Assembly: GCF_024198255.1 (NCBI RefSeq) | Contig: NZ_JAJVKW010000006.1 | Coordinates: 124,001 to 188,000, forward strand | Length of the DNA stretch: 64,000 bases | Origin: Myxococcus guangdongensis | GTDB lineage: Bacteria > Myxococcota > Myxococcia > Myxococcales > Myxococcaceae | Direction: 5' to 3' | Part shown: one piece after another, positions 1 to 64,000 of the stretch | How the letters are laid out: every line of letters starts with the position of its first letter | Numbering within the stretch: the first letter of the stretch is position 1 | The notes under the pieces: generated by a model | The model's input: only the letters and a program-made list of their open reading frames with translations | Database searches by the model: none | What the model was told of the DNA's origin: nothing | Position numbers and translations under genes: made by a program

Positions 1-1578
1 GGCGACGAGCGAGAGCCGACGGAGTCCTGCGGCATCCAGGTGTATGAGTTCCCGCGCTGGTTCGTCTGCCAGAACCCCCACTGCCGCACGCTGGTTCGGG
101 CCAACAGCCTGGAGCGCGTGAACCAGGAGTACCGCCACCGCTGCGCGGGTGTGGACGCGAAGCCCGAGCGCTGCGTTCCGGTGCGCTTCGTCACGGCCTG
201 TCCTCGGGGACACCTGTCGGACATCGACTGGACCTGGTGGATGCACGAGCGCAAGCCTTGCGACGCCCCTCAGCTCAAGCTCGAGGAGGGGGTGAGTGGT
301 GATTTCAGTGACATCGAGGTCGCGTGCTCGACGTGCGGCAAGCGCAGGCGCCTCATCGACATGACCCACAAGGAGCAGCAGGACCGCTGCGACGGGGAGC
401 GGCCCTGGCTGGGATTGGAGGCGCGGGAGCGCTGCGACGAGAAGCAGCGACTGCTGGTCCGCACCGCCAGCAACGGCTACTTCGCGCAGACCACCAGCGC
501 CATCACCATCCCTGAGCCGGAGTCGCTCCGGCGCAAGGTGCAGTCCGCGTGGAGCATCCTCCAGTCCGCCACCGCGGAGACGCTGCCGGCCTTCCGGACC
601 ATCCCCCAGGTTCAGGCGGCGCTGGGCTCCGCCTCCAACGGGGAGGTGCTGGCGGCCATCACCGCGGAGCGCGAGCACATGCCCGAAGCCGTCCCGGAGA
701 TTCGCACCGCGGAGTGGCTCCAGTTCCTCGCGCAGCCTCAAGAGAAGCCTGGCGAGATGCCCAGGGATCGCACCGAGGTCTTCTGGGCCCGGCGCATCGC
801 TCGGCCCCAGGGACTGCCCCCGCTGGTCGAACGCGTGGTGCTGGCGCGGCGGCTGCGGGAGGTCCAGGCCCAGGTCGGCTTCACGCGGCTGGAGCCCCTC
901 TCGAAGGACCTCCAGGGCCGCTACGACCTGGACGTGGCGCTCGCGCCGATGTCGCTCCACCGGGACTGGGTCCCCGTCACGGAGATGCAGGGCGAGGGCA
1001 TGCTGCTGGTGCTCGACGAGCAGCAGGTGCATGCCTGGGAGATGTCCGAGCCCGTGCTGCGGCGCGAAGAGGTGCTCCGGGCAGGATATGAGCGCTGGAA
1101 GCAGGGCTCCGGTTCGAAGCTCCCGTTCCCGGGCGTGCGGCTCTACCTGCTCCATTCGCTGGCGCACCTGTTGATGACCCAGGTGGCGCTGGAGTGTGGC
1201 TATCCCGCGAGCTCCATCCGCGAGCGGCTCTACTGCGCGCCGCACAGCGACGCCGTCCCCATGGCGGGCATCTTGTTGATGACGGGCACCACGGGCGCGG
1301 AAGGCACGCTGGGCGGTCTGGTGGAGGAGGGGAGGCGGCTGGGGCAGCACCTCGCCCGGGCGCTGGAGGATGCACGCTTGTGCTCCAACGACCCTGTCTG
1401 CGCGCATCACGAACCCACGGGCCGTGATGACCGCGACCTGGAGGGCGCCGCGTGCCACGGGTGCCTCTTCCTCCCCGAGTGCTCCTGCGAGCGTTTCAAT
1501 CAGTATCTCGACCGCGCGCTCGTCGTGCCCACGCTGGGCCACGAGGACGTTGCCTTCCTGAAAGCGTCGTGGACCTGA
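1..1578 (+). CDS. drmB: DrmB-like DUF1998 protein of DISARM anti-phage defence (5' end missing)
   Basis: The reading frame is open to the left edge (no stop upstream of a possible internal GTG at 40), so the true start lies outside. Seen: an early CxxxxC zinc-type pair after an 'EFPRWFVC' segment, a second CxxC near 327-341, and a C-terminal DUF1998/MZB-like block with 'LHSLAHLL', 'GILLMTGTTGAEGTLGG' and a Cys cluster near 1381-1490 (CxxxxxC, CxxC, CxC). These are family hallmarks of DrmB, the DUF1998 partner of the DrmA helicase in DISARM, which restricts incoming phage DNA. About 525 residues are visible; DrmB is usually around 600. drmA and a methylase would be expected upstream, outside the window. 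No drmC (phospholipase D) gene follows, so either the locus ends here or drmC lies elsewhere. A DUF1998 protein outside DISARM remains possible. Confidence 0.72.
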   Translation, partial: GDEREPTESCGIQVYEFPRWFVCQNPHCRTLVRANSLERVNQEYRHRCAGVDAKPERCVPVRFVTACPRGHLSDIDWTWWMHERKPCDAPQLKLEEGVSGDFSDIEVACSTCGKRRRLIDMTHKEQQDRCDGERPWLGLEARERCDEKQRLLVRTASNGYFAQTTSAITIPEPESLRRKVQSAWSILQSATAETLPAFRTIPQVQAALGSASNGEVLAAITAEREHMPEAVPEIRTAEWLQFLAQPQEKPGEMPRDRTEVFWARRIARPQGLPPLVERVVLARRLREVQAQVGFTRLEPLSKDLQGRYDLDVALAPMSLHRDWVPVTEMQGEGMLLVLDEQQVHAWEMSEPVLRREEVLRAGYERWKQGSGSKLPFPGVRLYLLHSLAHLLMTQVALECGYPASSIRERLYCAPHSDAVPMAGILLMTGTTGAEGTLGGLVEEGRRLGQHLARALEDARLCSNDPVCAHHEPTGRDDRDLEGAACHGCLFLPECSCERFNQYLDRALVVPTLGHEDVAFLKASWT

Positions 1579-1969
1579 GCAGCGTGGCGACGTTGGACCT
1601 GTCAACGGCCACGACAGTGCGGCCACGGAGACTGGGTTCAGCCTGAGCTTTCTAGTGTGGCCTTGGCGTCACTAGGTGTGTCTGTCCGTGGGGACGACGG
1701 ACTTTGCATGCGCCTCCACGCGTGCCCATCCCTTCAGTGTGAGCGCAGGATCTTCGCTCACCGTGGTGGCCCGGAGGTCTGTCAGTCTTTTCACGCGAGT
1801 GGGACAACCTTCGGTCCACCCATTGTGCCAAACCACACTTGTTGGAAATCGGACTTGCGGCTAAGACGGCTCAGGGCCTGGTCGGGGAGCTGGTTCGAGC
1901 GCGCGTCAGGGGGAAATCAGCAACCCGTCTCCTCGCGGCCCTCCATTTCGCGCGCAAAGGAAATCCTTC
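1579..1969. other. Intergenic region after drmB-like gene
   Basis: 391 bases without a convincing gene. The only structure I see is a 6-bp inverted repeat, CTAGTG at 1652-1657 and CACTAG at 1670-1675, which could be a weak terminator or an operator. A purine-rich ribosome binding site (AAAGGAAA, 1956-1963) lies before the ATG at 1970. Base composition is slightly less GC-rich than the flanking genes. Confidence 0.4.
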
Positions 1970-4291
1970 ATGTATCGTTGTATGCAAGCCGTGTTCGCCA
2001 CGGTCCTGTGCATCACCCTGGCGTGTGGTTCCCCTGAAGGCAACCGCCAGGATGTGCCGCAGCAGACGGGGTCGGAGGCAAAGGCGCTCACCGACCCGTA
2101 CAATCCCTTGGCCGAGGGCATTCGTTGGTATCAGAGTTCCCGCTTCTCCAGCGGAGAAAACGAGTCCGCGAGCTATCTCCATCCAGATGCCAACGACGGC
2201 TACTTCATCACGTTGAATGGCTGTCCTCCGGAGCTCGAGGACGGCGGCTATTCCCTCTTTGGCTATAACTTCACCTGGACCATCTCCGGCACGACCATCG
2301 ACACGGGGGGCCTCTGTAAGATCAACCATACCTTCCCCACCCAGGGCGCCTATGACGTCCGCCTGAAGATCACCTACGCGGAGTTCGTGGTGAGCGGGCC
2401 GATTCAAACCGCGGAGTACCAACGGTTCGTGACGATTCGGGACTACCTCGTCGTGAGCCTGGGTGACTCCTATGGCTCTGGGGAAGGGGCTCCGGACGTC
2501 GTGGCGAACTGGGACAACGACACGCACCCGGTCTGGAAGAATGCGCGATGCCATCGCTCCTTCAAGGCCCCGGCGGCGCGGGCCGCGCTGGCCCTGGAGT
2601 CGAGTGATCCTCACTCCTCCGTGACCTTCCTGTCACTGGCGTGCTCCGGCGCGACCCTCCAGCGGACGACCTACAAGGACGAGAACTGGACCGGTGCTCC
2701 CATCTGGAGCATCCACGACGGCTTCGCCACCGCCAGCGACGGGCCGCCCCGTGGCTCGGGAATCCTCGGCCCCTATGTGGGCGTCGAGGCCCCCGCCTAC
2801 CAGCACGGCGCCTGGAATCCCGAGCACTACATGCCCTCGCAGGTCGACAGGCTCGAGGCGCTGGTGGGCAATCGCCCCATCGACGCGCTCGTCCTCAGCG
2901 CCGGCGGCAATGACGTGGGCTTCGCAGACATCCTCCGGTTCTGTGTCGTGCACACGGATTGCCACCAGGGCAACGACGGGCAGGAGCTGCGCTCCAAGGT
3001 CGATGTGCTCAAGGCCGCCCTGCCCGCGAGCTATGACCTGTTCCAAGCGACGCTCAAGCAGAAGGGCTTCGATGTGCGCAGCACGTACCTCATGGAGTAT
3101 CCGGACTTCGTGCGTGGCAACTCGGGGCAGGTCTGCCCGGCCATCCTGGAGGAGACGAACTTCCTGCCCAGCCTTGGTGCGGACGCGTCCTATGGAGAGC
3201 TGGTGTACCTGGATGGCTATGTCCGGGTGCCCCTGATGAACATGATGCAGGAGGCCGCCGAGCGCCATGGCTGGAACTACGTGTCGGGCATCTCCGATGC
3301 GTTCGCGGGAGTCGGCACTGGCGTGGGCCACGGGCTGTGCGCCTCACCCAGCAATCGCTGGGTGAACAACGGCTACGACGCGGCCGCGAATCAAGGGCCG
3401 GAGGACAGCGAGCAGGATACCACGGGCACCGCGCACCCCAACGAGACGGGCTACGCCGTCATGACGGTCTTCCTCCAGGAGAAGATGGACGTCACCCTCC
3501 CGCCCCTTCCTCGCGTGGGCATCCTGAAGAGCAACGGGGAAGTGCACGCGCACGAGGGTGGCGCCGCCTCCGATTGGGTCCCTCAGTCCGGTGACATCCA
3601 GGCGGTGGCCTTGGCCGGCAGCCGCATCGGCGTGCTGAAGCTGAACGGTGACTTCTACCTGAAGGACGGCGCCATCACCGAGCTGTGGAACCTGGTGACG
3701 GGCGACGTGGCCTCCATCACGCTGTCGGGCAAGCGCATTGGCATCATCAAGACGAACGGCGAGGCCTACGTGAAGGAAGGCGCGTGGGACGCCCCCTGGG
3801 TCCTGATGAGCGGCGACGTCAAGGCCCTCGCCCTGTCTGGCAAGCGCATCGGCATGCTGAAGACCAATGGCCAGTTCTACCTGAAGGACGGAGCCCTCAC
3901 CGAGCTGTGGGACCTGGTGACGGGGGACGTGGCGTCCATCGCGCTGTCGGGCAAGCGCATCGGCATCATCAAGACGAACACCGATGCCCACGTGAAGGAA
4001 GGCGCCTGGGACGCCCCCTGGGTCGCGCTGGGAACCAGCAGCAAGGCCATCGCGCTGACGGAGAACCGCGTGGGCGTGCTGCGGCTCAACGGTGAGTTCG
4101 TGCTCAGGGAAGGCGCGCTCACCTCGGCCTGGAACGTGGTGACGGGGGACGTGGCGTCCATCTCGCTGTCGGGCCGGCGCATCGGCATCGTCAAGACGGA
4201 TGGCAATGGATACGTGAAGGAAGGCGCGTGGACCGAGCTCTGGACCTGGCAGACCACGACCACCACGAAGCTCGTCCTGGCCACGCCGTAG
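1970..4291 (+). CDS. Lipoprotein SGNH/GDSL-type hydrolase with C-terminal seven-repeat (7x37 aa) domain
   Basis: 773 residues. The signal peptide ends in a lipobox (TLAC/GS, Cys about residue 19), so the protein is probably anchored in a membrane facing the periplasm or surface. Residues about 50-150 look PKD-like (beta-rich, 'F.W.ISG', 'FPTQGAYDVRL'). The SGNH hydrolase follows: 'SLGDSYGSGEG' with Ser167 as nucleophile, 'SAGGND' (Asn314), and 'TAHPNETGY' with His489. The Asp normally three residues before the His is Gly486, as in SGNH enzymes that use a Ser-His dyad. Residues 515-773 are exactly seven 37-residue repeats ('RIGxLKxNGExYxKEGA...GDVxAIALSG'), probably a beta-propeller or lectin-like binding domain. 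It lies 13 bp before a second gene with the same repeat domain, suggesting co-transcription. The ester substrate is unknown. Confidence 0.8.
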   Translation: MYRCMQAVFATVLCITLACGSPEGNRQDVPQQTGSEAKALTDPYNPLAEGIRWYQSSRFSSGENESASYLHPDANDGYFITLNGCPPELEDGGYSLFGYNFTWTISGTTIDTGGLCKINHTFPTQGAYDVRLKITYAEFVVSGPIQTAEYQRFVTIRDYLVVSLGDSYGSGEGAPDVVANWDNDTHPVWKNARCHRSFKAPAARAALALESSDPHSSVTFLSLACSGATLQRTTYKDENWTGAPIWSIHDGFATASDGPPRGSGILGPYVGVEAPAYQHGAWNPEHYMPSQVDRLEALVGNRPIDALVLSAGGNDVGFADILRFCVVHTDCHQGNDGQELRSKVDVLKAALPASYDLFQATLKQKGFDVRSTYLMEYPDFVRGNSGQVCPAILEETNFLPSLGADASYGELVYLDGYVRVPLMNMMQEAAERHGWNYVSGISDAFAGVGTGVGHGLCASPSNRWVNNGYDAAANQGPEDSEQDTTGTAHPNETGYAVMTVFLQEKMDVTLPPLPRVGILKSNGEVHAHEGGAASDWVPQSGDIQAVALAGSRIGVLKLNGDFYLKDGAITELWNLVTGDVASITLSGKRIGIIKTNGEAYVKEGAWDAPWVLMSGDVKALALSGKRIGMLKTNGQFYLKDGALTELWDLVTGDVASIALSGKRIGIIKTNTDAHVKEGAWDAPWVALGTSSKAIALTENRVGVLRLNGEFVLREGALTSAWNVVTGDVASISLSGRRIGIVKTDGNGYVKEGAWTELWTWQTTTTTKLVLATP
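3512..4288 (+). repeat. Seven tandem 111-bp repeats (37 aa each), copy A
   Basis: The coding sequence from 3512 to 4288 divides exactly into seven 37-codon units, each starting 'R(I/V)G(I/V/M)(L/I/V)K' and containing '(K/R)(D/E)GA'. Two unit types largely alternate: 'TELWNLVTGDVASI' and 'WDAPWV..SGDVKAL'. DNA identity between units is high, so unequal recombination with the copy at 4719-5495 is plausible. Confidence 0.85.
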
Positions 4292-4304
4292 CTCGGACAT
4301 CCTC

Positions 4305-5498
4305 ATGAACACACACATGACACCCAAACGGTTCAAGCCCTCCACCGGGCCTCTGCTCTCCATCCTCCTGTCGCTCTTCGTCGCGCTGGTCTCGACGGAG
4401 GCCCTCGCGCAGTGCCCCACGGGTTCGTTGACCTGTGGTTTCCCGCTGGGCGGCGCCTGCTACTTCCCGGGCAGCTCAAATTGCAGCAACGGCACCGTCT
4501 GCGGCCGGGGCTCCGAGGAGTGTGGTGGGGCCTGCTATCGCCCCGGCCTCGAGACCTGTCTGCGGGGCATGTACATCTGCAGCAACGCGTACCTCTGCGG
4601 CACCTATTGCATGCGACGTGGGCAGACGTGCCTGGATGGCAATCAGGTCTGTCCCACGGCCCAGGCCTGCCGGGGGCAGTGTCTGGAGGCGGGAGAGTAC
4701 TGTCCCGCGGACGGCGCCCGCATCGCGATGTTGAAGCAAGGGGGCCAGCTCTACCTGAAGGAAGGCGCGCTCACCGAGCTGTGGAATCTGGTGACAGGGG
4801 ACGTGGCCTCTGTCGCGCTGGCGGGCAACCGCATCGGCATCGTCAAGACGAACGGCGAGGCCTACGTGAAGGAAGGCACCTGGGACGCGGCCTGGGTCGT
4901 TCAAAGCGCCGACATCCAGGCCATCGCCCTCTCGGGCACGCGCATCGGCGTGCTGAAGCAGAATGGCCAGTTCTTCTTGAAGGATGGCGCGCTCACCGAA
5001 TTGTGGAACCTGGTGACGGGAGACGTGGCCGCCATCACGCTGGCGGGCAACCGCATCGGAATCGTCAAGACGAACGGCGAGGCCTTCGTGAAGGAAGGCG
5101 CCTGGGACGCCCCCTGGGTCCGGATGAGTGGAGACGTGAAGGCCCTCGCACTCGAGGGCACCCGCGTCGGCATGCTGAAGACCGATGCCGAGTTCTACCT
5201 GAAGGAAGGCGCGCTCACCGAGCTGTGGAACCTGGTGACGGGTGACGTCCAGGCCATCTCCCTGTCGGGCAGCCGCATCGGCATCCTGAAGACGAACAGC
5301 GAGGTCTACGTGAAGGAAGGGGCGTGGGACGCGCCCTGGGAATGGGAGAGCTCGGCGGTGAGCGCCTTCCAGATCTCGGGCACGGGCATCGCGGTGCTCG
5401 CGAGCAACGGCGAGCTCTACGTGAAGGAAGGTCCCGTCACCTCGCTCTGGACGAGGGAGAGCGGGGACTGCACCGGGTTCTCGATCACGTCTCGCTAG
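4305..5498 (+). CDS. Secreted protein with Cys-rich N-terminal domain and seven-repeat (7x37 aa) domain
   Basis: 397 residues. An N-terminal signal peptide ends near 'ALAQC' (about residue 36). Residues 37-135 form a Cys-rich module of short repeated segments ('C..GSLTCG', 'CYFPGSSNC', 'CYRPGLETC', 'CLEAGEYC'), probably disulfide-stabilised. From residue 139 to the C-terminus are exactly seven 37-residue repeats homologous to those of the upstream hydrolase. It starts 13 bp after the upstream stop, so the two genes are probably one operon encoding an enzyme and a non-enzymatic protein sharing a binding domain. The ribosome site is weak, and Met5 (4317) is an alternative start. No catalytic motif is visible. 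A role in binding the same surface or polymer as the hydrolase is an inference. Confidence 0.78.
   Translation: MNTHMTPKRFKPSTGPLLSILLSLFVALVSTEALAQCPTGSLTCGFPLGGACYFPGSSNCSNGTVCGRGSEECGGACYRPGLETCLRGMYICSNAYLCGTYCMRRGQTCLDGNQVCPTAQACRGQCLEAGEYCPADGARIAMLKQGGQLYLKEGALTELWNLVTGDVASVALAGNRIGIVKTNGEAYVKEGTWDAAWVVQSADIQAIALSGTRIGVLKQNGQFFLKDGALTELWNLVTGDVAAITLAGNRIGIVKTNGEAFVKEGAWDAPWVRMSGDVKALALEGTRVGMLKTDAEFYLKEGALTELWNLVTGDVQAISLSGSRIGILKTNSEVYVKEGAWDAPWEWESSAVSAFQISGTGIAVLASNGELYVKEGPVTSLWTRESGDCTGFSITSR
4719..5495 (+). repeat. Seven tandem 111-bp repeats (37 aa each), copy B
   Basis: 777 bp dividing exactly into seven 37-codon units, the same length and number as copy A at 3512-4288. Units share 'LYLKEGALTELWNLVTGDV' and 'AYVKEG.WDA.WV' patterns in alternation. 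The last unit is the most diverged ('GIAVLASNGELYVKEG'). Confidence 0.85.
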
Positions 5499-5722
5499 CG
5501 TGAGTCCACGGAGCGGGCGGGTCTCCAGCGTGAATCGCCGGAGGCCGTGCCCGCTTCGTGGCTCGTCCTACGCGCGAAGGGTAGCGGTCCACGGCCGTTC
5601 CGGAGCCTCGATGTCTGATATCGGGTGGACATTGGGCGCAGCGCGTCAGCAGGGTGGGACTTGACCCAAGGCGCGGGCCCGCAGTTGGATTCGAGGGCTA
5701 CAACTGCAACGGGGTTTCCATC

Positions 5723-5977
5723 ATGATTCTTCGTGTACTGGCGCTTGCGGCGTTCGTTTCCATCGTCGGCTGTGGTGGAGCAGAGGTCCCGGAGGGCACC
5801 GAGACGGGCGCTCTTCCCGAGCAGGAGGTGTCCGCTCAGGCCGCCACCTGCGAGTCCCTCCAGAACAGGGCCTGCAATCCGGATCGGGAGATTGGCTGTA
5901 CCTTCGCCAACGGCACCCTGGGTTATTGTTTCTGCCAGGCGATTCCCCACAACAAGTGGGTCTGCATGCCCAACTGA
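5723..5977 (+). CDS. Small Cys-rich lipoprotein
   Basis: 84 residues from the ATG at 5723. This start places a signal peptide and lipobox ('FVSIVGCGG') at the N-terminus; earlier in-frame codons give no sensible signal. After a short Glu/Gly/Ala linker, residues about 38-84 form a compact domain with Cys in 'ATCESLQNRACNPDREIGC' and 'GYCFCQ...WVCMPN', suggesting disulfide pairing. A diverged copy of this domain lies at 7886-8056 beyond the opposed membrane-protein gene. A hairpin follows the stop. Function is unknown; small lipidated Cys-rich proteins are numerous in myxobacteria. Confidence 0.7.
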   Translation: MILRVLALAAFVSIVGCGGAEVPEGTETGALPEQEVSAQAATCESLQNRACNPDREIGCTFANGTLGYCFCQAIPHNKWVCMPN

Positions 5978-6001
5978 GCATCCCAGCCGGGCTTGAATGA
6001 A

Positions 6002-6042
6002 ACGCTGCCCGCGACGCTCGAAATCGAGGTGGCGGGCAGCGT
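6002..6042. terminator. Bidirectional hairpin terminator between convergent genes
   Basis: Perfect 11-bp inverted repeat, ACGCTGCCCGC at 6002-6012 and GCGGGCAGCGT at 6032-6042, in the gap between convergent stops (5977 and 6079). There is no long T tract, as is usual in this high-GC genome. Confidence 0.7.
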
Positions 6043-6078
6043 CTGTTCCCCTCGAGGCTGTCCTGGGGCGCAGCCCCG

Positions 6079-7785
6079 TTATGAATTGGGCGGGACCGTC
6101 GTCGAAGGAAGGACCGCCGGAGTCTCTGTCGCGGCGTCACCTGACAGGGGCTTCGCCCCTTGTGCCTCGGGCAGCGCCCCCATGCTGGCGGACATCACCG
6201 CGATGGCGTCGTGCACGTCACGAGTGGCAGCCTCACGCGCCCCGACATCATCCACGAGCTGATACAGCAGTTGGATGCGCTGGGCCTGGGCATCGTGCAT
6301 CAGCCGCTGCGCCACGTTGCGAAGCAGCGGCTCACTCAGGCCATCCGTCTGTGCCAACTCCTCGAAGCCCGCGACCTTCTCTTCGACTGCGCCGGTGACG
6401 TACCAGACCAGGTCCCTGGCACCCCGCAGGCCCTTCTTCTCCAGGTTCTCCCAGGCCTCGGGAAGCGCCTGGGCCAGCAGGGCGGAGTCAATCCACCCGA
6501 GAATCTGGTGCTTGTCGAAGTTGGTGTTGCGTTGGAGCCGCAGCGGGTCCGCCATGGCCATCCCCACCACGTCGTGGATGCCCTCCTCCTGGAGGCGCTC
6601 ATCTATCTGCGGCGTGACGCCGCGAATCATCGCGAGCGGCATGGAGCGGGCGGGCGGAACATACGTCGTCGCCCCCTTTCCGAGTCGCTGCGCCTGCTGG
6701 GCGATGGCTTGAGCCACATACCGGGGAGCCATGCCCACCCCGAGGTACAGGGCCTGGGTGCCCCAGCCCGTGGACTCGCCAGCGGTCCCCACGCCCGCGA
6801 CCCAGACCTTCGATATGGCCGCGGCCATGATGGGGCCCAGGGCCAGGGTGACCGCGCACCAGAGCGCCGCGCCGCTGGTGATGTCATGCCGGAAGCCCCG
6901 CTGTCCCAGGTAGAGGAGGACGTAGACGTACGCGCCAGCCACGCCCAGGCGGGCTGCTTCCAGCGTGGTGTCGGAGATCAACGGCGTCCCATTCTTGACG
7001 AGCACGATGTTGAGCGCGCCCTCCGAGACAGGGTTGAGGACAAAGGCGGCGACGGCCCCCGTGGCGACGATGGCCAGGGCGGGCAACCCGTAGCGCAACG
7101 CGATGTTGCTCGTATTGAAGTAACGGTCATTCGCCTCGACCATCTCCTTGAGGTCTGCCCGCTCCTGATGACCGAAGCTGTGCAACACCTCTCGCGAGAT
7201 GAGGCGGGGCTTGATGAGCCCCAGGTAGAAGCCGTGGTGGATGACCAGCAGGGCGGGCAGCGCCGACAGCGCCCAGGTCCAGAACGCGTACCGAGGCAGC
7301 AGGTTGCTCGCCATGGCCACGAAGATCATGGCCACCAACACCAGCCCCCACAAGGTCCGCTCGCCCTGAAGCTTGCGTTGCAAGCAGAGCATCCCCAGCA
7401 GCACCAGGACCACGAAGGTCAGGAGCACGCCGGTCCCCTTCGGCTTGCCGCGATTCTCCTGGGAGGACGCTTCACTCGGAGGCGGAGCCTCGACTCCCGA
7501 GGCCGTGTTGAGCTGTGCGGCCGCTTCAGCGCCCGACGCGTCCTTGCCTTGAGAGGCGGAGGGGGTGGTCGGTACCTTGCCTTCACGCAGATACGATTGG
7601 ACCGTGTCGGTCCACGTCCCAGGCCAGAGAGCGCCCAGGTAGTACACCCCGAGGAGACCTGCCGCGGCGGTGAGCAGCAAGACACCCAGCACGACCCGGA
7701 AGGACTGCCAGAATCCGTCTCCGCCAATGCTGCCGGACCCTGAATCCAAGACACTCGCTTCAGCCTGACGCTCTTGAAGAATCAT
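6079..7785 (-). CDS. Multi-pass membrane protein of unknown function
   Basis: 568 residues from ATG 7785, preceded by a G-rich ribosome site; the longer open frame upstream runs into the truncated paralogue region and is not likely translated. Hydrophobic segments occur at about residues 30-50, 135-155, 160-180, 185-205, 250-270, 295-320 and 330-390, with a Ser/Ala/Glu-rich loop after the first. The C-terminal third is soluble and helical ('DERLQEEGIHDVVGMAMADPLRLQRNTNFDKHQILGWID' region), reminiscent of helix-hairpin-helix-like lipid or DNA binding segments, but I cannot assign a family. It ends in a low-complexity Pro/Thr tail. It sits alone, opposed to both neighbours, between two copies of a Cys-rich lipoprotein. 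Confidence 0.7.
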   Translation of the reverse strand: MILQERQAEASVLDSGSGSIGGDGFWQSFRVVLGVLLLTAAAGLLGVYYLGALWPGTWTDTVQSYLREGKVPTTPSASQGKDASGAEAAAQLNTASGVEAPPPSEASSQENRGKPKGTGVLLTFVVLVLLGMLCLQRKLQGERTLWGLVLVAMIFVAMASNLLPRYAFWTWALSALPALLVIHHGFYLGLIKPRLISREVLHSFGHQERADLKEMVEANDRYFNTSNIALRYGLPALAIVATGAVAAFVLNPVSEGALNIVLVKNGTPLISDTTLEAARLGVAGAYVYVLLYLGQRGFRHDITSGAALWCAVTLALGPIMAAAISKVWVAGVGTAGESTGWGTQALYLGVGMAPRYVAQAIAQQAQRLGKGATTYVPPARSMPLAMIRGVTPQIDERLQEEGIHDVVGMAMADPLRLQRNTNFDKHQILGWIDSALLAQALPEAWENLEKKGLRGARDLVWYVTGAVEEKVAGFEELAQTDGLSEPLLRNVAQRLMHDAQAQRIQLLYQLVDDVGAREAATRDVHDAIAVMSASMGALPEAQGAKPLSGDAATETPAVLPSTTVPPNS

Positions 7786-7825
7786 CCGTCCCCCCCAGCT
7801 TCCGTACCGCCGCGGCAGTGTACGC

Positions 7826-8056
7826 GTGAACGTCGGCTGGATGGAAATCCCAAGAGGGGCTTGGCGCCTTGGACTCCCCGTTCCGCGGGAGCAAACGCTG
7901 ACGGAGGTGTCCGCGCAGGTTGTTACTTGCAATTCCCTGCAGGGCAGGGCCTGCACCCCGGACAGGGAGATTGGCTGTCCTTGGGCCAATGGCAACCCGG
8001 GTTATTGTGTCTGCCCGGCGATTCCTCACGACAGGTGGTTCTGTATGATTGACTAA
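7826..8056 (+). pseudogene. Truncated paralogue of the 5723-5977 Cys-rich lipoprotein
   Basis: From about 7886 to the stop at 8056 the frame encodes the same Cys-rich domain as the gene at 5723 ('TCNSLQGRACTPDREIGC', then 'NPGYCVCPAIPH'), including 'EVSAQ' before it, with roughly three quarters of residues matching. The frame upstream (possible GTG 7826 or ATG 7841) contains no signal peptide or lipobox, and the divergent membrane gene starts only 40 bp away. The copy therefore seems to have lost its export signal and probably its promoter. It could still be a short cytoplasmic ORF. Confidence 0.6.
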
Positions 8057-8121
8057 GCGTCTTGACCGGGCCTGGAGCGCAGGCTCCGGAGCTGGCCGCC
8101 TGCAGGGAGTTGAATCATTCG

Positions 8122-8298
8122 ATGGACGCTTGTCTGGAGATTTGGATACCGGAAGCGCACTCCTTCGAGCCGCACTGCGACCAGCTCGACATGGTGGTCG
8201 AGGCGGACCTCGCGCAGGTGTTGACCCTGCTGGGGCAAGGCGTGCGGAGAGAAGAGTCGGCGCTGGGGTTCGTGGCCTACTGTCGCTCGGCCGTGTAG
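8122..8298 (+). CDS. Small hypothetical protein
   Basis: 58 residues from ATG 8122 ('MDACLEIWIPEAHSFEPHC' onward), with about 85 percent G or C at third codon positions, which supports coding. A GGGAG lies about 14 bases upstream. An in-frame TTG at 8062 would extend it. No signal peptide or known motif is seen; Cys residues are scattered. It lies after the truncated lipoprotein copy and converges on the next gene. This is a weak call resting on codon bias. Confidence 0.4.
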   Translation: MDACLEIWIPEAHSFEPHCDQLDMVVEADLAQVLTLLGQGVRREESALGFVAYCRSAV

Positions 8299-8335
8299 CA
8301 GCGCGGATGGGCTGTGCGCGCCGGGCCCGAGTGAC

Positions 8336-10189
8336 TCACGGCGCGCTCAACGTGAAGTGCCAGCTCTTGGCGATGCCCACCAAGGGGTCCTGCGATGAGA
8401 GCACCACGCGGTGGAGTCCCGAGGCGGTGGTCGTCACGCGCTGGGTCCTCGTCGCCGTGTCGCTGACGATGGGAACGCTCGCGCCCTCGGCGTCGAACAG
8501 CTGCACCTTCGCCCCACCGGGGGACACGACGTAGGTCGTCCCGCCTTCGAGCATGACGGCGAGCTCGTCGATGTCCGAGCCCAGCTCGAAGACGCCCTCC
8601 AGGCTCACCGGGAGCGTCACCAGCGTGGCGTGGGCCGCGTCGTCGCCATGGTCATCCGTCCCCACCCGCTCCACCCGGAAGGTGAAGGCGTAGGGAGGCG
8701 AGCGCGAGTCGATGAGGAAGGTGACCCGCGCCGACGCCAGCATGTGCGCCTTCCAGACGCCTCTGCTGGAGGTGCCTTGCATGCGGAGGGTGCTGCTGGG
8801 CGCGCTCGCGCGCAGCGAGCAGTCCGGCGTGCAGGTGACCTGATAGACGCCGTCCGCATCGAGCTGGAGCGCGATGGCGTCCAGGTCCTCGATTCTGTGG
8901 ATGAGCCCCTCGACGCTCTGCCCCACCTCGATGCGGGTGGCGGTCTCGGGCGTGCCGCCGTGGTCATCCAGCCCGAGGTCCTTCAGCTCCACCTGGAAGT
9001 CGCTCCACCATTGGGCGTCCTGGAGGACGTGCACGTAGTAGCGCCCCGTCGACGCCGCTTCGTGGACGATGCGTCCCCAGTCGGACTCGACCAGGACCTT
9101 GCCCGCCGCGTCCGTGAGCTGGATGCGGCGCTCGCGCGCGGGGGACACGCCGACGGCGTAGATGTGGCCCTGGGTGGCCTCGAAGGAGAAGACATCCACG
9201 TCGTTGGTGCCATGCAGTCGCGCCGTGAGGGGGACTCCCGGGACGAGCAGGGTGGCGCCGAGCATCCCGTTCGCGTGCTCGTCGGTCCCCAGGTCGTCGA
9301 GCCGGCATTGCGTGCTCCACACGCCGTCGCTCTTGTGGACGCTGACATACCAGGTGCTCGCCTCCTGGCTCATGCGTCCCACCGAGGAGCGCCATTCGTT
9401 GCCCAGCACGTAGCCGTGCACCTGGGCGCCCGCGCTGTCCCACAAGGTCACCGAGACGGCTTCACAGGAGAACCGGAAGCTGCGCCCCGGCTCGGTGCGG
9501 AAGGTGAAGAAGTCCATGTCTCCCGCGAACTCGAAGGCGACGGGGAACGGCGCGCTGGGCATCGCGATGGGGGTCGCCGTGGCGGGCGTGTCGCCGTGCG
9601 CATCCTTGCCCAGGTCCTCCAGCCGATAGCTGTACGTCCCCGAGCCCTCACGGCCCGTCCCGGCGGACAGCTCGATGAAGCGGGGCGCCTCCGGCGTGGA
9701 GACGAGCTCCACGACTTCGCCCTCCGGCGCGCGGTAGGACCTCACGTGGACCCGTCGCCCCTGGGCATCCAGCGCATTCCAGGACACCGCGGTGAGTGTT
9801 CCGGGGCGCAGGGTGAAGCGGAAGCCATGGCCCGCCAGCGCGGGCACGGCGAGGACATCCCGGTCCACCTTGTCCCGGAAGAGGGGGCTGATGCTCCCCT
9901 CCTGGAAGTCCGCGGTGTGGGCCAGGAGGGTGGCGGTCTCCACCGTGTCACCGTGGTCGTCCGAGGGGCGGAAGGCGGCGATGGCGCAGGTGAGGCCGGC
10001 GGCCTCCTCGAAGGCGCCACAGCGGCACACGGGGGCGCCGTTCTCGGCGACACAGCGGCCGGCGGTGCACTCCACCTCGGCGCAGACGCGCAGGTCCTCC
10101 TCGGCGGACGGGCCACCACAAGCGCCGAGCAGGACGACAGCCACCAACGTGAACAGGCGCGGAACGGATGCGGAGCGAAAGGGAGACAC
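8336..10189 (-). CDS. Lipoprotein with EGF-like Cys motif and five PPC-like repeats
   Basis: 617 residues from GTG 10189, chosen because it puts a lipoprotein signal ('LFTLVAVVLLGACGG') at the N-terminus. A short Cys-rich stretch follows ('CAEVECTAGRCVAENGAPVCRCG'), typical of myxobacterial lipoproteins with EGF-like spacing. The rest consists of beta-rich repeats of about 110-120 residues, each opened by 'D(D/E)HG(D/G)..(E/A)TAT' (near residues 65, 185, 300, 425 and 535). This is the signature of bacterial pre-peptidase C-terminal (PPC) domains. No protease domain is present, so it is likely a surface binding protein. It is divergent from the gene at 10244, so the 54-bp gap must carry both promoters. 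Confidence 0.7.
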   Translation of the reverse strand: MSPFRSASVPRLFTLVAVVLLGACGGPSAEEDLRVCAEVECTAGRCVAENGAPVCRCGAFEEAAGLTCAIAAFRPSDDHGDTVETATLLAHTADFQEGSISPLFRDKVDRDVLAVPALAGHGFRFTLRPGTLTAVSWNALDAQGRRVHVRSYRAPEGEVVELVSTPEAPRFIELSAGTGREGSGTYSYRLEDLGKDAHGDTPATATPIAMPSAPFPVAFEFAGDMDFFTFRTEPGRSFRFSCEAVSVTLWDSAGAQVHGYVLGNEWRSSVGRMSQEASTWYVSVHKSDGVWSTQCRLDDLGTDEHANGMLGATLLVPGVPLTARLHGTNDVDVFSFEATQGHIYAVGVSPARERRIQLTDAAGKVLVESDWGRIVHEAASTGRYYVHVLQDAQWWSDFQVELKDLGLDDHGGTPETATRIEVGQSVEGLIHRIEDLDAIALQLDADGVYQVTCTPDCSLRASAPSSTLRMQGTSSRGVWKAHMLASARVTFLIDSRSPPYAFTFRVERVGTDDHGDDAAHATLVTLPVSLEGVFELGSDIDELAVMLEGGTTYVVSPGGAKVQLFDAEGASVPIVSDTATRTQRVTTTASGLHRVVLSSQDPLVGIAKSWHFTLSAP

Positions 10190-10243
10190 CGGGAGCCCTG
10201 GGTTGACGACCGTCGAGCGACCGTAATAACCCGACGCCCACGC

Positions 10244-10927
10244 ATGCAAACGCTCTCTCGTCCCACCGCGCGGATGCTGGCCCTGCTGTCCTTCCTGGTG
10301 TCCTCGAGCGCCGTCGCGCAGGTGTCCGCGGAGGGGGGCGCCAGCTTTCCGCGCTGGCTGGGGCTCTCCGTGCGTGCGGGCTATCTCATGCCGGGCGGGC
10401 AGATGGATGGCTCGCCGGACCCGTTCTATCTGTACGAAGTCTACAAGGGGCTCTTCGCCGCCATCGTGGAGCCCACGGTGCGAATCGGCTCGAATGTCGA
10501 GCTCGGCCCCTGGCTCCAGCTCTCCCACGCGCAGATGCGGCTGCACTGCTCCAGCGACACCACGTGTCCGGGCAGCCACCTGCGCTTCGGGCTCCAGGGG
10601 AACTACCACTGGATTCCCTCGGGGCCCTACAACCCCTGGACGGGCGTGGCGCTCGGCTACGAGCGGGCCTCGTTCACCGTGCAAGGCATCGACATCGCGT
10701 ACTCCGGTCCGGACGTGACGCTCCAGGCCGGGTTCGACAGGAACTTGGGTGGGAGTTTCTGGGTGGGGCTCTTCGCCAGCTGCACGGGCGGGCGCTATGA
10801 CTCGCTCGAGGTGAAGATGAACGGCCGCACGGGTGACGAGAGTCTTCGCGAGCGCACCACTCACCTGTGGCTCGGCTTCGGCGTCCGCGTGCGGATGGCG
10901 ACGCCCCACGCGACGTCGCATCCCTGA
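10244..10927 (+). CDS. Outer-membrane beta-barrel-like protein
   Basis: 227 residues from ATG 10244, with an N-terminal signal peptide ('MLALLSFLVSSSAVAQ'). The mature part has alternating polar/aromatic strands ('RWLGLSVRAGYLMPGG', 'VELGPWLQLSHAQM', 'THLWLGFGVRVRM') typical of a small outer-membrane barrel. Two Cys in 'LHCSSDTTCPGSH' probably form a loop disulfide. The C-terminus does not end in Phe after the last strand; a short polar tail follows. It is divergent from the PPC-repeat lipoprotein and convergent with the giant repeat protein. Function is unknown. Confidence 0.65.
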   Translation: MQTLSRPTARMLALLSFLVSSSAVAQVSAEGGASFPRWLGLSVRAGYLMPGGQMDGSPDPFYLYEVYKGLFAAIVEPTVRIGSNVELGPWLQLSHAQMRLHCSSDTTCPGSHLRFGLQGNYHWIPSGPYNPWTGVALGYERASFTVQGIDIAYSGPDVTLQAGFDRNLGGSFWVGLFASCTGGRYDSLEVKMNGRTGDESLRERTTHLWLGFGVRVRMATPHATSHP

Positions 10928-10942
10928 GGGCCATCGCGGCGC

Positions 10943-13900
10943 CTATCGGCGGGAGCGCCGCCGCCACCACCCAGCGGTGCTCATCATGAGCATCATCCAC
11001 GTCAGTCCGCCGGAGCTCCCCGGTCCCGCCGCACACCCATGACTCTCGGGCCTCGACGGGACGGGGGCGGGCTCGGAGACCGGGTTCACCGTGACGGGGA
11101 AGGTGCACTCGGACGACAGCCCGGCCTCGTCCTTCGCGGTGACCCGGACCGCGGTGGTGCCGAGCGGGAAGCGGCTCCCTGAAGCGTGGCTGTAGGTGAC
11201 CTGGGGCGCGCCCGTCACCGCGTCATGGACCTGGGCCGCCGGATAGGTGACGGACTGGCCCGAGGCGTCGGGAGTGGAGACCTCGACCGCCGCGGGGCAG
11301 ACGAGCGTCGGTGGAGCGGTGTCTCGCACGGTGATGGAGAACGCGCAGGCGGCGGTGTTTCCCGCCTCGTCCCGCGTGGTCAGCGTGACGGAGGTCGTCC
11401 CGAGGGGGAACGTCGACCCCGAGGCCACGCTCGGCGTGAGGCTGGGCTCCTGGGTGACGGTGTCCACCGGGGCGTCCCAGTGGAAGGTGACGGCCGCGCC
11501 CCGTGCATCCTGGGCCTCCGCCGAGAGGTCCTCCGGGCAGCGCACGGACGGGGCCTGCGTATCCTTCACGGTGAGGATGAACTGGCACGAGGCTGTGTTG
11601 TTCGCGCCGTCCCGGGCCACGACGGTGAGGGTGGTGTCGCCCAGCGGGAAGCGGGTCCCTGCCTCATGGCTGTAGACCAGCCGCGGCGATGCGCTCACGG
11701 CGTCCATCGCGGTGGCGGTTGGCAGTGCCTCGACCTGCGTGCCCGAGGCGCTCGTGGCCTCGACGCTCATCGCGCCAGGGCACACGAGGGTCGGCGGCGT
11801 CGTGTCCACCACGTTCACGGAGAAGGCACACACGGCCTTGTTTCCGGCCGCGTCGGTCGCGCTCGTGGTGACGGTCGTCGTTCCCAGCGCGAACAGTCCT
11901 CCTGAGGCGTGGCTGCTGGAGACCTCGAGCGCCGTGCTCACCGCGTCGGCGGCGGAGACGGGGGGGAAGGTGACGACGGCACCCGAAGCCTGCGTGGCTT
12001 CGACCGTGATGTCTCCCGGGCACGAGAGCACTGGCGCGGTGGTGTCGCGGACCGTCACCAAGAACGAGCAGGAGCCCGTGTTGCCGGCCGCGTCCGTCGC
12101 GGTCACCGTCACGGTCGTCGTCCCCAGCGCGAACAGCTCACTCGAGGTGTGGCTGCTGGAGACCTCGAACGTCGTGCTCACCGCATCGGAAGTGGAGACC
12201 GGCGGGAAGGTGACGACGGCGCCCGCTGCTTCCGTGGCCTCCGTGAGGAGGTTCGCCGGGCAGGTGAGCACCGGCGCGGTGGTGTCGCGGACCGTCACCA
12301 AGAACGCGCAGGAGGCCGTGTTGCCAGCTTCATCCGTCGCGCTCACCGTCACCGCCGTCACGCCCAGCGCGAACAGCTCACCCGAGGCGTGGCTGCTGGA
12401 GACCTCGAACGTCGTGCTCACCGCGTCGGAGGCGGAGACCGGCGGGAAGGTGACGACAGCCCCCGTCGCCTGCGTGGCTTCCGTGACGATGTCCGCCGGG
12501 CACGTGAGCGCCGGCGCGGTGGTGTCGCGGACCGTCACGGAGAACGAGCAGGAGGCCGTGTTGCCAGCCTCATCCGCCGCCGTCACCGTGACGGTCGTCA
12601 CGCCCAGCGCGAACAGCTCACCCGAGGCGTGGCTGCTGGAGACCTCGAGCGCCGTGCTCACGCCATCCGCCGCGGTGGCTGGCGGGAAGGTGACGACGGC
12701 GCCCGCTGCTTCCGTGGCCTCCACGGTGATGTCCGCCGGGCAGGTGAGCACCGGCGCGGTGGTGTCTCGCACCTGCACGGAGAAGGAACACGAGCCCACG
12801 TTCCCCGCCCCGTCGCGCGTGGAGACGTTGACGGTGGTGGGGCCCACGGGGAACACGGTCTGCGATGCCTGGCTGTACGACAGCGTCAGGACCTTCGTCA
12901 CCGCGTCCATCGCGGTGGCGGGCGCGTAGCTGACGTGCGCCCCCTCGGGGCTCGTGGCCTCGACGAGGAGGTCGGCGGGACAGACCACCGAGGGCGGCGT
13001 GGTATCGCGGACGAGCACGTCGAAGGTGCAGGAGGAGGAGTTCCCCGTGGCGTCTCGCGCCATCGCCGTGACGGTCGTCCGGGCCAGCGGGAACGCCGCG
13101 TCCGATGCGTGGGTGTAGAGCACCAGCGGGCTGCCCGTCACCGCGTCGGTCGCCGTGGCGGGCGGGTAGTGGACCACCGCGCCGGAGGCCGAGGTGGCTT
13201 CGGCGTAGATGACCGGCCCCGGGCAGGTGATGGTCGGACGGGTGGTGTCTCGCACCACCACGGAGAAGGAGCACGCGCCGGTGTTCCCCGCCTCGTCCTT
13301 CGCGGTGAAGGTGACGCTCGTCGAGCCGAGCGGGAACACCGAGCCGGTGGCATGGCTCGCCGTCACGACGAGCCCGGAGGTCACCGCGTCGGTGGCCGTG
13401 GCCGCGGGGAAGCTCACCTGGGCACCCGCCGCGCTGGTGGCCTCGGCCACGATGGAGGGACCCGGACAGGTCAGCTTCGGCGGCGTGCTGTCCCGCACCG
13501 TGACCGAGAAGCCGCAGGTGGCCACGTTGCCCGCCAAATCTCTCGCCGTCACGGTGATGGCCGTCGCCCCCAGCGAGAACAGCGTCCCGGAGGCCTGGCT
13601 GTAGGACAGCATGACGCCTCCAGGAATCTCATCCGTGGCGCGGGCCGCGGCGTACGTTACCGGGGCGCCCGAGGCGCTCGTCGCCTCCACGGTGAGGCTC
13701 GCGGGGCACGTCACCACGGGCGGCGTCACATCCGGCACGGCGTCGAACCTCATCCGCCACAGCTCCCGGCCCGTCACTCCGTCGCTCGCCGAGAAGTAGA
13801 TGCGGTCCCCCGCGCGGGTGAACAGCTTCGGGTTCGAGGAGTAGGGCCCCGGCGCCAGGTCCGCGATGCGCTGGGTGCCCGCCTCGGTGCCGTCCGACAC

Positions 13901-16468
13901 CCAGGGCTCCATGCCCGTCACCCCATCCGAGGCGGTGAAGATGACCAGCCCTTCATCGGGCAGCGCGAGCATGGGCGTCGCCGCCATGCTGCCCACGGGC
14001 CCGGGGTTGATGTCCTTCACGCGCCAGGTGCCCGCGGTGGTTCCATCGCTGCGCCACAGCTCGGCGCCGCCCTCCAAATCCGTGGCCTGGAACAGCACCA
14101 CGTCGTTGAGCGGCGCCAGGTGCCGGGGGTTGAAGTTGAAGCGCGAGTCCTCGAAGCCCTTCACTCGCAACGTGCCCGCGGTGGTTCCATCGCTGCGCCA
14201 CAGGCCGCGCTGATTGTAGGCCTCCGCGGCGCTGAAGTAGAGCACGCCCCGACGCATCGCGAAGTCCGAGGGCCAACTGCTATCGGTCGGGTGGATGTCC
14301 CGAACCAGGACGGTGCCCGCCGCCGTGCCGTTGCTGCGCCACAGCTCGATGTTGTTGCTGGAAGTGGCCCCTCCCGGGAAGAGGAAGAAGTCCGGCAGGA
14401 CGGCGGAGCCCGTGGCGAAGTCGGCGCGGGTGTTGCTGACCGTGACGGTGCCCGCCGTCGTCCCATCGGTGCGCCACAGCACCGTGCCCGCGCCCGTCGT
14501 CGCCGCGAAGTAGCCCAGGCCCTTGAACTCCACGTACCCCTTGCTCATCGAGTTGTAGGGCGACCCCTGCCACAGGTCCTTGAGCAGGCGCGTCCCCTCG
14601 GCCGTGCCGTCCGAGACCCAGGGGTCATAGCCCGTGGAGCCGTCGTCGGCGGTGAAGTGGAGCCGGCCCGCGACGACCTGCGCGTCGTGGGGGCCGCTGG
14701 AGTAGTAGGGCGCGGTGCGGAGGTCCTTGAGCAGCCGGGTGCTCTCCAAGGTCCCCTCCGTCCTCCACGGCTCCCGACCGAGGGTGGTGGACTCCGCGTC
14801 GAAGAAGAGGGCGCCGTTCATCTCGAGCAGCCACGAGGGCGACGAACCCCAGCCTCCGGGATACAGGTCCAGGGCGACGGTGCCGGCGGAGGTGCCGTCA
14901 CTCATCCAGGGCTCACGGCCCAGGGTGTCCGTGTCGGCGACGAACCAGAGCTTGCCCTGGTAGGGCGTGAGCACCTCGGGGGTGGAGTCCGTGGAGCCCG
15001 AGAGGATGTCGCGGACCCGGCGGGTGCCCGCGCTCGTCCCGTCGCTCGTCCAGGGCTCGAGGCCGGTGACGCCGTCATTGGCGGAGAAGAAGAGCCGATG
15101 GCCCACGGCTGTCAGGTTCGCGGGCTCTGAGCCCGCGGGGACGGCCTGTGGACGGATGCTCTTGACCATGACGGTGCCCGCGGCGGTCCCATCGCTCTTC
15201 CAGACCTCGCGGCCACCCCAGTCCCCCTGGGCCGTGAAGTAGAGCAACGGGCCCACGGCGGTGAGGTTCTGGGGCAGGGAGGACTGCCCGCCGAGCCGGA
15301 TGTCCTTGACCCGCTGCGCCCCCAGGGAGGTGCTCTCGGTCTTCCAGAGCTCCTGGTCCCCACCCTGGCTCGCGCTGAAATAGAGCGTGTCGCCGATGAC
15401 CACCAGACCCTCCGGCCAGCTGCTGCCGGACGGGTGGATGTCCTCGACCAGCGAGACCCACGTTCCATTGAACCGGTGCAGCTCGTAGCCGGAGAGGCCA
15501 TTCCACATCCGGGTCTCCGCCACGAAGTAGAGCATCCCCGCCATCCCCACCATCCGCCCATGCAGGGGGCCGGTGGTGGAGTCGAAAGGGATGGGGCGCG
15601 TGCCCTCCAGCGTCCCATCACTCGTCCAGAGGGTCTTCGGTGCCGAGGTCGGGTCGGAGCCGATGAAGTAGATGCGGTCGCCCACGGGGGTCAGGGTGCT
15701 CGCGTAGACGCGCTGGTTGCCGGACATGCCGGAGCGCAGGCGCACCGTGCCCTCGCGTGTCCCATCGGTGCGCCACACCTCGTCGGACAGGGGCGTGGCG
15801 GGGGAGATGAAGTAGAGCAGGGAGCCCGCGACGGCGAACTCCGTGGGCGCCTGGAACGTGGGGCCCGAGGGATGGGACTCGATGGAAACAGTCCCCTCGG
15901 GGGTGCCGTCGCTCTTCCACAGCCTGCTGGTCCCCTCCGGAGTGCCGAGGAGGCTGAGGTAGAGCTGGCCCTGGAACCGCGTCACGCGCTGCACGGAGGC
16001 CGAGCCGGAGCCCGGGCTGATGTCCTTGACGAGCACCGTGCCCTCGGCCGTCCCATCGCTCTTCCACAGCTCCGAGCCCCGGCTGCCGTCATTGGCGAAG
16101 AAGTACGCCACCCCGCCGACGACGGTGAGGTGCATGGGGCTGGAGTCCTGGGGCCCGGGGTTGATGTCCCGGACGAGCCAGGTCCCCTCGGGGGTGCCGT
16201 CGCTGCGCCACAGCTCCCGCCCGCTGCTGGCCTCCTTCGCGGCGAAGAGGAGCACGTCGCCGAGCGCGGCCAGCTCCGCCGGGGCGCTGCCCTCATTGGC
16301 CACGAGCACCGTGCGCAGGTCCCGGACGAGCTCGGGAGCCTGCACCTTCAGCGATGCGCGCGCGGTGCCGAGCGGTGGCTCGCCGTCGGAGGGAGACTCC
16401 CCACATCCGCCGACGATGACGAGCAGGATGCAGAGCCACGACGCGCCAGCACGTCCCAGTGTTTTCAT
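10943..16468 (-). CDS. Giant repeat surface protein: about 17 'SDGT' repeats, 11 HYR domains, MYXO-CTERM-like tail
   Basis: 1841 residues from ATG 16468. The N-terminal lipobox ('LLVIVGGCGE') suggests lipidation. Residues about 45-910 contain some 17 units of 45-50 residues with 'ELW(R/K)SDGT..GT..V(K/R)DI.PG', each followed by a 'LYF.A.D...GRELW' strand pattern, probably one or more propellers. Residues about 915-1800 are 11 tandem HYR (hyalin-type, Ig-like) modules of about 80 residues, each starting '(T/V)CP....EAT' and ending 'AGN.ASC.F.VTVRD'. The C-terminus has a Cys, a hydrophobic stretch and an Arg-rich end ('ESHGCAAGPG', 'WWRRRSRR'), which resembles the MYXO-CTERM signal processed by myxosortase. 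The product is probably a long adhesive or structural rod on the cell surface. It lies downstream of the M57-type protease on the same strand but 279 bp away. Confidence 0.82.
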   Translation of the reverse strand: MKTLGRAGASWLCILLVIVGGCGESPSDGEPPLGTARASLKVQAPELVRDLRTVLVANEGSAPAELAALGDVLLFAAKEASSGRELWRSDGTPEGTWLVRDINPGPQDSSPMHLTVVGGVAYFFANDGSRGSELWKSDGTAEGTVLVKDISPGSGSASVQRVTRFQGQLYLSLLGTPEGTSRLWKSDGTPEGTVSIESHPSGPTFQAPTEFAVAGSLLYFISPATPLSDEVWRTDGTREGTVRLRSGMSGNQRVYASTLTPVGDRIYFIGSDPTSAPKTLWTSDGTLEGTRPIPFDSTTGPLHGRMVGMAGMLYFVAETRMWNGLSGYELHRFNGTWVSLVEDIHPSGSSWPEGLVVIGDTLYFSASQGGDQELWKTESTSLGAQRVKDIRLGGQSSLPQNLTAVGPLLYFTAQGDWGGREVWKSDGTAAGTVMVKSIRPQAVPAGSEPANLTAVGHRLFFSANDGVTGLEPWTSDGTSAGTRRVRDILSGSTDSTPEVLTPYQGKLWFVADTDTLGREPWMSDGTSAGTVALDLYPGGWGSSPSWLLEMNGALFFDAESTTLGREPWRTEGTLESTRLLKDLRTAPYYSSGPHDAQVVAGRLHFTADDGSTGYDPWVSDGTAEGTRLLKDLWQGSPYNSMSKGYVEFKGLGYFAATTGAGTVLWRTDGTTAGTVTVSNTRADFATGSAVLPDFFLFPGGATSSNNIELWRSNGTAAGTVLVRDIHPTDSSWPSDFAMRRGVLYFSAAEAYNQRGLWRSDGTTAGTLRVKGFEDSRFNFNPRHLAPLNDVVLFQATDLEGGAELWRSDGTTAGTWRVKDINPGPVGSMAATPMLALPDEGLVIFTASDGVTGMEPWVSDGTEAGTQRIADLAPGPYSSNPKLFTRAGDRIYFSASDGVTGRELWRMRFDAVPDVTPPVVTCPASLTVEATSASGAPVTYAAARATDEIPGGVMLSYSQASGTLFSLGATAITVTARDLAGNVATCGFSVTVRDSTPPKLTCPGPSIVAEATSAAGAQVSFPAATATDAVTSGLVVTASHATGSVFPLGSTSVTFTAKDEAGNTGACSFSVVVRDTTRPTITCPGPVIYAEATSASGAVVHYPPATATDAVTGSPLVLYTHASDAAFPLARTTVTAMARDATGNSSSCTFDVLVRDTTPPSVVCPADLLVEATSPEGAHVSYAPATAMDAVTKVLTLSYSQASQTVFPVGPTTVNVSTRDGAGNVGSCSFSVQVRDTTAPVLTCPADITVEATEAAGAVVTFPPATAADGVSTALEVSSSHASGELFALGVTTVTVTAADEAGNTASCSFSVTVRDTTAPALTCPADIVTEATQATGAVVTFPPVSASDAVSTTFEVSSSHASGELFALGVTAVTVSATDEAGNTASCAFLVTVRDTTAPVLTCPANLLTEATEAAGAVVTFPPVSTSDAVSTTFEVSSSHTSSELFALGTTTVTVTATDAAGNTGSCSFLVTVRDTTAPVLSCPGDITVEATQASGAVVTFPPVSAADAVSTALEVSSSHASGGLFALGTTTVTTSATDAAGNKAVCAFSVNVVDTTPPTLVCPGAMSVEATSASGTQVEALPTATAMDAVSASPRLVYSHEAGTRFPLGDTTLTVVARDGANNTASCQFILTVKDTQAPSVRCPEDLSAEAQDARGAAVTFHWDAPVDTVTQEPSLTPSVASGSTFPLGTTSVTLTTRDEAGNTAACAFSITVRDTAPPTLVCPAAVEVSTPDASGQSVTYPAAQVHDAVTGAPQVTYSHASGSRFPLGTTAVRVTAKDEAGLSSECTFPVTVNPVSEPAPVPSRPESHGCAAGPGSSGGLTWMMLMMSTAGWWRRRSRR
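11070..13735 (-). repeat. Eleven tandem HYR-encoding repeats (about 240 bp each)
   Basis: A long direct-repeat array within the giant gene. Units between about 11900 and 12760 are especially similar at DNA level (recurring 'cgcggtggtgtcgcggaccg' blocks), which points to recent unit duplication or gene conversion. Repeat number is expected to vary among strains. Confidence 0.8.
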
Positions 16469-16660
16469 GAGGTTGAGCCGAGGTGAAGCATGTCCGCGCG
16501 GAGGGCGAGGCCATCTTCTCATACCCATACGGCTCGACACGCGAGCCCTGGTTCAACCGGGCACGCTCGCGCGGGCGGAAGACCCACCGAGGTCCACCGC
16601 GCCCCGCGCTCCTGGTGCGGATGATGGCGCCTGACGGGGGGCGTTCAGACAGAGGGCGGG

Positions 16661-16699
16661 CACGGGAACGGACAGTGGGGTGTCACTGCCCGTCCCGTG
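16661..16699 (-). terminator. Imperfect hairpin downstream of the M57-like protease gene
   Basis: CACGGGAACGGACAGTG at 16661-16677 pairs with CACTGCCCGTCCCGTG at 16684-16699 with one bulge and one mismatch and a 6-base loop. It is placed about 50 bp past the stop of the minus-strand gene at 16748. The rest of 16469-16747 shows no gene. Confidence 0.55.
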
Positions 16700-16747
16700 T
16701 CCTGGCCATCCCGTGAGGTGTTCACGGGCGGCGGGTGAGGCTTCCGC

Positions 16748-17536
16748 CTACCAGCCGTAGAGGTACGTCAGCGCGGCGATGTCGCCGCTGGTGAAGTTGC
16801 CCGAATCCGAGAGGGAGGGGCAGGAGTTCATGACCGAGCCGCCCGGGGTGGCGGCGGTCGGCGTCCCCGGGATGTGGACGGCGCCCACGTTCTCCGGGTC
16901 CGACTCGGGGTCGGGGTAGGGGCGGCCGCAGCTGATGCTGGTGTTGTAGTAATCCGAGTGGCGCAGGCCGAGGGCATGGCCCAGCTCATGGGTGATGATC
17001 TGCTCGCTGACGTTGAGCGGGTAGGCGTTCACCCCGATGTTGATGTCGACGATCCACCCCGGAAGCCCATTGGCGGGGAACGCCGCGATGCTCCGGCCGT
17101 CGGAGAGCATGTTGTGCTTCGCGATGATGTTCGCGGTGCAGCCGGTCGTCGGCCCGCGCGCGAAGGTGATTCGGAGCCCCAGCGCATTGTAGTTGGCGAG
17201 GGCCAGGTCGAGCCCCTGGCTCATCAGGGGGTAGCCTTCGAACCAGACGGTGGGGGTGACGCAGATCTTCGTCACGCCAGGACCCGCGATGTTGACCGAG
17301 CGGTACTGCTCGTGGCTCCCCTCGGGCGCCTGGAGCATCTCGCGGGAGGCCGCGAGCGACACCAGACCATCGCGGCCGACGAGCACGGCGCCGTCCACCA
17401 CCTGGATGTCATTGGCCGGAAAGCCAGCCTCGATGAGATTGGAGGTGGTCTCCTCCTGCTCGGTCTGCGCGTCGGAACCACAGCCGACCATCAATGCGCT
17501 ACACGTCACGGCGAGGACTGCGACCTGCTTGAACAT
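16748..17536 (-). CDS. HEIGH-type (M57-like) zinc metalloprotease lipoprotein
   Basis: 262 residues. The signal peptide ends in a lipobox ('SALMVGCGS', Cys19). The catalytic motif is 'ITHELGHALGLRHSD' near residues 185-199, a metzincin-type HExxHxxGxxH site with the third ligand His. Downstream, 'GSVMNSCPS' matches the Met-turn region, and the C-terminus 'GDIAALTYLYGW' is typical of the dual-action HEIGH/Peptidase_M57 family. An N-terminal segment (residues about 25-75) resembles the propeptide 'EAGFPANDIQVVDGAVLVGRDG'. It is probably an extracytoplasmic protease used in predation or nutrient release. It is transcribed alone, with a hairpin after it. Confidence 0.82.
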   Translation of the reverse strand: MFKQVAVLAVTCSALMVGCGSDAQTEQEETTSNLIEAGFPANDIQVVDGAVLVGRDGLVSLAASREMLQAPEGSHEQYRSVNIAGPGVTKICVTPTVWFEGYPLMSQGLDLALANYNALGLRITFARGPTTGCTANIIAKHNMLSDGRSIAAFPANGLPGWIVDINIGVNAYPLNVSEQIITHELGHALGLRHSDYYNTSISCGRPYPDPESDPENVGAVHIPGTPTAATPGGSVMNSCPSLSDSGNFTSGDIAALTYLYGW

Positions 17537-17692
17537 GGGGGCTCGTACTCTGACTGCGGGGGGAGGGCGCTGCCCGCTGGAGACTCCAGGCGAGACATCG
17601 CGACGGCCCGCGGAGCATTCCCCCGGTCCTCCACCCAGAGGCCAGGGAAATCGGCTCGTCCAAGATGATGCTGTTTTTCTTGTAATCCTAGA

Positions 17693-18184
17693 TTATGGGC
17701 CTTCCTTCGAGCGGGTGAACTCCATCACCCAGTTGGTCTCCCAGCTCAGCCCCGCGTCGGGCGAGAACGCCTGTTCCCAGCGCGCGGTGTCCTGGCCCAT
17801 CCGGGTCCAGGTGAAGCGGACGCGGATGGGGCGGCCCTCGAAGGTGTCGTTCGTTTCGAACAGGCCCACCTCGCCCACGAAGCCGCCCAGCACGGGCGGG
17901 TCGATGGTGTGGTTGCGGTTGTCCACCCAGGAGATGGACCATTGCTTCGTCGCCGGGTTGTAGACCCGGGTCGCCAGGCCCACGAAGCCGGGCCAGAACT
18001 CGCTTCGATACGTCTCCTGATTGCCGAGTCCGCCGGGCAGCGGATGCTCTTCGGCGGTGGCCTCGAACGGCAGCCACTCCGTGCACCCCTTCAGTCGCTC
18101 CTTGAGGCGGCGGTTGTGGACCCGCCAGCGTCCCATGAGGAAGTCGAAGTCCCGCGCCCCGTCGTTCTGTCCCTGTTCCCGCAT
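17693..18184 (-). CDS. DUF1579-like small soluble protein
   Basis: 163 residues from ATG 18184, with GGAG about 10 bases upstream; the longer open frame to 18724 overlaps the next lipoprotein gene out of frame and is rejected. The N-terminus 'RDFDFLMGRWRVHNRRLKERL' and the series 'W.PFEATAEEHPL.GGLGNQETYRSEF', 'YNPATKQWSISWVDN', 'RVRFTWTRMGQDTARWEQAFS.D.G.SWETNWVMEFTR' match the lipocalin-like beta-barrel architecture of DUF1579-type proteins. No signal peptide, so it is cytoplasmic. The biochemical role is unknown. Confidence 0.72.
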   Translation of the reverse strand: MREQGQNDGARDFDFLMGRWRVHNRRLKERLKGCTEWLPFEATAEEHPLPGGLGNQETYRSEFWPGFVGLATRVYNPATKQWSISWVDNRNHTIDPPVLGGFVGEVGLFETNDTFEGRPIRVRFTWTRMGQDTARWEQAFSPDAGLSWETNWVMEFTRSKEGP

Positions 18185-18305
18185 GCCATCGGCTCCGTTC
18201 AGGAGGTCGAGGGCCCGGTTCGGGCCCCCTGAACGCGTACGGTGGACGGGATATAGGGCGAACCCAGCCCTGATTCGGACAGGCCCTGGATTCACTCCGG
18301 ATGAA

Positions 18306-18866
18306 TCACCCGCAGATGGTTCCCAGCACCCAGCCGTTGGGGCAGCAAACGTAGGTTTCCATGTCCGTGCCCTGTGCGCTGTAGCCGCAGAAGGTCTCCT
18401 CCGGGTCGATCGCGATGCCACAGACACTGTAGGCGCCGTTGGTGGCGCAATAGTCTGACGGGCATTGCGAGTGGTGTGAGCACGGGAGGCCCGGCTTCCA
18501 TCCGTTGTAGCAGGTGCAGTCGATGACCGGACAGGTGGTTCCCTGGACCCATCCACCCTCACAACAGACATAGGCATTGCCATCGGTGCCCGTGGCGCTG
18601 AACCCACAGTAGGTTTCCTCGGGTTCGATTTCGATGCCACAGACTCGGGTGGTGCCGTTGTTGGCGCAGTAGTTGGAGGCGCAGTCCGAGTGGTCGGTGC
18701 AGGGGGCACCGGCCCGATAGCCACCGCCGCACTGGCAGTGGTCGAGACTTGCCTTGCTGCTCGCCTGAGCCGGCTCCTGCTCCGCCTCGGCTTTGGTGCT
18801 GCAGCCGGAGATACCCAGTGCCAGGAAAAGGAGTGTTCCTGTGAGGAGCGACTGAATGGCTTTCAT
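18306..18866 (-). CDS. Cys-rich lipoprotein with two tandem repeats
   Basis: 186 residues from ATG 18866, preceded by GAGGG. The lipobox is 'LALGISGCST'. After a Glu/Ala/Ser linker come two homologous Cys-rich units: residues about 44-104 and about 110-186. Both follow the pattern 'C.C..G...G.PC..HS.C.S(N/D)YCA.NG...VCGI.I.PEET(Y/F)CG(F/Y)SA.GTD...YVCC..GWV.GT.C'. It is probably a disulfide-rich surface protein that arose by internal duplication. Function is unknown. The gap to the next gene upstream (18867-19085) shows nothing clear. Confidence 0.72.
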   Translation of the reverse strand: MKAIQSLLTGTLLFLALGISGCSTKAEAEQEPAQASSKASLDHCQCGGGYRAGAPCTDHSDCASNYCANNGTTRVCGIEIEPEETYCGFSATGTDGNAYVCCEGGWVQGTTCPVIDCTCYNGWKPGLPCSHHSQCPSDYCATNGAYSVCGIAIDPEETFCGYSAQGTDMETYVCCPNGWVLGTICG

Positions 18867-19085
18867 GGGGCAGCCCTCTGGGGGATGTCGAGTTGGCTGC
18901 TTGTTACCAGGGCGATAGTGTTTGAGGCAATGATTTGCGATAGGTGGGTGCAACGCGGCAATGCTTGCGTTGCGGCGCGAAGGTTCTTGCCGAGGCGGAG
19001 AGGCAGGGGGCGGCGGCTTCGATGGGCGAATGGTTTGCGCCCTGCGACGCCATGCCTCGCAGAAAATGCGTTGGCGATGGGGAGG

Positions 19086-20555
19086 TCAGAAGGGGATGAC
19101 GTCGATGACTTCGGTGTGGTCGCCCGGCAGCCGGGGGGCTGCCTGTCCCGCGAGCTGCTTGATGCGCGCCGCGGAGCAGGGGCCACAGCCCAGGGCGTCC
19201 TTGAGCTTCTTCCCTCCGGGGCCGACTCGCAGGTTCTTGACCGCGTTCCACGCGTTGACGAGGCCGAACTTCCGGGTGCGGACGGTCTCTCCCCGGAGCG
19301 CCTTGCAGATCAACTCCAGGTCCGCGTCATCGAACTCGGTGAGGTCCCGGGCCGTGTCGTCGTTCGCGCGGTTGGCATAGAACACCCTGCGCTGTCTGGA
19401 GAAGGTGGGCCGGGTGTTCAGCGTCTGCATGAGCGCGCTGCCCGCCGTGAGGTCTCCGGGGCCGGGCACGCAGTCGGAGATGAACAGCGGAGCATCGGTG
19501 AAGCCCTGGAAGACGGGGTCGATGAGGGTCATCCGGAGGTCGAGCTGATTGGGGTTGGGCGGGGGCTCGAGCACGAAGCCGTTGCGATGCCTGCCGCGCA
19601 CCTTCTTCATGAACCCGCAGTTGGTGGGGACCTCCGTCGGCATCCACTCCGGGTCCACGAGCGAGTGGTCCGCGCCCGTCGCGATGATGGCGCCCAGTGA
19701 ATGCGCCACCACCTGGACGGTCGTCCCCGAGTGCGCTCCTCGCGCCTGGATGATGGCGTTGCGCAGGCAGTCCGCCGTCTCCATGGGGTGCCGGTTGTCT
19801 GGGTAGAAGAAGTCGTAGACCTGCGCATTGGACGGGAAGTGGTTGATGGCCGGGTCCATCACCTCGGGGCCGGCGCCGATGCCATGCACGGAGATGTAGG
19901 GCACCTTGTTCGGGTCGATGGGCCCTCGGGGCCGGAGCTCGCAGATGCCACAGCGCGCGCGCATCCGGGACCGCTCCGCGCCATTCGTCCGGTCTGCGGC
20001 CGTGGTCGGCGTGGGGTTCAGGACGGGAGTCGGAGCAGGAGTGGCCTGGGGCTCGAAGGAGGCTTGCACCACCGACGCTTCTGCCAGGCTCGCGCCCGCG
20101 TCGGTCCCCGCATCGGCGCCTGCGTCCGCGCCGGGGCTGCTCCCCGCGTCGCGCCCGCCGTCCGAACCCGCGTCTGAACCACCACCACCGCCGCCGCCAC
20201 CTCCGTCCGAGCCCGCATCCGCGCCTGCGTCCACCCCCGCGTCGTCTTCGCACGTGGGCGTCTCGGTGAAGTCCTGCTCGGGCGGAGGACAGCCCGCGTC
20301 TCCGGCGTCACCCGCGTCACCCGCGTCACCCGCGTCGGTGCCTCCATCACACTCGCCGCAGGACTCGGACTCTTCGTCTTCCGTCGTCATCCCTTCGCGC
20401 CACGGCGCCATGCTCCCGGCGCCCCCGTCCTGCGTGGAGCAGGACGATGACATGCTGGCGGTCATCACGAGCATCGCCAGGAGGAGTGAGCGGGCAACGA
20501 TGGGACTGATGGTCGGAAGGCGCGGTGGCTGGGATTCCCGCATGGGCGAAGTCAT
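19086..20555 (-). CDS. Lipase-like alpha/beta-hydrolase lipoprotein with Asp-Ala-Gly linker
   Basis: 489 residues from ATG 20555 (ATG 20543 is equally possible). An N-terminal hydrophobic signal ends in 'SMSSSCSTQ', so it is probably lipidated. Residues about 65-180 are low-complexity Asp/Ala/Gly ('GDAGDAGDAG', then a run of Gly), a typical myxobacterial surface linker. The catalytic half starts at about residue 220: 'VPYISVHGIGAGPEVMDP' (oxyanion strand), 'TTVQVVAHSLGAIIATGADH' with the nucleophile Ser in AHSLG (Gly replaced by Ala at the first position of GxSxG), and a later 'LTLIDPVF' strand. The acid and His are not certain. It is likely a surface lipase or esterase. Confidence 0.7.
   Translation of the reverse strand: MTSPMRESQPPRLPTISPIVARSLLLAMLVMTASMSSSCSTQDGGAGSMAPWREGMTTEDEESESCGECDGGTDAGDAGDAGDAGDAGCPPPEQDFTETPTCEDDAGVDAGADAGSDGGGGGGGGGSDAGSDGGRDAGSSPGADAGADAGTDAGASLAEASVVQASFEPQATPAPTPVLNPTPTTAADRTNGAERSRMRARCGICELRPRGPIDPNKVPYISVHGIGAGPEVMDPAINHFPSNAQVYDFFYPDNRHPMETADCLRNAIIQARGAHSGTTVQVVAHSLGAIIATGADHSLVDPEWMPTEVPTNCGFMKKVRGRHRNGFVLEPPPNPNQLDLRMTLIDPVFQGFTDAPLFISDCVPGPGDLTAGSALMQTLNTRPTFSRQRRVFYANRANDDTARDLTEFDDADLELICKALRGETVRTRKFGLVNAWNAVKNLRVGPGGKKLKDALGCGPCSAARIKQLAGQAAPRLPGDHTEVIDVIPF
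20305..20337. repeat. 9-bp tandem repeat encoding Asp-Ala-Gly linker
   Basis: About four copies of a 9-bp unit (CACCCGCGT on the plus strand) encode the GDA linker repeats of the lipase-like gene. Such a run is prone to slippage in steps of three residues. Confidence 0.6.
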
Positions 20556-20836
20556 CCGTCGTGAGTTTTCAATCCCAGGGGAACGGGTCGTTCTCCGTGG
20601 GTTGTCTTTGGGGATGCGGAACCTGTTGCAGTCGTCGCCCTCCAATCCAACTGTGGGCCCAGGGTTTGGGTCAAGCCCTGCGCTCCTGACGCGTTGCGCC
20701 CAGTGGCGAACGTGTTGGGTTCAGGTGTCCTCGTGAGGCCCCCCGGGTCAAAGCCAGCAAGCGCAGCTTGACCGCCTTGGGTGAGCCCGGCGTCGAACGT
20801 CAGCACTCCAGGAACAGGAGGCCCCCGCCGCAGTGG

Positions 20837-21523
20837 TTACTGGAGGGCCTGGGCGTCCTCGTCGCCCGGAGCGAACAGTTCCTCCATGGGAAGGTCCACG
20901 CCTTCTCGCGCCAGGTAGGTGACGGTGCTGATCTTGCCGTTGACCGAGGGCTCACCGCGCACCGACACGAAGGCCCCGTTCCAGACCTGTCGCTCCACGG
21001 ACATGAAGGCCTTCTGCATGAAGCTGAGCGACTGCTCGCTGTCTGCGTGTTCCGTCTCGATGCGGCACAGGCGGGTCCGGCACTCGATGGACCTGAGGTG
21101 TGAGGCGTCTGGCAGTGCGGCGCTCACGCCATCCTTCGCTTGTTGCTCGGCGCTCCGTGCCCAGCCAGGGTCGAAAGGCTCGCTTCCGAAGTATATTTCC
21201 ATGCGCTGGCTCACCTGCTCCGTGGAAACAGCGGGCGGAGCCTGCGTCACCACAGCCTCGGGTTTCGGGGGCGAGGGCTCGGGTGGGGCCGCAAGCACGG
21301 GGGGGCTCGGCGCCGGGGCGGCGGCCTCGACGCGGGCAACTCGGGGGAGGCTGGGCGACGTGGCATCGGGAGCGGAGGCGCGCTCCTGCTGCTCGGATTG
21401 GAGATGCTCGACTCGGGAGGCGAGCTGAACGAGCTCATCCCTGATTTGTACCTGAAGGGCGTACGGCACGGTGATGCACGTGCAGGCGAGGGCGCCTCCT
21501 GTCAGGAGCAGTCGGGGCTTCAT
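20837..21523 (-). CDS. Unrecognised membrane-anchored protein
   Basis: 228 residues. The N-terminus has an uncleaved-looking hydrophobic segment ('LLLTGGALACTCITVPYAL') followed by a short coiled-coil-like stretch ('IRDELVQLASRVEHLQSEQQERA') and a Pro/Ala/Glu-rich spacer to residue about 105. The C-terminal domain has 'RMEIYFGSEPFDPGWARSAEQQ', then 'IECRTRLCRIE', with two closely spaced Cys, and beta-rich sequence. I do not recognise the family. The pattern of anchor, spacer and small domain suggests a periplasmic protein. A strong hairpin separates it from the upstream gene, so it probably has its own promoter. Confidence 0.6.
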   Translation of the reverse strand: MKPRLLLTGGALACTCITVPYALQVQIRDELVQLASRVEHLQSEQQERASAPDATSPSLPRVARVEAAAPAPSPPVLAAPPEPSPPKPEAVVTQAPPAVSTEQVSQRMEIYFGSEPFDPGWARSAEQQAKDGVSAALPDASHLRSIECRTRLCRIETEHADSEQSLSFMQKAFMSVERQVWNGAFVSVRGEPSVNGKISTVTYLAREGVDLPMEELFAPGDEDAQALQ

Positions 21524-21543
21524 GGTCAGGACCTCGGTGGGTG

Positions 21544-21580
21544 GAGCCGCCGCTCCGTGGGTATCCGGGAGCGGCGGCTC
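21544..21580 (-). terminator. Strong hairpin terminator downstream of the 21588-22040 gene
   Basis: Perfect 13-bp inverted repeat: GAGCCGCCGCTCC at 21544-21556 and GGAGCGGCGGCTC at 21568-21580, with an 11-base loop. It lies just past the stop of the minus-strand secreted-protein gene and before the ATG at 21523. Confidence 0.72.
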
Positions 21581-21587
21581 GATGGGA

Positions 21588-22040
21588 CTACTGGTACCAG
21601 TTCACGCTGTTCACGCGCGCGCCCGGGCTGAGGTCGCAGGCGAGGTTCAGCGTTCCGCCAGCGGGGACGAACACGGGGCCGAGCACGATGTCCCGGTTGG
21701 CGCCGAAGCCCGGGAGATAGCCGAGGGGCACCTGGTAAATGCCCGTCGCATCCTTGGTGAGGCCGAAGAACCGGCAGCCGACGTTGTTGGCGGGGGTCGC
21801 GCCGTAGGCGTTCACGGTGACCCGGTAGTTACCGGAGCCGTCGACCATGAGCGGATAGAACACCGTGATCGTCCAGGAGCAGTTGTTGGTCAGCGTGGTC
21901 CACGACTCGCCCGTGCAAGCGCCGTCCGCGTGGATCTGCGGCTTGCCATGCCACCCGGCCACGGTGCGGGCGTTGGCGGTACCTGCGACGCTGGTGAGCA
22001 CCAGCGCTGAAGCAACGAGGGTCTTCATGTGATGGGTCAT
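21588..22040 (-). CDS. Secreted protein of unknown function
   Basis: 150 residues from ATG 22040 (Met5 at 22028 also fits). A clear signal peptide, 'MKTLVASALVLTSVAGTANA', is followed by a beta-rich mature domain with four Cys ('ADGACTGESWTTLTNNCSWT', 'NNVGCRFFGL', 'LNLACDLSPG') that probably pair. The sequence looks like a small secreted beta-sandwich; I do not recognise the family. It is divergent from the Ser/Thr kinase gene across 346 bp. Confidence 0.65.
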   Translation of the reverse strand: MTHHMKTLVASALVLTSVAGTANARTVAGWHGKPQIHADGACTGESWTTLTNNCSWTITVFYPLMVDGSGNYRVTVNAYGATPANNVGCRFFGLTKDATGIYQVPLGYLPGFGANRDIVLGPVFVPAGGTLNLACDLSPGARVNSVNWYQ

Positions 22041-22386
22041 GGGGTCGGTTTCTGGCTGTGGGGGTACTTCGAGGCGCGTGGATGTGTTTGCCGGAGCAGG
22101 CCTCGCGGCTCGGCGGCTTGGGCGTGGATGTGTGGATTTGATGCGTCCGTCGTGATGACAGTTCCTCGCATCCGCGCCGAATGCGAGTGATTGCACCCGG
22201 CGTGCCGAGCCGAATGACGCGGTCTCCAGAGGCGTCTCCCTCTGAACTCACCCAACAGTCGGCCGAGCGGGCATGATGCAGGCACAGCGCCGAGCGGTGC
22301 CGGGCACACCTCAGCGCCGTGTCGGATGGCAGGGCCCTTGCGTCTTGGGCGACCGCCATGGGCTATCATGACGCCATGGGGGATTC
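22041..22386. other. Divergent intergenic region holding a sigma-54 promoter candidate
   Basis: 346 bases between the secreted-protein gene (leftward) and the kinase gene (rightward). The right part carries the -24/-12 element at 22327-22341. I see no gene in the remainder. Confidence 0.5.
22327..22341 (+). promoter_or_regulatory. Sigma-54 (-24/-12) promoter candidate for the Ser/Thr kinase gene
   Basis: TGGCAGGGCCCTTGC matches the RpoN consensus TGGCAC-N5-TTGC at all invariant positions (GG and GC with the required spacing) with one mismatch (G for C in TGGCAC). Transcription would start near 22353, giving a leader of about 34 nt before the ATG at 22387. Confidence 0.55.
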
Positions 22387-25300
22387 ATGGACGATGACCG
22401 GGATGACGTTCCGGAGGCGGCGCGGTCCACCGTGGAGCTCAGTCTCGCGCCCGGTGCGGGGGAGACCGGTCTCCACGGAGACTCCTCCGTGGGCCATTAC
22501 ACGCTGCTGGCGCTGCTTGGCCGCGGCGGCATGGGAGAGGTCCACAAGGCCTGGGACCGGCGGCTGAGTCGCACCGTCGCGCTGAAGTTCGTGCGGGGCG
22601 GTGACCCGGACCGGGTGATGCGCTTCCTCCAAGAGGCCCAAACGCAGGCGCGAATCGAGCACCCGAATGTGTGCGCGGTGTACGAGGTCGGTCACGCGGA
22701 GGGCCGTCACTACATCGCCATGCAGCTCATCGAGGGGCAGCGGCTCGACCAGGTCGCCGGAGGACTGTCGCTCCCCGAGAAAGTCCAGGTGATGCGAGAG
22801 GTCGCCTCCGCGATGTACGAGGCGCACAATCTCGGCGTCATCCACCGCGACCTCAAGCCGGGCAACATCATGGTGCGACGGCTGGAGAATGGGCGCTGCT
22901 TCCCGGTGGTGATGGACTTCGGCCTGGCGCACGAGGTCGGTCTCGCGCAGGGGCTCACCCGGTCCGGCGCGGTGATGGGGACCCCCGCGTACATGTCACC
23001 GGAGCAGGCCCGTGGAGATACGCGGGCCATCGACCGGCGCTCGGATGTCTATGGCCTTGGTGCCACCCTCCATGAACTGCTGGCCGGAGTGCCACCGTTC
23101 TCGGACAAGACGCTCCTCGGCACCCTCAACAAGGTGCTCCATGAAGATGCGCCGTCCCTGCGCTCGCTCGTGCCGCACCTGCCCGGCGACCTGGAGGTCA
23201 TCGTCCTCAAGTGTCTGAGCAAGGACCCCGAGCAGCGCTATGCGTCTGCGCGAGCCCTGGCCGAGGACCTGGGACGCTACCTCGACGGTGAGCCCATCCT
23301 CGGGCAGCGCCCGGCTCTTCTCTCCCGGCTCTGGCGCCGCGCGCGCAAGCACCGGACCCTGGTGGCCGTCTCCGTCATGTCGCTGGCGAGCATCCTTGTC
23401 CTCTCGGTCCTGGGCGTCACCTCCCGCCTGGATGCGCGTCATGCCCGACTGCAATCGGAGGTGCGGGCGCGGATGGCCGAGCAATTGGGCCAGCAGGTGA
23501 AGGACATCGAGTGGTTCCTGCGCCTGGCCTACACGACTCCCTTGCACGACACCGGTCGAGAGCAGCAGCTCGTGCGCGAGCGCATGGCGCGCATCGCGGC
23601 CTGGCGGCACACGTTGGGGGAGCCAGGGGACGCGCTCGTCCAGTACGCGCTGGGGCGGGGACATCTGGCGATGCACGAGTTGGAGCAGGCCCACGAAGCG
23701 CTGACGCGCGCGAGGCGGCTGGGGCTGGATTCGCCAGAGCTCCATCATGCGCTGGGCCGGGTCCTCGGCGAGCGTTACCACCAGGCAATGGAAGAGGCGC
23801 GGCGCGGGGGAGACGCGACGTGGGTCGCGGAGCGGCAGCGCATCATCGAGGCGCAGTACCTCCAACCCGCGCTCCAGTCTCTCGAGCGCAGCCGCGTGCT
23901 GGAGCTGGAGTCTCCCCGGTACCTGGAGGGACTGATTGCCTTCTATCGCCGGGATTACGACGCGGCGGCGCGGGCCGCGACCCTCGCCGAGGCCCAGGCG
24001 CCGTGGTCGTACGAGGCCCGGAAGCTCGCGGGAGACGTGGCGCACGCGCGAGCCATGGAGCAACTGGAGCGGGGCGAATACGACGCGGCACGCTCGGGCC
24101 TGCGCGAGGCTCGCCGCCTTCATGAGCGCGCCGTGGAATTGGGACGCAGCGACGCCCGGAGCTACGAGGCGCTGGCGGAGGTGGGGCTGCAGGAGGCGGA
24201 GCTGGACCGGCGCCAGGGGCAGCTTCCCCACGCATCGCTGGAGAAGGCGTTGGCCGCGGCGGAACAGGGCCTCCAGGCCGCGCCGTCTCGCGGGGCGGGC
24301 TATACCCGCAAGGCGTTCATCCTCATCAATCGCTACCGCGCCGCGAACGCAGCAGGCCAGGGGCTGGACCCGAAACCCATCCTCGCCGACTGCCTCGCCA
24401 CCGCCTCTCGCGCGGTGGAGTTGTCCCCCCAGGACGTCCAGGCGCACGACATCCTGGGCGTCGGCCATTTCTTCCAGGGGCTCCGGGCGGCGTGGGAGGA
24501 AAAGGACCCCGAGCCTGCCTGGGGCGAGGCCATCTCCCGACTGGAACGGGCCCTCGAACTCCAGCCTCAATACCCGTGGGGACTCAATGACCTGGCGCTG
24601 GTGCATCATTCGCGAGGGACTCACCAGCGCGAGCGCGGAGAGGACCCGTCTGCCTCCTACGCCGAGGCGGAGCGCCTCCTGCGTCTGGCCGTGAGGCACG
24701 ACCCGAAATACGTGTTCGGGTTCTCGAACCTGGCGGAGCTGTACAACGCGATGGCGGCGCACGGCCTCGCGAGGGGGCTCGATCCGGAGCCCGAGGTGCA
24801 GAAGGCCATCGCGGCGGGAGAGGCCGCGCTCGCCATCAACGGCAACTTCCACTCGGCGCTGAACAAGCTGGGGCTCTCGGAGCTGCTTCGCGCGGAGCAC
24901 CTCGTCGTCTCGGGGGCGGATGCACGGGCTCCACTGGAGCGTGCTTCCCATTGGTTCGAGCGTTCGCTCGGTATCAACCCGACCTTCGGTCGGAGCCACT
25001 TCTTCCTCGCGATGGGACATTGGCTCTCGGCGACCCATGCCGTGCGCGAAGACAGGGACCCCGGCGCCTCGCTCCAGGCGGGCCAGCGTGCCCTGGCGGC
25101 CGCGCTGCGCGGGGACAAGAGCTGCGCCGACTGCCAGGTCCTGAGCGCGCGTCTGGCGCTCGTGGAGGCCGCCTGGGCACGACGCAGTGGGCTCTCCGGA
25201 CTTCGACACCTCCAGCACGCGCATGCCGAGGCCCGGAGGGCGGTGGAGATACATCCCTACAACGAATCCCACGAAGTGCTGGCGAGAGCCTGCTGGCGTC

Positions 25301-25584
25301 TGGCGCAAGTGGTGTCACCGAGCGAGGCACCGGGCTTCATCTCCGAGGGGCTTGCGCAGGTGGACCTGGCGCTCGGGCTGGATTCGAAGCTGGCTTCGGC
25401 CCATGCCGTCCGTGGAGGGCTGCGATTGCTCCAGTCACGACTGGCGCGTGGGGATGAGGAGCGCGCCGCCCATCTGAGTCAGGCCCGCGAGTCACTGTCG
25501 CGGGCGATGGAACTCCGGCCCCTGCTCCGGCGGGAGGATGCGGACGCGCTGCGCGAAGCGGGCTTCAGTGCGTCGCGGGATTGA
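22387..25584 (+). CDS. Membrane-anchored Ser/Thr protein kinase with TPR-like C-terminal region
   Basis: 1065 residues. The Hanks-type kinase domain spans residues about 37-300: Gly loop 'LLGRGGMGEV' (44-52), Lys67 in 'VALKFV', catalytic 'VIHRDLKPGN' (Asp155), 'MDFGLA' (Asp177), and 'GTPAYMSPEQ'. All catalytic residues are present, so it should be active. A transmembrane helix follows at about 325-345. The remaining 700 residues are helical TPR-like repeats ('AYEAL', 'A..RAVEL', 'YPWGLNDLALVHHSRG'), a sensor or scaffold facing the periplasm if topology is standard. A sigma-54 promoter candidate precedes it, and an FHA-type sigma-54 activator is encoded 1.5 kb past its end. Its 3' end overlaps the convergent ADYC gene by 20 bp. 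Confidence 0.9.
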   Translation: MDDDRDDVPEAARSTVELSLAPGAGETGLHGDSSVGHYTLLALLGRGGMGEVHKAWDRRLSRTVALKFVRGGDPDRVMRFLQEAQTQARIEHPNVCAVYEVGHAEGRHYIAMQLIEGQRLDQVAGGLSLPEKVQVMREVASAMYEAHNLGVIHRDLKPGNIMVRRLENGRCFPVVMDFGLAHEVGLAQGLTRSGAVMGTPAYMSPEQARGDTRAIDRRSDVYGLGATLHELLAGVPPFSDKTLLGTLNKVLHEDAPSLRSLVPHLPGDLEVIVLKCLSKDPEQRYASARALAEDLGRYLDGEPILGQRPALLSRLWRRARKHRTLVAVSVMSLASILVLSVLGVTSRLDARHARLQSEVRARMAEQLGQQVKDIEWFLRLAYTTPLHDTGREQQLVRERMARIAAWRHTLGEPGDALVQYALGRGHLAMHELEQAHEALTRARRLGLDSPELHHALGRVLGERYHQAMEEARRGGDATWVAERQRIIEAQYLQPALQSLERSRVLELESPRYLEGLIAFYRRDYDAAARAATLAEAQAPWSYEARKLAGDVAHARAMEQLERGEYDAARSGLREARRLHERAVELGRSDARSYEALAEVGLQEAELDRRQGQLPHASLEKALAAAEQGLQAAPSRGAGYTRKAFILINRYRAANAAGQGLDPKPILADCLATASRAVELSPQDVQAHDILGVGHFFQGLRAAWEEKDPEPAWGEAISRLERALELQPQYPWGLNDLALVHHSRGTHQRERGEDPSASYAEAERLLRLAVRHDPKYVFGFSNLAELYNAMAAHGLARGLDPEPEVQKAIAAGEAALAINGNFHSALNKLGLSELLRAEHLVVSGADARAPLERASHWFERSLGINPTFGRSHFFLAMGHWLSATHAVREDRDPGASLQAGQRALAAALRGDKSCADCQVLSARLALVEAAWARRSGLSGLRHLQHAHAEARRAVEIHPYNESHEVLARACWRLAQVVSPSEAPGFISEGLAQVDLALGLDSKLASAHAVRGGLRLLQSRLARGDEERAAHLSQARESLSRAMELRPLLRREDADALREAGFSASRD

Positions 25585-26896
25585 CCGTCCCCGTGGCGAG
25601 CTTTCCCGTCGATGTCCACGTGGGCGACCTGGGACAAGGCGGTACATCGTACAGTCCCGCGGGCAGGTCGATGTCGGGGACCCGGCGATTCTCCGCGTTG
25701 AGGCAGACTGCGCCCAGGGGACTCCAGAGGGCCTCCAGCGTACGAAGCTCCTCGACGTGGTTGTTCGCGTTCCTCCCCAGGCCGAGTTCGTCGCGCTTGG
25801 CGATGCGCGTGCCGTTCCGGGTGTAGCTCGAGAGGTCTCCACGGCCGACGAAGTACGCGGCGCGCTTGGCCTGCAGGCACGCGCCGAAGACATGGCCGCG
25901 CAGCACATCGTAGTCGCCCGTTTCGGGGCTCCAGGGGGCGTAGCCCCAGTCGAGGCAGGTGACGATGGCTCCCGACGCACAGCCGACGGTGGTCCACTCG
26001 GGGACGGGCTCGACGGCTGCGTTCACGCTGTTGATGCGCAGCCCCGGCAGGAACGACGTGGGGTCCCTGTCGGGGGCGGTGGCGCCCCTCGGAGTGCAGT
26101 GCTTCAGCCAAGGGCGTCCGGTCGCGTATTCCCGATAGCGGACGTCGTACCCGTGGACCCGGGCCGACGCATCCGAGAGGGGCGTCACGGCCAGTTCGAG
26201 GACGAAGGGGCCTGTGGGAGCGCCGTCGTCGGGTGGAAGCCGCACCACGAGCTTCAACCGGCGGAGCTTCTCGCCCTGCAGGGAGTGGACCTGGGTGGCT
26301 CTGTCCAGGCAGGGGCTGGACAGGGAACAGTAGTTCACCGTGAGCTGGGTGCCCGTGGCCTGGATGCTGTGAATCCGGACGCCCTCGTCGGCGCCGGGAA
26401 TCTGAGGATTCTGAAGCACGCCAGTCACGGTGGCTTCGCCGAGCTGTCCCCCGCGCTTGGTGGGGTCTCGGCCCATCAATCGGACAGAGGGGTGGGGTGA
26501 CGCGGCCGAGGCCGGAACGTTCTCGAAGGCTTCGGGACAGAAGCGTGGAATGCCATCCACCATGAAGCAGTAGGTGCCGCCCTCGATGATGTAGATGCCC
26601 AGTCCGTTCGTCTCGGGGGGGTGGCAGCTGGGTTGTCCCGTCGGACATTGCCAGGGATCCAGCGGCTGTGCCCCCGTTCCGAGCACACAGGGCTCCACGC
26701 GGCAGTCCCGGACGGGCAACCCTTCGTTGATGTCGGGGTCTCCAGGCGGAGTGGGTTTCACGCACGACTTGCTTCCAGGGAACAATGCACAGCAACCGCT
26801 GAGCCCAAGGGCCAGCAACAGCATCAACGGATACAGCACCCTCGACCTCGAGTCGAACGCAGAGGGACGGGATTCTTGCTTCAAAGACATGTTCAT
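25565..26896 (-). CDS. ADYC-family lipoprotein
   Basis: 443 residues from ATG 26896 (Met at 26890 possible). A signal peptide with lipobox ('LLLALGLSGCCA') is followed by a Cys-rich region ('SCVKPTPPGDP', 'DCRVEPCVLG', 'QCPTGQPSC'). A beta-rich middle follows, and the C-terminal part has the ADYC-type pattern: 'FGACLQAKRAAYFVGRGDLSSYTRNGTRI', then 'LEALWSPLGAVCLNAENRR', where 'AAYF' stands in place of the canonical ADYC. This family is common and of unknown function in myxobacteria. It lies between the kinase (convergent, 20-bp overlap) and the FHA activator (divergent). Confidence 0.68.
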   Translation of the reverse strand: MNMSLKQESRPSAFDSRSRVLYPLMLLLALGLSGCCALFPGSKSCVKPTPPGDPDINEGLPVRDCRVEPCVLGTGAQPLDPWQCPTGQPSCHPPETNGLGIYIIEGGTYCFMVDGIPRFCPEAFENVPASAASPHPSVRLMGRDPTKRGGQLGEATVTGVLQNPQIPGADEGVRIHSIQATGTQLTVNYCSLSSPCLDRATQVHSLQGEKLRRLKLVVRLPPDDGAPTGPFVLELAVTPLSDASARVHGYDVRYREYATGRPWLKHCTPRGATAPDRDPTSFLPGLRINSVNAAVEPVPEWTTVGCASGAIVTCLDWGYAPWSPETGDYDVLRGHVFGACLQAKRAAYFVGRGDLSSYTRNGTRIAKRDELGLGRNANNHVEELRTLEALWSPLGAVCLNAENRRVPDIDLPAGLYDVPPCPRSPTWTSTGKLATGTVNPATH

Positions 26897-27085
26897 TTCA
26901 TCCGGGCATATGTTTGTGTTTGGTGAATGCGATGCCAGGAGACGGCGTGGGCCTCGAATTCTTGACAACTTCCTGTTTGGCCTGGAAGTTCAAAGACTTG
27001 CGAGGAGCCAGTGGCCCGCGGAGGAGGGGACTGGGTGGCACAATCGGTGGCACCGCCTGACGTGTGCCCGCGGCACAGGCATAAG

Positions 27086-28468
27086 ATGGTCATCATGGAA
27101 ACGGAACAGGATCGGTCGACGCTGCGCGCGAGCAGGGGAGCTGCTGGCGCGGACACGAACGCTGAGGCCCGTGTCCCGGGGCTGATGCGACTCTTTGGTG
27201 GGGGAAAGGCCCTGGCCGTGGCGCTGCGCTTGAAGGAGGGTGCGCTGGAGCTGGGACGAGGCGCCGCCGTGCTGGGAGAGGTCCAGGACGCGAAGATGTC
27301 GCGGCGCCATGCCCAGGTCCGCTTCGATGGGCAGCGCTTCTGGGTGACGGACCTGGGAAGCCAGAACGGCACGTTCGTGGATGGCGCGGCCATTCCCACG
27401 GGGACTGCCCATGAAGTCCAGCGCGTGGTGCGCATGGGCGACTCGCTCTTCGTTCCCAGCATGGACGTCCGGCCGCTCGAGGCCCACGGGGTCGAAGTCG
27501 TGGAGGGCTTCGTGCGAGGGCCCGCGATGCAAGGCCTGCTCAGGGAGGTCTCCCAGGCCCGTCTCGGCCATTCCCTGTACATCCATGGAGAGAGCGGCAC
27601 CGGCAAGGAAGGCGTGGCGCGTGCCTTCCACGCCCTCTCTCCCCGGCACGGTGGCCCCTTCATCGCCGTCAATTGCGCGGCCATTCCCGAGAGCCTCGCG
27701 GAGCGGTTGTTGTTCGGTGCTCGGAAGGGGGCGTACTCGGGCGCTGACGTGGATGCGCAGGGCTACCTCCAGTCCGCGGATGGCGGCACCCTGTTCCTCG
27801 ACGAGGTCGTGGAGCTGGACCTGGCGGTTCAGGCCAAGCTCCTGCGAGTGCTGGAGAACCGGGAGGTGATTGCCCTGGGCGCGTCCAAGGCGCAGCGGAT
27901 TGACCTGCACGTCTGCTGCGCCAGCAACAAGGGCCTGCGCGCGCAGGTGGCGAGCGGACGACTGCGCGAGGATTTGTACTTCCGCATCGGTCGACCGGAT
28001 GTCTCCCTGCCGCCGCTGCGCCAGCGCCCCGAGGAGATTCCGCTGTTGCTCGAGCGGGGGCTGTCACCCGGAAGGAGCCTGCACGTCTCGTTGGTCGAGG
28101 AGTGCCTGCGCAGGCCCTGGCCCGGCAACGTCCGAGAGCTGATGTCCGAGCTGGGCGTCGCCGAACATTCGGCGCACCTGAAAGGTGCCTCTCGGGTCGA
28201 GGGAGGTCACCTCAAGCCAGACGCTGGCGCGGCCTTCGGGCCCGCATTGTCTCAGCCGTCCGAGGCTCCACGCGCGCCGCCCCGGAAGGCTCCCTCGAAG
28301 GCGAAGCCCCTGCCCGACGATGAGCGCACCCGAATCGAACTCGCCCTGCGCCAGCACGGAGGCAACGTGACCGCCACGGCGGAAGCACTGGGCATGCACC
28401 GCACGCACCTGCGGAGGCTGCTCGCGCGCCATGACATCGCCGTTCCCGACACGGACGAGGAGGCGTGA
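27086..28468 (+). CDS. FHA-domain sigma-54-dependent transcriptional activator (bEBP)
   Basis: 460 residues from ATG 27086 (ATG 27095 possible). An FHA domain at about residues 45-125 has the phosphothreonine-binding signature 'GRG...MSRRHAQVRF...LGSQNGTFVDG'. The AAA+ sigma-54 interaction domain follows at about 140-365: Walker A 'GESGTGKE' (168-175), GAFTGA-equivalent 'GAYSGA' (215-220), Walker B 'LFLDE' (236-240), and 'RPWPGNVRELM'. The C-terminal Fis-type helix-turn-helix is 'GNVTATAEALGMHRTHLRRLL'. The FHA sensor means it probably responds to Thr phosphorylation, plausibly by the kinase encoded nearby at 22387. The GAFTGA loop has Tyr for Phe and Ser for Thr, which may weaken or alter sigma-54 contact. 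A hairpin follows the gene. Confidence 0.9.
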   Translation: MVIMETEQDRSTLRASRGAAGADTNAEARVPGLMRLFGGGKALAVALRLKEGALELGRGAAVLGEVQDAKMSRRHAQVRFDGQRFWVTDLGSQNGTFVDGAAIPTGTAHEVQRVVRMGDSLFVPSMDVRPLEAHGVEVVEGFVRGPAMQGLLREVSQARLGHSLYIHGESGTGKEGVARAFHALSPRHGGPFIAVNCAAIPESLAERLLFGARKGAYSGADVDAQGYLQSADGGTLFLDEVVELDLAVQAKLLRVLENREVIALGASKAQRIDLHVCCASNKGLRAQVASGRLREDLYFRIGRPDVSLPPLRQRPEEIPLLLERGLSPGRSLHVSLVEECLRRPWPGNVRELMSELGVAEHSAHLKGASRVEGGHLKPDAGAAFGPALSQPSEAPRAPPRKAPSKAKPLPDDERTRIELALRQHGGNVTATAEALGMHRTHLRRLLARHDIAVPDTDEEA

Positions 28469-28482
28469 GTCGACCGGAGGTG

Positions 28483-28512
28483 GAGGCAGCCCACCCACGA
28501 GAGGGCTGCCTC
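28483..28512. terminator. Bidirectional hairpin terminator
   Basis: GAGGCAGCCC at 28483-28492 and GGGCTGCCTC at 28503-28512, a 10-bp perfect stem with a 10-base loop, extendable by AGGTG/ACACCT with one bulge. It lies between convergent stops at 28468 and 28557. Confidence 0.7.
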
Positions 28513-28556
28513 ACACCTGTTGGACCGACCGGGTGACGGACCCAGGGGTTGGGTGG

Positions 28557-31178
28557 CTACAAACTCCCTGGCGTGAACGTCACCTGCAGGGGATGGAGCG
28601 CGTCGGCGGAGACACCATCACCCAGTTGCCCCACGGCGTTGTCTCCCCAGGTCCAGACCGTGCCATCCGCGCGGAGGGCCAATGAGTGGCGACTGGCTGC
28701 GGCGACGTGGGTGACGTTGGAGATGCCGGACACTCGCCGCCCCCGAGATTCGTCACCGGGGTCCGTGTCTCCGCGCTGGCCGTGGCTGTTTCCCCCCGTG
28801 GCCTGGAGGTCCCCGTTGTCGTGGAGCATCAGCGAGTGCATGCCTCCGCCCGCCAGCGCGCGGAGGTTGGTCAGCGTGCCCATCCTCGCCGGTGTCCTTC
28901 CATTGCCGGAGCCCCCGATGCCCAGCCGTCCCTGGTCGGGCCTTCCCCAGGACCAGGCGGTGCCGTCCCTCCGGGTGGCGAGCGAGTGTTCCTTGCCCGC
29001 CGTCACCGAGGCGACGTTGGTCATTCCTGGCACCTGGATGGGGGTGGTGCGCCCGGTGGTCGTTCCGTCTCCGAGCTGGCCGACCAGGTTGCCACCCCAG
29101 GCCCAGACCGTTCCATCGCTGCGCAGGGCGAGCGAGTGGTCTGCTCCCGCGGCGAGGGCGGTCACCTCCGTCAACCCCGGCACCTCGACAGGGGCCTGCC
29201 GATGGGTGGTCGTTCCATCTCCGAGCTCACCGGAGGAGTTGTCGCCCCAGGTCCAGACCGTGCCGTCGTCGCCCAGGGCGAGCGAGTGGTTCTCTCCCGC
29301 GGCGATTCGGGTGACGCGGGCGAGCCCCTGTACCTGGATGGGAATGAGGCGGGCGTACGCCGGTCCGTTGCCGAGCTGTCCGAAGACGTCGGAACCCCAG
29401 GCCCAGACGGTGCCATCCCCACGCAGGGCCAGCGTGTGCTGGCTCCCCGCCGCGATGGCGACGACGTCGGAGAGCCCCAGGACCTGCACCGGTGTGTGGC
29501 GCCGCTGGTCGCTGCCATCACCGAGCTCTCCGTTCAGATTCTCTCCCCAGGTCCAGACCGTGCCGTCCTCACGCAGTGCCACGGAATGGAGGGACTGGGT
29601 GGCCACGGCGCTGACGCCTGTCAGCCCTGGGACCTGGGTCGGCGTGTGACGTCGCGGCGGCGGGCCCACGCCGAGCCGGCCTTCTCCATTGTGCCCCCAT
29701 GCTCGGACGCCGCCGCCCTGGAGGAACGCGAGGGAATGGTCGCTGTTCGCGGAGATGGAGAGGGCGCCCGTCAGCTCCGGGATCTGCATCGGCGAAGGGC
29801 GCGCCGTCACCGTGCCATCGCCCAGTTGACCGGAGTGATTGTCACCCCACGCCCAGACCGTCCCGTCGTCCCGGATGGCCAGGCCGTGCGAGGCGCCCGC
29901 GTCGATGGCCGTCACGCCGCCCAAGCCGGGGATGGCCGCGGGCTTGCTTCGCAAGATGTCCGTTCCGCCGTCGCCCAGGGCGCCCTTGTGATTGCTTCCC
30001 CAGGACCAGACGCTGCCATCGACGAGGAGGGCCATGGACCAGCCCATGCCCCCGGAGAGCGCGACGGCGGAGCCCACCCCCGCGAGCCGGACCGGCGTGG
30101 AGCGGTCGACGAGCGAGTCGTCGCCGAGCTGGCCAGAGGTATTGCTGCCCCACGCCCAGACGCTCCCGTCCGCGCCTGCCGCCAGCGTCTGCCAGCCCTC
30201 GCCGGCGGCGATGCTGGTGATGCGAGGCAACCCCTGGACCTTCCACGGCCAGTTCCTGGGGGAGTGCGTCCCATCGCCGAGCTGGCCGAAGCTGTTGTTG
30301 CCCCAGGTCCAGACAGTGCCGTCCTCGCCGAGCGCGACGGAGTAGGTGCTCCCCGCGGCGATGGCGATGACCGGTGGCAGCCCGTTCATCCGCGCGGGGG
30401 TGATGCGGCCGGTGTTCGTGCCATCGCCCAGCTCGCCGAAGTAGTTGGCGCCCCAGCTCCAGACCGTGCCGTCTGCACTCAAGGCCAGCGAGTGTCGGAG
30501 GCCCCCGGATACCGCGATGATTTGTGTCAACGCCGCTTCCTGGACAGGGGTGTGGCGCTCGGCGTCGGTCCCATGGCCGAACGCGCCGGGCCCGTTGTCG
30601 CCCCAGGTCCAGAGGGTGCCGTCCTCGCGCACGGCCAGCGAGTGGGCGTGGCCCGCGGAGACCCTGGGGCCCGTGCACGGACGGGCTGACAGAAGGAACG
30701 TCTTGGTGGTGGAGAGGTCCTCACCATCCGTCACGGTGGCGGTGACCTGGATGCGAGTTCCCGTCGGCAGGCAGGAGGGGCTGGTCCACGTCAGCTCGCT
30801 GGTGGTGTCCGAGTGTGTGGGCGTCCCGAGCGTGCCCGTGGTGGCGGCCCACGTGAAGCGCAGTCGGGGTGTCTTGTCATCGCGGGCGACGACCCGGAAG
30901 GAGACCGCCTCGTCCGGCACGGTGTTGACGGTGGATTGGGTGGCTTCGATGAGCGTGGGCGGCTCGGGGGGAGGAGGGCCCGCGTCGGGTGGACCCGTGT
31001 CCGGGAGGCCCGCGTCGGGGAGGCCCGCGTCGGGCTGGCCCGCATCCGGGATGCAGCTCATGGGGCGTCTTTCGCAGTCATCCGCCTGCTCCGTATCGGA
31101 GGTGCAGCCGCTGAAGGCCAGCCACGCCGAGGCCAGAAAGAGGGGAATGGCGACATGACGGTGTCGATGTGGGGACAT
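28557..31178 (-). CDS. RCC1-repeat lipoprotein (14 repeats)
   Basis: 873 residues from ATG 31178. Lipobox 'SAWLAFSGCTS', then a Pro-Asp-Ala-Gly linker (residues about 45-75), then an Ig/PKD-like domain ('PPTLIEATQSTVNTVPDEAVSFRV', 'TSELTWTSPSCLPTGTRIQV'). From about residue 165 there are 14 RCC1 repeats of about 50 residues with '(L/V)W(T/A/S)WG.N..GQLGDG' and 'V..I(A/S)AG..HSLAL'. Fourteen is twice seven, consistent with two seven-bladed propellers. Repeats near the C-terminus are less regular ('LQATGGNSHGQRGD'). It is probably a surface-exposed binding protein. A second, shorter RCC1 lipoprotein lies at 43772-44854. Confidence 0.82.
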   Translation of the reverse strand: MSPHRHRHVAIPLFLASAWLAFSGCTSDTEQADDCERRPMSCIPDAGQPDAGLPDAGLPDTGPPDAGPPPPEPPTLIEATQSTVNTVPDEAVSFRVVARDDKTPRLRFTWAATTGTLGTPTHSDTTSELTWTSPSCLPTGTRIQVTATVTDGEDLSTTKTFLLSARPCTGPRVSAGHAHSLAVREDGTLWTWGDNGPGAFGHGTDAERHTPVQEAALTQIIAVSGGLRHSLALSADGTVWSWGANYFGELGDGTNTGRITPARMNGLPPVIAIAAGSTYSVALGEDGTVWTWGNNSFGQLGDGTHSPRNWPWKVQGLPRITSIAAGEGWQTLAAGADGSVWAWGSNTSGQLGDDSLVDRSTPVRLAGVGSAVALSGGMGWSMALLVDGSVWSWGSNHKGALGDGGTDILRSKPAAIPGLGGVTAIDAGASHGLAIRDDGTVWAWGDNHSGQLGDGTVTARPSPMQIPELTGALSISANSDHSLAFLQGGGVRAWGHNGEGRLGVGPPPRRHTPTQVPGLTGVSAVATQSLHSVALREDGTVWTWGENLNGELGDGSDQRRHTPVQVLGLSDVVAIAAGSQHTLALRGDGTVWAWGSDVFGQLGNGPAYARLIPIQVQGLARVTRIAAGENHSLALGDDGTVWTWGDNSSGELGDGTTTHRQAPVEVPGLTEVTALAAGADHSLALRSDGTVWAWGGNLVGQLGDGTTTGRTTPIQVPGMTNVASVTAGKEHSLATRRDGTAWSWGRPDQGRLGIGGSGNGRTPARMGTLTNLRALAGGGMHSLMLHDNGDLQATGGNSHGQRGDTDPGDESRGRRVSGISNVTHVAAASRHSLALRADGTVWTWGDNAVGQLGDGVSADALHPLQVTFTPGSL

Positions 31179-31480
31179 TTCAACCTGAGCGAAGGTGCGA
31201 GGATTTGAGGACCGCGGTTGCGCCCGGACGACCCGGCGCCAATCACAATCCGCCGGAGGTCGAATCCAGGAACGCCTGGATTGGCCGCGGCCCCGGTGCA
31301 TCCCGCGTGCCCCACCTGCTCCCACGCGGAGACGTTCCTCGGAGGGTGCAGAAAGCTGCACGACTGTGTTCCCCCGCGCCCAGGTGTGCCGAGCGATGCA
31401 CGGCGAGCCCAGTGCCCAGGTTCGGGCCGTGATTCGACTTTCATGACGCGACGTGTCACCGTGTCGGCTGGAGGTCCTGA
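31179..31480. promoter_or_regulatory. Divergent intergenic region with two inverted repeats
   Basis: 302 bases between the RCC1 gene (leftward) and the hydrolase gene (rightward). AATCCAGG at 31263-31270 and CCTGGATT at 31275-31282 form a perfect 8-bp repeat with 4-base spacing. GTGCAG at 31346-31351 and CTGCAC at 31356-31361 form a 6-bp repeat with 4-base spacing. Equal spacing suggests operator sites or small hairpins. No gene is seen here. Confidence 0.4.
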
Positions 31481-32458
31481 ATGACGATTCCGGAAGCCCC
31501 GCCCAAGCCTCGTGTGGGCAAGGTCGATGTCGCGCTCGGCGTGCTCAATGGCGTGCTGGGGGACTATCTCCACCGTCGGAGCAACGCGCTGGCCACCCCC
31601 ATGGGGCTCTTCCACGAGGGCCGCCCGCTCCCGGTCGAGCGGGAGGCCTTGCGCGCCGCGCATCCGAGCTCCACGGGGCGCGTGGTCCTGTGGGTCCATG
31701 GGCTCGCCGTCACCGAGGCCGTCTGGGCCTTTCCCTCCGAGCCCACCACCGACTACGGCACCCTCCTGGAGCGCGACGCGGGCTTCACGCCGCTCTACCT
31801 CCGCTACAACACCGGGCTGCACATCTCCGACAACGGAGAGGCCCTCGCGCACCTGCTGCAACGCCTGGTCGCCGAGTTCCCCGTCCCCATCACCGAGCTC
31901 GTCCTCGTCGGCTACAGCATGGGCGGCCTCGTCCTGCGCAGCGCCTGCCACCTGGCCTCCGAGGCGTGCCTGCCCTGGCTCTCCCTCGTGCGGCGCTCCT
32001 ACTCCATCGGCGTGCCCCACTTCGGCAGCCCCCTGGAGCGCATGGGCACCGTCGTCGCCCAGGTGCTCCGCGCCGTGCCCAATTCCTACACCCGCCTCGT
32101 CGCCGACGTCGTCGACCTGCGCAGCAGCGGGGTGAAGGACCTGGGCGTCGCTCGGCTGCGTCGACAGGATTGGGAGGACACCTCCGCGCCGTGCGCGCCC
32201 CTGCGTCCTCCCCAGGGCATCGCCCATCACCTCATCGTCGGGGCGCTCGGGCAGGAGGGCGCGTGGGTCTCCGCCCTGTTCGGCGATGGCGTCGTCTCCA
32301 TGGCGAGCGCCTCCGGGCGCACCGGCCCGGGTGATTCGAGCCCGTTGTTCCCTCCGGAGAACGTCCAGGTGGTCCCGGGCATCGACCACGTCACGCTCGC
32401 GCACCACGCGTCGGTCTACGCGCGGCTGCGCGAGTCACTCATGTTGGAGGCCTCATGA
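31481..32458 (+). CDS. PGAP1/lipase-like alpha/beta hydrolase
   Basis: 325 residues, start supported by GGAGG 7-11 bases upstream. No signal peptide, so it is cytoplasmic or peripheral. The alpha/beta-hydrolase pattern includes 'VVLWVHGLAVTE' (oxyanion strand), nucleophile elbow 'LVLVGYSMGGLV', and 'VPHFGSPLER' as in lipases of the PGAP1 or triacylglycerol-lipase group. The likely catalytic His is in 'VVPGIDHVTLAHH'. The N-terminal helix 'VALGVLNGVLGDYLHRRSN' is amphipathic. The stop overlaps the next gene's ATG (ATGA), so translation of the two is coupled. The substrate is likely a lipid or ester, not determined. Confidence 0.8.
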   Translation: MTIPEAPPKPRVGKVDVALGVLNGVLGDYLHRRSNALATPMGLFHEGRPLPVEREALRAAHPSSTGRVVLWVHGLAVTEAVWAFPSEPTTDYGTLLERDAGFTPLYLRYNTGLHISDNGEALAHLLQRLVAEFPVPITELVLVGYSMGGLVLRSACHLASEACLPWLSLVRRSYSIGVPHFGSPLERMGTVVAQVLRAVPNSYTRLVADVVDLRSSGVKDLGVARLRRQDWEDTSAPCAPLRPPQGIAHHLIVGALGQEGAWVSALFGDGVVSMASASGRTGPGDSSPLFPPENVQVVPGIDHVTLAHHASVYARLRESLMLEAS

Positions 32459-32790
32459 ATCGCCTGCGGGGAGTGAAGGACCTGGTCCGGGACGCGGTGG
32501 AGCACGGCGCCACGGCGGTGGAGCGCATCCACCGCTCGACCGCCGCGAGGCCGTTCCAGGTGCTGCGGCTCATCCCCTCACTCGAGGCCCCCGTGGGCGT
32601 CCTGCAGTCGCTCCAGGACACCGCCCTCGCCGGCACGTATGGAATGGTCCGCTGGGTCAACCGCGCCGTCGGTGGGACGCTGGACGTCGCCCTGGACCTC
32701 GTCGAGCAACACCCGCGCTCGGCGCCGACCGAGGCTCAGGGCCCGTCGAGCACCGACAACATCCGCGGCAGCACGTCGGAGAACGTGTAG
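32455..32790 (+). CDS. Small amphipathic helical protein coupled to the hydrolase
   Basis: 111 residues, start ATG at 32455 overlapping the hydrolase stop by four bases. Residues 1-80 are predicted helical and amphipathic ('LRGVKDLVRDAVEHGATAVERIHRSTA', 'LQDTALAGTYGMVRWVNRAVG'), reminiscent of phasin-like or lipid-surface proteins; the last 25 residues are polar and probably disordered. Translational coupling suggests it partners the hydrolase, for example as a chaperone or lipid-granule targeting factor; this is inference. Its last 55 bp overlap the end of the convergent esterase gene. Confidence 0.65.
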   Translation: MNRLRGVKDLVRDAVEHGATAVERIHRSTAARPFQVLRLIPSLEAPVGVLQSLQDTALAGTYGMVRWVNRAVGGTLDVALDLVEQHPRSAPTEAQGPSSTDNIRGSTSENV

Positions 32791-33641
32791 CTCCAGCATG
32801 GGAGGTTGTGGCCGCCGTCGCAGCCGAACGGATTCTCCGCGGGCTTCGGGCGGCCATACATCTCGTAGTGGTGCGCAATCCCCGCGCTGTCGAGCGTCTG
32901 GTGCAAGCGCGCCGTGGCCGCGGCGGGGACGCGCTCGAGCAGGTCTCCATCCCACGTGCCCGAGCCCGCGTAGAGCGCCACCGCCACCGTCCTCAGCCCC
33001 GCGGCGCGCTCCAGCGGGTTGTTGATGTGCCATGCCGGGTCGAAGGGCCAGAAGGGCGAGCCGAAGGCCCCGTTCGCGTTGTTGAGCCAGCGCGCCGACT
33101 CCTCGGTGACGACGGTGCGGATGGCCGCGTTCCCCAGGTCCAACGCACCGGAGAAGCTGGCCACGTACGCGAACAGGTCCGGTCGCCGGGCCGCGCAGCT
33201 GATGGCGCCGAAGCCCGCCATCGACGGGCCGGCAATCGCCCGGCCCTGCTTGTACGCGAGCGTCCGCAGGTTCTGGTCCACCCACGGAATCAGCTGGTTC
33301 AGATGGAACTCCTCCCACGCTTGATTCACGCCGCGCGGGAGGAGCCAGTGGGTGTACCAGCCCGCCTTGCCTCCCTCCGGCATGATGGTGATGACCGGCT
33401 GGTTCTCCGTGGTGGCCCGCGCCCCGCCGGATTCGACCCACTGCGAGGAGTTCAGCCCACCGCCACTGTGCAGCAGGTACACCACCGGGTAGCGCGCCTC
33501 CGGGGTGCTCGCCTCCACCGGGGAGGCCTCTTCCGCGTGGGCCGTCCAGGGGACACCCCCCAGCACGGCGGTGACGGACAGGAGCGCGCTTGCGACGACG
33601 GAACGCCAGGACACCGAGGAGACTGCATTGTCTTTGGGCAT
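32736..33641 (-). CDS. Secreted esterase of the Esterase D / antigen 85-like family
   Basis: 301 residues from ATG 33641, which gives a clean signal peptide ('SVVASALLSVTAVLGGVPWTAHA'); Met 14 residues upstream is possible. Alpha/beta-hydrolase features are 'YPVVYLLHSGGGLNSSQW', 'PVITIMPEGGKAGWYTHW', nucleophile elbow 'AIAGPSMAGFGAI' (Ser in GPSMAG), and 'HHYEMYGRPK' with a late 'GCDGGHNLPCWSY', where the His is probably catalytic. This is the layout of PF00756-type esterases, which deacylate or transfer acyl groups outside the cytoplasm. The 3' end overlaps the small helical protein gene by 55 bp on the other strand. Confidence 0.8.
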   Translation of the reverse strand: MPKDNAVSSVSWRSVVASALLSVTAVLGGVPWTAHAEEASPVEASTPEARYPVVYLLHSGGGLNSSQWVESGGARATTENQPVITIMPEGGKAGWYTHWLLPRGVNQAWEEFHLNQLIPWVDQNLRTLAYKQGRAIAGPSMAGFGAISCAARRPDLFAYVASFSGALDLGNAAIRTVVTEESARWLNNANGAFGSPFWPFDPAWHINNPLERAAGLRTVAVALYAGSGTWDGDLLERVPAAATARLHQTLDSAGIAHHYEMYGRPKPAENPFGCDGGHNLPCWSYTFSDVLPRMLSVLDGP

Positions 33642-33746
33642 CCGCCCATTTCGGGGGGCACTGGCGGTATTGCAAGGCTTCACGCGTGACGCGGTGGTCC
33701 AGGCGCCACGGCGGGAGACGAGCGCCGTGGCGAGGACCGGGGGGCG

Positions 33747-34013
33747 TCAGTACGCGAAGATGAGCCGGCCGTTGGAATACACGCAGTACAGCTCGCCGGT
33801 GGTGTCGCCATCGCAGCAGGTCTGCACCTCACCCTCGTTGAAGCAACGCTTGTTCACGAGCGAGCCACACGCGGGATAGCCCGAGCACGCCAACTGGGAG
33901 AGCGTCGAGTCCTGGCTGCTCTCGGACACTGCCTCGGGCTCGGAGACCGGACCGCCACAGCCCAGCAGGGAGAAGCCGAACAACACCGCCGTCACAACAA
34001 GAGACTGCTTCAT
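33747..34013 (-). CDS. Small Cys-rich lipoprotein
   Basis: 88 residues, start preceded by GAGG. Lipobox 'FGFSLLGCGG'; a Glu/Ser-rich spacer to about residue 40; then a Cys-rich C-terminal domain 'LACSGYPACGSL', 'RCFNEGEVQTCCDGD', 'ELYCVYSNGRL' with six Cys. Function is unknown. It resembles the other small Cys-rich lipoproteins in the window in layout but not in sequence. Confidence 0.68.
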   Translation of the reverse strand: MKQSLVVTAVLFGFSLLGCGGPVSEPEAVSESSQDSTLSQLACSGYPACGSLVNKRCFNEGEVQTCCDGDTTGELYCVYSNGRLIFAY

Positions 34014-34426
34014 GAGGAGCCTCGTCGGGTAGGTGGAACGACGTCAGCCTAATCCAACGCGAGCCCGAATCGATGGGCACGGGGCCTCATGAAGGGGAGG
34101 GTGCACCGGGACCTCGTGGCCCGCCATCACTGTTCGTGGCGCAAGAGGTGGGCACTTGCTCCCTGCGGCACATTCCGAGGCCTCTGCCGCGAGGGAGGGG
34201 GCGGCAGATGGGTCCACGAGGTCGCCGGGTTGTGACGCGTCACGCAGACTCGAAGAAGGCGATGGCGTTGCCATCGGCAATGAGGGAGCGCGTCGGGGCC
34301 CCGGCCCCTGCGTCCAGACACGACGCACCCGATTCTCCCGAGGACGCACGCCTCGGCGGGGGACGCATCCTCCGAGACTCACGAGCCGCTGGTCCGGGAA
34401 TTGCGTTGCCGGCGCGCGGAGGCGAC
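34014..34426. other. Divergent intergenic region (413 bp)
   Basis: Lies between the small lipoprotein (leftward) and the zinc-finger protein (rightward). The rightward frame is open through much of it, but no ribosome site or domain supports translation before 34427. A 7-bp inverted repeat, CTGCCGC at 34184-34190 and GCGGCAG at 34201-34207 with a 10-base purine loop, is the only structure noted. Confidence 0.4.
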
Positions 34427-35452
34427 ATGCCGTTCTACAAGTGCTTTGGCTGCATGAAGTCGTTCATGTCGGAGACGCGAGCCACGCAGTGCAAGTTCTG
34501 CGACAAGCTCCTCAACGAGGACGTCAACCGTCAGTCGGCGCCTCCCAGGCTGACGCGGAGCAACTCCGCGCCCCAGTTGGGGGCGATGACGCCCCAGCAG
34601 CAGGTGGTCCGCTTCGAGGTGGCCCAGAAGCAGGTGGCCTTCAAGCCGGAGTGCCCCCGGCTCGTCTGCAGGTCCAATGACCTCACCTGTCTCGGCGCGG
34701 ACCCCATCTTCGTTTCCGGCGCCAATCTCTATGTCTGCAACACCTGCACGGTGAACTTCGTCTGGAACCCCCTCCTCCCCTTCGAGAGGGGCTTCGCCAG
34801 CCAGGACGTCACCTACCGCATGACGCCGCTCAACGTGCTCGCGTTCCGGGGGCTCAACCTCCCAGGTCCGCTGGACTGCTTGAATGTCTTCAAGAAAGGC
34901 TTCCCGGTCCGGAAGCTCGGCTACGCGGATGACTCGCCCTGGAACATCCAGTACCGCACCAGCGCCGCCAAGGGCGTCACCCTGGACGAGGAGGAGTTTC
35001 CCATGTCGGGAGACATCTTCCCCGAGTCCGCGCATTGCTTCGCGACCCGCATCCCCGGCGCCACCATCTTCCCCAACGACGCCACCGTCACCCGGACCTA
35101 TCTCTTCGTCTGCTTCCTGCGGGAGGGCTTCGACACCCGTCGTCAGCAGCAGCGGGAGGTGGCGCTCATCCAGAAGTACTACCCCTTCCTGTCCGCGGCC
35201 GCGCTACGGAAGGTGGCCTGGCCCCTGGATGCCTATGAAGTGGCCGTCGAGGAGCTCGATTCGAGCCTCATCCTCGCTTCCATCCGCTGCGACAAGGTGT
35301 GGGCCTCCGCGAACTGGAAGGACGGAGGCACCTACCGGCTCTACCTGCCCTCGCTGATGTTCAATCCCTCCACGCCGTTGGCCCTGCACGGGCCCATCAC
35401 GACCATGCTCAAGCAGCATCGCGCCGGCACGATTCCCAGCACGCCCCTGTGA
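34427..35452 (+). CDS. Zinc-ribbon protein of unknown function
   Basis: 341 residues from ATG 34427, supported by GGAGG 6-10 bases upstream. The N-terminus has a CxxC...CxxC ribbon ('CFGC' at 6-9, 'CKFC' at 22-25), followed by a polar linker and additional Cys pairs ('CRSNDLTC', 'CNTC'). The C-terminal 200 residues are a compact alpha/beta domain ('SAHCFATRIPGATIFP', 'TYLFVCFLREGFDTRRQQQ', 'DAYEVAVEELDSSLILASIRCDKVW'). This has a faint ADP-ribosyltransferase-like feel, but I cannot identify catalytic residues, so no function is assigned. There is no signal peptide. A strong hairpin follows the stop. Confidence 0.65.
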   Translation: MPFYKCFGCMKSFMSETRATQCKFCDKLLNEDVNRQSAPPRLTRSNSAPQLGAMTPQQQVVRFEVAQKQVAFKPECPRLVCRSNDLTCLGADPIFVSGANLYVCNTCTVNFVWNPLLPFERGFASQDVTYRMTPLNVLAFRGLNLPGPLDCLNVFKKGFPVRKLGYADDSPWNIQYRTSAAKGVTLDEEEFPMSGDIFPESAHCFATRIPGATIFPNDATVTRTYLFVCFLREGFDTRRQQQREVALIQKYYPFLSAAALRKVAWPLDAYEVAVEELDSSLILASIRCDKVWASANWKDGGTYRLYLPSLMFNPSTPLALHGPITTMLKQHRAGTIPSTPL

Positions 35453-35461
35453 GCGCCGGGT

Positions 35462-35494
35462 GCACCGCCGCCAGCAACAGGCCGGCGGCGGTGC
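35462..35494. terminator. Bidirectional hairpin terminator
   Basis: Perfect 11-bp stem, GCACCGCCGCC at 35462-35472 and GGCGGCGGTGC at 35484-35494, 11-base loop, between convergent stops at 35452 and 35503. Confidence 0.75.
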
Positions 35495-35502
35495 GGCTCA
35501 GC

Positions 35503-36057
35503 TCAGATCGGCTCCATCGGGTCGTCTTCGCAGCAACCCCAGAAGCTGCAGATGCACGTGTACTGCTCCGTGACGGGATTGTAGGTGCACTCCGACAGGA
35601 CCTTGCAGCAACTGCCCATCGTGCAGCAGGTCTGGCACACGCCCTGCGCCGAGACGCCCTGGATGTGCTCGAGGAAGGCCCCCTCGGAGGTCAGCTTGAC
35701 GTCCATCACGCCCTGCCCCAGGGACTGGGCCTCGACACCACGCTGCCGCGCGACGTCCTGGAGCCAGCGGTCCATGGAGACCTGCTGTCCACCCGCCGCG
35801 AGCGCGATGCGTGAGTAGTCGATGGCTCCCTCGGAGGCGTCGAACCGGATGACGTCCTGCTGCTCCAGCGCGTCCAGCCGCAGGTGGTTGCCCGGCGCCA
35901 GGTGATTCACCGTCAGGGCCGTGATGCGCAGCCCGCTCTCCTCCCGACCCTGCGCGGCGGTGTCGGGTCCACCCGCATCGTCTCCACCCTGGCACGCCAA
36001 CGTCGTCACCGCGAGGACCGCCACGGCGACCACGGTCTTGAATGTCGAAAGCCTCAT
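35503..36057 (-). CDS. Lipoprotein with Cys-rich C-terminus
   Basis: 184 residues, start preceded by GGAG. Signal peptide with lipobox 'LAVTTLACQG'. Middle domain (residues about 45-135) has 'ALTVNHLAPGNHLRLDALEQQDVIRFDASEGAIDYSRI'. The C-terminal 50 residues contain about ten Cys ('VCQTCCTMGSCCKVLSECTYNPVTEQYTCICSF' region), more than most secreted bacterial proteins and consistent with a disulfide knot or metal cluster. The pattern suggests an exported small protein with a possible leader domain. Function is unknown. Confidence 0.65.
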   Translation of the reverse strand: MRLSTFKTVVAVAVLAVTTLACQGGDDAGGPDTAAQGREESGLRITALTVNHLAPGNHLRLDALEQQDVIRFDASEGAIDYSRIALAAGGQQVSMDRWLQDVARQRGVEAQSLGQGVMDVKLTSEGAFLEHIQGVSAQGVCQTCCTMGSCCKVLSECTYNPVTEQYTCICSFWGCCEDDPMEPI

Positions 36058-36222
36058 GGGTGCTCCTTGTCATCAGGACTCATGACGACCCCGTGTCGTC
36101 ATGTGACGCTGATACCAGAGCAACCCGTCTGTCGATGAAACCCGACTCCAGGATGGAACGACCCTGTCCAGGTCGGATTTGACGTCTGGACAAACAGGGT
36201 GAATTCGAATTGGCTGCAGGTG

Positions 36223-38691
36223 TCAGTCGTACTTGAGCGCGATGATGGGGTCCACCCGCGAGGCCCGCAGCGCCGGGAGCCACGTCGCCACCAGTCCCAC
36301 CGTCAGCAGCACCAGCGGCGCGGCGATGAACGACAGCGGGTCCAGGGCGCTGACGCCGTGGACGAAGCCAGACACCAGCCGCGTCAGCGCCAGCGCGCCC
36401 GCGCACCCCAGCACCACGCCGCCGGCCACCGAACCCATGCCCTGCCGGAGCACCAGTCGCACCACCTCGCCCCGCGTGGCGCCCAGCGCCAGGCGCACCC
36501 CCATCTCCCGCGTGCGCTGACTCACCAGATAGGACAACACCCCGTAGATGCCCACCGCGGCGAGCAGGAGCGCCAGCGCCGCCATCATCGCCAGCAGCAC
36601 CATGTTGAAGCGCTCGGAGCCGAGGGAGCGCGCGACGTGGTCCGCAAGCTTCAGCGTCTCCATCACCGGCTGCTGCGGGTCCACCGCCCACACCTCGCGC
36701 TGGACGGCCGCGATGATCTCCGCGTGGCCTCCCGGGGCGCGCACCAGCAGGTTGCGCGGAATCATCCGCACGAGCAGGGCGGCGATGCCCTGCGACATCT
36801 GTCCCGGCGCCAGGTACATCACGGGCGGGGGCTCGTCGTTCAGGCCATCCTCGCGCACGTCTCGCACCACGCCCACCACGACGCGAGGGACCTCGTCCCG
36901 GAGGCCCGGCACCGAATGCGCCACCCGGATGCGCTGGCCCATGGGGTCCTCGCCCTGCCAGAACCGGCGCGCCGCCGTCTCGTTGATGACCACCACCGGC
37001 TCCGAGCCCGCCACGTCCGACGCCGTCAGGAGCCGTCCTCGCACCAGGCCGATGCGCAGCGCCTCGAAGTAGCCCGGGTTCACCGGACGGTACTGCCCCC
37101 AGCCCGCGCCCGGGCCGTTGTCATCGCCCGTGTACTTGCCCTCGATGGAGAACGACATGCTGGGGCCCGCGCCCATGGGCAGCGCGGCGGTGAAGCCGAC
37201 CCCCTCCACGCCGGGCAACGCCCGCACGCGCTCCTCCACCTGCGCCTCGAAGCGCTCCAGGGTCTGCGGCGTGCCGTAGCGCGCCTCGGGCAGCGACATC
37301 CGGAGCACGTGGACGCCGTGCGGGTCGAAGCCCGGCTGGACGTTCTGCAGCGCGAAGAACCCCCGGATGAGCAGCGCCGCGCCCACGAGCAACATCACCG
37401 CCAGCGCCACCTGGCCCACCACGAGGAGCGCGCGCGTGCGCCCGCCCGTGGGGCCCAGCGTCGTTCGCTGGGCGCCTTGGCGCAGCGCGGTCTCCAGGTC
37501 CGTGCGAGATGCCTGCCACGCGGGCAGCAGGCCGAACAGCAGGCCCGTGAGCAGTGACGCGGCCAGCGTGAAGCCCATCACCGCGCCGTCGATGCCCACC
37601 TGGGAGCTGTCTTGGGACAGCAGGGGCGAGGTGTCCGGTGCCAATGCGAGCAGCCCGGGCAGGGCCGCCGCGGCCAGCAGCACCCCCAGTCCTCCGCCCA
37701 ACACGGAGAGCAGCAGGCTCTCGGTGAGCATCTGTCGCGCGAGCCGCCCGGGGGCCGCGCCCAGCGCCGCGCGCACGACCCACTCGCGGTTGCGCGAGGC
37801 CGCTCGCGCGAGCTGGAGGTTGGCCAGGTTCACGCACGCGATGAGCAACACCAGCCCCACGGCGCCCAGCAACACCCAGAGCGCCAGTCGCAGGTCACCC
37901 GCGAGGTACGTCCTGAGCTCCACCGGGACGTACTCCTGGCCCTCGTCGAGCAGGCCCGGGCTCTCCGTGCGCACGCGTCCCCCCAGCGTCCGCAGCATGG
38001 CCGTCGCGCCGTCGAGGGTGATGCCCGGGCGCAGCCTTCCCGTGACGAAGAGGTAGTTGACGTCGGCCCGGTCGGTGAGGTCGAGCTGGAGCGGCGTCCA
38101 CAGGAGCGCGCCCCGGGGATGGGCGAACGTGGCGGGGGCCACGCCCACCACCGTGTAGGGTTCGTCGTTGAGGACGATGGAGCGGCCCACCACGTCCGGT
38201 GCGCCACCGAAGCGCCGCTGCCACAGTCCCTCACTGAGGATGACCACGCGGGGGCCGCCCACCACGTCCTCCTCCGGAAGGAAGTCGCGCCCCAGCGTGG
38301 GCCTCGCGCCGAAGGTCTCGAAGAAGCTCCCGGTCACCCGGGCGCCCGATAGCCGCTCCGGCAGGCCGTCACCCACGACGCTGAAGCCCGAGAGCAACTG
38401 CTCGTGGGCGGAGACACGCGAGAAGGGTGAACCCTCCGCGGTCATCCACGTGTAGGCCGGGATGGACTGTGAGGCCGAGCGCCCATGGTCCTTGTTGACG
38501 CGCACCACCTGCATCAGCCGGTCGGGCTCGGGGAACGGCAAGGGCCGCAACAGGACGCCGTTGACCACGCTGAAGAGGGCGGTGTTCGCCCCGATGGCCA
38601 GGGCCAGCGTCAGGACCGAGACGAGCGTGAATCCCCGGCTCTTGAGCAAGAGCCGGAGGGCGAAGCGGACATCTTCGAGCAGCGCGGACAC
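36223..38691 (-). CDS. ADOP/MacB-type ABC permease (orphan)
   Basis: 822 residues from GTG 38691. The N-terminal '[50 protein letters not shown]' region is the hallmark of acidobacterial duplicated orphan permeases. It is followed by a MacB-type periplasmic domain (residues about 60-250, '[21 protein letters not shown]', '[15 protein letters not shown]'), FtsX domain one (about 275-400), a linker TM near 430, a second periplasmic domain, and FtsX domain two (about 695-820). ADOP proteins carry both permease halves in one chain and usually lack an adjacent ATPase gene. None is seen here either. The likely role is extrusion of, or mechanotransmission to, an unknown outer-membrane target. Confidence 0.88.
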
Positions 38692-38836
38692 GGGGGACCT
38701 CGGGGGGCGAGTGCTGTCCTACGGTGCTTCGCGCGGGCGATTGCACGCGCGAGCCCACCCGGACCCCGGGTCTCAGCGCCGCTGGAATCCACGGTGCGTG
38801 CCCAGCTTGCCTCCGTGGCGGCGCTGGCGGACGACC

Positions 38837-39343
38837 TCAGCGCCCGCCGAACAGCCCGCCCAGACCTCCCAGACCGCCGCCAGAGGAACCACCGCCGGTG
38901 AGCAGGGGGAGCACCGAGAGGACCTTGTTGACGAGCGCTGGGTCCAATCGCGACTTGAGGAAGTCGAGCAGCAGCGGCGCCACGAGCGTGGCCTTGCTCG
39001 CGTCCAGGTTGAAGCGGCCGAGCAACGAGACGACGGCGGCCACCTCCGCGCCCTGCGTCGCCGCGCCACCCAGCGCGCCCAGCAGCCCTCCCGCGCCACC
39101 ACCCTGGCCACCCATGAGCCCGCCGAGCGCGCCCATGAGCCCGCCACCCTCCGGCTCGGCGGGAGGCGCGGCCTTCTGCCACGTGTCCATCTCCGGGATG
39201 GCCTGGCCCAGCTGGTTCGCGGTGTCCGCGCCGAGCTTCTCCTTCACCGTGCCTTGCACCAGCTTCAGCAGGCCGCCCGCGAGGCCCTGCGCCTGCGTGC
39301 CATCGACTCCGAGCTGCTGTGAGAGCTGTCCGATGAGGTCCAT
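38837..39343 (-). CDS. DUF2780-like protein
   Basis: 168 residues from ATG 39343, with AAGGGA 8 bases upstream. Sequence 'MDLIGQLSQQLGVDGTQAQGLAGGLLKLV' at the N-terminus, a Gly/Leu/Met-rich central stretch ('GGLMGALGGLMGGQGGGAGGLLGALGG'), then 'VVSLLGRFNLDASKATLVAPLLLDFLKSRLDPALVNKVLS' and a Gly-rich tail. This order matches DUF2780/VcgC-type proteins, small helical proteins of unknown function. There is no signal peptide. Its stop faces the gap after the ADOP gene start. Confidence 0.72.
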   Translation of the reverse strand: MDLIGQLSQQLGVDGTQAQGLAGGLLKLVQGTVKEKLGADTANQLGQAIPEMDTWQKAAPPAEPEGGGLMGALGGLMGGQGGGAGGLLGALGGAATQGAEVAAVVSLLGRFNLDASKATLVAPLLLDFLKSRLDPALVNKVLSVLPLLTGGGSSGGGLGGLGGLFGGR

Positions 39344-39433
39344 GTCGTGTCCCTTCGAGTCCGCGAGGAGCCCTGCTTCGTAGCCGACCTGGGGCCTCGC
39401 GTGTAGTGGACCGTGGGAGGGTCGATGGCGCAC

Positions 39434-40267
39434 CTATTCCCATGCGGACAGCCGGTCGAAGTCCTCCGCGGTGAATCGACCTGACTCCAGGCCATTGGTC
39501 ACCCACGCGCCCTTCAAGCCCAGCGACTCGCGCAGACGCCGATAGGCCTGGACATCCGTGAGGCTGGGCGCAACGCCGCCTCCCACGTCGTCCACCGTCG
39601 CGGGCGTCGTCCACAGGCGGTCTCCCGGTTTCCGGTCGAACATGAAGTTGTGATTGTGGACGTGGGCCACGAGCGTGAAGCCCCGCGCGACGTCGCTCCT
39701 CACCCGGTCCGTCACCTCCGAGCGGAGCTTCGCGCCCACGCGGTCCGCGCCGGAGAGGTACACGCGCAGCCGTCCGTCTGCGCGCAGGACGTACGCATGG
39801 AACTCGGTGGGGTGCTCCAACATGGGGAAGCGCTGGGCTTGCCGCTGGAAGAGCCGCCACTCCAGGCAGGAGCTGGGGCCGACGGTCCCGACGCTCCCCT
39901 CGAGCACGCGCGCGCTGTTCTCCGCCTCGCGCCGGCTCGAGTCCTCCTGGGCCGAGAAGAGCACGCGGGAGCGCTCCAAGAGGGCCTTCTGCGTGAGTCC
40001 GGCTTCACCGAGGCGAGCGCGCAAGGCCTCGCGATAGCGTTGTCGCTCCTCGTCCTCGGGAGCGGGCTTCCACCACGCGGGGGCGTCCGAGAGGTCGAAG
40101 ACCTCGTGCAGCTCGCCTGGAACCAGTGCCTCCGCCACGGTGATTCGCTCGGCGGGCTGTTCGAGGGGGGTGCACGAGGACCCGGCGGTGAGGGGATGGC
40201 CGGTTCGACACGCCGGCGCCACCAGGGTGAGGAGGAGGGCGCCAGCGAGTCGGAGATGTCCGCGCAT
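39434..40267 (-). CDS. Lipoprotein with JAMM-like HxH...SxxD motif
   Basis: 277 residues from ATG 40267 (ATG 40279 possible). Lipobox 'LTLVAPACRTG'. A helical region with 'APAWWKPAPEDEERQRYREALRARL' precedes a C-terminal domain containing 'RSDVARGFTLVAHVHNHNFMF' and, 21 residues later, 'VAPSLTDVQAYRRL'. The order His-x-His followed by Ser-x-x-Asp is that of JAMM/Mov34 metalloproteases, though the spacing is longer than the usual seven residues. The fold context ('ADGRLRVYLSG', 'GLKGAWVTNG') is consistent with JAB. If correct, this is a rare secreted, lipid-anchored JAMM-like enzyme. The assignment is tentative. Confidence 0.6.
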   Translation of the reverse strand: MRGHLRLAGALLLTLVAPACRTGHPLTAGSSCTPLEQPAERITVAEALVPGELHEVFDLSDAPAWWKPAPEDEERQRYREALRARLGEAGLTQKALLERSRVLFSAQEDSSRREAENSARVLEGSVGTVGPSSCLEWRLFQRQAQRFPMLEHPTEFHAYVLRADGRLRVYLSGADRVGAKLRSEVTDRVRSDVARGFTLVAHVHNHNFMFDRKPGDRLWTTPATVDDVGGGVAPSLTDVQAYRRLRESLGLKGAWVTNGLESGRFTAEDFDRLSAWE

Positions 40268-40302
40268 GGAGGCGAGCATATCGTCCAGGACGGCGTGCGC
40301 CC

Positions 40303-40848
40303 TCAGTCGTCCAGCACCGGAGGTGTTGTCTGGGTGAGCACCGCCGGGGGCTCGCCGCTGGTCATGGACAACAGACCCTTGAAGCAGCGCACGGCGAGCA
40401 GCCAGTTCTTGGGCGCGCGCATGTCCAGTCCTCCCAAGAGCTGCTTGAGCATGCTGAGCGTGTCGAAATAGACGCGCTCACAGACCAGGGTCTCCGACGC
40501 GTCGAAGATGAAGAACCCCGTCATGCGCACGCGGAAGCGGCTGCCCGTGGGCGGGATGTTCCCCAGGGGGCCCAGGTGGGTCCCCATCAGCCAGAACTCG
40601 ACGATGACCGCGTCGTCGCTGTGCCGCAGCGAGATGAGCTCGTGGTGCTGGTCCGGGAACGCGACGCGGGTGTTCCGGTAGTACTCGCGCACCGCGGAGC
40701 CTCCGTCGTGCACCGTCATCGTGGACACGAGCTCGTAGTGGGGGTGAGGGAACGTCGATAGGACGTCGTCCCACTGCTGCCGCACCTCGTCGCGGAAGTG
40801 GTCCAGCACCAGCTTCTGGCGGGCCTTGCGTCGAATCTCAGTCGTCAT
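40303..40848 (-). CDS. SnoaL-like/NTF2-fold protein
   Basis: 181 residues from ATG 40848; the frame extends further upstream without coding support. 'MTTEIRRKARQKLVLDHFRDEVRQQWDDVLSTFPHPHYELV' followed by 'GGSAVREYYRNTRVAFPDQHHELISLRHSDDAVIVEFWLMGTHLG...IPPTGSRFRVRMTGFFIFD...VCERVYFDTLSMLKQLGG' follows the pattern of ester-cyclase/SnoaL-like proteins (cone-shaped alpha+beta barrel). These often catalyse aldol or hydrolysis reactions on small polyketide-like or steroid-like substrates, but many are of unknown role. No partner genes for biosynthesis are adjacent. It is divergent from the lipoprotein at 41138. Confidence 0.75.
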   Translation of the reverse strand: MTTEIRRKARQKLVLDHFRDEVRQQWDDVLSTFPHPHYELVSTMTVHDGGSAVREYYRNTRVAFPDQHHELISLRHSDDAVIVEFWLMGTHLGPLGNIPPTGSRFRVRMTGFFIFDASETLVCERVYFDTLSMLKQLLGGLDMRAPKNWLLAVRCFKGLLSMTSGEPPAVLTQTTPPVLDD

Positions 40849-41043
40849 GGGGGCTCGGGGGGAATGGCGAAGAAGGGCGATGTGGGTTCGACTCGAATCT
40901 ACACTGTAGGTCCGCGTGAGCCATTGCCGACCCTCGAATCGATGCGGCGTGGGTGCATATCCACAGCGAGTCTGCAAAGAAACTGAACCGTGACACGCGG
41001 TGGTGTCGGTGTCGGGCCGACCCGGCGAGGGTGGGGTCAATGT

Positions 41044-41086
41044 TGTCCCATTTTGTCTGTCTTTGTGTTGGGACACGCTGTGTCCC
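41044..41086 (+). promoter_or_regulatory. Overlapping inverted repeats in the leader of the 41138 lipoprotein gene
   Basis: TGTCCCA at 41044-41050 can pair with TGGGACA at 41069-41075. The latter overlaps GGGACAC at 41070-41076, which pairs perfectly with GTGTCCC at 41080-41086. The middle arm can therefore pair with either side, giving two mutually exclusive hairpins or two operator half-sites about 50-90 bp before the start codon. The remainder of the 289-bp divergent gap shows no gene. Confidence 0.4.
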
Positions 41087-41137
41087 CCCTCGTGGCATGT
41101 CCGGCGAATCTCCGCCCCGCGCGAGAAGGAACATCTC

Positions 41138-42136
41138 ATGCGTGCACTGAAGTCGCTGTCTGTCCTCGTCTCGTTGTTGGCGTGGGGCGTCGGCTGTGGT
41201 CCGGAGGCCACGTCCTTCGGGGCGGCCGAGCTGGTCATCGGGAGTCAGCAGGCGGCCGTGTCGGAGAGTGAGGTGACGCGCATCCAGGTGGTCGTCTCCG
41301 GCGCGGACTTCGCGGACATCACCCAGGCGCTGGTGAAGACCGACGGCGTCTGGGGAGGAACCCTCCAGGACATCCCCTCCGGCACCCAGCGGACCTTCAA
41401 GGTCAGCGCCTTCGGTGCTGACGACGCGCTCCTCTACGAGGGCCGGGCCCTGGGCGTCACCATCCTCGCGGGTCAGACGGTGATGATCGCCATCACCCTC
41501 CAGGACATGGTCACGCCGCAGACGCCCACCAACGAGGTGCCGGTCATCGACTCGGTGACGGTGTCGTCCACCGTGGTGGAGCCGGGCGGGGTGATTCAGT
41601 TGGGCGTGACGGCGCACGACCCCGGCGACACCCTCACGTACTACTGGACCACCATGGGGGGCGAGCTGAGCAGCACCAGCATTCCCAATCCCACGTGGAG
41701 GGCGAAATCCTCCTTGGGGACCGGGTACATCACGTTGCTCGTGAGGGACCAACGCGGCGCGGAGGTCGCCGTGCGCTTCACCATCACCATCGCGCCCCCG
41801 GGGCAAGCCCGGGGACAGGCCTCCATCCAGGTGTCCTTCAACGCGGCGCCGGTCGTCAGCGTGCAGGTCAACGAGGCCCGGGTGTTGTTGGGACAGTCCG
41901 CTTTCCTGCGCGCCAGTGTGGTCGACGCGGACGGAGGCCCGGTCACCTATCGGTGGACGGCGAGCTGCCAGGGAACCTTCTCCGCGCCCACCGCCCTGGT
42001 TTCGGATTTCAAGCCCACGGCGCTGCCCGTTGCGCCCTGCAACAACTGCCTCCTCACCCTGACGGCGAGTGATCCGTTCGGCGGCGTCCGCGCTGCCTCG
42101 GTCAACATCTGCGTGGCCGCGACCTCCATGCCTTGA
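41138..42136 (+). CDS. Lipoprotein with PKD/Ig-like domains
   Basis: 332 residues from ATG 41138, preceded by AAGGA. Lipobox 'LLAWGVGCGPE'. The mature protein is all-beta: residues about 45-130 contain 'IQVVVSGADFADITQALVKT', and two later Ig-like units begin 'NEVPVIDSVTVSSTVVEPGGVIQLGVTAHDPGDTLTYYW' (about 140) and 'APVVSVQVNEARVLLGQSAFLRASVVDADGGPVTYRW' (about 245), both PKD/Ig-type with 'Y.W' strand ends. Four late Cys ('ASCQGTF', 'APCNNCLL', 'VNICV') may pair. It is probably a surface structural lipoprotein. A hairpin follows. Confidence 0.72.
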   Translation: MRALKSLSVLVSLLAWGVGCGPEATSFGAAELVIGSQQAAVSESEVTRIQVVVSGADFADITQALVKTDGVWGGTLQDIPSGTQRTFKVSAFGADDALLYEGRALGVTILAGQTVMIAITLQDMVTPQTPTNEVPVIDSVTVSSTVVEPGGVIQLGVTAHDPGDTLTYYWTTMGGELSSTSIPNPTWRAKSSLGTGYITLLVRDQRGAEVAVRFTITIAPPGQARGQASIQVSFNAAPVVSVQVNEARVLLGQSAFLRASVVDADGGPVTYRWTASCQGTFSAPTALVSDFKPTALPVAPCNNCLLTLTASDPFGGVRAASVNICVAATSMP

Positions 42137-42158
42137 GCGGACGCAGTCCTGAGCAGGG

Positions 42159-42188
42159 GCGGGAGGCCCGGGGCAAGGGGCCTCCCGC
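42159..42188. terminator. Bidirectional hairpin terminator
   Basis: Perfect 11-bp stem, GCGGGAGGCCC at 42159-42169 and GGGCCTCCCGC at 42178-42188, 8-base loop, between convergent stops at 42136 and 42201. Confidence 0.72.
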
Positions 42189-42200
42189 GTCGAGGTGCGC

Positions 42201-43625
42201 TCAGGGTTGGCTTCGCGGGCACGCGCGAGACGGCAGGGCCTTGGATGGCGCGACGCCCATCGCGTGGCAGGCCGTGCAGGAGGGGGGGCCGCAGTTCGGA
42301 TTGGGCTTGGTGTCGTGGAAGCTCATGAGGCTGAAGAAGGGCGAAGCCGCCCGGCCCTCGAACACCGCGGAGACATCGCGCACGTTGGCGGCGTCGACGG
42401 GCGTCTGCCAGATGACCGCGTCGCCGACGCGTCCCTGCGCGGACATCAGGGCGTGGGAGTCAATCCAGGTGGGCGTCGTCGCGGCGCCCTCCCACGTGCC
42501 CGTCCGGGAGAACGAGGGACTGTATCCGTCGGCGCTCACCGTGACGTCCGAGTGGGCGACGCGGAACTGCGGGCCGCAGGACGTGAACTCCGCGGCGACG
42601 TCGACCAGGGACGCGCGGGGCAGCAGCGAGACCCATCGCCAGGTGTCCGAGGGGTTCCTTGCATTCTCGAACCCGAGCCACGTCGAGCCGACGCCATCGA
42701 CGACTTCGCTCGTGGCGAGGTAGTAGTCCCCGGTGGTCTTGTTGGCGGTGAGGGACAGGGAGACGGGCGTGGTGGTCGTGGTGCTGAGGATTTCTCCGGC
42801 GGTGGACGCGATGACGGGCCAGTAGTCGTTCTGGTCCTCCGGCTTCTGCGCCAGCTTCCAGCCGAACGAGTACCCGCTGGTGCAGCCTGTCGGGAAGTAG
42901 GGCTTGCCGTACTGATACCAGGCGATGCGGATGATGGGGTTGGGCAGGGCGCCGACGTCGTTGAGCGCGACCGCGATGGCGGGATGGGAGAGCGTGTAGC
43001 TGGAGCACATCATCGAGAGGTTGATGGTGTAGCTCGTCGCCAGGGGACTGGCCTGAGCTCCCGGGAAGCTCAGATAGTTGATGTAGTTCTTGCTGGACCA
43101 GGCCAGGTAGACGAGGTCGCCCAGGCCGTCGATGGAGGTGCTCTGCACGTATTCACTCGTGTAGTCGGACGTCACCTTGAACGGCGCGCTCCAGACGCCG
43201 GTCCGGCTCCGGGAGCGGTAGTAGACGTGGTGATTCCCGGGGCCACCGGCGCCGGCGCGGAGGTACACGATGCCCACGTTGCCATTGCCATACAGGGTGA
43301 TGGACGGCGCGAGCGCCGCGTTCGAGTCCACGGCCATCGGCGGGGTCCAGATGGCGCCATCCCGCGAGGTGGCGTAGTACACGATTCCCGCGTGCGTCCA
43401 GACGGTGTGCAGCCCGGCCGGGTCCCACACGGTCTGTCGTCCTCCCGCGGAGGAGAGCACGGGCGTCAATGACGGGTTCGTGTAGGTGCTGATGCTGTTC
43501 GTCAGCGCTTGGGTCGTCTCACCCAGTGGCGCCTCGGAGGGAGTGTCCCTTTCGGGTGAACAGCCTCCGAGGAGCAGGAGACACGAGCAGAGCAGGGCGG
43601 CGCGGGGAATCCAGGCAGTCGTCAT
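42201..43625 (-). CDS. Lipoprotein with sialidase/BNR-like propeller
   Basis: 474 residues. Signal peptide and lipobox 'CLLLLGGCSPE'. The mature protein has repeated beta motifs of the BNR/sialidase type: 'GIVYYATSRDGAIWTPPMAVD', 'VGIVYLRAG...HVYYRSRSRTGVWSAPFKV', 'LVYLAWSSKNYINYL'. These show Ser/Asp box-like 'S(R)(D/T)G..W' turns that suggest a 6-bladed propeller. Catalytic Arg triads of true sialidases cannot be confirmed by eye, so it may be only a binding propeller. The C-terminus is Cys-containing ('PNPNCGPPSCTACHAMG'), where 'CTACH' is a heme-binding CxxCH motif (see findings). Confidence 0.68.
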   Translation of the reverse strand: MTTAWIPRAALLCSCLLLLGGCSPERDTPSEAPLGETTQALTNSISTYTNPSLTPVLSSAGGRQTVWDPAGLHTVWTHAGIVYYATSRDGAIWTPPMAVDSNAALAPSITLYGNGNVGIVYLRAGAGGPGNHHVYYRSRSRTGVWSAPFKVTSDYTSEYVQSTSIDGLGDLVYLAWSSKNYINYLSFPGAQASPLATSYTINLSMMCSSYTLSHPAIAVALNDVGALPNPIIRIAWYQYGKPYFPTGCTSGYSFGWKLAQKPEDQNDYWPVIASTAGEILSTTTTTPVSLSLTANKTTGDYYLATSEVVDGVGSTWLGFENARNPSDTWRWVSLLPRASLVDVAAEFTSCGPQFRVAHSDVTVSADGYSPSFSRTGTWEGAATTPTWIDSHALMSAQGRVGDAVIWQTPVDAANVRDVSAVFEGRAASPFFSLMSFHDTKPNPNCGPPSCTACHAMGVAPSKALPSRACPRSQP

Positions 43626-43771
43626 GATGGCACCATGGGAAATGTCTTGATGTGGCGGTGCAATCCTAGTGAATGCCTGTGTTCACATTGTGTGAAATCT
43701 GGGTGGGTGCGCGGATACCTGGGGATGTCTCGGACGTGGGCGGGTTGGGCCGGGTGACGCGTCGGCGCGGT

Positions 43772-44854
43772 TCAGTGCGCGGGGAGCAGGATGGGGACAT
43801 AGCGCGCGTTGTCATGGGTCCCATCGCCCAACTGCCCCCAGTCATTGCAGCCCCAGGCCCAATGCCGTCCATCCGCGGCCCGGGCGAGGGTGTGGCGCCA
43901 GCCCGCCGCGACGGAGACGATGAAGCTGGGGCCCACGGCCTGGACGGGGGTGATGCGGTTGAGGGTGGAGCCATCGCCGAGCTGGCCGCAGTCATTACCA
44001 CCCCAACCCCAGACAGAGCCGTCGGCGAGGACAGCGATGACATGGCCACTCTCGCCCACCGCGATGGACGTCGCTTGAGTCACGCCAGGAACCTGGGTGA
44101 GGGGGCTGGTGGGATGGTCTCCCTGCCATTTCCAGACGGTTCCGTCGGCGCGCAGGGCCGCTGACAGCCAGCGCCCGGAGGCGATGGCGGACACCTGGGT
44201 GAGCCCGGGGCGCTGGGTCGCCACCGTGGGAGCGCTGGTGGAGATGTGCCAGACGGTTCCGTCGGCGCGCAGGGCATGCGTGAAGCCCTCTCCCGCCGTC
44301 ACGTTCACGACCTGGGTGAGCCCGCCCACCTGGGTCACGGGGCGAGTGTCGCCCCACGTCCAGACGGTGCCGTCGGTGCGCACGGCCGCGGAATGGAGGG
44401 CACCCCCGGCGATGTCCTTCGCCGGGGCGAAGACGGCGACGGGCGCGGTGTGGATGTCGCTGCCATCGTCGCGAACCTGCCGGTGGATGTTCATGCCCCA
44501 CGCCAGGACCACGCTGTCGGAGCGCAACGCGAGGGAGTGGTACGAGCCCGCGGAGATGCTCGTGATGTTGGAGAGTCCGGAGACGGCGACGGGCGTGTGG
44601 CGATCGAGCTGGGTGCCGTCCCCGAGCTGTCCGGCCCCATTGTGGCCCGAGCCCCAGACGGTGCCGGAAATCCCCAGGCGAAGTGAGTGCCGCTCTCCCG
44701 CCGCCACCTGTTTGGGGCCAGCGAGGGCCTGGACGCTCGTTCCCAGCGTCTCGGGGGCGGAGGAGATGTCACTGGCGCCACAACCCGTCCCGCAGAACGT
44801 CACCACCGCGCTGGACAAGACGACTCGCTGCAACCGCGTGAGAGCGTTTCGCAT
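43772..44854 (-). CDS. RCC1-repeat lipoprotein (single propeller)
   Basis: 360 residues from ATG 44854. Signal with lipobox 'TFCGTGCGA'. From residue about 45 there are seven RCC1-type units: well formed at the start ('VWGSGHNGAGQLGDG') and the end ('VWGWGGNDCGQLGDG', 'HWAWGCNDWGQLGDG'), but the three central ones lack the 'G.LGDG' segment ('VWTWGDTRP', 'VWHISTSAP', 'VWKWQGDHP'), so four blades have decayed or are shortened. It is half the size of the 14-repeat RCC1 protein at 28557-31178. It is probably a surface binding protein. Confidence 0.8.
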   Translation of the reverse strand: MRNALTRLQRVVLSSAVVTFCGTGCGASDISSAPETLGTSVQALAGPKQVAAGERHSLRLGISGTVWGSGHNGAGQLGDGTQLDRHTPVAVSGLSNITSISAGSYHSLALRSDSVVLAWGMNIHRQVRDDGSDIHTAPVAVFAPAKDIAGGALHSAAVRTDGTVWTWGDTRPVTQVGGLTQVVNVTAGEGFTHALRADGTVWHISTSAPTVATQRPGLTQVSAIASGRWLSAALRADGTVWKWQGDHPTSPLTQVPGVTQATSIAVGESGHVIAVLADGSVWGWGGNDCGQLGDGSTLNRITPVQAVGPSFIVSVAAGWRHTLARAADGRHWAWGCNDWGQLGDGTHDNARYVPILLPAH

Positions 44855-45026
44855 CCGTGGAGGCCCTTTCCTGTCATCGGGAGCGCAAGACATTGCGCGC
44901 GACGAGTCTGGGACAGGAGCCCTTCGAAACTCAATCCCGGCACGGGTGGCGGAAACGACGAATCGCCAGCGGGAAGAACCTCCCACTGGCGACCCGAGTC
45001 CTCGCCCGAATCAGGGGCGAGTCAGG

Positions 45027-45140
45027 CTACGGCTCCAGCTCGTAGGGATTGTTGGGGTTGTAGGGGCCGGGGCCGGCGATGATGATGACGCCACCACCAC
45101 AGGTACGGGGACCACCGCGAACCTTGGTCTTGATCTGCAT
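45027..45140 (-). CDS. 37-residue peptide gene divergent from the Zorya operon
   Basis: Found by reading the minus strand; it is too short for routine gene callers. ATG at 45140 is preceded by AGGAGC at the correct distance, and the frame ends with TAG at 45027. The peptide starts MQIKTKVRGG, contains a single Cys followed by Gly-Gly-Gly and Val-Ile-Ile-Ile, and ends in a Pro/Asn/Tyr-rich segment (GPGPYNPNNPYELEP). A basic leader, short Gly hinge and structured tail recall precursor peptides or small signalling peptides, but I cannot assign a family. Its leader contains a long inverted repeat (45169-45208). Confidence 0.55.
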   Translation of the reverse strand: MQIKTKVRGGPRTCGGGVIIIAGPGPYNPNNPYELEP

Positions 45141-45168
45141 GGTCTGCTCCTGATGAGTGCTGCGTGAA

Positions 45169-45208
45169 CTCCAGTCTCACGGTGACCGAGGGCCGAGCGA
45201 GACTGGAG
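45169..45208 (-). promoter_or_regulatory. Leader hairpin of the 37-residue peptide gene
   Basis: CTCCAGTCTC at 45169-45178 and GAGACTGGAG at 45199-45208 form a perfect 10-bp stem with a 20-base loop that itself contains GGTGACC. It lies about 18 bp upstream of the peptide's ribosome site, so it could be an RNA leader structure, or a protein-binding dyad. Confidence 0.5.
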
Positions 45209-45267
45209 CGCGGCATTCAATTGCACATGTAATCAGTCGTCAAGAGGCCGAGCCGATGCACTGCCTT

Positions 45268-45303
45268 GGACGACGTGTCGTCAAATATTTGATGCGACAT
45301 GTC
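45268..45303. promoter_or_regulatory. Cluster of overlapping palindromes upstream of the Zorya operon
   Basis: Within 36 bp: GACGAC-GT-GTCGTC (45269-45282), the perfect 12-bp palindrome TCAAATATTTGA (45281-45292) nested inside TGTCG (45276-45280) and CGACA (45295-45299), and GACATGTC (45296-45303). The AT-rich core is unusual for this genome. It lies in the shared region between the peptide gene and zorD and is the best operator candidate for either. Nothing else that is gene-like is seen in 45141-45536. Confidence 0.5.
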
Positions 45304-45382
45304 ACGATGTCCGGCTCAACGTGAAAGCCGTCTGTTTCGTCAGGGATGCGTTGCTTCGGGTCGGCGCGTCATCGATTCATGA

Positions 45383-45397
45383 ACTCACTGGGTGAGT
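45383..45397. promoter_or_regulatory. Second dyad upstream of zorD
   Basis: ACTCAC-TGG-GTGAGT at 45383-45397 is a 6-bp perfect inverted repeat with 3-base spacing, about 140 bp before the zorD start. It is a candidate operator; the evidence is only its symmetry and position. Confidence 0.35.
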
Positions 45398-45536
45398 CAC
45401 GACACCGTGAGATGCGCGCCAAGAGGATGCCAGGTTTCCCACCGAGTGCCTATCACCCTCAGGTGGTAGTGCGAGCCTGGCGAAGGCCTGTTTCTGATTC
45501 ACGTGTGCAAGCACATCCGCTTGCGGGGGCCTTCCG

Positions 45537-48443
45537 ATGTCACCTCCCGAGGCACGAACGTCCGTTCGCCACGACCTACCCGCGCGTTGGTCCATCGACA
45601 CGGGGCAGTTGTGCATCTCCCTGCTGGAGTTGGCTCCGGAACTCGCGTTCCGAGTCAGTCTGCGCAAGGCCGAGTGGCAGGCGCGCGGCTGGCTCGATGG
45701 AGACCAGCTCGTCTTCTCCCAGGGCGAATGGGCCGCCCTGGGGCGACCCGTGGAAGGGGCAGGTGACGACGAGGAGCGCGAGTCGCTGCACGAGGAATGG
45801 GCCGTGCTCCAGCACCTCCTGCTGGACCTGGTCGGGCTCGAGCAGCAGGACCTCGATTGTGAGGTGGTGGGAGTCCCGGGCGGCGCCGGAGCCCGGTATC
45901 GGGTTCGGGTTTCGGGTCTGCTCCTCCCTGACCCGCCCCAACCCATCCCCTGGTTCGTTTCGTCCGACACAGGCGAGGTCGTCCTGTTGGGCCCCTCCGC
46001 AGCGTGGGCGTGCGTGGAGGCCCGACTTGCGACCCATGCGCCCCGCAAGGAACAGCTCGCGCGGGTGATGCGCGTTCGCGGTGTCCTGGAAGAGGTGGCG
46101 CGGCGCTTGCCGGACCGGGTTCGGTACACCGCTCGGGGCTACTTGGGTCGTTTCCAACCGCAGCCCGTCGCCCGCGTTGGATTGCGCTGGGAGCAGGACC
46201 CGGAGGCGACGGAGATCGTCTCGTTGCACCCCTATGCGGTCCATCCGGATGGGACTCAATCCGCGTTGCCGCTCGCGAGCCTCCAGCCCGGAGGCATCGC
46301 GGGTGATGACGCCCGGAGGCCCCTGGTCCTTCCTGAAGGCGCTGAGCGCATCCTGGAGAACGTCCGGCCTCTCCAGCGCCGGCTCGCAGTGGATGTCCAA
46401 CGAGAGCTGGAGGACCCCACGGTCATCATCCCCGAGGGTCTGAACGCGGACGGCATCGTCGACCTCTCGAAGTACTCGGAGCGCGTGCTGGGCTTCGAGG
46501 TCCTTCGAGGTCGCGACCCCACGGTGGGCATCGAGGGATCGGGACTGGAGTGGTTCGACCCCGACGACAAGGAGGGCGACTTCTCGCTCACGCTCCAGGT
46601 CGATTCGCCGGAGGGGCGCGAGGCCGCGCCGTTGCGTTTGGATTCACGAACGCTCGCGATGGAGCTCCACGTGGCCAATGAGGCCGCGTTGGCTCGAGGC
46701 GACTCCGCGCCACTCGTGGTGGCGGGGACCCGCCTCCTCCCGAGTGAGAGTCTGCGACGTCAGTTGGTGATGGCGCTCCAACTGTCGGCACCGGAGCCCG
46801 CGACGACGCCTGATGCCAGTGATGCTCCGGCGCATGCCTCTCGGGGCAGAAAGCCTATCGAGGCCGTGAAGGTGAAGGAGCTGGGCGCCTCCGCCACGCG
46901 GGGGGCGTTGGCTGGCGACGCCGACCCCGTGCCCTGGGAGTCGCTGCGCTCCGTGATGGTGACGGGCGTCGAACTCAAGCTCCATCAGCGACAGGGCATC
47001 GAGTGGCTGTGGCGCCGCGCGCGAGAGGCGACGCCCGGTGTCTTGCTGGCGGATGACATGGGGCTGGGCAAGACGCTCCAGGTCGCCTGCTTCCTCACGC
47101 TGCGGCGCATGGCGCTCCAGGCGCAGCTCCGTCCTGGAGCATGGCTGAAGCCCCAGCTCGTCGTATGCCCGACCATCCTGCTGGAGAACTGGCGGCAGGA
47201 GCTGGCGCGCTTCTTCATCGAGTCCACGTGGGCGCCGTTCATCCTCCACGGGCCCGGGCTCGAGGCCGTCAAACGCGAGGGGGAGCTCAACGGCGCCTTC
47301 CTGGCGCGACAGGACCTGGTGCTCACCAACTACGAGACGCTGGGGGCTCATCAGCGTTCGTTGCTGAAGGTGGACTTCGACGTCGTCGTGTTCGACGAGG
47401 CGCACAATCTCAAGAATCCGGACACGCTGCGCTCGCGTGCCGCCCGGGCGTTGAAGCGCTCGTTCGCGGTCGGCCTGACGGGCACTCCGGTGGAGAACGA
47501 GTTGCTGGATGTGTGGGCCCTCTACGACGCGCTTCAGTGTCGACAACCCCGGGTCTTCGGCACGCGCGCGGCGTTCCGGGAGGCGCATCAGGGGGAGCAA
47601 GCGGTCCAGACATTGCGCCAAAGGTTGGGCTACCCCTCCGAGGGTTGCACCCTCCTGCGGAGGGAGAAGGCAGAGGCGCTGAAGGAACTCCCGCCGAAGA
47701 GCCCCCATCGCAGGTTGGTCGAGATGACGGAGGCGCAGGAGTCCCACGAGCGGCTCATCGCGAGGAAGATGGTCTCGGAAGGCTCGCTCTGGGCGCTCGC
47801 CGCGCTCCAGAAGCTCTACCAGCATCCCGCGCTGCTGACGGATGCTCGCGGACTGTCCTCCGCAACCGCGCTGCGGGAGAGCCCGAAGACGCGGCTGTGT
47901 CTGGAGTTGCTGTCGGAGATTGAAAGCCAGGGCAGCGGCGAGGGAGCGCAGAAGGCCCTGGTGTTCGTCCTCTCCCGCGCGATGCAGGACCTGTTGGCGC
48001 AGCTCATCTCGGAGCGGTTCCGTCTGGGACGTGTCGACATCCTCAACGGTGAACCGGCGAGCCGGAAGGCGGCGCTCGACAACATCGAGGTCTTCTCCCG
48101 GGCGAAGGGGTTCCAGGTCTTGATTCTGAGCCCCTTGGCGGCGGGCGCCGGGCTCAACATCACCGCGGCGAACCACGTCATCCACTACGGGCGCTGGTGG
48201 AATCCGGCGAAGGAGGACCAGGCGACGGACCGTGCCCATCGCATCGGCCAGGTGCGCCCCGTCCACGTCTACTACCCGTTGCTCCATCGACGGGGCAGAC
48301 CCGATGCGGGCTTCGATTTGCGGCTCCATGAGTTGGTTGAACGCAAGCGCGCCATCGCGCGCGATTTCCTGTCGCCCACGGACGAAGACGCCCAGCAGTA
48401 CACGGGGGTCTTCCAAGGGGCTCGCGAAGAGGGGGAGGGCTGA
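45537..48443 (+). CDS. zorD: Zorya type I SNF2-family helicase ZorD
   Basis: 968 residues from ATG 45537; the ribosome site is weak (GGGGG near -10). Residues 1 to about 480 are a large N-terminal region of unclear fold, beta-rich in part. The SNF2 motor follows: motif I 'LLADDMGLGKTLQ' (Lys512), motif II 'VVFDEAHNLKN' (Asp620-Glu621), motif III 'LTGTPVEN' (648-650), 'LSRAMQDLLAQLI', 'LSPLAAGAGLNI', and motif VI 'DQATDRAHRIGQ' (near 894-905). In Zorya type I, ZorD is the helicase/nuclease effector that acts on phage DNA near the membrane motor. Here it heads the operon, three bases before zorA, rather than following zorC. Separately, this could be an independent SNF2 helicase; co-directional packing with zorABC argues against that. 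Confidence 0.82.
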   Translation: MSPPEARTSVRHDLPARWSIDTGQLCISLLELAPELAFRVSLRKAEWQARGWLDGDQLVFSQGEWAALGRPVEGAGDDEERESLHEEWAVLQHLLLDLVGLEQQDLDCEVVGVPGGAGARYRVRVSGLLLPDPPQPIPWFVSSDTGEVVLLGPSAAWACVEARLATHAPRKEQLARVMRVRGVLEEVARRLPDRVRYTARGYLGRFQPQPVARVGLRWEQDPEATEIVSLHPYAVHPDGTQSALPLASLQPGGIAGDDARRPLVLPEGAERILENVRPLQRRLAVDVQRELEDPTVIIPEGLNADGIVDLSKYSERVLGFEVLRGRDPTVGIEGSGLEWFDPDDKEGDFSLTLQVDSPEGREAAPLRLDSRTLAMELHVANEAALARGDSAPLVVAGTRLLPSESLRRQLVMALQLSAPEPATTPDASDAPAHASRGRKPIEAVKVKELGASATRGALAGDADPVPWESLRSVMVTGVELKLHQRQGIEWLWRRAREATPGVLLADDMGLGKTLQVACFLTLRRMALQAQLRPGAWLKPQLVVCPTILLENWRQELARFFIESTWAPFILHGPGLEAVKREGELNGAFLARQDLVLTNYETLGAHQRSLLKVDFDVVVFDEAHNLKNPDTLRSRAARALKRSFAVGLTGTPVENELLDVWALYDALQCRQPRVFGTRAAFREAHQGEQAVQTLRQRLGYPSEGCTLLRREKAEALKELPPKSPHRRLVEMTEAQESHERLIARKMVSEGSLWALAALQKLYQHPALLTDARGLSSATALRESPKTRLCLELLSEIESQGSGEGAQKALVFVLSRAMQDLLAQLISERFRLGRVDILNGEPASRKAALDNIEVFSRAKGFQVLILSPLAAGAGLNITAANHVIHYGRWWNPAKEDQATDRAHRIGQVRPVHVYYPLLHRRGRPDAGFDLRLHELVERKRAIARDFLSPTDEDAQQYTGVFQGAREEGEG

Positions 48444-48446
48444 CAC

Positions 48447-50471
48447 ATGGAGACAATCACTTCGCTCTGGCGCGACGAGGCGCTGCGGTATGCCGTGGGG
48501 AGCATCACGGGGTTCGCACTGTTGGCCCTGGCCCTGGTGTTGTTCCGGAGGCACAAGCTGCGGCGCGCCATCGGGCTGTTGGATGCGCATCTGGAGGAGG
48601 TCCTCGAGGGACGGCGACCGGAGCCAGGGCCGCAAGAGGAGGCGAAAGCGCTGTGGCGAGCCATTCGTGAGCTGCTCGTCTTTCCTCCTGGGCGGCAGCC
48701 CGTTCCGCTGCCTGCCCTCATCCGGGCTGAGCCGTCCCAGGGGTTGCGTGAGACGTGTCGGGCGCTGTTCCGACACTCCTGGGGGCACGCGCTGGGAAAG
48801 AGCCTGACGGGCATCTCCCTGGTCATGACTTTCGGCCTGTTGGGAATGGTGCTGGTGGGGCCTGTCAGGGAGGCCTTGATGGGGGGCCGCGCGGCAGGGG
48901 CGTCGCAGGCGGAGCTGCTCTCTTCAGCCATCGGGCAGATGGGCGCGAAGTTTTTCGTCTCGGCGATGGGATTGCTGGGCTCGTTCTTGTTCCAATCCGT
49001 CGCGTCCGTCATCGAGAGCCGGTTGCTGGCACGGCTGGATGCCATGCGGTCCCGGTTCGAGTCCGCCACCCGGACGCTCGAGGCCCAAGACATCCTGCTC
49101 GCGACGGCGAGGGGGGATGCGCTGGGCACGTTGAAGGATGAGCTGGTCCAGACCCGCCGTGAGCTCTCCGAGCGACTCGCCCGATTGGAGAACGTCGAGG
49201 TGACGCTCCAGGACATCGGAACCCATGTGCTGTCGACCTTCGGCTCGATGATGAAGGAGCAGGTCGGCGACGTCATCACGCGGCAGCTCTCCGCGGTGGA
49301 GAAGGCCGTGCGGGAGATTGCCGCGGACCTGCAACGCTCCATCGCCTCGGGGTTCGCGCAAACGCTCCAGACCGAGCTGTCCACGGTTCGCGACAGCTTG
49401 GGGGCCATCCAGCAGTCGCTCGCCGGTCGACAGGAGCACGAGCTGGGGCGCATCCTCGAGCAACTTCGGGACTCCGTGTCGGGTGGCTTCCATTCCCAGT
49501 CGCAGGACATGGCTCGGCAGATGGAACAACTGATGGGGGTGCTGCCCCGGCTCGAGCAGCAGTTCGAGGCCATGGCCCGGGTGATGGGGACGCAGGCGGA
49601 GCAGTGGGGCGCGGAGAACCAGCGTTCCATCCAGGTCCTCAGTGAACGTGTCGCCACTGTCGTCGACAGCTTCGACCGTGTCCGGGATGGGTTGGTGAGT
49701 GCCACCGCGGGAGTCCTCGCCGCCTCCAAGGAGTCGTCGCAGCAACTGGGGGTGGAGAACCAGCAGATGCTCGGCCAACTGGAGCGCAGCGTGGAGTCCG
49801 TCGTGGAGAGGTTCGAGCAGGTGCTCAAGGGGATGGACGCGAGCACGCAGAGGCTCGTGGACTCGACCTCGCAGTCGGCTCAGCACCTCCAGCAGCAGAC
49901 CGGGGAACAGGCGGACTTCCTGGCCCGACAGGTGGAGATGCTCCGCTCGGCCGCCAACGTGGACATGAGCAACTTCCAGAGTCGCTCCGAGGCGTTCGCG
50001 AAGGTCATGGGAACCACCCAGGACGGCCTTCGCCAACTCACGGAGCAACTGCGCAACACCGCGGCTCAACTCGTCTCCGCGACTCGGGGAGCAGGGGATA
50101 CGCAAGATAAGGCGCGAGGGGCCGCGGCGCAGATGGAGCAGGTGACGCGTCAGCTCGGGGAGACCGCCAAGGAGTTCATGCAGGTCTCCCAGAGCCGCCG
50201 CGAGGTGGCCAGGGTGGAAGAGGGGCTGCTCAGCGCACAACGGCAGGCGTTCGAGCGTGTCCAGCCGGTGCTCGATGGGTTGGCGAGTCGCTACGAGGAG
50301 TCCGTCAAGGCCCAGGCGCAGACCCTGAGCGGTCAGTGGAGCAAGGTGATGCAGGACATGCAGAGCGTGGTGACGATGTCATCGGGAGAGCTTGCTCAGG
50401 GCGTCGATGCGCTCAACGAGACGGTCCAGGCGCTCAGCAAGGCGCTGACGACGCAGGTGCGGCGACCATGA
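48447..50471 (+). CDS. zorA: Zorya motor protein ZorA (MotA-like with long cytoplasmic tail)
   Basis: 674 residues from ATG 48447, with a GGGAGGG site inside the end of zorD. Three hydrophobic helices: about 15-33, 118-138 and 165-189, with a cytoplasmic linker between the first two. This is the MotA/TolQ/ExbB layout. Residues from about 200 to the end form a long Gln/Glu/Ala/Ser-rich helical tail with heptad-like repeats ('LARLDAMRSRFESATRTLEAQ', 'QLGVENQQMLGQLERSVESVVERF'). This is characteristic of ZorA, whose tail projects into the cytoplasm and is needed for defence. E. coli ZorA is about 730 residues. It forms the ion-driven motor with ZorB. The stop overlaps the zorB start (ATGA). Confidence 0.85.
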   Translation: METITSLWRDEALRYAVGSITGFALLALALVLFRRHKLRRAIGLLDAHLEEVLEGRRPEPGPQEEAKALWRAIRELLVFPPGRQPVPLPALIRAEPSQGLRETCRALFRHSWGHALGKSLTGISLVMTFGLLGMVLVGPVREALMGGRAAGASQAELLSSAIGQMGAKFFVSAMGLLGSFLFQSVASVIESRLLARLDAMRSRFESATRTLEAQDILLATARGDALGTLKDELVQTRRELSERLARLENVEVTLQDIGTHVLSTFGSMMKEQVGDVITRQLSAVEKAVREIAADLQRSIASGFAQTLQTELSTVRDSLGAIQQSLAGRQEHELGRILEQLRDSVSGGFHSQSQDMARQMEQLMGVLPRLEQQFEAMARVMGTQAEQWGAENQRSIQVLSERVATVVDSFDRVRDGLVSATAGVLAASKESSQQLGVENQQMLGQLERSVESVVERFEQVLKGMDASTQRLVDSTSQSAQHLQQQTGEQADFLARQVEMLRSAANVDMSNFQSRSEAFAKVMGTTQDGLRQLTEQLRNTAAQLVSATRGAGDTQDKARGAAAQMEQVTRQLGETAKEFMQVSQSRREVARVEEGLLSAQRQAFERVQPVLDGLASRYEESVKAQAQTLSGQWSKVMQDMQSVVTMSSGELAQGVDALNETVQALSKALTTQVRRP

Positions 50472-51202
50472 GTGCCTCGGGGGATGGGAGCGAGAAGTCA
50501 CTGGCAGACCTGATGGCGGGCGTCGCGGTGGTGTTCCTGCTGTTGGCGGTCATCTTCATCTTGGAAGCGCATCAGCAGCGCGAGGCAGCCATCCGGGACA
50601 AGGAGGCCGCCATCGAGAAGGTGGATTCGCAGAAGGAGGGCGTCGAGGAGTCGCTCTACGCGTTGCACTCGAGCTTGCAGGTGTTGGATGCCGAGCTGGG
50701 TGGGGGCTTCATCGCGCTCAGCGAACTGGATGGTGGTGTGAATGCCTTGGAGATTGAATTCAAGAACATGCAGTTCGAACTCGGTCAATGCCGGACCCCG
50801 CCCGCCTATGTCGAGCAGTTCGAGCGGGGGGCGGGCCCCCTCATCCATCGAGTCTGCGAAGCGGTGAACGCCATGCGGGACGCGGGCGCGGAGCCTTCCA
50901 TCATCCTGGAAGGACACACCGATGACCGTCCCTTCCTGGGGACGAGTTCGGAGTGCGGGGTTCGGGACGGGGTGGTCCAGCACAGCTTCGAGAACAATGT
51001 CAGGGCCAGTGCCGCGCGTGCCCAGGAGGTGTTCTTCACCGTGCGCAAGCAACTCCGCGACGCTGGCGAGGATCGGGACTGCTTCGATTCGAACTTCGTC
51101 GTCTCGGGACGAGGGCAGACGGCGCCACGTCCGGGCGCCGATGGCGGTGATGCCGAGAACCGACGTCTCGTCATTCGCGTGCGTGGCGACCTGCGCCTGT
51201 AG
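50468..51202 (+). CDS. zorB: Zorya stator-like protein ZorB (MotB/OmpA-like)
   Basis: 244 residues from ATG 50468, which overlaps the zorA stop by four bases; an upstream GTG in frame is less likely. A single TM helix spans about 15-32 with the conserved acidic residue at its start: 'LADLMAGVAVVFLLL' (Asp14), the expected proton-carrying Asp of MotB/ZorB. A helical stalk with 'KEAAIEKVDSQKEGVEESLYALHSSL' follows. The C-terminal OmpA-like peptidoglycan-binding domain has 'IILEGHTDDRPF', 'NNVRASAARAQEVFFTV', 'VSGRGQTAPR' and 'NRRLVIRVR'. The arrangement anchors the ZorAB motor to the cell wall. Confidence 0.88.
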   Translation: MSASGDGSEKSLADLMAGVAVVFLLLAVIFILEAHQQREAAIRDKEAAIEKVDSQKEGVEESLYALHSSLQVLDAELGGGFIALSELDGGVNALEIEFKNMQFELGQCRTPPAYVEQFERGAGPLIHRVCEAVNAMRDAGAEPSIILEGHTDDRPFLGTSSECGVRDGVVQHSFENNVRASAARAQEVFFTVRKQLRDAGEDRDCFDSNFVVSGRGQTAPRPGADGGDAENRRLVIRVRGDLRL

Positions 51203-51210
51203 GAGGCTCC

Positions 51211-52614
51211 ATGGACCTGGACGCATGGCTGACGAAGGTGCAGGAGCGGCAGCGCACCGCGCTCGCCGGGCTCGGCACGTTCCAGCAGCAGGTGGAGCGC
51301 GGGCTGCAACAGCTTCAGTCCAGCCTGGACGAATCGCAGCGGCGCATGGATGAAAGGGAGCCAGGACGCGTCCAGCGGATGGTCGCTTCGCTCGATGTAG
51401 ACGGGTTGCTCGAGAAGATGAATGGCAGGCGCTACTCGGAGTTGAGCCCGCGTGAACGACGCGTCGTGCCTTCGTTCTGGCGGAAGGTCCAGCCCGTGCG
51501 CATGGCGGAGTTCCTGGAGCAGTTTCCAGACGGTTGGTCTCGGCTCGTGAGGCAACGGCTTCGCGACTGGTGTCTGGCGGATGCGGATTCCATGCACCTG
51601 CGAGAATGGACGGGGTTGACCCGGCGCTGTCCGAAGGACTTGCCTTCGCTGCGGTGGCGTCTTCCGGTGCCCATTGAGCTTGCGCTCGAGCCAGAGGGGC
51701 CGAGAAGCGTCGCGGCGGGTTGGGGAGCCCATCCGCTGCGGGAGGTGGTGTCGCTGCTAGGGCAGGCGGGACTGCGCCCCTCGATTGGCTACGCGGGACA
51801 TGTCGTCGCGGAGCACCTGTTGCGACAGTGCGTCGCTCGCGAGGACGTGTCGGAGTCCCTGCTGTTCCTGGTTGATTCTCAGGAGGGGCGGGCGTGGCTG
51901 CCGGGCGTGAGTGGCGGAGGGAGTGTCCTGGGCGCTCCGGTGGAGGCGCGCGTCGCCGTCGTCGCGACACTGCTGGAGTGTCGTGCGCGAGGGCGCGTCG
52001 GCAAGGACGTGCAGGCCCGCGTCGAGGAGCGGCTCGTCGCGAGGGACAGCGTCTTCGGGGACCCGCGACTGTCCACCCTGACGGAGGCGTGGAGCGCCGT
52101 TCGCAAGTGCTCGAAGCAGGCGTTCGATGCGTTCTTGTCGGCGCTCATCCAGCAGGACCTCGAGTTCTTCTTCGAGAAAGCGATGAACGAACGGGACCGG
52201 CATGCCTTTTGGTTGCGCTACCTGGGCGTCATCCAATCGACGACCTGCTGGCTGGCGCCGGATACCTACGACGCGTTGCAGAGGAGCGTCAGAACGCTCC
52301 CCCTGGAGCAGCAAGCCGCGTTCAGGAGGGCGAGGCGCTTGGCGAAAGGTGACGTGAGCGCCTTCTGTTTGCGGTTCAGCGAGTACTCGGTGGTCGAATT
52401 CTCCGACACAGGGAATGCGACGTATGTTTATGGGCACAGTGTCTTCAGTGGCAGGGTGCTGGGAGGCGGGGTGGAGAGCGCGAATGACCTCAAGGTCCGG
52501 CGTGAGGCGAAGGACCGGTTGCATCATCATTCGAACTGGGAGCCTCGGTTCGAGCAGGCGCTTCTGGAGTTGGGCATCGAGCGCAAGCCCCCGGGGCCGA
52601 AGCGCTCGTCTTGA
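51211..52614 (+). CDS. zorC: Zorya type I protein ZorC (EH_Signature-like)
   Basis: 467 residues from ATG 51211, with a perfect AGGAGG at 51201-51206 overlapping the zorB stop. The N-terminus is a coiled-coil-like helix ('MDLDAWLTKVQERQRTALAGLGTFQQQVERGLQQLQ'), with helical repeats in the middle. The C-terminal block 'SVVEFSDTGNATYVYGHSVFSGRVLGG', then 'RLHHHSNWEPRFEQALLELGI', carries the 'H..W..RF...L...GI' pattern of the EH_Signature domain that defines ZorC. In type I Zorya, ZorC binds DNA and cooperates with ZorD. E. coli ZorC is about 560 residues, so this copy is shorter. Identification rests partly on context, since the domain is weakly conserved. Confidence 0.72.
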   Translation: MDLDAWLTKVQERQRTALAGLGTFQQQVERGLQQLQSSLDESQRRMDEREPGRVQRMVASLDVDGLLEKMNGRRYSELSPRERRVVPSFWRKVQPVRMAEFLEQFPDGWSRLVRQRLRDWCLADADSMHLREWTGLTRRCPKDLPSLRWRLPVPIELALEPEGPRSVAAGWGAHPLREVVSLLGQAGLRPSIGYAGHVVAEHLLRQCVAREDVSESLLFLVDSQEGRAWLPGVSGGGSVLGAPVEARVAVVATLLECRARGRVGKDVQARVEERLVARDSVFGDPRLSTLTEAWSAVRKCSKQAFDAFLSALIQQDLEFFFEKAMNERDRHAFWLRYLGVIQSTTCWLAPDTYDALQRSVRTLPLEQQAAFRRARRLAKGDVSAFCLRFSEYSVVEFSDTGNATYVYGHSVFSGRVLGGGVESANDLKVRREAKDRLHHHSNWEPRFEQALLELGIERKPPGPKRSS

Positions 52615-52698
52615 AACTGCGTTCGACGCCAAGTCCCAAGTGCACATGGGTTCAGCGTCATGTTCGAGCCTGATAGCGTCGTCGCCACGGGAGGGCGC

Positions 52699-54927
52699 AT
52701 GCTCAGGTCATTCGTGGTGGCGATCATCCTCGGCGTCCTTGTCGTGTGCGTGGCGCTCGTCTCGAATGAGCGCTCGACGACGCAGGCGGCGATGCTCCCG
52801 GTGCGGGAGCTCACCGCGACACCGCCGGACGAAGCGCCGTCGACCCTTGGCGCGTCCGAGGAACCTCTCGAGGGCGCCCAGCAGCACCCAGCCTCCGCTG
52901 TCCTCCTGGAGGGCATCATCCTCGACGAGGACGACCAGCCAGTGACGGCGGCCACGGTGGTCGCGATGACACCCCCCCGACTGATGAAGGCTGTCGCCCG
53001 ACCCACCGGTGAGTTGGACCCCGTGGAACAGGTGGGGGGAGTGACGCAGTGGTTCGGAGACTACGCCTCCGACCGGTTCGAGATGGAGGTCGACGACGCG
53101 GGCCGCTTCGTCCTCGAGGTGGCCCAGGCGGGGTCGCACTTCCTCGTCGCCTCGGCGGAGGGCTTCGTCGTCACGCGCGTGGACGTCTCGGCGCCAGCCA
53201 AGGACCTCCGGCTCGTCCTGCGCGCCGGTGGGCAGGTGGAGGGCACCGTGGTCAGCGCCACGGGAATCGCACTCCCGGACGTGAATCTCTTCCTGTTCGC
53301 CGATGGCATCCAGACCCATGTCGCCGAGAGCAAGAGCGATGAACAGGGGCGCTTCCAACTGCACACCGTGCTGCCTGGCCGATACAAACTCGCGGCGGTC
53401 TTCGACACGGGCGCGCCGCATCGGGTGTCGCGTGTCATTGATGTCCGTCCCTCGGAGCCGACGACGGTGACCTTGCGGATGGACACCGGTCGCTCCGTGT
53501 CCGGCACCGTGGTGGACGAAGCCAACCGCCCCGTGGCTCACGCCGAGGTGTCGGCCCGGTCGGACCCGGAAGCCCACGCCGAACTGTACGAGCGAGAGCG
53601 CGGCCCGCGGGTGTCGGCTTCGTCCGCGCGCACGGATGACTCGGGGCGCTTCACGGTCCACCACCTGTTACCAGGAACATGCCTCCTCTCCGTCGAGAAG
53701 CCTGGCTACGTGCAGCGTGAGCACGACGGCGAGGACTCCCAGCGCACCGTCGTGGCGGGTGCGACGGACGTGACGCTGGTGATGCGCTATCAGGGCAGCA
53801 TCCGGGGACGGCTCCGGCGCTCGGACGGCTCGCCCATCACCCGCTTCAGCATCAACGACGAGCCCATCGAGCACGACGACGGGGCCTTCCGGCTCCCCCT
53901 CCAGCAACCGGGCATGACCTGGCTGACGCTCGAAGCGCCGGACCTGCTGCGCACCGTCCGCGAGGTGCCAGTCGAGCCCGGTCAGGACGTGGACCTGGGT
54001 GACCTCGTCCTCGACGCAGGGCTTCGCATACGAGGGCGGGTGCTGGACACGAGGACCTCCGCTCCCATCGAGGGCGCGAAGGTCGCCGTCCGGCACACGC
54101 AGGCCGGCTCCGAGGGCATCGCGGCGCCCGAGCTGGCGAGCGCGAAGACGGACGCGACAGGTGCCTTCGCGCTCGCTCCAGTGGAGGCCGGCTCGCTGCG
54201 CTTGGACGTCTCGCGCTCCGGCTGTCTACCCCTGCGAAGCTCGCTGCGCGTGAGCGAGGAGCCGCTGGAGCTGCGCCTCTCCTCGGGTGCGCGAGTGACG
54301 GGCACCGTGAAGGACCGTGAGGGGCGGCCCGCGAACGTGGTGTTGCGAGTATTTCCCCTGGGGGACCACCCGGGCCACTCGCCCACCAGCGTGCAGGTCC
54401 GGGACGGCACCTTCGATGTGGCTGGGCTGGAGCCCGGGGAGTACGCCTTCAAGGTCCTCTCCGTGCACGACTCCCTGGGGAGCGTCTGGTCGGAGAGGCG
54501 CTCTGGCCGCTATGTCCCCCGCAGGGTGACGCTGGCGCCCGAGGAGCAGCGGGTGCTCCAACTCCAGGAGCGGGAGGGGCGCTCCTCGCTGCGTCTGCGC
54601 ATGCCCCGCTTCACGGGTGTCACCCCCGAGGATGTCGCTCCTCACGCAGCCGTGCTCATCCCGGGGACCGTTCCGCAGGTGCGCACCTATTCACGCTTCG
54701 AGCGGCTCATGCGCGAGCAGGGCGTGCCCGGCCCGCCGAAGCCGTCCTCTGCCGAAGTCGTCTACGACGCGCTGCCCGCGGGCCGTTACACGTACGTGCT
54801 CGTCGGAAAGCGTCCCCAGGGAGGCGCCTACCTCGTGCACACCGAAGTGCTGGAGGTGCCCGAGGCCCAGGGCGTGACCCGGGACCTCCAGCCCGTCTGG
54901 ACGCCCATCACACACATCATCCTCTGA
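52699..54927 (+). CDS. Membrane-anchored protein with carboxypeptidase-regulatory-like repeats
   Basis: 742 residues from ATG 52699, chosen for a strong GGGAGGG site; an in-frame ATG at 52660 would add 13 residues. An N-terminal TM (about 5-22, 'VVAIILGVLVVCVALV') is followed by several beta-sandwich units of the carboxypeptidase-regulatory (CarboxypepD_reg) type: 'GIILDEDDQPVTAATVVAM', 'GTVVSATGIALPDVNLFL...DEQGRFQLHTVLPGRYKL', 'GTVVDEANRPVAHAEVSARS...DDSGRFTVHHLLPGTCLLSV', 'GRVLDTRTSAPIEGAKVAV...DATGAFALAPVEAGSLRL', 'GTVKDREGRPANVVLRVF'. No enzyme domain is seen. It lies 84 bp after zorC on the same strand; it is probably unrelated to defence but is worth testing. Confidence 0.78.
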   Translation: MLRSFVVAIILGVLVVCVALVSNERSTTQAAMLPVRELTATPPDEAPSTLGASEEPLEGAQQHPASAVLLEGIILDEDDQPVTAATVVAMTPPRLMKAVARPTGELDPVEQVGGVTQWFGDYASDRFEMEVDDAGRFVLEVAQAGSHFLVASAEGFVVTRVDVSAPAKDLRLVLRAGGQVEGTVVSATGIALPDVNLFLFADGIQTHVAESKSDEQGRFQLHTVLPGRYKLAAVFDTGAPHRVSRVIDVRPSEPTTVTLRMDTGRSVSGTVVDEANRPVAHAEVSARSDPEAHAELYERERGPRVSASSARTDDSGRFTVHHLLPGTCLLSVEKPGYVQREHDGEDSQRTVVAGATDVTLVMRYQGSIRGRLRRSDGSPITRFSINDEPIEHDDGAFRLPLQQPGMTWLTLEAPDLLRTVREVPVEPGQDVDLGDLVLDAGLRIRGRVLDTRTSAPIEGAKVAVRHTQAGSEGIAAPELASAKTDATGAFALAPVEAGSLRLDVSRSGCLPLRSSLRVSEEPLELRLSSGARVTGTVKDREGRPANVVLRVFPLGDHPGHSPTSVQVRDGTFDVAGLEPGEYAFKVLSVHDSLGSVWSERRSGRYVPRRVTLAPEEQRVLQLQEREGRSSLRLRMPRFTGVTPEDVAPHAAVLIPGTVPQVRTYSRFERLMREQGVPGPPKPSSAEVVYDALPAGRYTYVLVGKRPQGGAYLVHTEVLEVPEAQGVTRDLQPVWTPITHIIL

Positions 54928-54936
54928 CGGAGGATG
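54918..54936. terminator. Short hairpin at convergent gene ends
   Basis: CATCCTC at 54918-54924 and GAGGATG at 54930-54936 form a perfect 7-bp stem with a 5-base loop containing the TGA stop. It sits between convergent genes ending at 54927 and 54949. Confidence 0.5.
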
Positions 54937-54948
54937 CGCGACAGGACG

Positions 54949-55971
54949 TCACTCCCGCGCGCCGTTGAACTCCGGCAGCAGGTACTCATCCACGGCGGGG
55001 ACCTTGTCGATGATGCCCAGCTCCACGAGCTGCTGGGAGAGCTGCTCCCACCGCTCGCGCTTCATCATCCCCAGGCCCCGGGTCCGCGTCTCCTCGGTCT
55101 CGATGAGCGGCTTCTGGGCCTCGGCCGCGGCGGCGAACGTCTCCGCGTCCATCGTCGTGTTCAGCTTGCCCATCACCGCGTTGGTCGGCCCCGGGTTGTC
55201 CAGATACGTGCGCCAGCCCTCCCGCACCGCCGCCACGAACGCCTTCACCTGCTCGGGATGCTCCTTCCAGTACTGCTTCCGGGTGATGACCACGGCGATG
55301 TACGGATTGAAGCCCTCGTCGGCCACCAGGAACACGGCCGGCGTGGCGCCCTGCCGCTTCGCGGCGATGGGCTCCGCGGTGACGAAGCACTGCTGGGCGA
55401 AGTCCTTGTCCGCGAGGAAGCGCGCCACGCCTCCGTCGTAGGGCACCACCTTCACCTTGTCGAAGCTGTACTTCTTCTTCAGGAAGGCCACGTAGGAGAG
55501 GCCCGGCTCCAGCGCCACCGTGCCCGAGGACAACACGTCCTTGATGCCCTTCGCCCCACGAGACGCGTGGGCCATGATGGCGTGCGGCGACGTCTGGTAC
55601 ACCGCGAACAGCGGAATCACATCCAGGCCCCGGGCGCGCGCGGTGATGATTTCATCCGCGCCGCTGATGCCGAACTCCGCCTTGCCCATGGCCACCATCT
55701 GCGGCACCGGCGCGCCCGCGCCGCCGCCCAGGATGTCCACGTCGAGCCCGTGACGGGTGAAGGCCCCCGACTCGCGCGCCGCGTAGAACCCGCCGAACTC
55801 CGGCTCCGGCACCCAGTTGAGCGCCAGCTTCACCTTGGCCAACGCGGCCTTCTGCGGCGCCGGGGTGCCCGCCTGGGCGCCCTGGGGGGGCTCCTCCTTC
55901 TGACGCGAACAGGCGCTCGCGGCCAACAGCAGCCCCACGCACCCCCACAGCTTCACGAGACGTCCGCTCAC
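54949..55971 (-). CDS. NMT1/THI5-like ABC-importer substrate-binding lipoprotein
   Basis: 340 residues from GTG 55971, preceded by GGGAGGGAGG; the long open frame upstream is a shadow of the permease. Lipobox 'LLLAASACSRQ'. The periplasmic binding fold: 'VKLALNWVPEPEFGGFYAARESGAFTRHGLDVDIL', 'MVAMGKAEFGISGADEIITARARGLDVIPLFAVYQ', 'KDVLSSGTVALEPGLSYVAFLKKK', 'EGFNPYIAVVITRKQYWKEHPEQVKAFVAA'. The 'LNW.PEPEFGGFYAA' start is typical of ThiY/NMT1-type receptors for hydroxymethylpyrimidine-like or sulfonate-type ligands. It is the third gene of the leftward operon (ATPase, permease, receptor). The ligand is not certain. Confidence 0.82.
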   Translation of the reverse strand: MSGRLVKLWGCVGLLLAASACSRQKEEPPQGAQAGTPAPQKAALAKVKLALNWVPEPEFGGFYAARESGAFTRHGLDVDILGGGAGAPVPQMVAMGKAEFGISGADEIITARARGLDVIPLFAVYQTSPHAIMAHASRGAKGIKDVLSSGTVALEPGLSYVAFLKKKYSFDKVKVVPYDGGVARFLADKDFAQQCFVTAEPIAAKRQGATPAVFLVADEGFNPYIAVVITRKQYWKEHPEQVKAFVAAVREGWRTYLDNPGPTNAVMGKLNTTMDAETFAAAAEAQKPLIETEETRTRGLGMMKRERWEQLSQQLVELGIIDKVPAVDEYLLPEFNGARE

Positions 55972-55994
55972 GTTCTGCCTCCCTCCCACGTGAC

Positions 55995-56777
55995 TCAATT
56001 CCCCTGCGCCGACGGGTGCCAGCGCCGCAGCAGCCGGGCCCCGGTCAGGCTCACCGCCCCGAACAACACCAGCCCCAACCCCGACGCCGCCAGCACCGCC
56101 GCGAACAACAGGTCCGTGCGCAGCTGACGGTACGCGGACAGCACCAGGATTCCCAGCCCCGCCGAGCCCTCGGAGAAGCCTGCGACGAACTCGCCGACGA
56201 TGGCGCCGATGACCGACAGGCCCGAGGCAATCTTCAACCCGGTGAACAGGTGCGGCAGCGCCGCGGGCAGCTCCAGCTTCCACAGCGTGGCGAAGCGTCC
56301 GGCGCCATACAGCCGGAACATGTCCCGCAGCGCCGGCTCCACCGAGCGCAGCCCGGTGAGCGTGTTGGCGATGACCGGGAACAACGAGACGATGAAGGAC
56401 GACACCGCGACGGCGCGAGGGCCCGGGCCGAACCACAACACCAGCAGCGGCGCGATGGCCACGATGGGCACCGTCTGCAGGAAGAGCGTGTACGGGTAGA
56501 GCGCGCGCTCCACCATCCGTGAGGACGCCAGCAGCACGGCCACGAGCACGCCCAGCACCGCGCTCAACCCGAAGCCCACCAGGGCCGCGCGTCCCGTGGT
56601 GAGCGCCGCGCCGAGGAGCGCGCCCGCCTCCCGGGCTCCCGCCGTCCCCACGGCCGAGGGCGGCGGCACCAGCCAGACTGGAATCTCGAAGAGGCGCACC
56701 GTGCCTTCCCAGAGCGTCAGCAGCACGACGAGCGCCACCAGCGGAGGCAGCGCCGCGCGAAGGGCCGGGCGGTTCAC
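55995..56777 (-). CDS. ABC importer permease (BPD_transp_1/SsuC-like)
   Basis: 260 residues from GTG 56777, overlapping the upstream ATPase stop by four bases (GTGA). It has about six TM helices ('PLVALVVLLTLWEG', 'AALVGFGLSAVLGVLVAVLLA', 'PYTLFLQTVPIVAIAPLLVLWFG', 'AVAVSSFIVSLFPVIANTLTGLRS', 'LSVIGAIVGEFVAG', 'LLFAAVLAASGLGLVLFGAVSL'). The EAA-type coupling loop is 'YGAGRFATLWKLELPAALPHLFTGLKIASG'. This is the standard permease partner of NMT1/SsuA-type receptors. It is encoded 23 bp ahead of the receptor gene. Confidence 0.88.
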   Translation of the reverse strand: MNRPALRAALPPLVALVVLLTLWEGTVRLFEIPVWLVPPPSAVGTAGAREAGALLGAALTTGRAALVGFGLSAVLGVLVAVLLASSRMVERALYPYTLFLQTVPIVAIAPLLVLWFGPGPRAVAVSSFIVSLFPVIANTLTGLRSVEPALRDMFRLYGAGRFATLWKLELPAALPHLFTGLKIASGLSVIGAIVGEFVAGFSEGSAGLGILVLSAYRQLRTDLLFAAVLAASGLGLVLFGAVSLTGARLLRRWHPSAQGN

Positions 56778-57592
56778 CAGCGCTCTCCTTGTTCCAGGGC
56801 CTCGTGGAGCAGGCGGGCCTCGCGCGCGAAGGAGGCCTCGGTGCGCAGGTCCGCGCCGCGCTCGGCGGGCAGCTCCAGCGTCCGGTCCAGCACCACGCGC
56901 GCGGGGCGCCGCGACAGCACCACGGCCCGCTCGGCCAGGTAGGCGGCCTCGGAGAGGGAGTGGGTGACGAAGAGCACCGTCATCCCCAACTGGCGCCACA
57001 GCGCGCGGAGTTGGTCATCGAGCCGGCCGCGCGTCAGCTCGTCCAACGCCGCGAAGGGCTCGTCCAGGAGCAGCAGCCGGGGCCGGGTGACGAGCGCGCG
57101 CGCCAGGGACACGCGCATGCGCATGCCGCCGGACAGCTCGGCCGGATGGCGCTCCGTGGCGTCGCCCAGGCCCACCTGCTCGAGCACCGCGCGCGCGGCG
57201 GCCTGTCGCTCCGGCCGGGGTACGCCGGTCAGCTCCAGCGGCAGCGCCGCGTTGTCCAACACCGAGCGCCACGGCAGCAGGTGCGCGTCCTGGAACACGT
57301 ACGCGATGGGCGCGCGCTCACCGTGGGTGCGCTCCAGCGTCGGCGTGAAGGTGATGTGCCCGGCCTCCGCGCGGTCCAACCCGGCCACCAGCCGCAGCAG
57401 CGTGGACTTGCCACAGCCAGAGGGCCCGAGCAGCGCCACGAACGAGCCGGGCGCTACTTCCAGGTCCAGCCCCGACAGCACGGCGAGGTCACCCGGGAAG
57501 GCGCGGCGCAGGCCCTCGACCTTCACGCGGACGCCCCCACTTCCGGAGACGGGGGCTGGGGGAGCGGGGGGAGCGAGGCCAGGAGGCGCCAT
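56774..57592 (-). CDS. ABC importer ATPase (SsuB/ThiZ-like)
   Basis: 272 residues from ATG 57592. All ATPase motifs are present: Walker A 'LLGPSGCGKSTLLRLVAG', Q-loop 'AYVFQDAHLLPW', ABC signature 'ELSGGMRMRVSLARAL', Walker B 'RLLLLDEPFAALDELTR', and switch His in 'VLFVTHSLSEAAYLAERAVVLSRRPARV'. It heads the ATPase-permease-receptor operon. No Shine-Dalgarno is seen before the ATG; a start 45 bp further in ('VSGSGGVRVKVEGL') is an alternative. The leader (57593-57767) was inspected for a TPP riboswitch and rejected. Confidence 0.88.
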   Translation of the reverse strand: MAPPGLAPPAPPAPVSGSGGVRVKVEGLRRAFPGDLAVLSGLDLEVAPGSFVALLGPSGCGKSTLLRLVAGLDRAEAGHITFTPTLERTHGERAPIAYVFQDAHLLPWRSVLDNAALPLELTGVPRPERQAAARAVLEQVGLGDATERHPAELSGGMRMRVSLARALVTRPRLLLLDEPFAALDELTRGRLDDQLRALWRQLGMTVLFVTHSLSEAAYLAERAVVLSRRPARVVLDRTLELPAERGADLRTEASFAREARLLHEALEQGERW

Positions 57593-57797
57593 GGAAGGGG
57601 CGTTTCTAACCGTCCTGACCTCGCGAGGCGAGCGTGGATCTCACCCCCAGGGACGTCGGCGCGGGGCGCGTGTGGCGGTTCCACCGGAGCATCCGGGTAC
57701 AGATGCAACAACATCACGAATCCGAGAGAATCTGAAATTCATGTAATTTGAGCTATGTCTGGATATCATGGTGGTGAACCAAGGAGGGTTCTCCATC

Positions 57798-60266
57798 ATG
57801 CGTATCTTCCGCCGGGCCATGCCCGGACTTCCCATGTTCGCGGTGGTCTCACTGCTCCTGCAGGTCTGGGGCGTCTCCGAGGCCGAGGCCGCCGAGCGGC
57901 GCTTCCTGGTCGACTTCGGTGACGGGCCCACGGCCACGCCGGGGTGGAACAACCTCCACTTCGGCTCCACCGGCTCTTCGTTGAACAACCTGGTGGACAG
58001 CGCGGGCGTGGGCTCGGGGCTGTCGCTCCAGATAACGGACGGGTTCTGGCAGGGGTGGACGGGCGCCTACAACGGCGGCGGCACCACCGCGAGCACCGTC
58101 TATCCCGCGTCGGCCACGCGGGACACGTTCTTCATCGGCACCAACGAGGGGACGACGGACACGCAGGCGCAGGTCCGCCTCTCCGGGCTGGCCATCAACG
58201 GCACCTACTCGCTGCGCTTCTATGCGTCGCGGATGGCGGGTGACACGGCGGACCGGACGACGCGCTATGCGGTGGGCGCGCAGGCGGTGGAGTTGCAGGC
58301 GACCAACAACATCGACGGCGTGGTGCAGCTGACGAACCTGGTGCCCTCGAACGGCGCGCTGGACATCACCGTGACGATGAAGCCCGGCGCCATCTTCGGC
58401 TACCTGGGCGTGCTCGAGGTCATCGAGCAGGACGGCGGCGTGGTGGTGAACCAGCCGCCCGTGGTGAACGCGGGGGCCGACCGCACCGTGCCGCTGCCCA
58501 CCAACACGGTGGCGCTGCAGCAGTCCTTCTCCGACCCGGAGGGGCAGGCCACCACCTTCGTGTGGACGCAGGTCTCCGGTCCCACCACGGCCCGGCTGTA
58601 CCAGAACCCCTGGACTCCGCTCGTCGCGAGCAACCTGGCGCAGGGCACCTACGTCTTCCGGCTCACGGTGACGGATGCCCTGGGCGCGAGCGCGTCCGAT
58701 GACGTGAGCGTGTCCGTGGTGCCGAGCACGGGGAGCGGCACGCCCTTCCTGCGCACCCTCACGGAGAAGTCCGTCACGGCGAGCGGCAAGGTCATCCACT
58801 ACTACGAGTCACTGCCTCGCGGGTACAACACGGACCCGAACCGCAAGTGGCCGGTCATCGTCTTCCACCACGGCGTCGGCGAGAAGGGCAGCACCCCCGA
58901 GTCGCTGCCGAGCGTCCTCGGCAACATGACGCTCGTGCGGGACAACGTGCCGCTGGAGTTCGACATCAACGGCGTCACCGAGTCCTTCATCGTCCTGATT
59001 CCGCAGCTCCACGGGAACTACGGCGACTGGCAGGACTTCTTCACGCAGGCGATGATCGACTCGGCGAAGACGAACCTCCGGACCGACGCGGACCGCGTGT
59101 ACCTGATGGGCTTCTCGCTGGGCGCGTTCCACACCTGGAGCTTCCCGCAGCGCTCGGACACGAACGCCCGGCAGATCGCCGCCATCGTTCCCTTCTCGGG
59201 CGGACGCGTCTACAGCGTGAACGGCGTGTCTCAAATCTGCCGGCTGGCCACCTCGAAGGTGCCCGTGTGGACGTTCCACGCGGCGGACGACGGCACGGTG
59301 CACGTGAGCTACACGGACGCCGCGGTGAACGGCCTCAACGGCTGCTCACCCGCGCCGGACCCGGCGCCGCGCTACACGCGCCCCGCCACGGGGAACCATT
59401 GGATCATCGGCTCGGGCGCGTCGCCGACGCAGCCGCCGGCCAACAACATCTATCACTGGATGCTCTCGCACCGTCGCGTCAGCACGCCGCCGCCCGTCAC
59501 CCAGCGCACGCTCACGCCGAGGACGACCACGGTGCCCAAGCTCTGGAATGCACAGTTGGGCTACTACGAGTCGCTGCCGCGCGGGTATGACGCCAACCCG
59601 AGCCGCCAGTGGCCGCTGCTCGTCTTCCTCCATGGCATGGGGGAGCGTGGCAACGGCACGACGGAGCTGTCCAGGGTGCTGCGGCATGGCGTGCCCGCGC
59701 AGATCAACGCGGGGCATCCGCTGGAGTTCACTGTCAACGGGGTGACCGAGTCCTTCGTGGTGCTCGCGCCCCAGCTCGGCGAGAGCGGCTCGAGTTGGCA
59801 TCCCTATCTGGTCGAGCGCCTGCTCGACGTCGCGCAGACGAGCTACCGCATCAACCCCAAGCGCGTGTACCTGACGGGCGTGTCGCTGGGCGGCTTCGGC
59901 ACGACGGCCTTCGTGGAGCTCTCCCTCGCGAACGCCCAGCGCATCGCGGCCATCGCGCCCACGGATGGCGCCCACTATGGCGGCATCGTCTGGACGCCGG
60001 ACCTGGACAACGTGACGACCAACGCCTGCTATCTCGCGCAGGCCGACGTGAAGGTCTGGCAGTTCTACGGGAAGAACGACGGAGATTGGGCGTGGACGGC
60101 CTCGGACTTCGTCACGCGTCTGAACGCCTGCGCGCCCCCGTCACCGACGTTGGTGACTCGCTACGATGACCTGGGGCATGCGGCCTACACCCGGGCCTAT
60201 TACACGGACCACACGTATCACTCCCCGAACCTCTACGAGTGGCTGCTCGCGCAGCAGCGCCCGTAG
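57798..60266 (+). CDS. Secreted protein with two tandem alpha/beta-hydrolase domains
   Basis: 822 residues from ATG 57798, with AAGGAGGG 10-17 bases upstream. Signal peptide cleaved near 'VSEAEAAE'. Residues about 30-210 are beta-rich ('RRFLVDFGDGPTATPGW'); residues about 220-315 are a PKD-like unit ('NQPPVVNAGADRTVPLP'). Hydrolase one: 'YESLPRGYNTDPNRKWPVIVFHHGVGEKG', nucleophile 'VYLMGFSLGAFHTW', 'WTFHAADDGTVHVSY'. Hydrolase two: 'YESLPRGYDANPSRQWPLLVFLHGMGERG', nucleophile 'VYLTGVSLGGFGTTAF', 'YGKNDGDWAWTAS'. The two halves are homologous, so the gene arose by internal duplication. They resemble phospholipase/carboxylesterase or PHB-depolymerase-type secreted esterases. Confidence 0.82.
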   Translation: MRIFRRAMPGLPMFAVVSLLLQVWGVSEAEAAERRFLVDFGDGPTATPGWNNLHFGSTGSSLNNLVDSAGVGSGLSLQITDGFWQGWTGAYNGGGTTASTVYPASATRDTFFIGTNEGTTDTQAQVRLSGLAINGTYSLRFYASRMAGDTADRTTRYAVGAQAVELQATNNIDGVVQLTNLVPSNGALDITVTMKPGAIFGYLGVLEVIEQDGGVVVNQPPVVNAGADRTVPLPTNTVALQQSFSDPEGQATTFVWTQVSGPTTARLYQNPWTPLVASNLAQGTYVFRLTVTDALGASASDDVSVSVVPSTGSGTPFLRTLTEKSVTASGKVIHYYESLPRGYNTDPNRKWPVIVFHHGVGEKGSTPESLPSVLGNMTLVRDNVPLEFDINGVTESFIVLIPQLHGNYGDWQDFFTQAMIDSAKTNLRTDADRVYLMGFSLGAFHTWSFPQRSDTNARQIAAIVPFSGGRVYSVNGVSQICRLATSKVPVWTFHAADDGTVHVSYTDAAVNGLNGCSPAPDPAPRYTRPATGNHWIIGSGASPTQPPANNIYHWMLSHRRVSTPPPVTQRTLTPRTTTVPKLWNAQLGYYESLPRGYDANPSRQWPLLVFLHGMGERGNGTTELSRVLRHGVPAQINAGHPLEFTVNGVTESFVVLAPQLGESGSSWHPYLVERLLDVAQTSYRINPKRVYLTGVSLGGFGTTAFVELSLANAQRIAAIAPTDGAHYGGIVWTPDLDNVTTNACYLAQADVKVWQFYGKNDGDWAWTASDFVTRLNACAPPSPTLVTRYDDLGHAAYTRAYYTDHTYHSPNLYEWLLAQQRP

Positions 60267-60279
60267 TGGATGAAGTGGG

Positions 60280-60305
60280 GCCCCGCTGCTCGCACGGAGC
60301 GGGGC
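60280..60305. terminator. Bidirectional hairpin terminator
   Basis: GCCCCGCT at 60280-60287 and AGCGGGGC at 60298-60305 form an 8-bp perfect stem with a 10-base loop, in the 46-bp gap between convergent stops at 60266 and 60313. Confidence 0.65.
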
Positions 60306-60312
60306 TCTGGGC

Positions 60313-61254
60313 CTACTGGACGCGCCGCAGGTACGCGCCCGGCGCGCACGCGCGCAGTCGCTCCAGCACCGCCTCCGCGCCCTGACGGGACGGGTGGAAG
60401 CTGGCCACCGCCCACTTGTCCCGGGTGAGCCGCCGGAAGTCGTGGGTGTCCACGGTGAGCAGCGATGTGCCCTGGCAGGCCGCTTCCAACGGAGTCTCCG
60501 CCGCGCGAGCATCGGACACGGAGTCCGCCGTGCGGAGGATGACGGCCCACGCTTCCGCGGGCCTCTCCACCACCTTCTTGCGCTCCGCGTCCCACCGCAG
60601 CTCCGAGAGGGCCCAGCTGTCGGCCTGCGCTCCGCCGCCGAGGTCGAGCGTGCGCGAGAACAAGAGCCGGCCGTCCTGCGCCTCCACGCTCGAGGAGGAC
60701 GGCCCCATCCCCTCGCTGCCTTCCCAGGCCCGCTTCACCCCCTGCTCGTCCGCGACGAACAGGGCGTGTTGACGGTGCACATGCTCGAAGCCGCCCTGGT
60801 GGGTGATGAGGAGCGCGGTCGGCCCGCCCGGGAGGTCCACTGCCCGGACCCGGAGATTCCACGAGGTCGACTCCTCGCCACCGCCCCAGTCCCAGCCTCC
60901 TTCCGTCGCCTTCGTCACGTCGCACGTCAGGGCGTCATAGGGCGCGGACAGCGTCGCCGTGCGCTTCGCCGCACCGCCGCGGACGCGCAGCGCGCGCTGT
61001 CCCTGCTTGCACGGCATGGCCACGGCCTCGAGGCCCGGGGTGCTCTCCGCCGAGCCCAACACCAGCTCCTTCGTCGGGGCGGGCGCGGCGCCGATGAGCA
61101 GCACGGCGGTGGCGAGGACTGCGCCCGGATGACGACGGCGCGGCGGCTTGGGAACAGCGGGAACGGACACCGGGGACTCCACGAGAGGCGCTTGCCGCGG
61201 AGTCTGCACGGACTTGCCGTCAGGTGCACCCCGTCCGGGGCCCGAGGACATCAC
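60313..61254 (-). CDS. Unrecognised membrane-anchored or exported protein
   Basis: 313 residues from ATG 61254. A GTG at 61170, preceded by GGAG, would start nearer the hydrophobic segment (285 residues) and is a strong alternative. The hydrophobic stretch 'AVLATAVLLIGAAPA' is probably a signal peptide or anchor. The mature part is beta-rich ('LVLGSAESTPGLEAVAMPC', 'LTCDVTKATEGGWDWGGGEESTSWNLRVRAVDL', 'FVADEQGVKRAWEGSEGMG', 'LLFSRTLDLGG'). The C-terminus contains 'DTHDFRRLTRDKWAVASFHPSRQGAEAVLERLRACAPGAYLRRV'. I do not recognise the family. It lies between the tandem hydrolase (convergent) and the hybrid kinase (33 bp upstream on the same strand). Confidence 0.62.
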   Translation of the reverse strand: MMSSGPGRGAPDGKSVQTPRQAPLVESPVSVPAVPKPPRRRHPGAVLATAVLLIGAAPAPTKELVLGSAESTPGLEAVAMPCKQGQRALRVRGGAAKRTATLSAPYDALTCDVTKATEGGWDWGGGEESTSWNLRVRAVDLPGGPTALLITHQGGFEHVHRQHALFVADEQGVKRAWEGSEGMGPSSSSVEAQDGRLLFSRTLDLGGGAQADSWALSELRWDAERKKVVERPAEAWAVILRTADSVSDARAAETPLEAACQGTSLLTVDTHDFRRLTRDKWAVASFHPSRQGAEAVLERLRACAPGAYLRRVQ

Positions 61255-61287
61255 GGCCCCTGATGGCGCCGGACACGGTGCCTCGGC

Positions 61288-64000
61288 TCAGCTCGTGCCC
61301 TGGCTGGAAGCCCGACGGGGCAGCAGGGCGAAGAACGTCGTGCCCTGACCCTCTCGGGACGTCACGTCGACGGTGCCCCCGTGGGACTCGACGATGTTCT
61401 TCACGATGAAGAGCCCCAGTCCGATGCTGCGCCCCGTGTTGGTGTCCCCCGAGCGGGCGCGCTGGAGCGGACGGAAGAGCCGCTCGCGGGCGTCGTCGGG
61501 AATGGGAGGCCCTTCGTTGTGGACGGACAGGACGACGCGATGTGCTTCGCCGTGGACGCGCACCGTCACGCGCGAGCTCGCGGCACTGTAGTGAAGCGCG
61601 TTGCTCACCAGGTTGCCCAGCATCTGGGCGATGCGGTCCGAATCCCACTCACCGAAGGCGTCCCCGTCCGACTCCACGCGCAGCTCCCGCTCCGGGTGGC
61701 TCATCTGCAGCTCCTCGATGACCTGCTGTGACACATCATGCAGGTCCACCGGTCGCCGGTGGATGGGGAGCCCCCCGCCCAGGCGCACCTGGGTGAAGTC
61801 CAGCAGGTCATGCGTCATCCGCACCGCGCGCTCCGCGGAGGTCTGGATGCGCAGCACCGAGCGCAGGTTGCGCTCGCTGAGCTCCTCGCGCCGGGCCAGC
61901 ACGGACGCGCCCAGCTGAATCGCGCTGAGCGGGTTGCGCAGGTCGTGGCTGACGATGCCGATGAGCTGCTGCTCGAACTCCACGCGCCGACGCGTCTCGG
62001 CCTCCTGCCGCTTCTGCTCGGACAGCTCGTGCGCGATGACGGCCATTCCCACCGGCTGGCCCGTCCGGGCCTGGGTGAGGGTGGAGAGGGCGTAGCGCAC
62101 GGGCAGCCGCGCTCCCGTCCGGAGGTTTCGCGCCTGCAGCTCGCCCTCCCAGCGTCCCTGGGCCGTCACGGCGGGCAGGAGCGTGTCCTGGACGAAGGCG
62201 TGGTCCTCCTCGGGGAAGTAGTCCAGCAGGGACGTGTGGCGCGCCGCCTCCAGCCCCGTCACGCCGAGCATCCGCTGACCGGCCTCGTTGAGATAGGTGA
62301 TGCGGCCCTCGGTGTCGGCGATGCCAATCGCATCCGAGCTCTGCTCCACCACGACGGCCAGCGCCTGCCTCGCCTGCTCGACCTGGCGCTTCTCCTCGCG
62401 CGCCCTGGACACGGCGAGGTTCCCCTCCACGCGCGCGAGCAACTCCCGCGCGGAGAAGGGCTTCACCAGATAGTCATTGGCGCCCGCCTCCAGCCCTTCG
62501 ACGGTGGCCTCCTCGCCCGCGCGGGCGGACAGCAGGATGACGGGGATGTCCGCCGTCATGGGCGAGGCTCGCAGCGCGCGCAGCAACCCGAAGCCATCCA
62601 TCCCCGGCATCATCACGTCACTGAGCACCAGGTCCGGTCGTCGGGCCCGCACCTGCTCCAGCGCCTCGTGTCCGTTGGCGGCCGTCCGCACCGCGTAGCG
62701 TCCGCCCAGGAGGCGCTGGACGTAGTCGCGCATGTCCACGTTGTCGTCCACCAGGAGCACCGTCTCCCTGGCGTGGGACGTCGGGGCTTCACGGCGAGGC
62801 CGAGGGGATGCCTCGTCGTCGGTGACGTCGATGGAGGCCGGGGCCTCGAGCCACGTCTGCGCCTCGCTCACGAAGGCCTGGAGGTGCGTGGCGTGGCCCG
62901 GCTGCTGCGCCGCCAGGTGCTCGGCGGGCAGGTGCGCATGGCCCAAGGGCAACCACACGGTGAAGGTGCTGCCATGTCCCTCCACGCTGCGCACGGTGAG
63001 CCTCCCGCCGTGCAGCTTCACCAGCTCCTGCACCAGCGCGAGCCCGATGCCGCTGCCCTCGTAGCTGCGGCCGCGCGCGCCCTGCACGCGGTGGAAGCGC
63101 TCGAAGATGCGCGGCAGCTCCGCCTCGGGGATGCCGGTGCCCGTGTCCGTCACCGACACCTCCACTCCGTCGTCCTTCGCCGCGCACGCGACGCGAATCT
63201 CTCCGGCGAGGGTGAACTTGAAGGCATTGGAGAGCAGGTTGAGGACGACCTTCTCCCACAGCTCGCGGTCCACCCAGACGGGCTGGGGGAGGGGCTGACA
63301 CGACACGACGAGCTTCAGGCCGGAGCGCTCCACGGTGGAGCGGAAGGCGCTGGCCAGGTCCGCGGTGAGCGCGCCCAGGTTCGTGGGCGCGAAGGCGGCC
63401 CGCGTCCGGCCCGCTTCGATGCGTGAGAAGTCGAGCAGCGTGTTGACCAGCTTCAAGAGCCGCAGCCCGTTGCGGTGCACCGTCTCCTGGCGATGACGCT
63501 GGTGGGGGCCCAGCGGCTCCTCGGCGTCGCGCAGGCCGTCCTCCACCGGGCCCAGCATCAACGTGAGCGGCGTGCGGAACTCGTGCGACACATTGCTGAA
63601 GAAGGTCGTCTTGGCGCGGTCCAACTCGGCCAGGGCCTCCGTGCGGCGGCGCTCCTCGTCGCGGGCCCGCGCGGTGGCCACCGCCGTCGTCACGCCAATG
63701 GCCACCAGCTCCAGGAAGCGGCGATAGGCCTCGTCCAGCGCCCGACGGGGGCTGATGCCCAACACCAGGAAGCCCAGGGGCAGGGCATGTCCGGGCCGGG
63801 GCATGGGCAGCACCATCACGGACGTGGTGGCCTCGGGCCAGGGGCCTCCGGGCAGCGCGTCCAGGGCCTCGGGGAGCTGCTCGAGGCGCAGCGCCTCCGC
63901 GGTGCGCGCCACGCTTGCCAGGGGCCAGGTGTCGGGGCGGGGCGCTTCATCCAGGGGGATTCTGGCGGGGGCAGCGCGGCTGTCCGAGGGCAGGCCGCTG
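61288..64000 (-). CDS. Hybrid sensor histidine kinase with two kinase cores (5' end missing)
   Basis: The frame stays open to the right edge, so the N-terminus is outside; 904 codons are visible. In order: end of a GAF-like sensor ('SVMVLPMPRP', 'GFLVLGISPRRALDEAYRRFLELVA'), HisKA one with phospho-acceptor His in 'FFSNVSHEFRTPLTLM', HATPase ('VVLNLLSNAFKFT', 'DTGTGIPE', 'SGIGLALV'), a receiver domain ('VLLVDDN', phospho-Asp in 'LVLSDVMMPGMDG', Lys in 'DYLVKPFS'), a PAS domain ('SDAIGIADTEGRITYLNEAGQRMLG'), HisKA two with His in 'IGIVSHDLRNPLSAI', and a second HATPase ('NLVSNALHYSA', 'SIGLGLFIVKN'). All catalytic residues look intact. Such multi-core kinases run branched phosphorelays in myxobacteria. 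Its partners are not in the window. Confidence 0.9.
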   Translation of the reverse strand, partial: SGLPSDSRAAPARIPLDEAPRPDTWPLASVARTAEALRLEQLPEALDALPGGPWPEATTSVMVLPMPRPGHALPLGFLVLGISPRRALDEAYRRFLELVAIGVTTAVATARARDEERRRTEALAELDRAKTTFFSNVSHEFRTPLTLMLGPVEDGLRDAEEPLGPHQRHRQETVHRNGLRLLKLVNTLLDFSRIEAGRTRAAFAPTNLGALTADLASAFRSTVERSGLKLVVSCQPLPQPVWVDRELWEKVVLNLLSNAFKFTLAGEIRVACAAKDDGVEVSVTDTGTGIPEAELPRIFERFHRVQGARGRSYEGSGIGLALVQELVKLHGGRLTVRSVEGHGSTFTVWLPLGHAHLPAEHLAAQQPGHATHLQAFVSEAQTWLEAPASIDVTDDEASPRPRREAPTSHARETVLLVDDNVDMRDYVQRLLGGRYAVRTAANGHEALEQVRARRPDLVLSDVMMPGMDGFGLLRALRASPMTADIPVILLSARAGEEATVEGLEAGANDYLVKPFSARELLARVEGNLAVSRAREEKRQVEQARQALAVVVEQSSDAIGIADTEGRITYLNEAGQRMLGVTGLEAARHTSLLDYFPEEDHAFVQDTLLPAVTAQGRWEGELQARNLRTGARLPVRYALSTLTQARTGQPVGMAVIAHELSEQKRQEAETRRRVEFEQQLIGIVSHDLRNPLSAIQLGASVLARREELSERNLRSVLRIQTSAERAVRMTHDLLDFTQVRLGGGLPIHRRPVDLHDVSQQVIEELQMSHPERELRVESDGDAFGEWDSDRIAQMLGNLVSNALHYSAASSRVTVRVHGEAHRVVLSVHNEGPPIPDDARERLFRPLQRARSGDTNTGRSIGLGLFIVKNIVESHGGTVDVTSREGQGTTFFALLPRRASSQGTS

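Follow-up and report, generated by a model that had tools for sequence, protein, structure and literature searches.

A candidate orphan precursor gene with a ten-residue leader, divergent from a Zorya operon in Myxococcus guangdongensis

The peptide gene and its transcription unit

The window, that is, the whole 64,000-nucleotide stretch analysed, carries on its minus strand a gene for a 37-residue peptide, MQIKTKVRGGPRTCGGGVIIIAGPGPYNPNNPYELEP, which begins with ATG and contains one Cys, a Gly-rich stretch and a Pro/Asn/Tyr tail (Table 1). The first-pass annotation had described the combination of start codon, ribosome site and stop, the make-up of the product and a perfect 10-bp stem in the leader; the first two were borne out by the ORF at 45027–45140(−), its translation and the AGGAG at 45151–45147, and the stem by an inverted-repeat search. 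No match to the peptide was obtained in Pfam (E up to 0.1), PADLOC (0.01) or NCBIfam (10). Two RNA readings were rejected as well: Rfam gave no match in the window at gathering threshold, and no tRNA or tmRNA was detected in it. The gene adjoins that of an RCC1-repeat protein (minus strand, 43772 to about 44857) and is divergent from a Zorya operon (45537–52614, plus strand) with the gene order ZorD, ZorA, ZorB, ZorC, for which the best PADLOC matches were 3.4e-135, 1.8e-9, 1.4e-12 and 3.8e-24, respectively. Within this operon the model scores for ZorA and ZorB are weak, and ZorC is of the EH_Signature type.

Table 1. Features of the peptide transcription unit (positions of the window)
Feature	Position	Strand	Basis
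Precursor-like peptide gene, 37 aa	45027..45140 (stop included)	−	ORF and translation; one of 153 copies scanned
Conserved ten-residue leader MQIKTKVRGG	45111..45140	−	Residue counts in 128 distinct copies
Variable C-terminal part (putative core) PRTCGGGVIIIAGPGPYNPNNPYELEP, one Cys	45030..45110	−	Sequence and length differ among copies and orthologues
Ribosome binding site AGGAG	45147..45151	−	Sequence
5′ leader stem-loop, 10-bp perfect stem	45169..45208	−	Inverted repeat (arms 45169–45178 and 45199–45208, 20 nt between) and folding
Sigma-70-like promoter: −35 TTGACG (45243–45238), 17 nt, −10 TTGAAT (45220–45215)	45215..45243	−	TTGAC position among family units
CGCCAG...CTGGCG hairpin, terminator-like, 3′ of gene	44963..44992	−	Inverted repeat (arms 44963–44974 and 44981–44992, 12 nt, 92% complementary) and folding

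The candidate promoter was recognized from its position among related units. Of 39 Myxococcus family units, 29 have TTGAC 97–108 nt ahead of the start codon, a count that includes non-independent units of close relatives and uses a −108 to −97 interval chosen after examples had been examined; by our own arithmetic, assuming equal base use, chance would account for about 0.5 of 39. In those 29 units a T-rich, AAT-like −10 follows after 17 nt, and the TTGAC is missing in the other 10, including the six-copy block of the same genome. A general promoter scan did not flag the window promoter. Given the position of this promoter, the 10-bp stem would lie at or next to the mRNA 5′ end, which it might plausibly stabilise; no sign of a regulatory switch was found in the 5′ leader. 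The leader of the window folds at −32.4 kcal/mol (z −3.3), with none of 200 shuffles equally good, and the folds are weaker in the orthologues of two other genomes, G058 (z −1.9, 9 of 200 shuffles equally good) and G064 (z −2.3, 4 of 200). The stem itself is partly conserved, with eight basal pairs and one T-A to C-G exchange in G058 and a mismatch in G064. The 3′ hairpin folds better than the 5′ leader (−44.5 kcal/mol, z −5.0), and hairpins of its type stand behind 17 of 40 family transcription units; it has no long T run, and a terminator scan did not flag it.

The peptide family and its distribution

Reading of further stretches of the genome yielded at least 17 more copies of the peptide; 14 of these form tandem arrays on contig C6, which also carries the window gene. 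In a search of the genome the full-length peptide appeared a single time, and its N-terminal half also in two blocks, C6:506158–506801 and C6:513721–515302, for a total of 15 matches at E 0.0032 or better, counting that in the window, and three weaker ones elsewhere. The two blocks hold 6 and 8 clean ORFs of 20–33 residues. Every ORF has a ribosome site of its own, and they form head-to-tail arrays of 6, 2 and 6 copies whose starts lie 108–157 nt apart, a spacing that leaves little space for immunity genes between copies. Between the arrays, on the opposite strand, are genes for two ABC proteins, one of them bearing a C39 peptidase at its N terminus, and for an HlyD protein; ahead of the first array are genes for a MauG-like di-haem protein and for p620, a protein of 620 aa adjoining the peptide arrays. 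This cassette lies about 340 kb from the window gene, its peptides carry the same leader, and no exporter or p620 maturation machinery was found in the window. Two further p620 loci of the genome also have peptides, two on contig C10 and one of 14 residues, MKIKIHVRGGPKAR, on contig C19; the leader of the window copy is of the C6-array type, not of the C10 or C19 type.

Altogether 153 copies (128 distinct) were collected in 65 non-redundant loci, after removal of 33 copies in L077, L078, L080, L082 and L083 that duplicated anonymous loci. All start with ATG, and 152 have a purine-rich, ribosome-like site within 18 nt upstream. The leader follows the consensus M(K/Q)(I/V)(K/Q)xx(V/I/L)R(G/A)G and is followed by a variable tail, usually with one Cys. 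Among the 128 distinct copies, in residue counts that are partly shaped by the search motif, Gly is invariant at position 10, position 9 is Gly in 99 and Ala in 29, position 8 is Arg in 126 and Lys in two, position 7 is always Val, Ile or Leu, and position 3 always Ile or Val. The decamer motif, drawn up after the copies had been examined, has 67 matches in 558 kb of p620 loci and none in any of 10 shuffles. The regular expressions demand the decamer, so that diverged copies are missed, for example the RSG copy of L110. The precursors are 13–58 residues long with tails of 3–48 residues; exactly one Cys is present in 125 of the 153 copies, none in 27 and three in one. The 128 distinct copies display what is expected of precursors of ribosomally synthesized and post-translationally modified peptides (RiPPs), a conserved N-terminal leader and a variable C-terminal core.

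Two types of tail can be distinguished. Type A has a single Cys, often beside Gly (GCGG, SRCxGI, CRGP), whereas type B is very short, ends near K-x-R and accompanies p620 proteins of about 31–33% identity to those of type A; the shortest class B tails have 3–4 residues (MKIKVHVRAGKVR), e.g. KVR and PKAR. In the four class B loci compared (L069, L093, L094 and L102) p620 is paired with an APH-like phosphotransferase family (Pfam-checked in two), which hints at a kinase step. One copy, in a Roseateles MAG (L090, 11871, plus strand), has a run of 30 glycines in its tail, which may stem from repeat expansion or from misassembly.

The first-pass annotation had named random third-position substitutions between strains as a mark of a non-gene. 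In the first 12 codons of 81 Myxococcus copies, many of which are recent tandem duplicates and not independent, minority bases numbered 21, 0 and 50 at codon positions 1, 2 and 3, and all 21 at position 1 belong to a K/Q switch at codon 2. Moreover, distant copies keep the leader residues despite one to three synonymous codon changes in ten codons, and a conserved nucleotide element that is not a gene was rejected on this ground. Judged by the many homologues and these substitution patterns, and as far as sequence can tell, the 37-residue ORF of the window is a real gene.

At E 0.01 or better the window peptide has matches in nine of 96 family genomes, all of the same genus (27 genomes in the set), and exactly these nine carry the C39-ABC transporter at 80–100% identity; at that level it is absent from the remaining 87. 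Five genomes belonging to other genera have it at 70–73% identity, together with diverged peptides that adjoin p620 and have the same kind of leader, e.g. MKIKTTVRGGLLAVGPGGYGGRGCSGGGGYPIIRPPYLLA. An IUPAC pattern, too narrow for most array copies, matched 24 genomes; after removal of six in which it hit only an unrelated MKVKVPLKA gene (G055, G060, G069, G070, G071 and G072), 18 were left, all with p620.

When named genomes were scanned with a p620 alignment, using seed patterns derived from myxobacterial p620, 30 loci were obtained in Myxococcota, Burkholderiales, Methylococcales and others, including Archangium, Corallococcus, Methylomonas, Methyloglobulus, Rhodoferax, Ramlibacter and Paracraurococcus; these loci are not independent, several repeating genomes used elsewhere and many of class B being close relatives. 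A decamer peptide is present at all 30, with the strict motif in 28 and with Thr at position 6 in L080 and L083. It lies less than 500 nt from p620 in 19 loci; in the other 11 the exporter genes come between the two, at a distance of 7.6–7.8 kb. One Methylococcaceae contig encodes the peptide MKVKTKVRGGLATSLIGIRGRRGVCPVVLA 102 nt behind p620. The locus L103, recorded as Comamonas sp. KCTC 72670, is 95% identical to Myxococcus and Corallococcus loci over about 10.7–10.9 kb, and its organism label is therefore doubtful.

In the phylum of the window, 31 of 195 genomes have p620 matches, that in G042 being only partial. The matches in G042, G065 and G076 cover only residues from 163 on, and no decamer peptide was found at L114 and L115, the p620-like loci of G042 and G076, the L115 stretch ending 0.6 kb behind the gene. 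The p620-like open frames of these two loci are about 460–475 aa long, at 23–26% identity. The full-length p620 locus L110 has a peptide, MKIKTRIRSGPGTRGCGGGIILDA, with RSG in place of the usual ending. It belongs to genome G079, which has the largest spread of orphan copies found, 24 motif copies in the stretches read (L043–L053, L110 and L116), many of them single and dispersed.

The C39 exporter and p620

The C39-ABC exporter of the cassette matches PF03412 at 1.5e-21. By alignment, its catalytic residues are kept: Q14, C20 and H100 in all 12 transporters aligned, that of the cassette among them, and D116 in 11 of the 12 (Asn in L073). A C39 exporter is present in 23 of the 30 named p620 stretches, HlyD in 22 of 30, and an outer-membrane (OEP) family in six of 28 loci compared (Pfam-checked in four). 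The exporter was not seen in seven p620 stretches (L079, L081, L084, L086, L092, L096 and L106), four of which are short contigs or cut at one end. The C39 loci L062–L067, L072, L073 and L076 have neither p620 nor the decamer motif; all of these except L076 are related C39-ABC/ABC/HlyD cassettes of about 40–48% identity.

C39 exporters are described as cutting after GG, GA or GS (PMC6363468, PMC10885120). The window copy, ending in RGG, has such a pair at −2/−1, and the leaders of the family end in GG in 99 and in AG in 29 of the 128 distinct copies. For LahT150 the same two sources give a need for hydrophobic residues at −4, −7 and −12. The window copy has Val at −4 but Lys at −7, and its leader, shorter than those of the C39 substrates studied, does not reach −12. 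All copies collected have Lys or Gln at −7. Either this branch of C39 peptidases reads a shorter signal or cleavage takes place elsewhere, and here lies the main gap of the mechanism.

Sequence comparison gave no identity for p620: its matches were one PDB entry at E 0.13, a best Pfam match of 0.12 (17 members) and a best NCBIfam match of 0.016 for one of 24 members, and a profile restricted to the N-terminal part had no PDB hit up to E 10. In an AlphaFold2 model (pLDDT 85.6, pTM 0.83), residues 6–105, approximately, match winged-helix domains. A fold search with the whole model, in which the part behind residue 107 was covered, gave nothing at E 0.001 or below. Folded alone (pLDDT 86.4), the N-terminal domain is predicted to have three strands (22–28, 34–40, 43–47) and three helices (50–59, 67–72, 81–93). 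Its best structural matches are the winged helices of the ribosomal oxygenases MINA53 (Z 9.5) and NO66 (Z 7.3). Among the further matches are many RiPP proteins, for example ThcOx at Z 7.4 (3.5 Å over 100), PqqD at Z 7.0 (3.1 Å over 88) and the RiPP recognition element (RRE) of PbtF at Z 6.3 (3.1 Å over 80); values below 8, as the tool itself warns, may reflect no more than a common arrangement. By our count, 22 of the 50 VIA matches listed are RiPP proteins known to bear an RRE; Foldseek gave no match at E 0.001 or below for this domain. The strict order of an RRE, three strands followed by three helices, is given in PMC12710340, and the predicted N-terminal domain of p620, which for the window gene would act in trans, has this order. 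The fold alone would not prove an RRE, and we take the predicted domain as one because a peptide gene lies near every full-length p620 that was read.

In the rest of the protein, H162, D166, R170, E174, C193 and C333 are invariant in all 24 sequences compared, and these polar residues suggest that p620 is an enzyme. Because classes A and B have only the leader in common, it may act on something other than Cys.

Readings of the solitary gene

With the gene, its family, its promoter and hairpin and the co-location of cassette and peptides as the observed basis, we consider the window gene an orphan encoding a RiPP-like precursor whose leader is unusually short and which would be matured and exported in trans by the machinery of the arrays (probability about 0.7). 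Transcription from a promoter with the layout seen in most family units would give a short mRNA beginning in the stem-loop. MQIKTKVRGG would be the leader, bound by the RRE-like domain of p620, which would modify the rest of the peptide; at Myxococcus and Methylococcales loci a di-haem enzyme of the MauG type may share in this step. Cleavage after RGG by the exporter's C39 peptidase would follow, and the 27-residue tail would leave through the ABC/HlyD/outer-membrane channel. The distant cassette would serve the window copy in trans, as with the prochlorosins. We infer that the leader is bound, that the peptide is modified, cleaved and exported by machinery encoded elsewhere in the genome, and that it has a role outside the cell; for this role antagonism, signalling and metal binding are indistinguishable here.

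The closest way of working appears to be that of the prochlorosins and synechococsins, whose precursor genes (procA, syncA) are described in PMC10783134 as clustered or scattered singly, with one maturation enzyme; many precursors per putative enzyme, from clustered or dispersed genes, are also seen in the present family. The prochlorosins differ in having a LanM enzyme and a Nif11-type leader, of a kind described as very long, over 70 residues (PMC10885120), compared with ten residues here. No LanM-type synthetase was found by profile in p620 or in nine readings from the cassette region, two of which (L009:791–1999 and 15489–16649) are probably wrong frames, and, unlike the prochlorosin enzyme, p620 has no convincing match to a lanthipeptide or other curated family. 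The NHLP/Nif11 export systems resemble the cassette in their two ABC proteins, one with a C39 peptidase, and HlyD, whereas the cassette scores far below the NCBIfam cut-offs (TIGR03796, 175.1 of 853.3; TIGR03797, 104.6 or 158.9 of 709.4; TIGR03794, 19.9 of 156.2) and a long leader is absent. The double-glycine C39 PCAT systems have in common with it the C39-ABC with HlyD, and OEP in some loci. The leader, ending in GG with Val at −4, recalls LahA, ComC and the class II microcins, and departs from them in lacking −12, in the Lys or Gln at −7 and in the AG of 29 of the 128 copies. The predicted three-strand, three-helix winged domain, with a peptide gene nearby, is reminiscent of PqqD, ThcOx, McbB, LynD and PbtF; the rest of p620, in contrast, has no convincing fold match in whole-model searches. 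By its features the window gene is not a member of the prochlorosin, NHLP or Zorya systems.

The first rival to be weighed is that the peptide is exported unmodified, as a double-glycine peptide of the class II microcin or pheromone kind, with p620 as a chaperone or docking protein. The C39-ABC/HlyD/OEP context by itself would account for export and cleavage, and p620 has no known modifying-enzyme domain, but the RRE-like domain of p620 is followed by about 490 residues, many invariant polar ones among them, which suggests an enzyme, and a MauG-like gene is present in seven of the 30 named p620 loci. We regard this reading as unlikely.

Less probable still, the window copy could be a leftover from the arrays, silent or in decay. 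It is solitary and far from the cassette, and compared with G058 the peptide block is only 83% identical, whereas the flanks are 92–95% identical. The window aligns with G058 at 36221–39409, 40297–40849, 44948–45260, 52669–57640 and 57731–60142; that is, G058 has the peptide block between the same outer flanks and lacks the RCC1 stretch and the entire Zorya operon. The peptide block thus stands between two segments absent from G058, one of them being 40850–44947, which includes the RCC1-repeat gene and others. In G064 the match is limited to a 310-bp block at a different location; the promoter, leader, peptide and hairpin move together as a single module. Against decay, the promoter, ribosome site, start and leader are conserved in both genomes, the hairpin is kept in G058 and in G064 with one changed arm base, and the leader differs from that of each orthologue by a single synonymous codon change. 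Many such single copies are, moreover, carried by G079.

It is improbable, more so than decay, that the decamer is itself the product or an intracellular agent and the tail a follower. The decamer is indeed the conserved part, and class B tails of 3–4 residues are odd for a core; array copies (up to nine per unit) differ mainly in the tail, however, which would make little sense if the tail were waste. Some neighbouring array copies are identical throughout.

The link to Zorya implied by the first-pass annotation fared worst. The gene is adjacent to and divergent from the operon, as described there, but its conserved block ends near 45260–45267, some 270 nt short of the start of ZorD (45537). 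The proposed comparison of genomes with and without Zorya yielded many homologues, and ZorC (PF15611) is missing in seven of the eight other peptide-carrying genomes, G058 among them, and lies about 230 kb from the arrays in the eighth (G056). That the peptide is a regulator or accessory part of the adjacent system is hardly credible and, as a general link, was rejected, given the syntenic G058 copy without Zorya, the ZorC distribution and a family that accompanies p620 instead. The adjacency is incidental, and the case is a warning against inferring function from an adjoining defence operon. Of the options listed at the outset, that of a precursor peptide fits best, unrelatedness to Zorya holds as well, and that of a Zorya regulator falls.

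In literature searches we found no description of the present peptide family; section 7 of PMC12710340 counts 13 RRE recognition motifs, only some of them named in its text, and its figures might include the decamer. The family, with an exporter and an RRE-like partner of its own, is widespread and, it seems, undescribed. Chances are about even that this is a new RiPP class, in which p620, combining an RRE with a new catalytic domain, acts on precursors with a ten-residue leader. If so, the class would comprise precursors of 13–58 residues with the leader M-K/Q-I/V-K/Q-x-x-V-R-G/A-G and two core types, one with a single Cys and one a very short K-x-R, in Myxococcota and several proteobacterial groups, and some Myxococcus would have expanded arrays and dispersed orphan genes matured in trans. 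At 13–58 codons, most of the copies found are too small to be called by gene finders, and for this reason the family, which occurs in many myxobacteria and extends to methanotrophs and Burkholderiales, may have been overlooked; the decamer offers a handle for searching for it. If p620 does modify the tails, the ten-residue leader would be exceptionally short among RRE systems and handy for engineering, and the arrays would be a natural library of variants for one enzyme.
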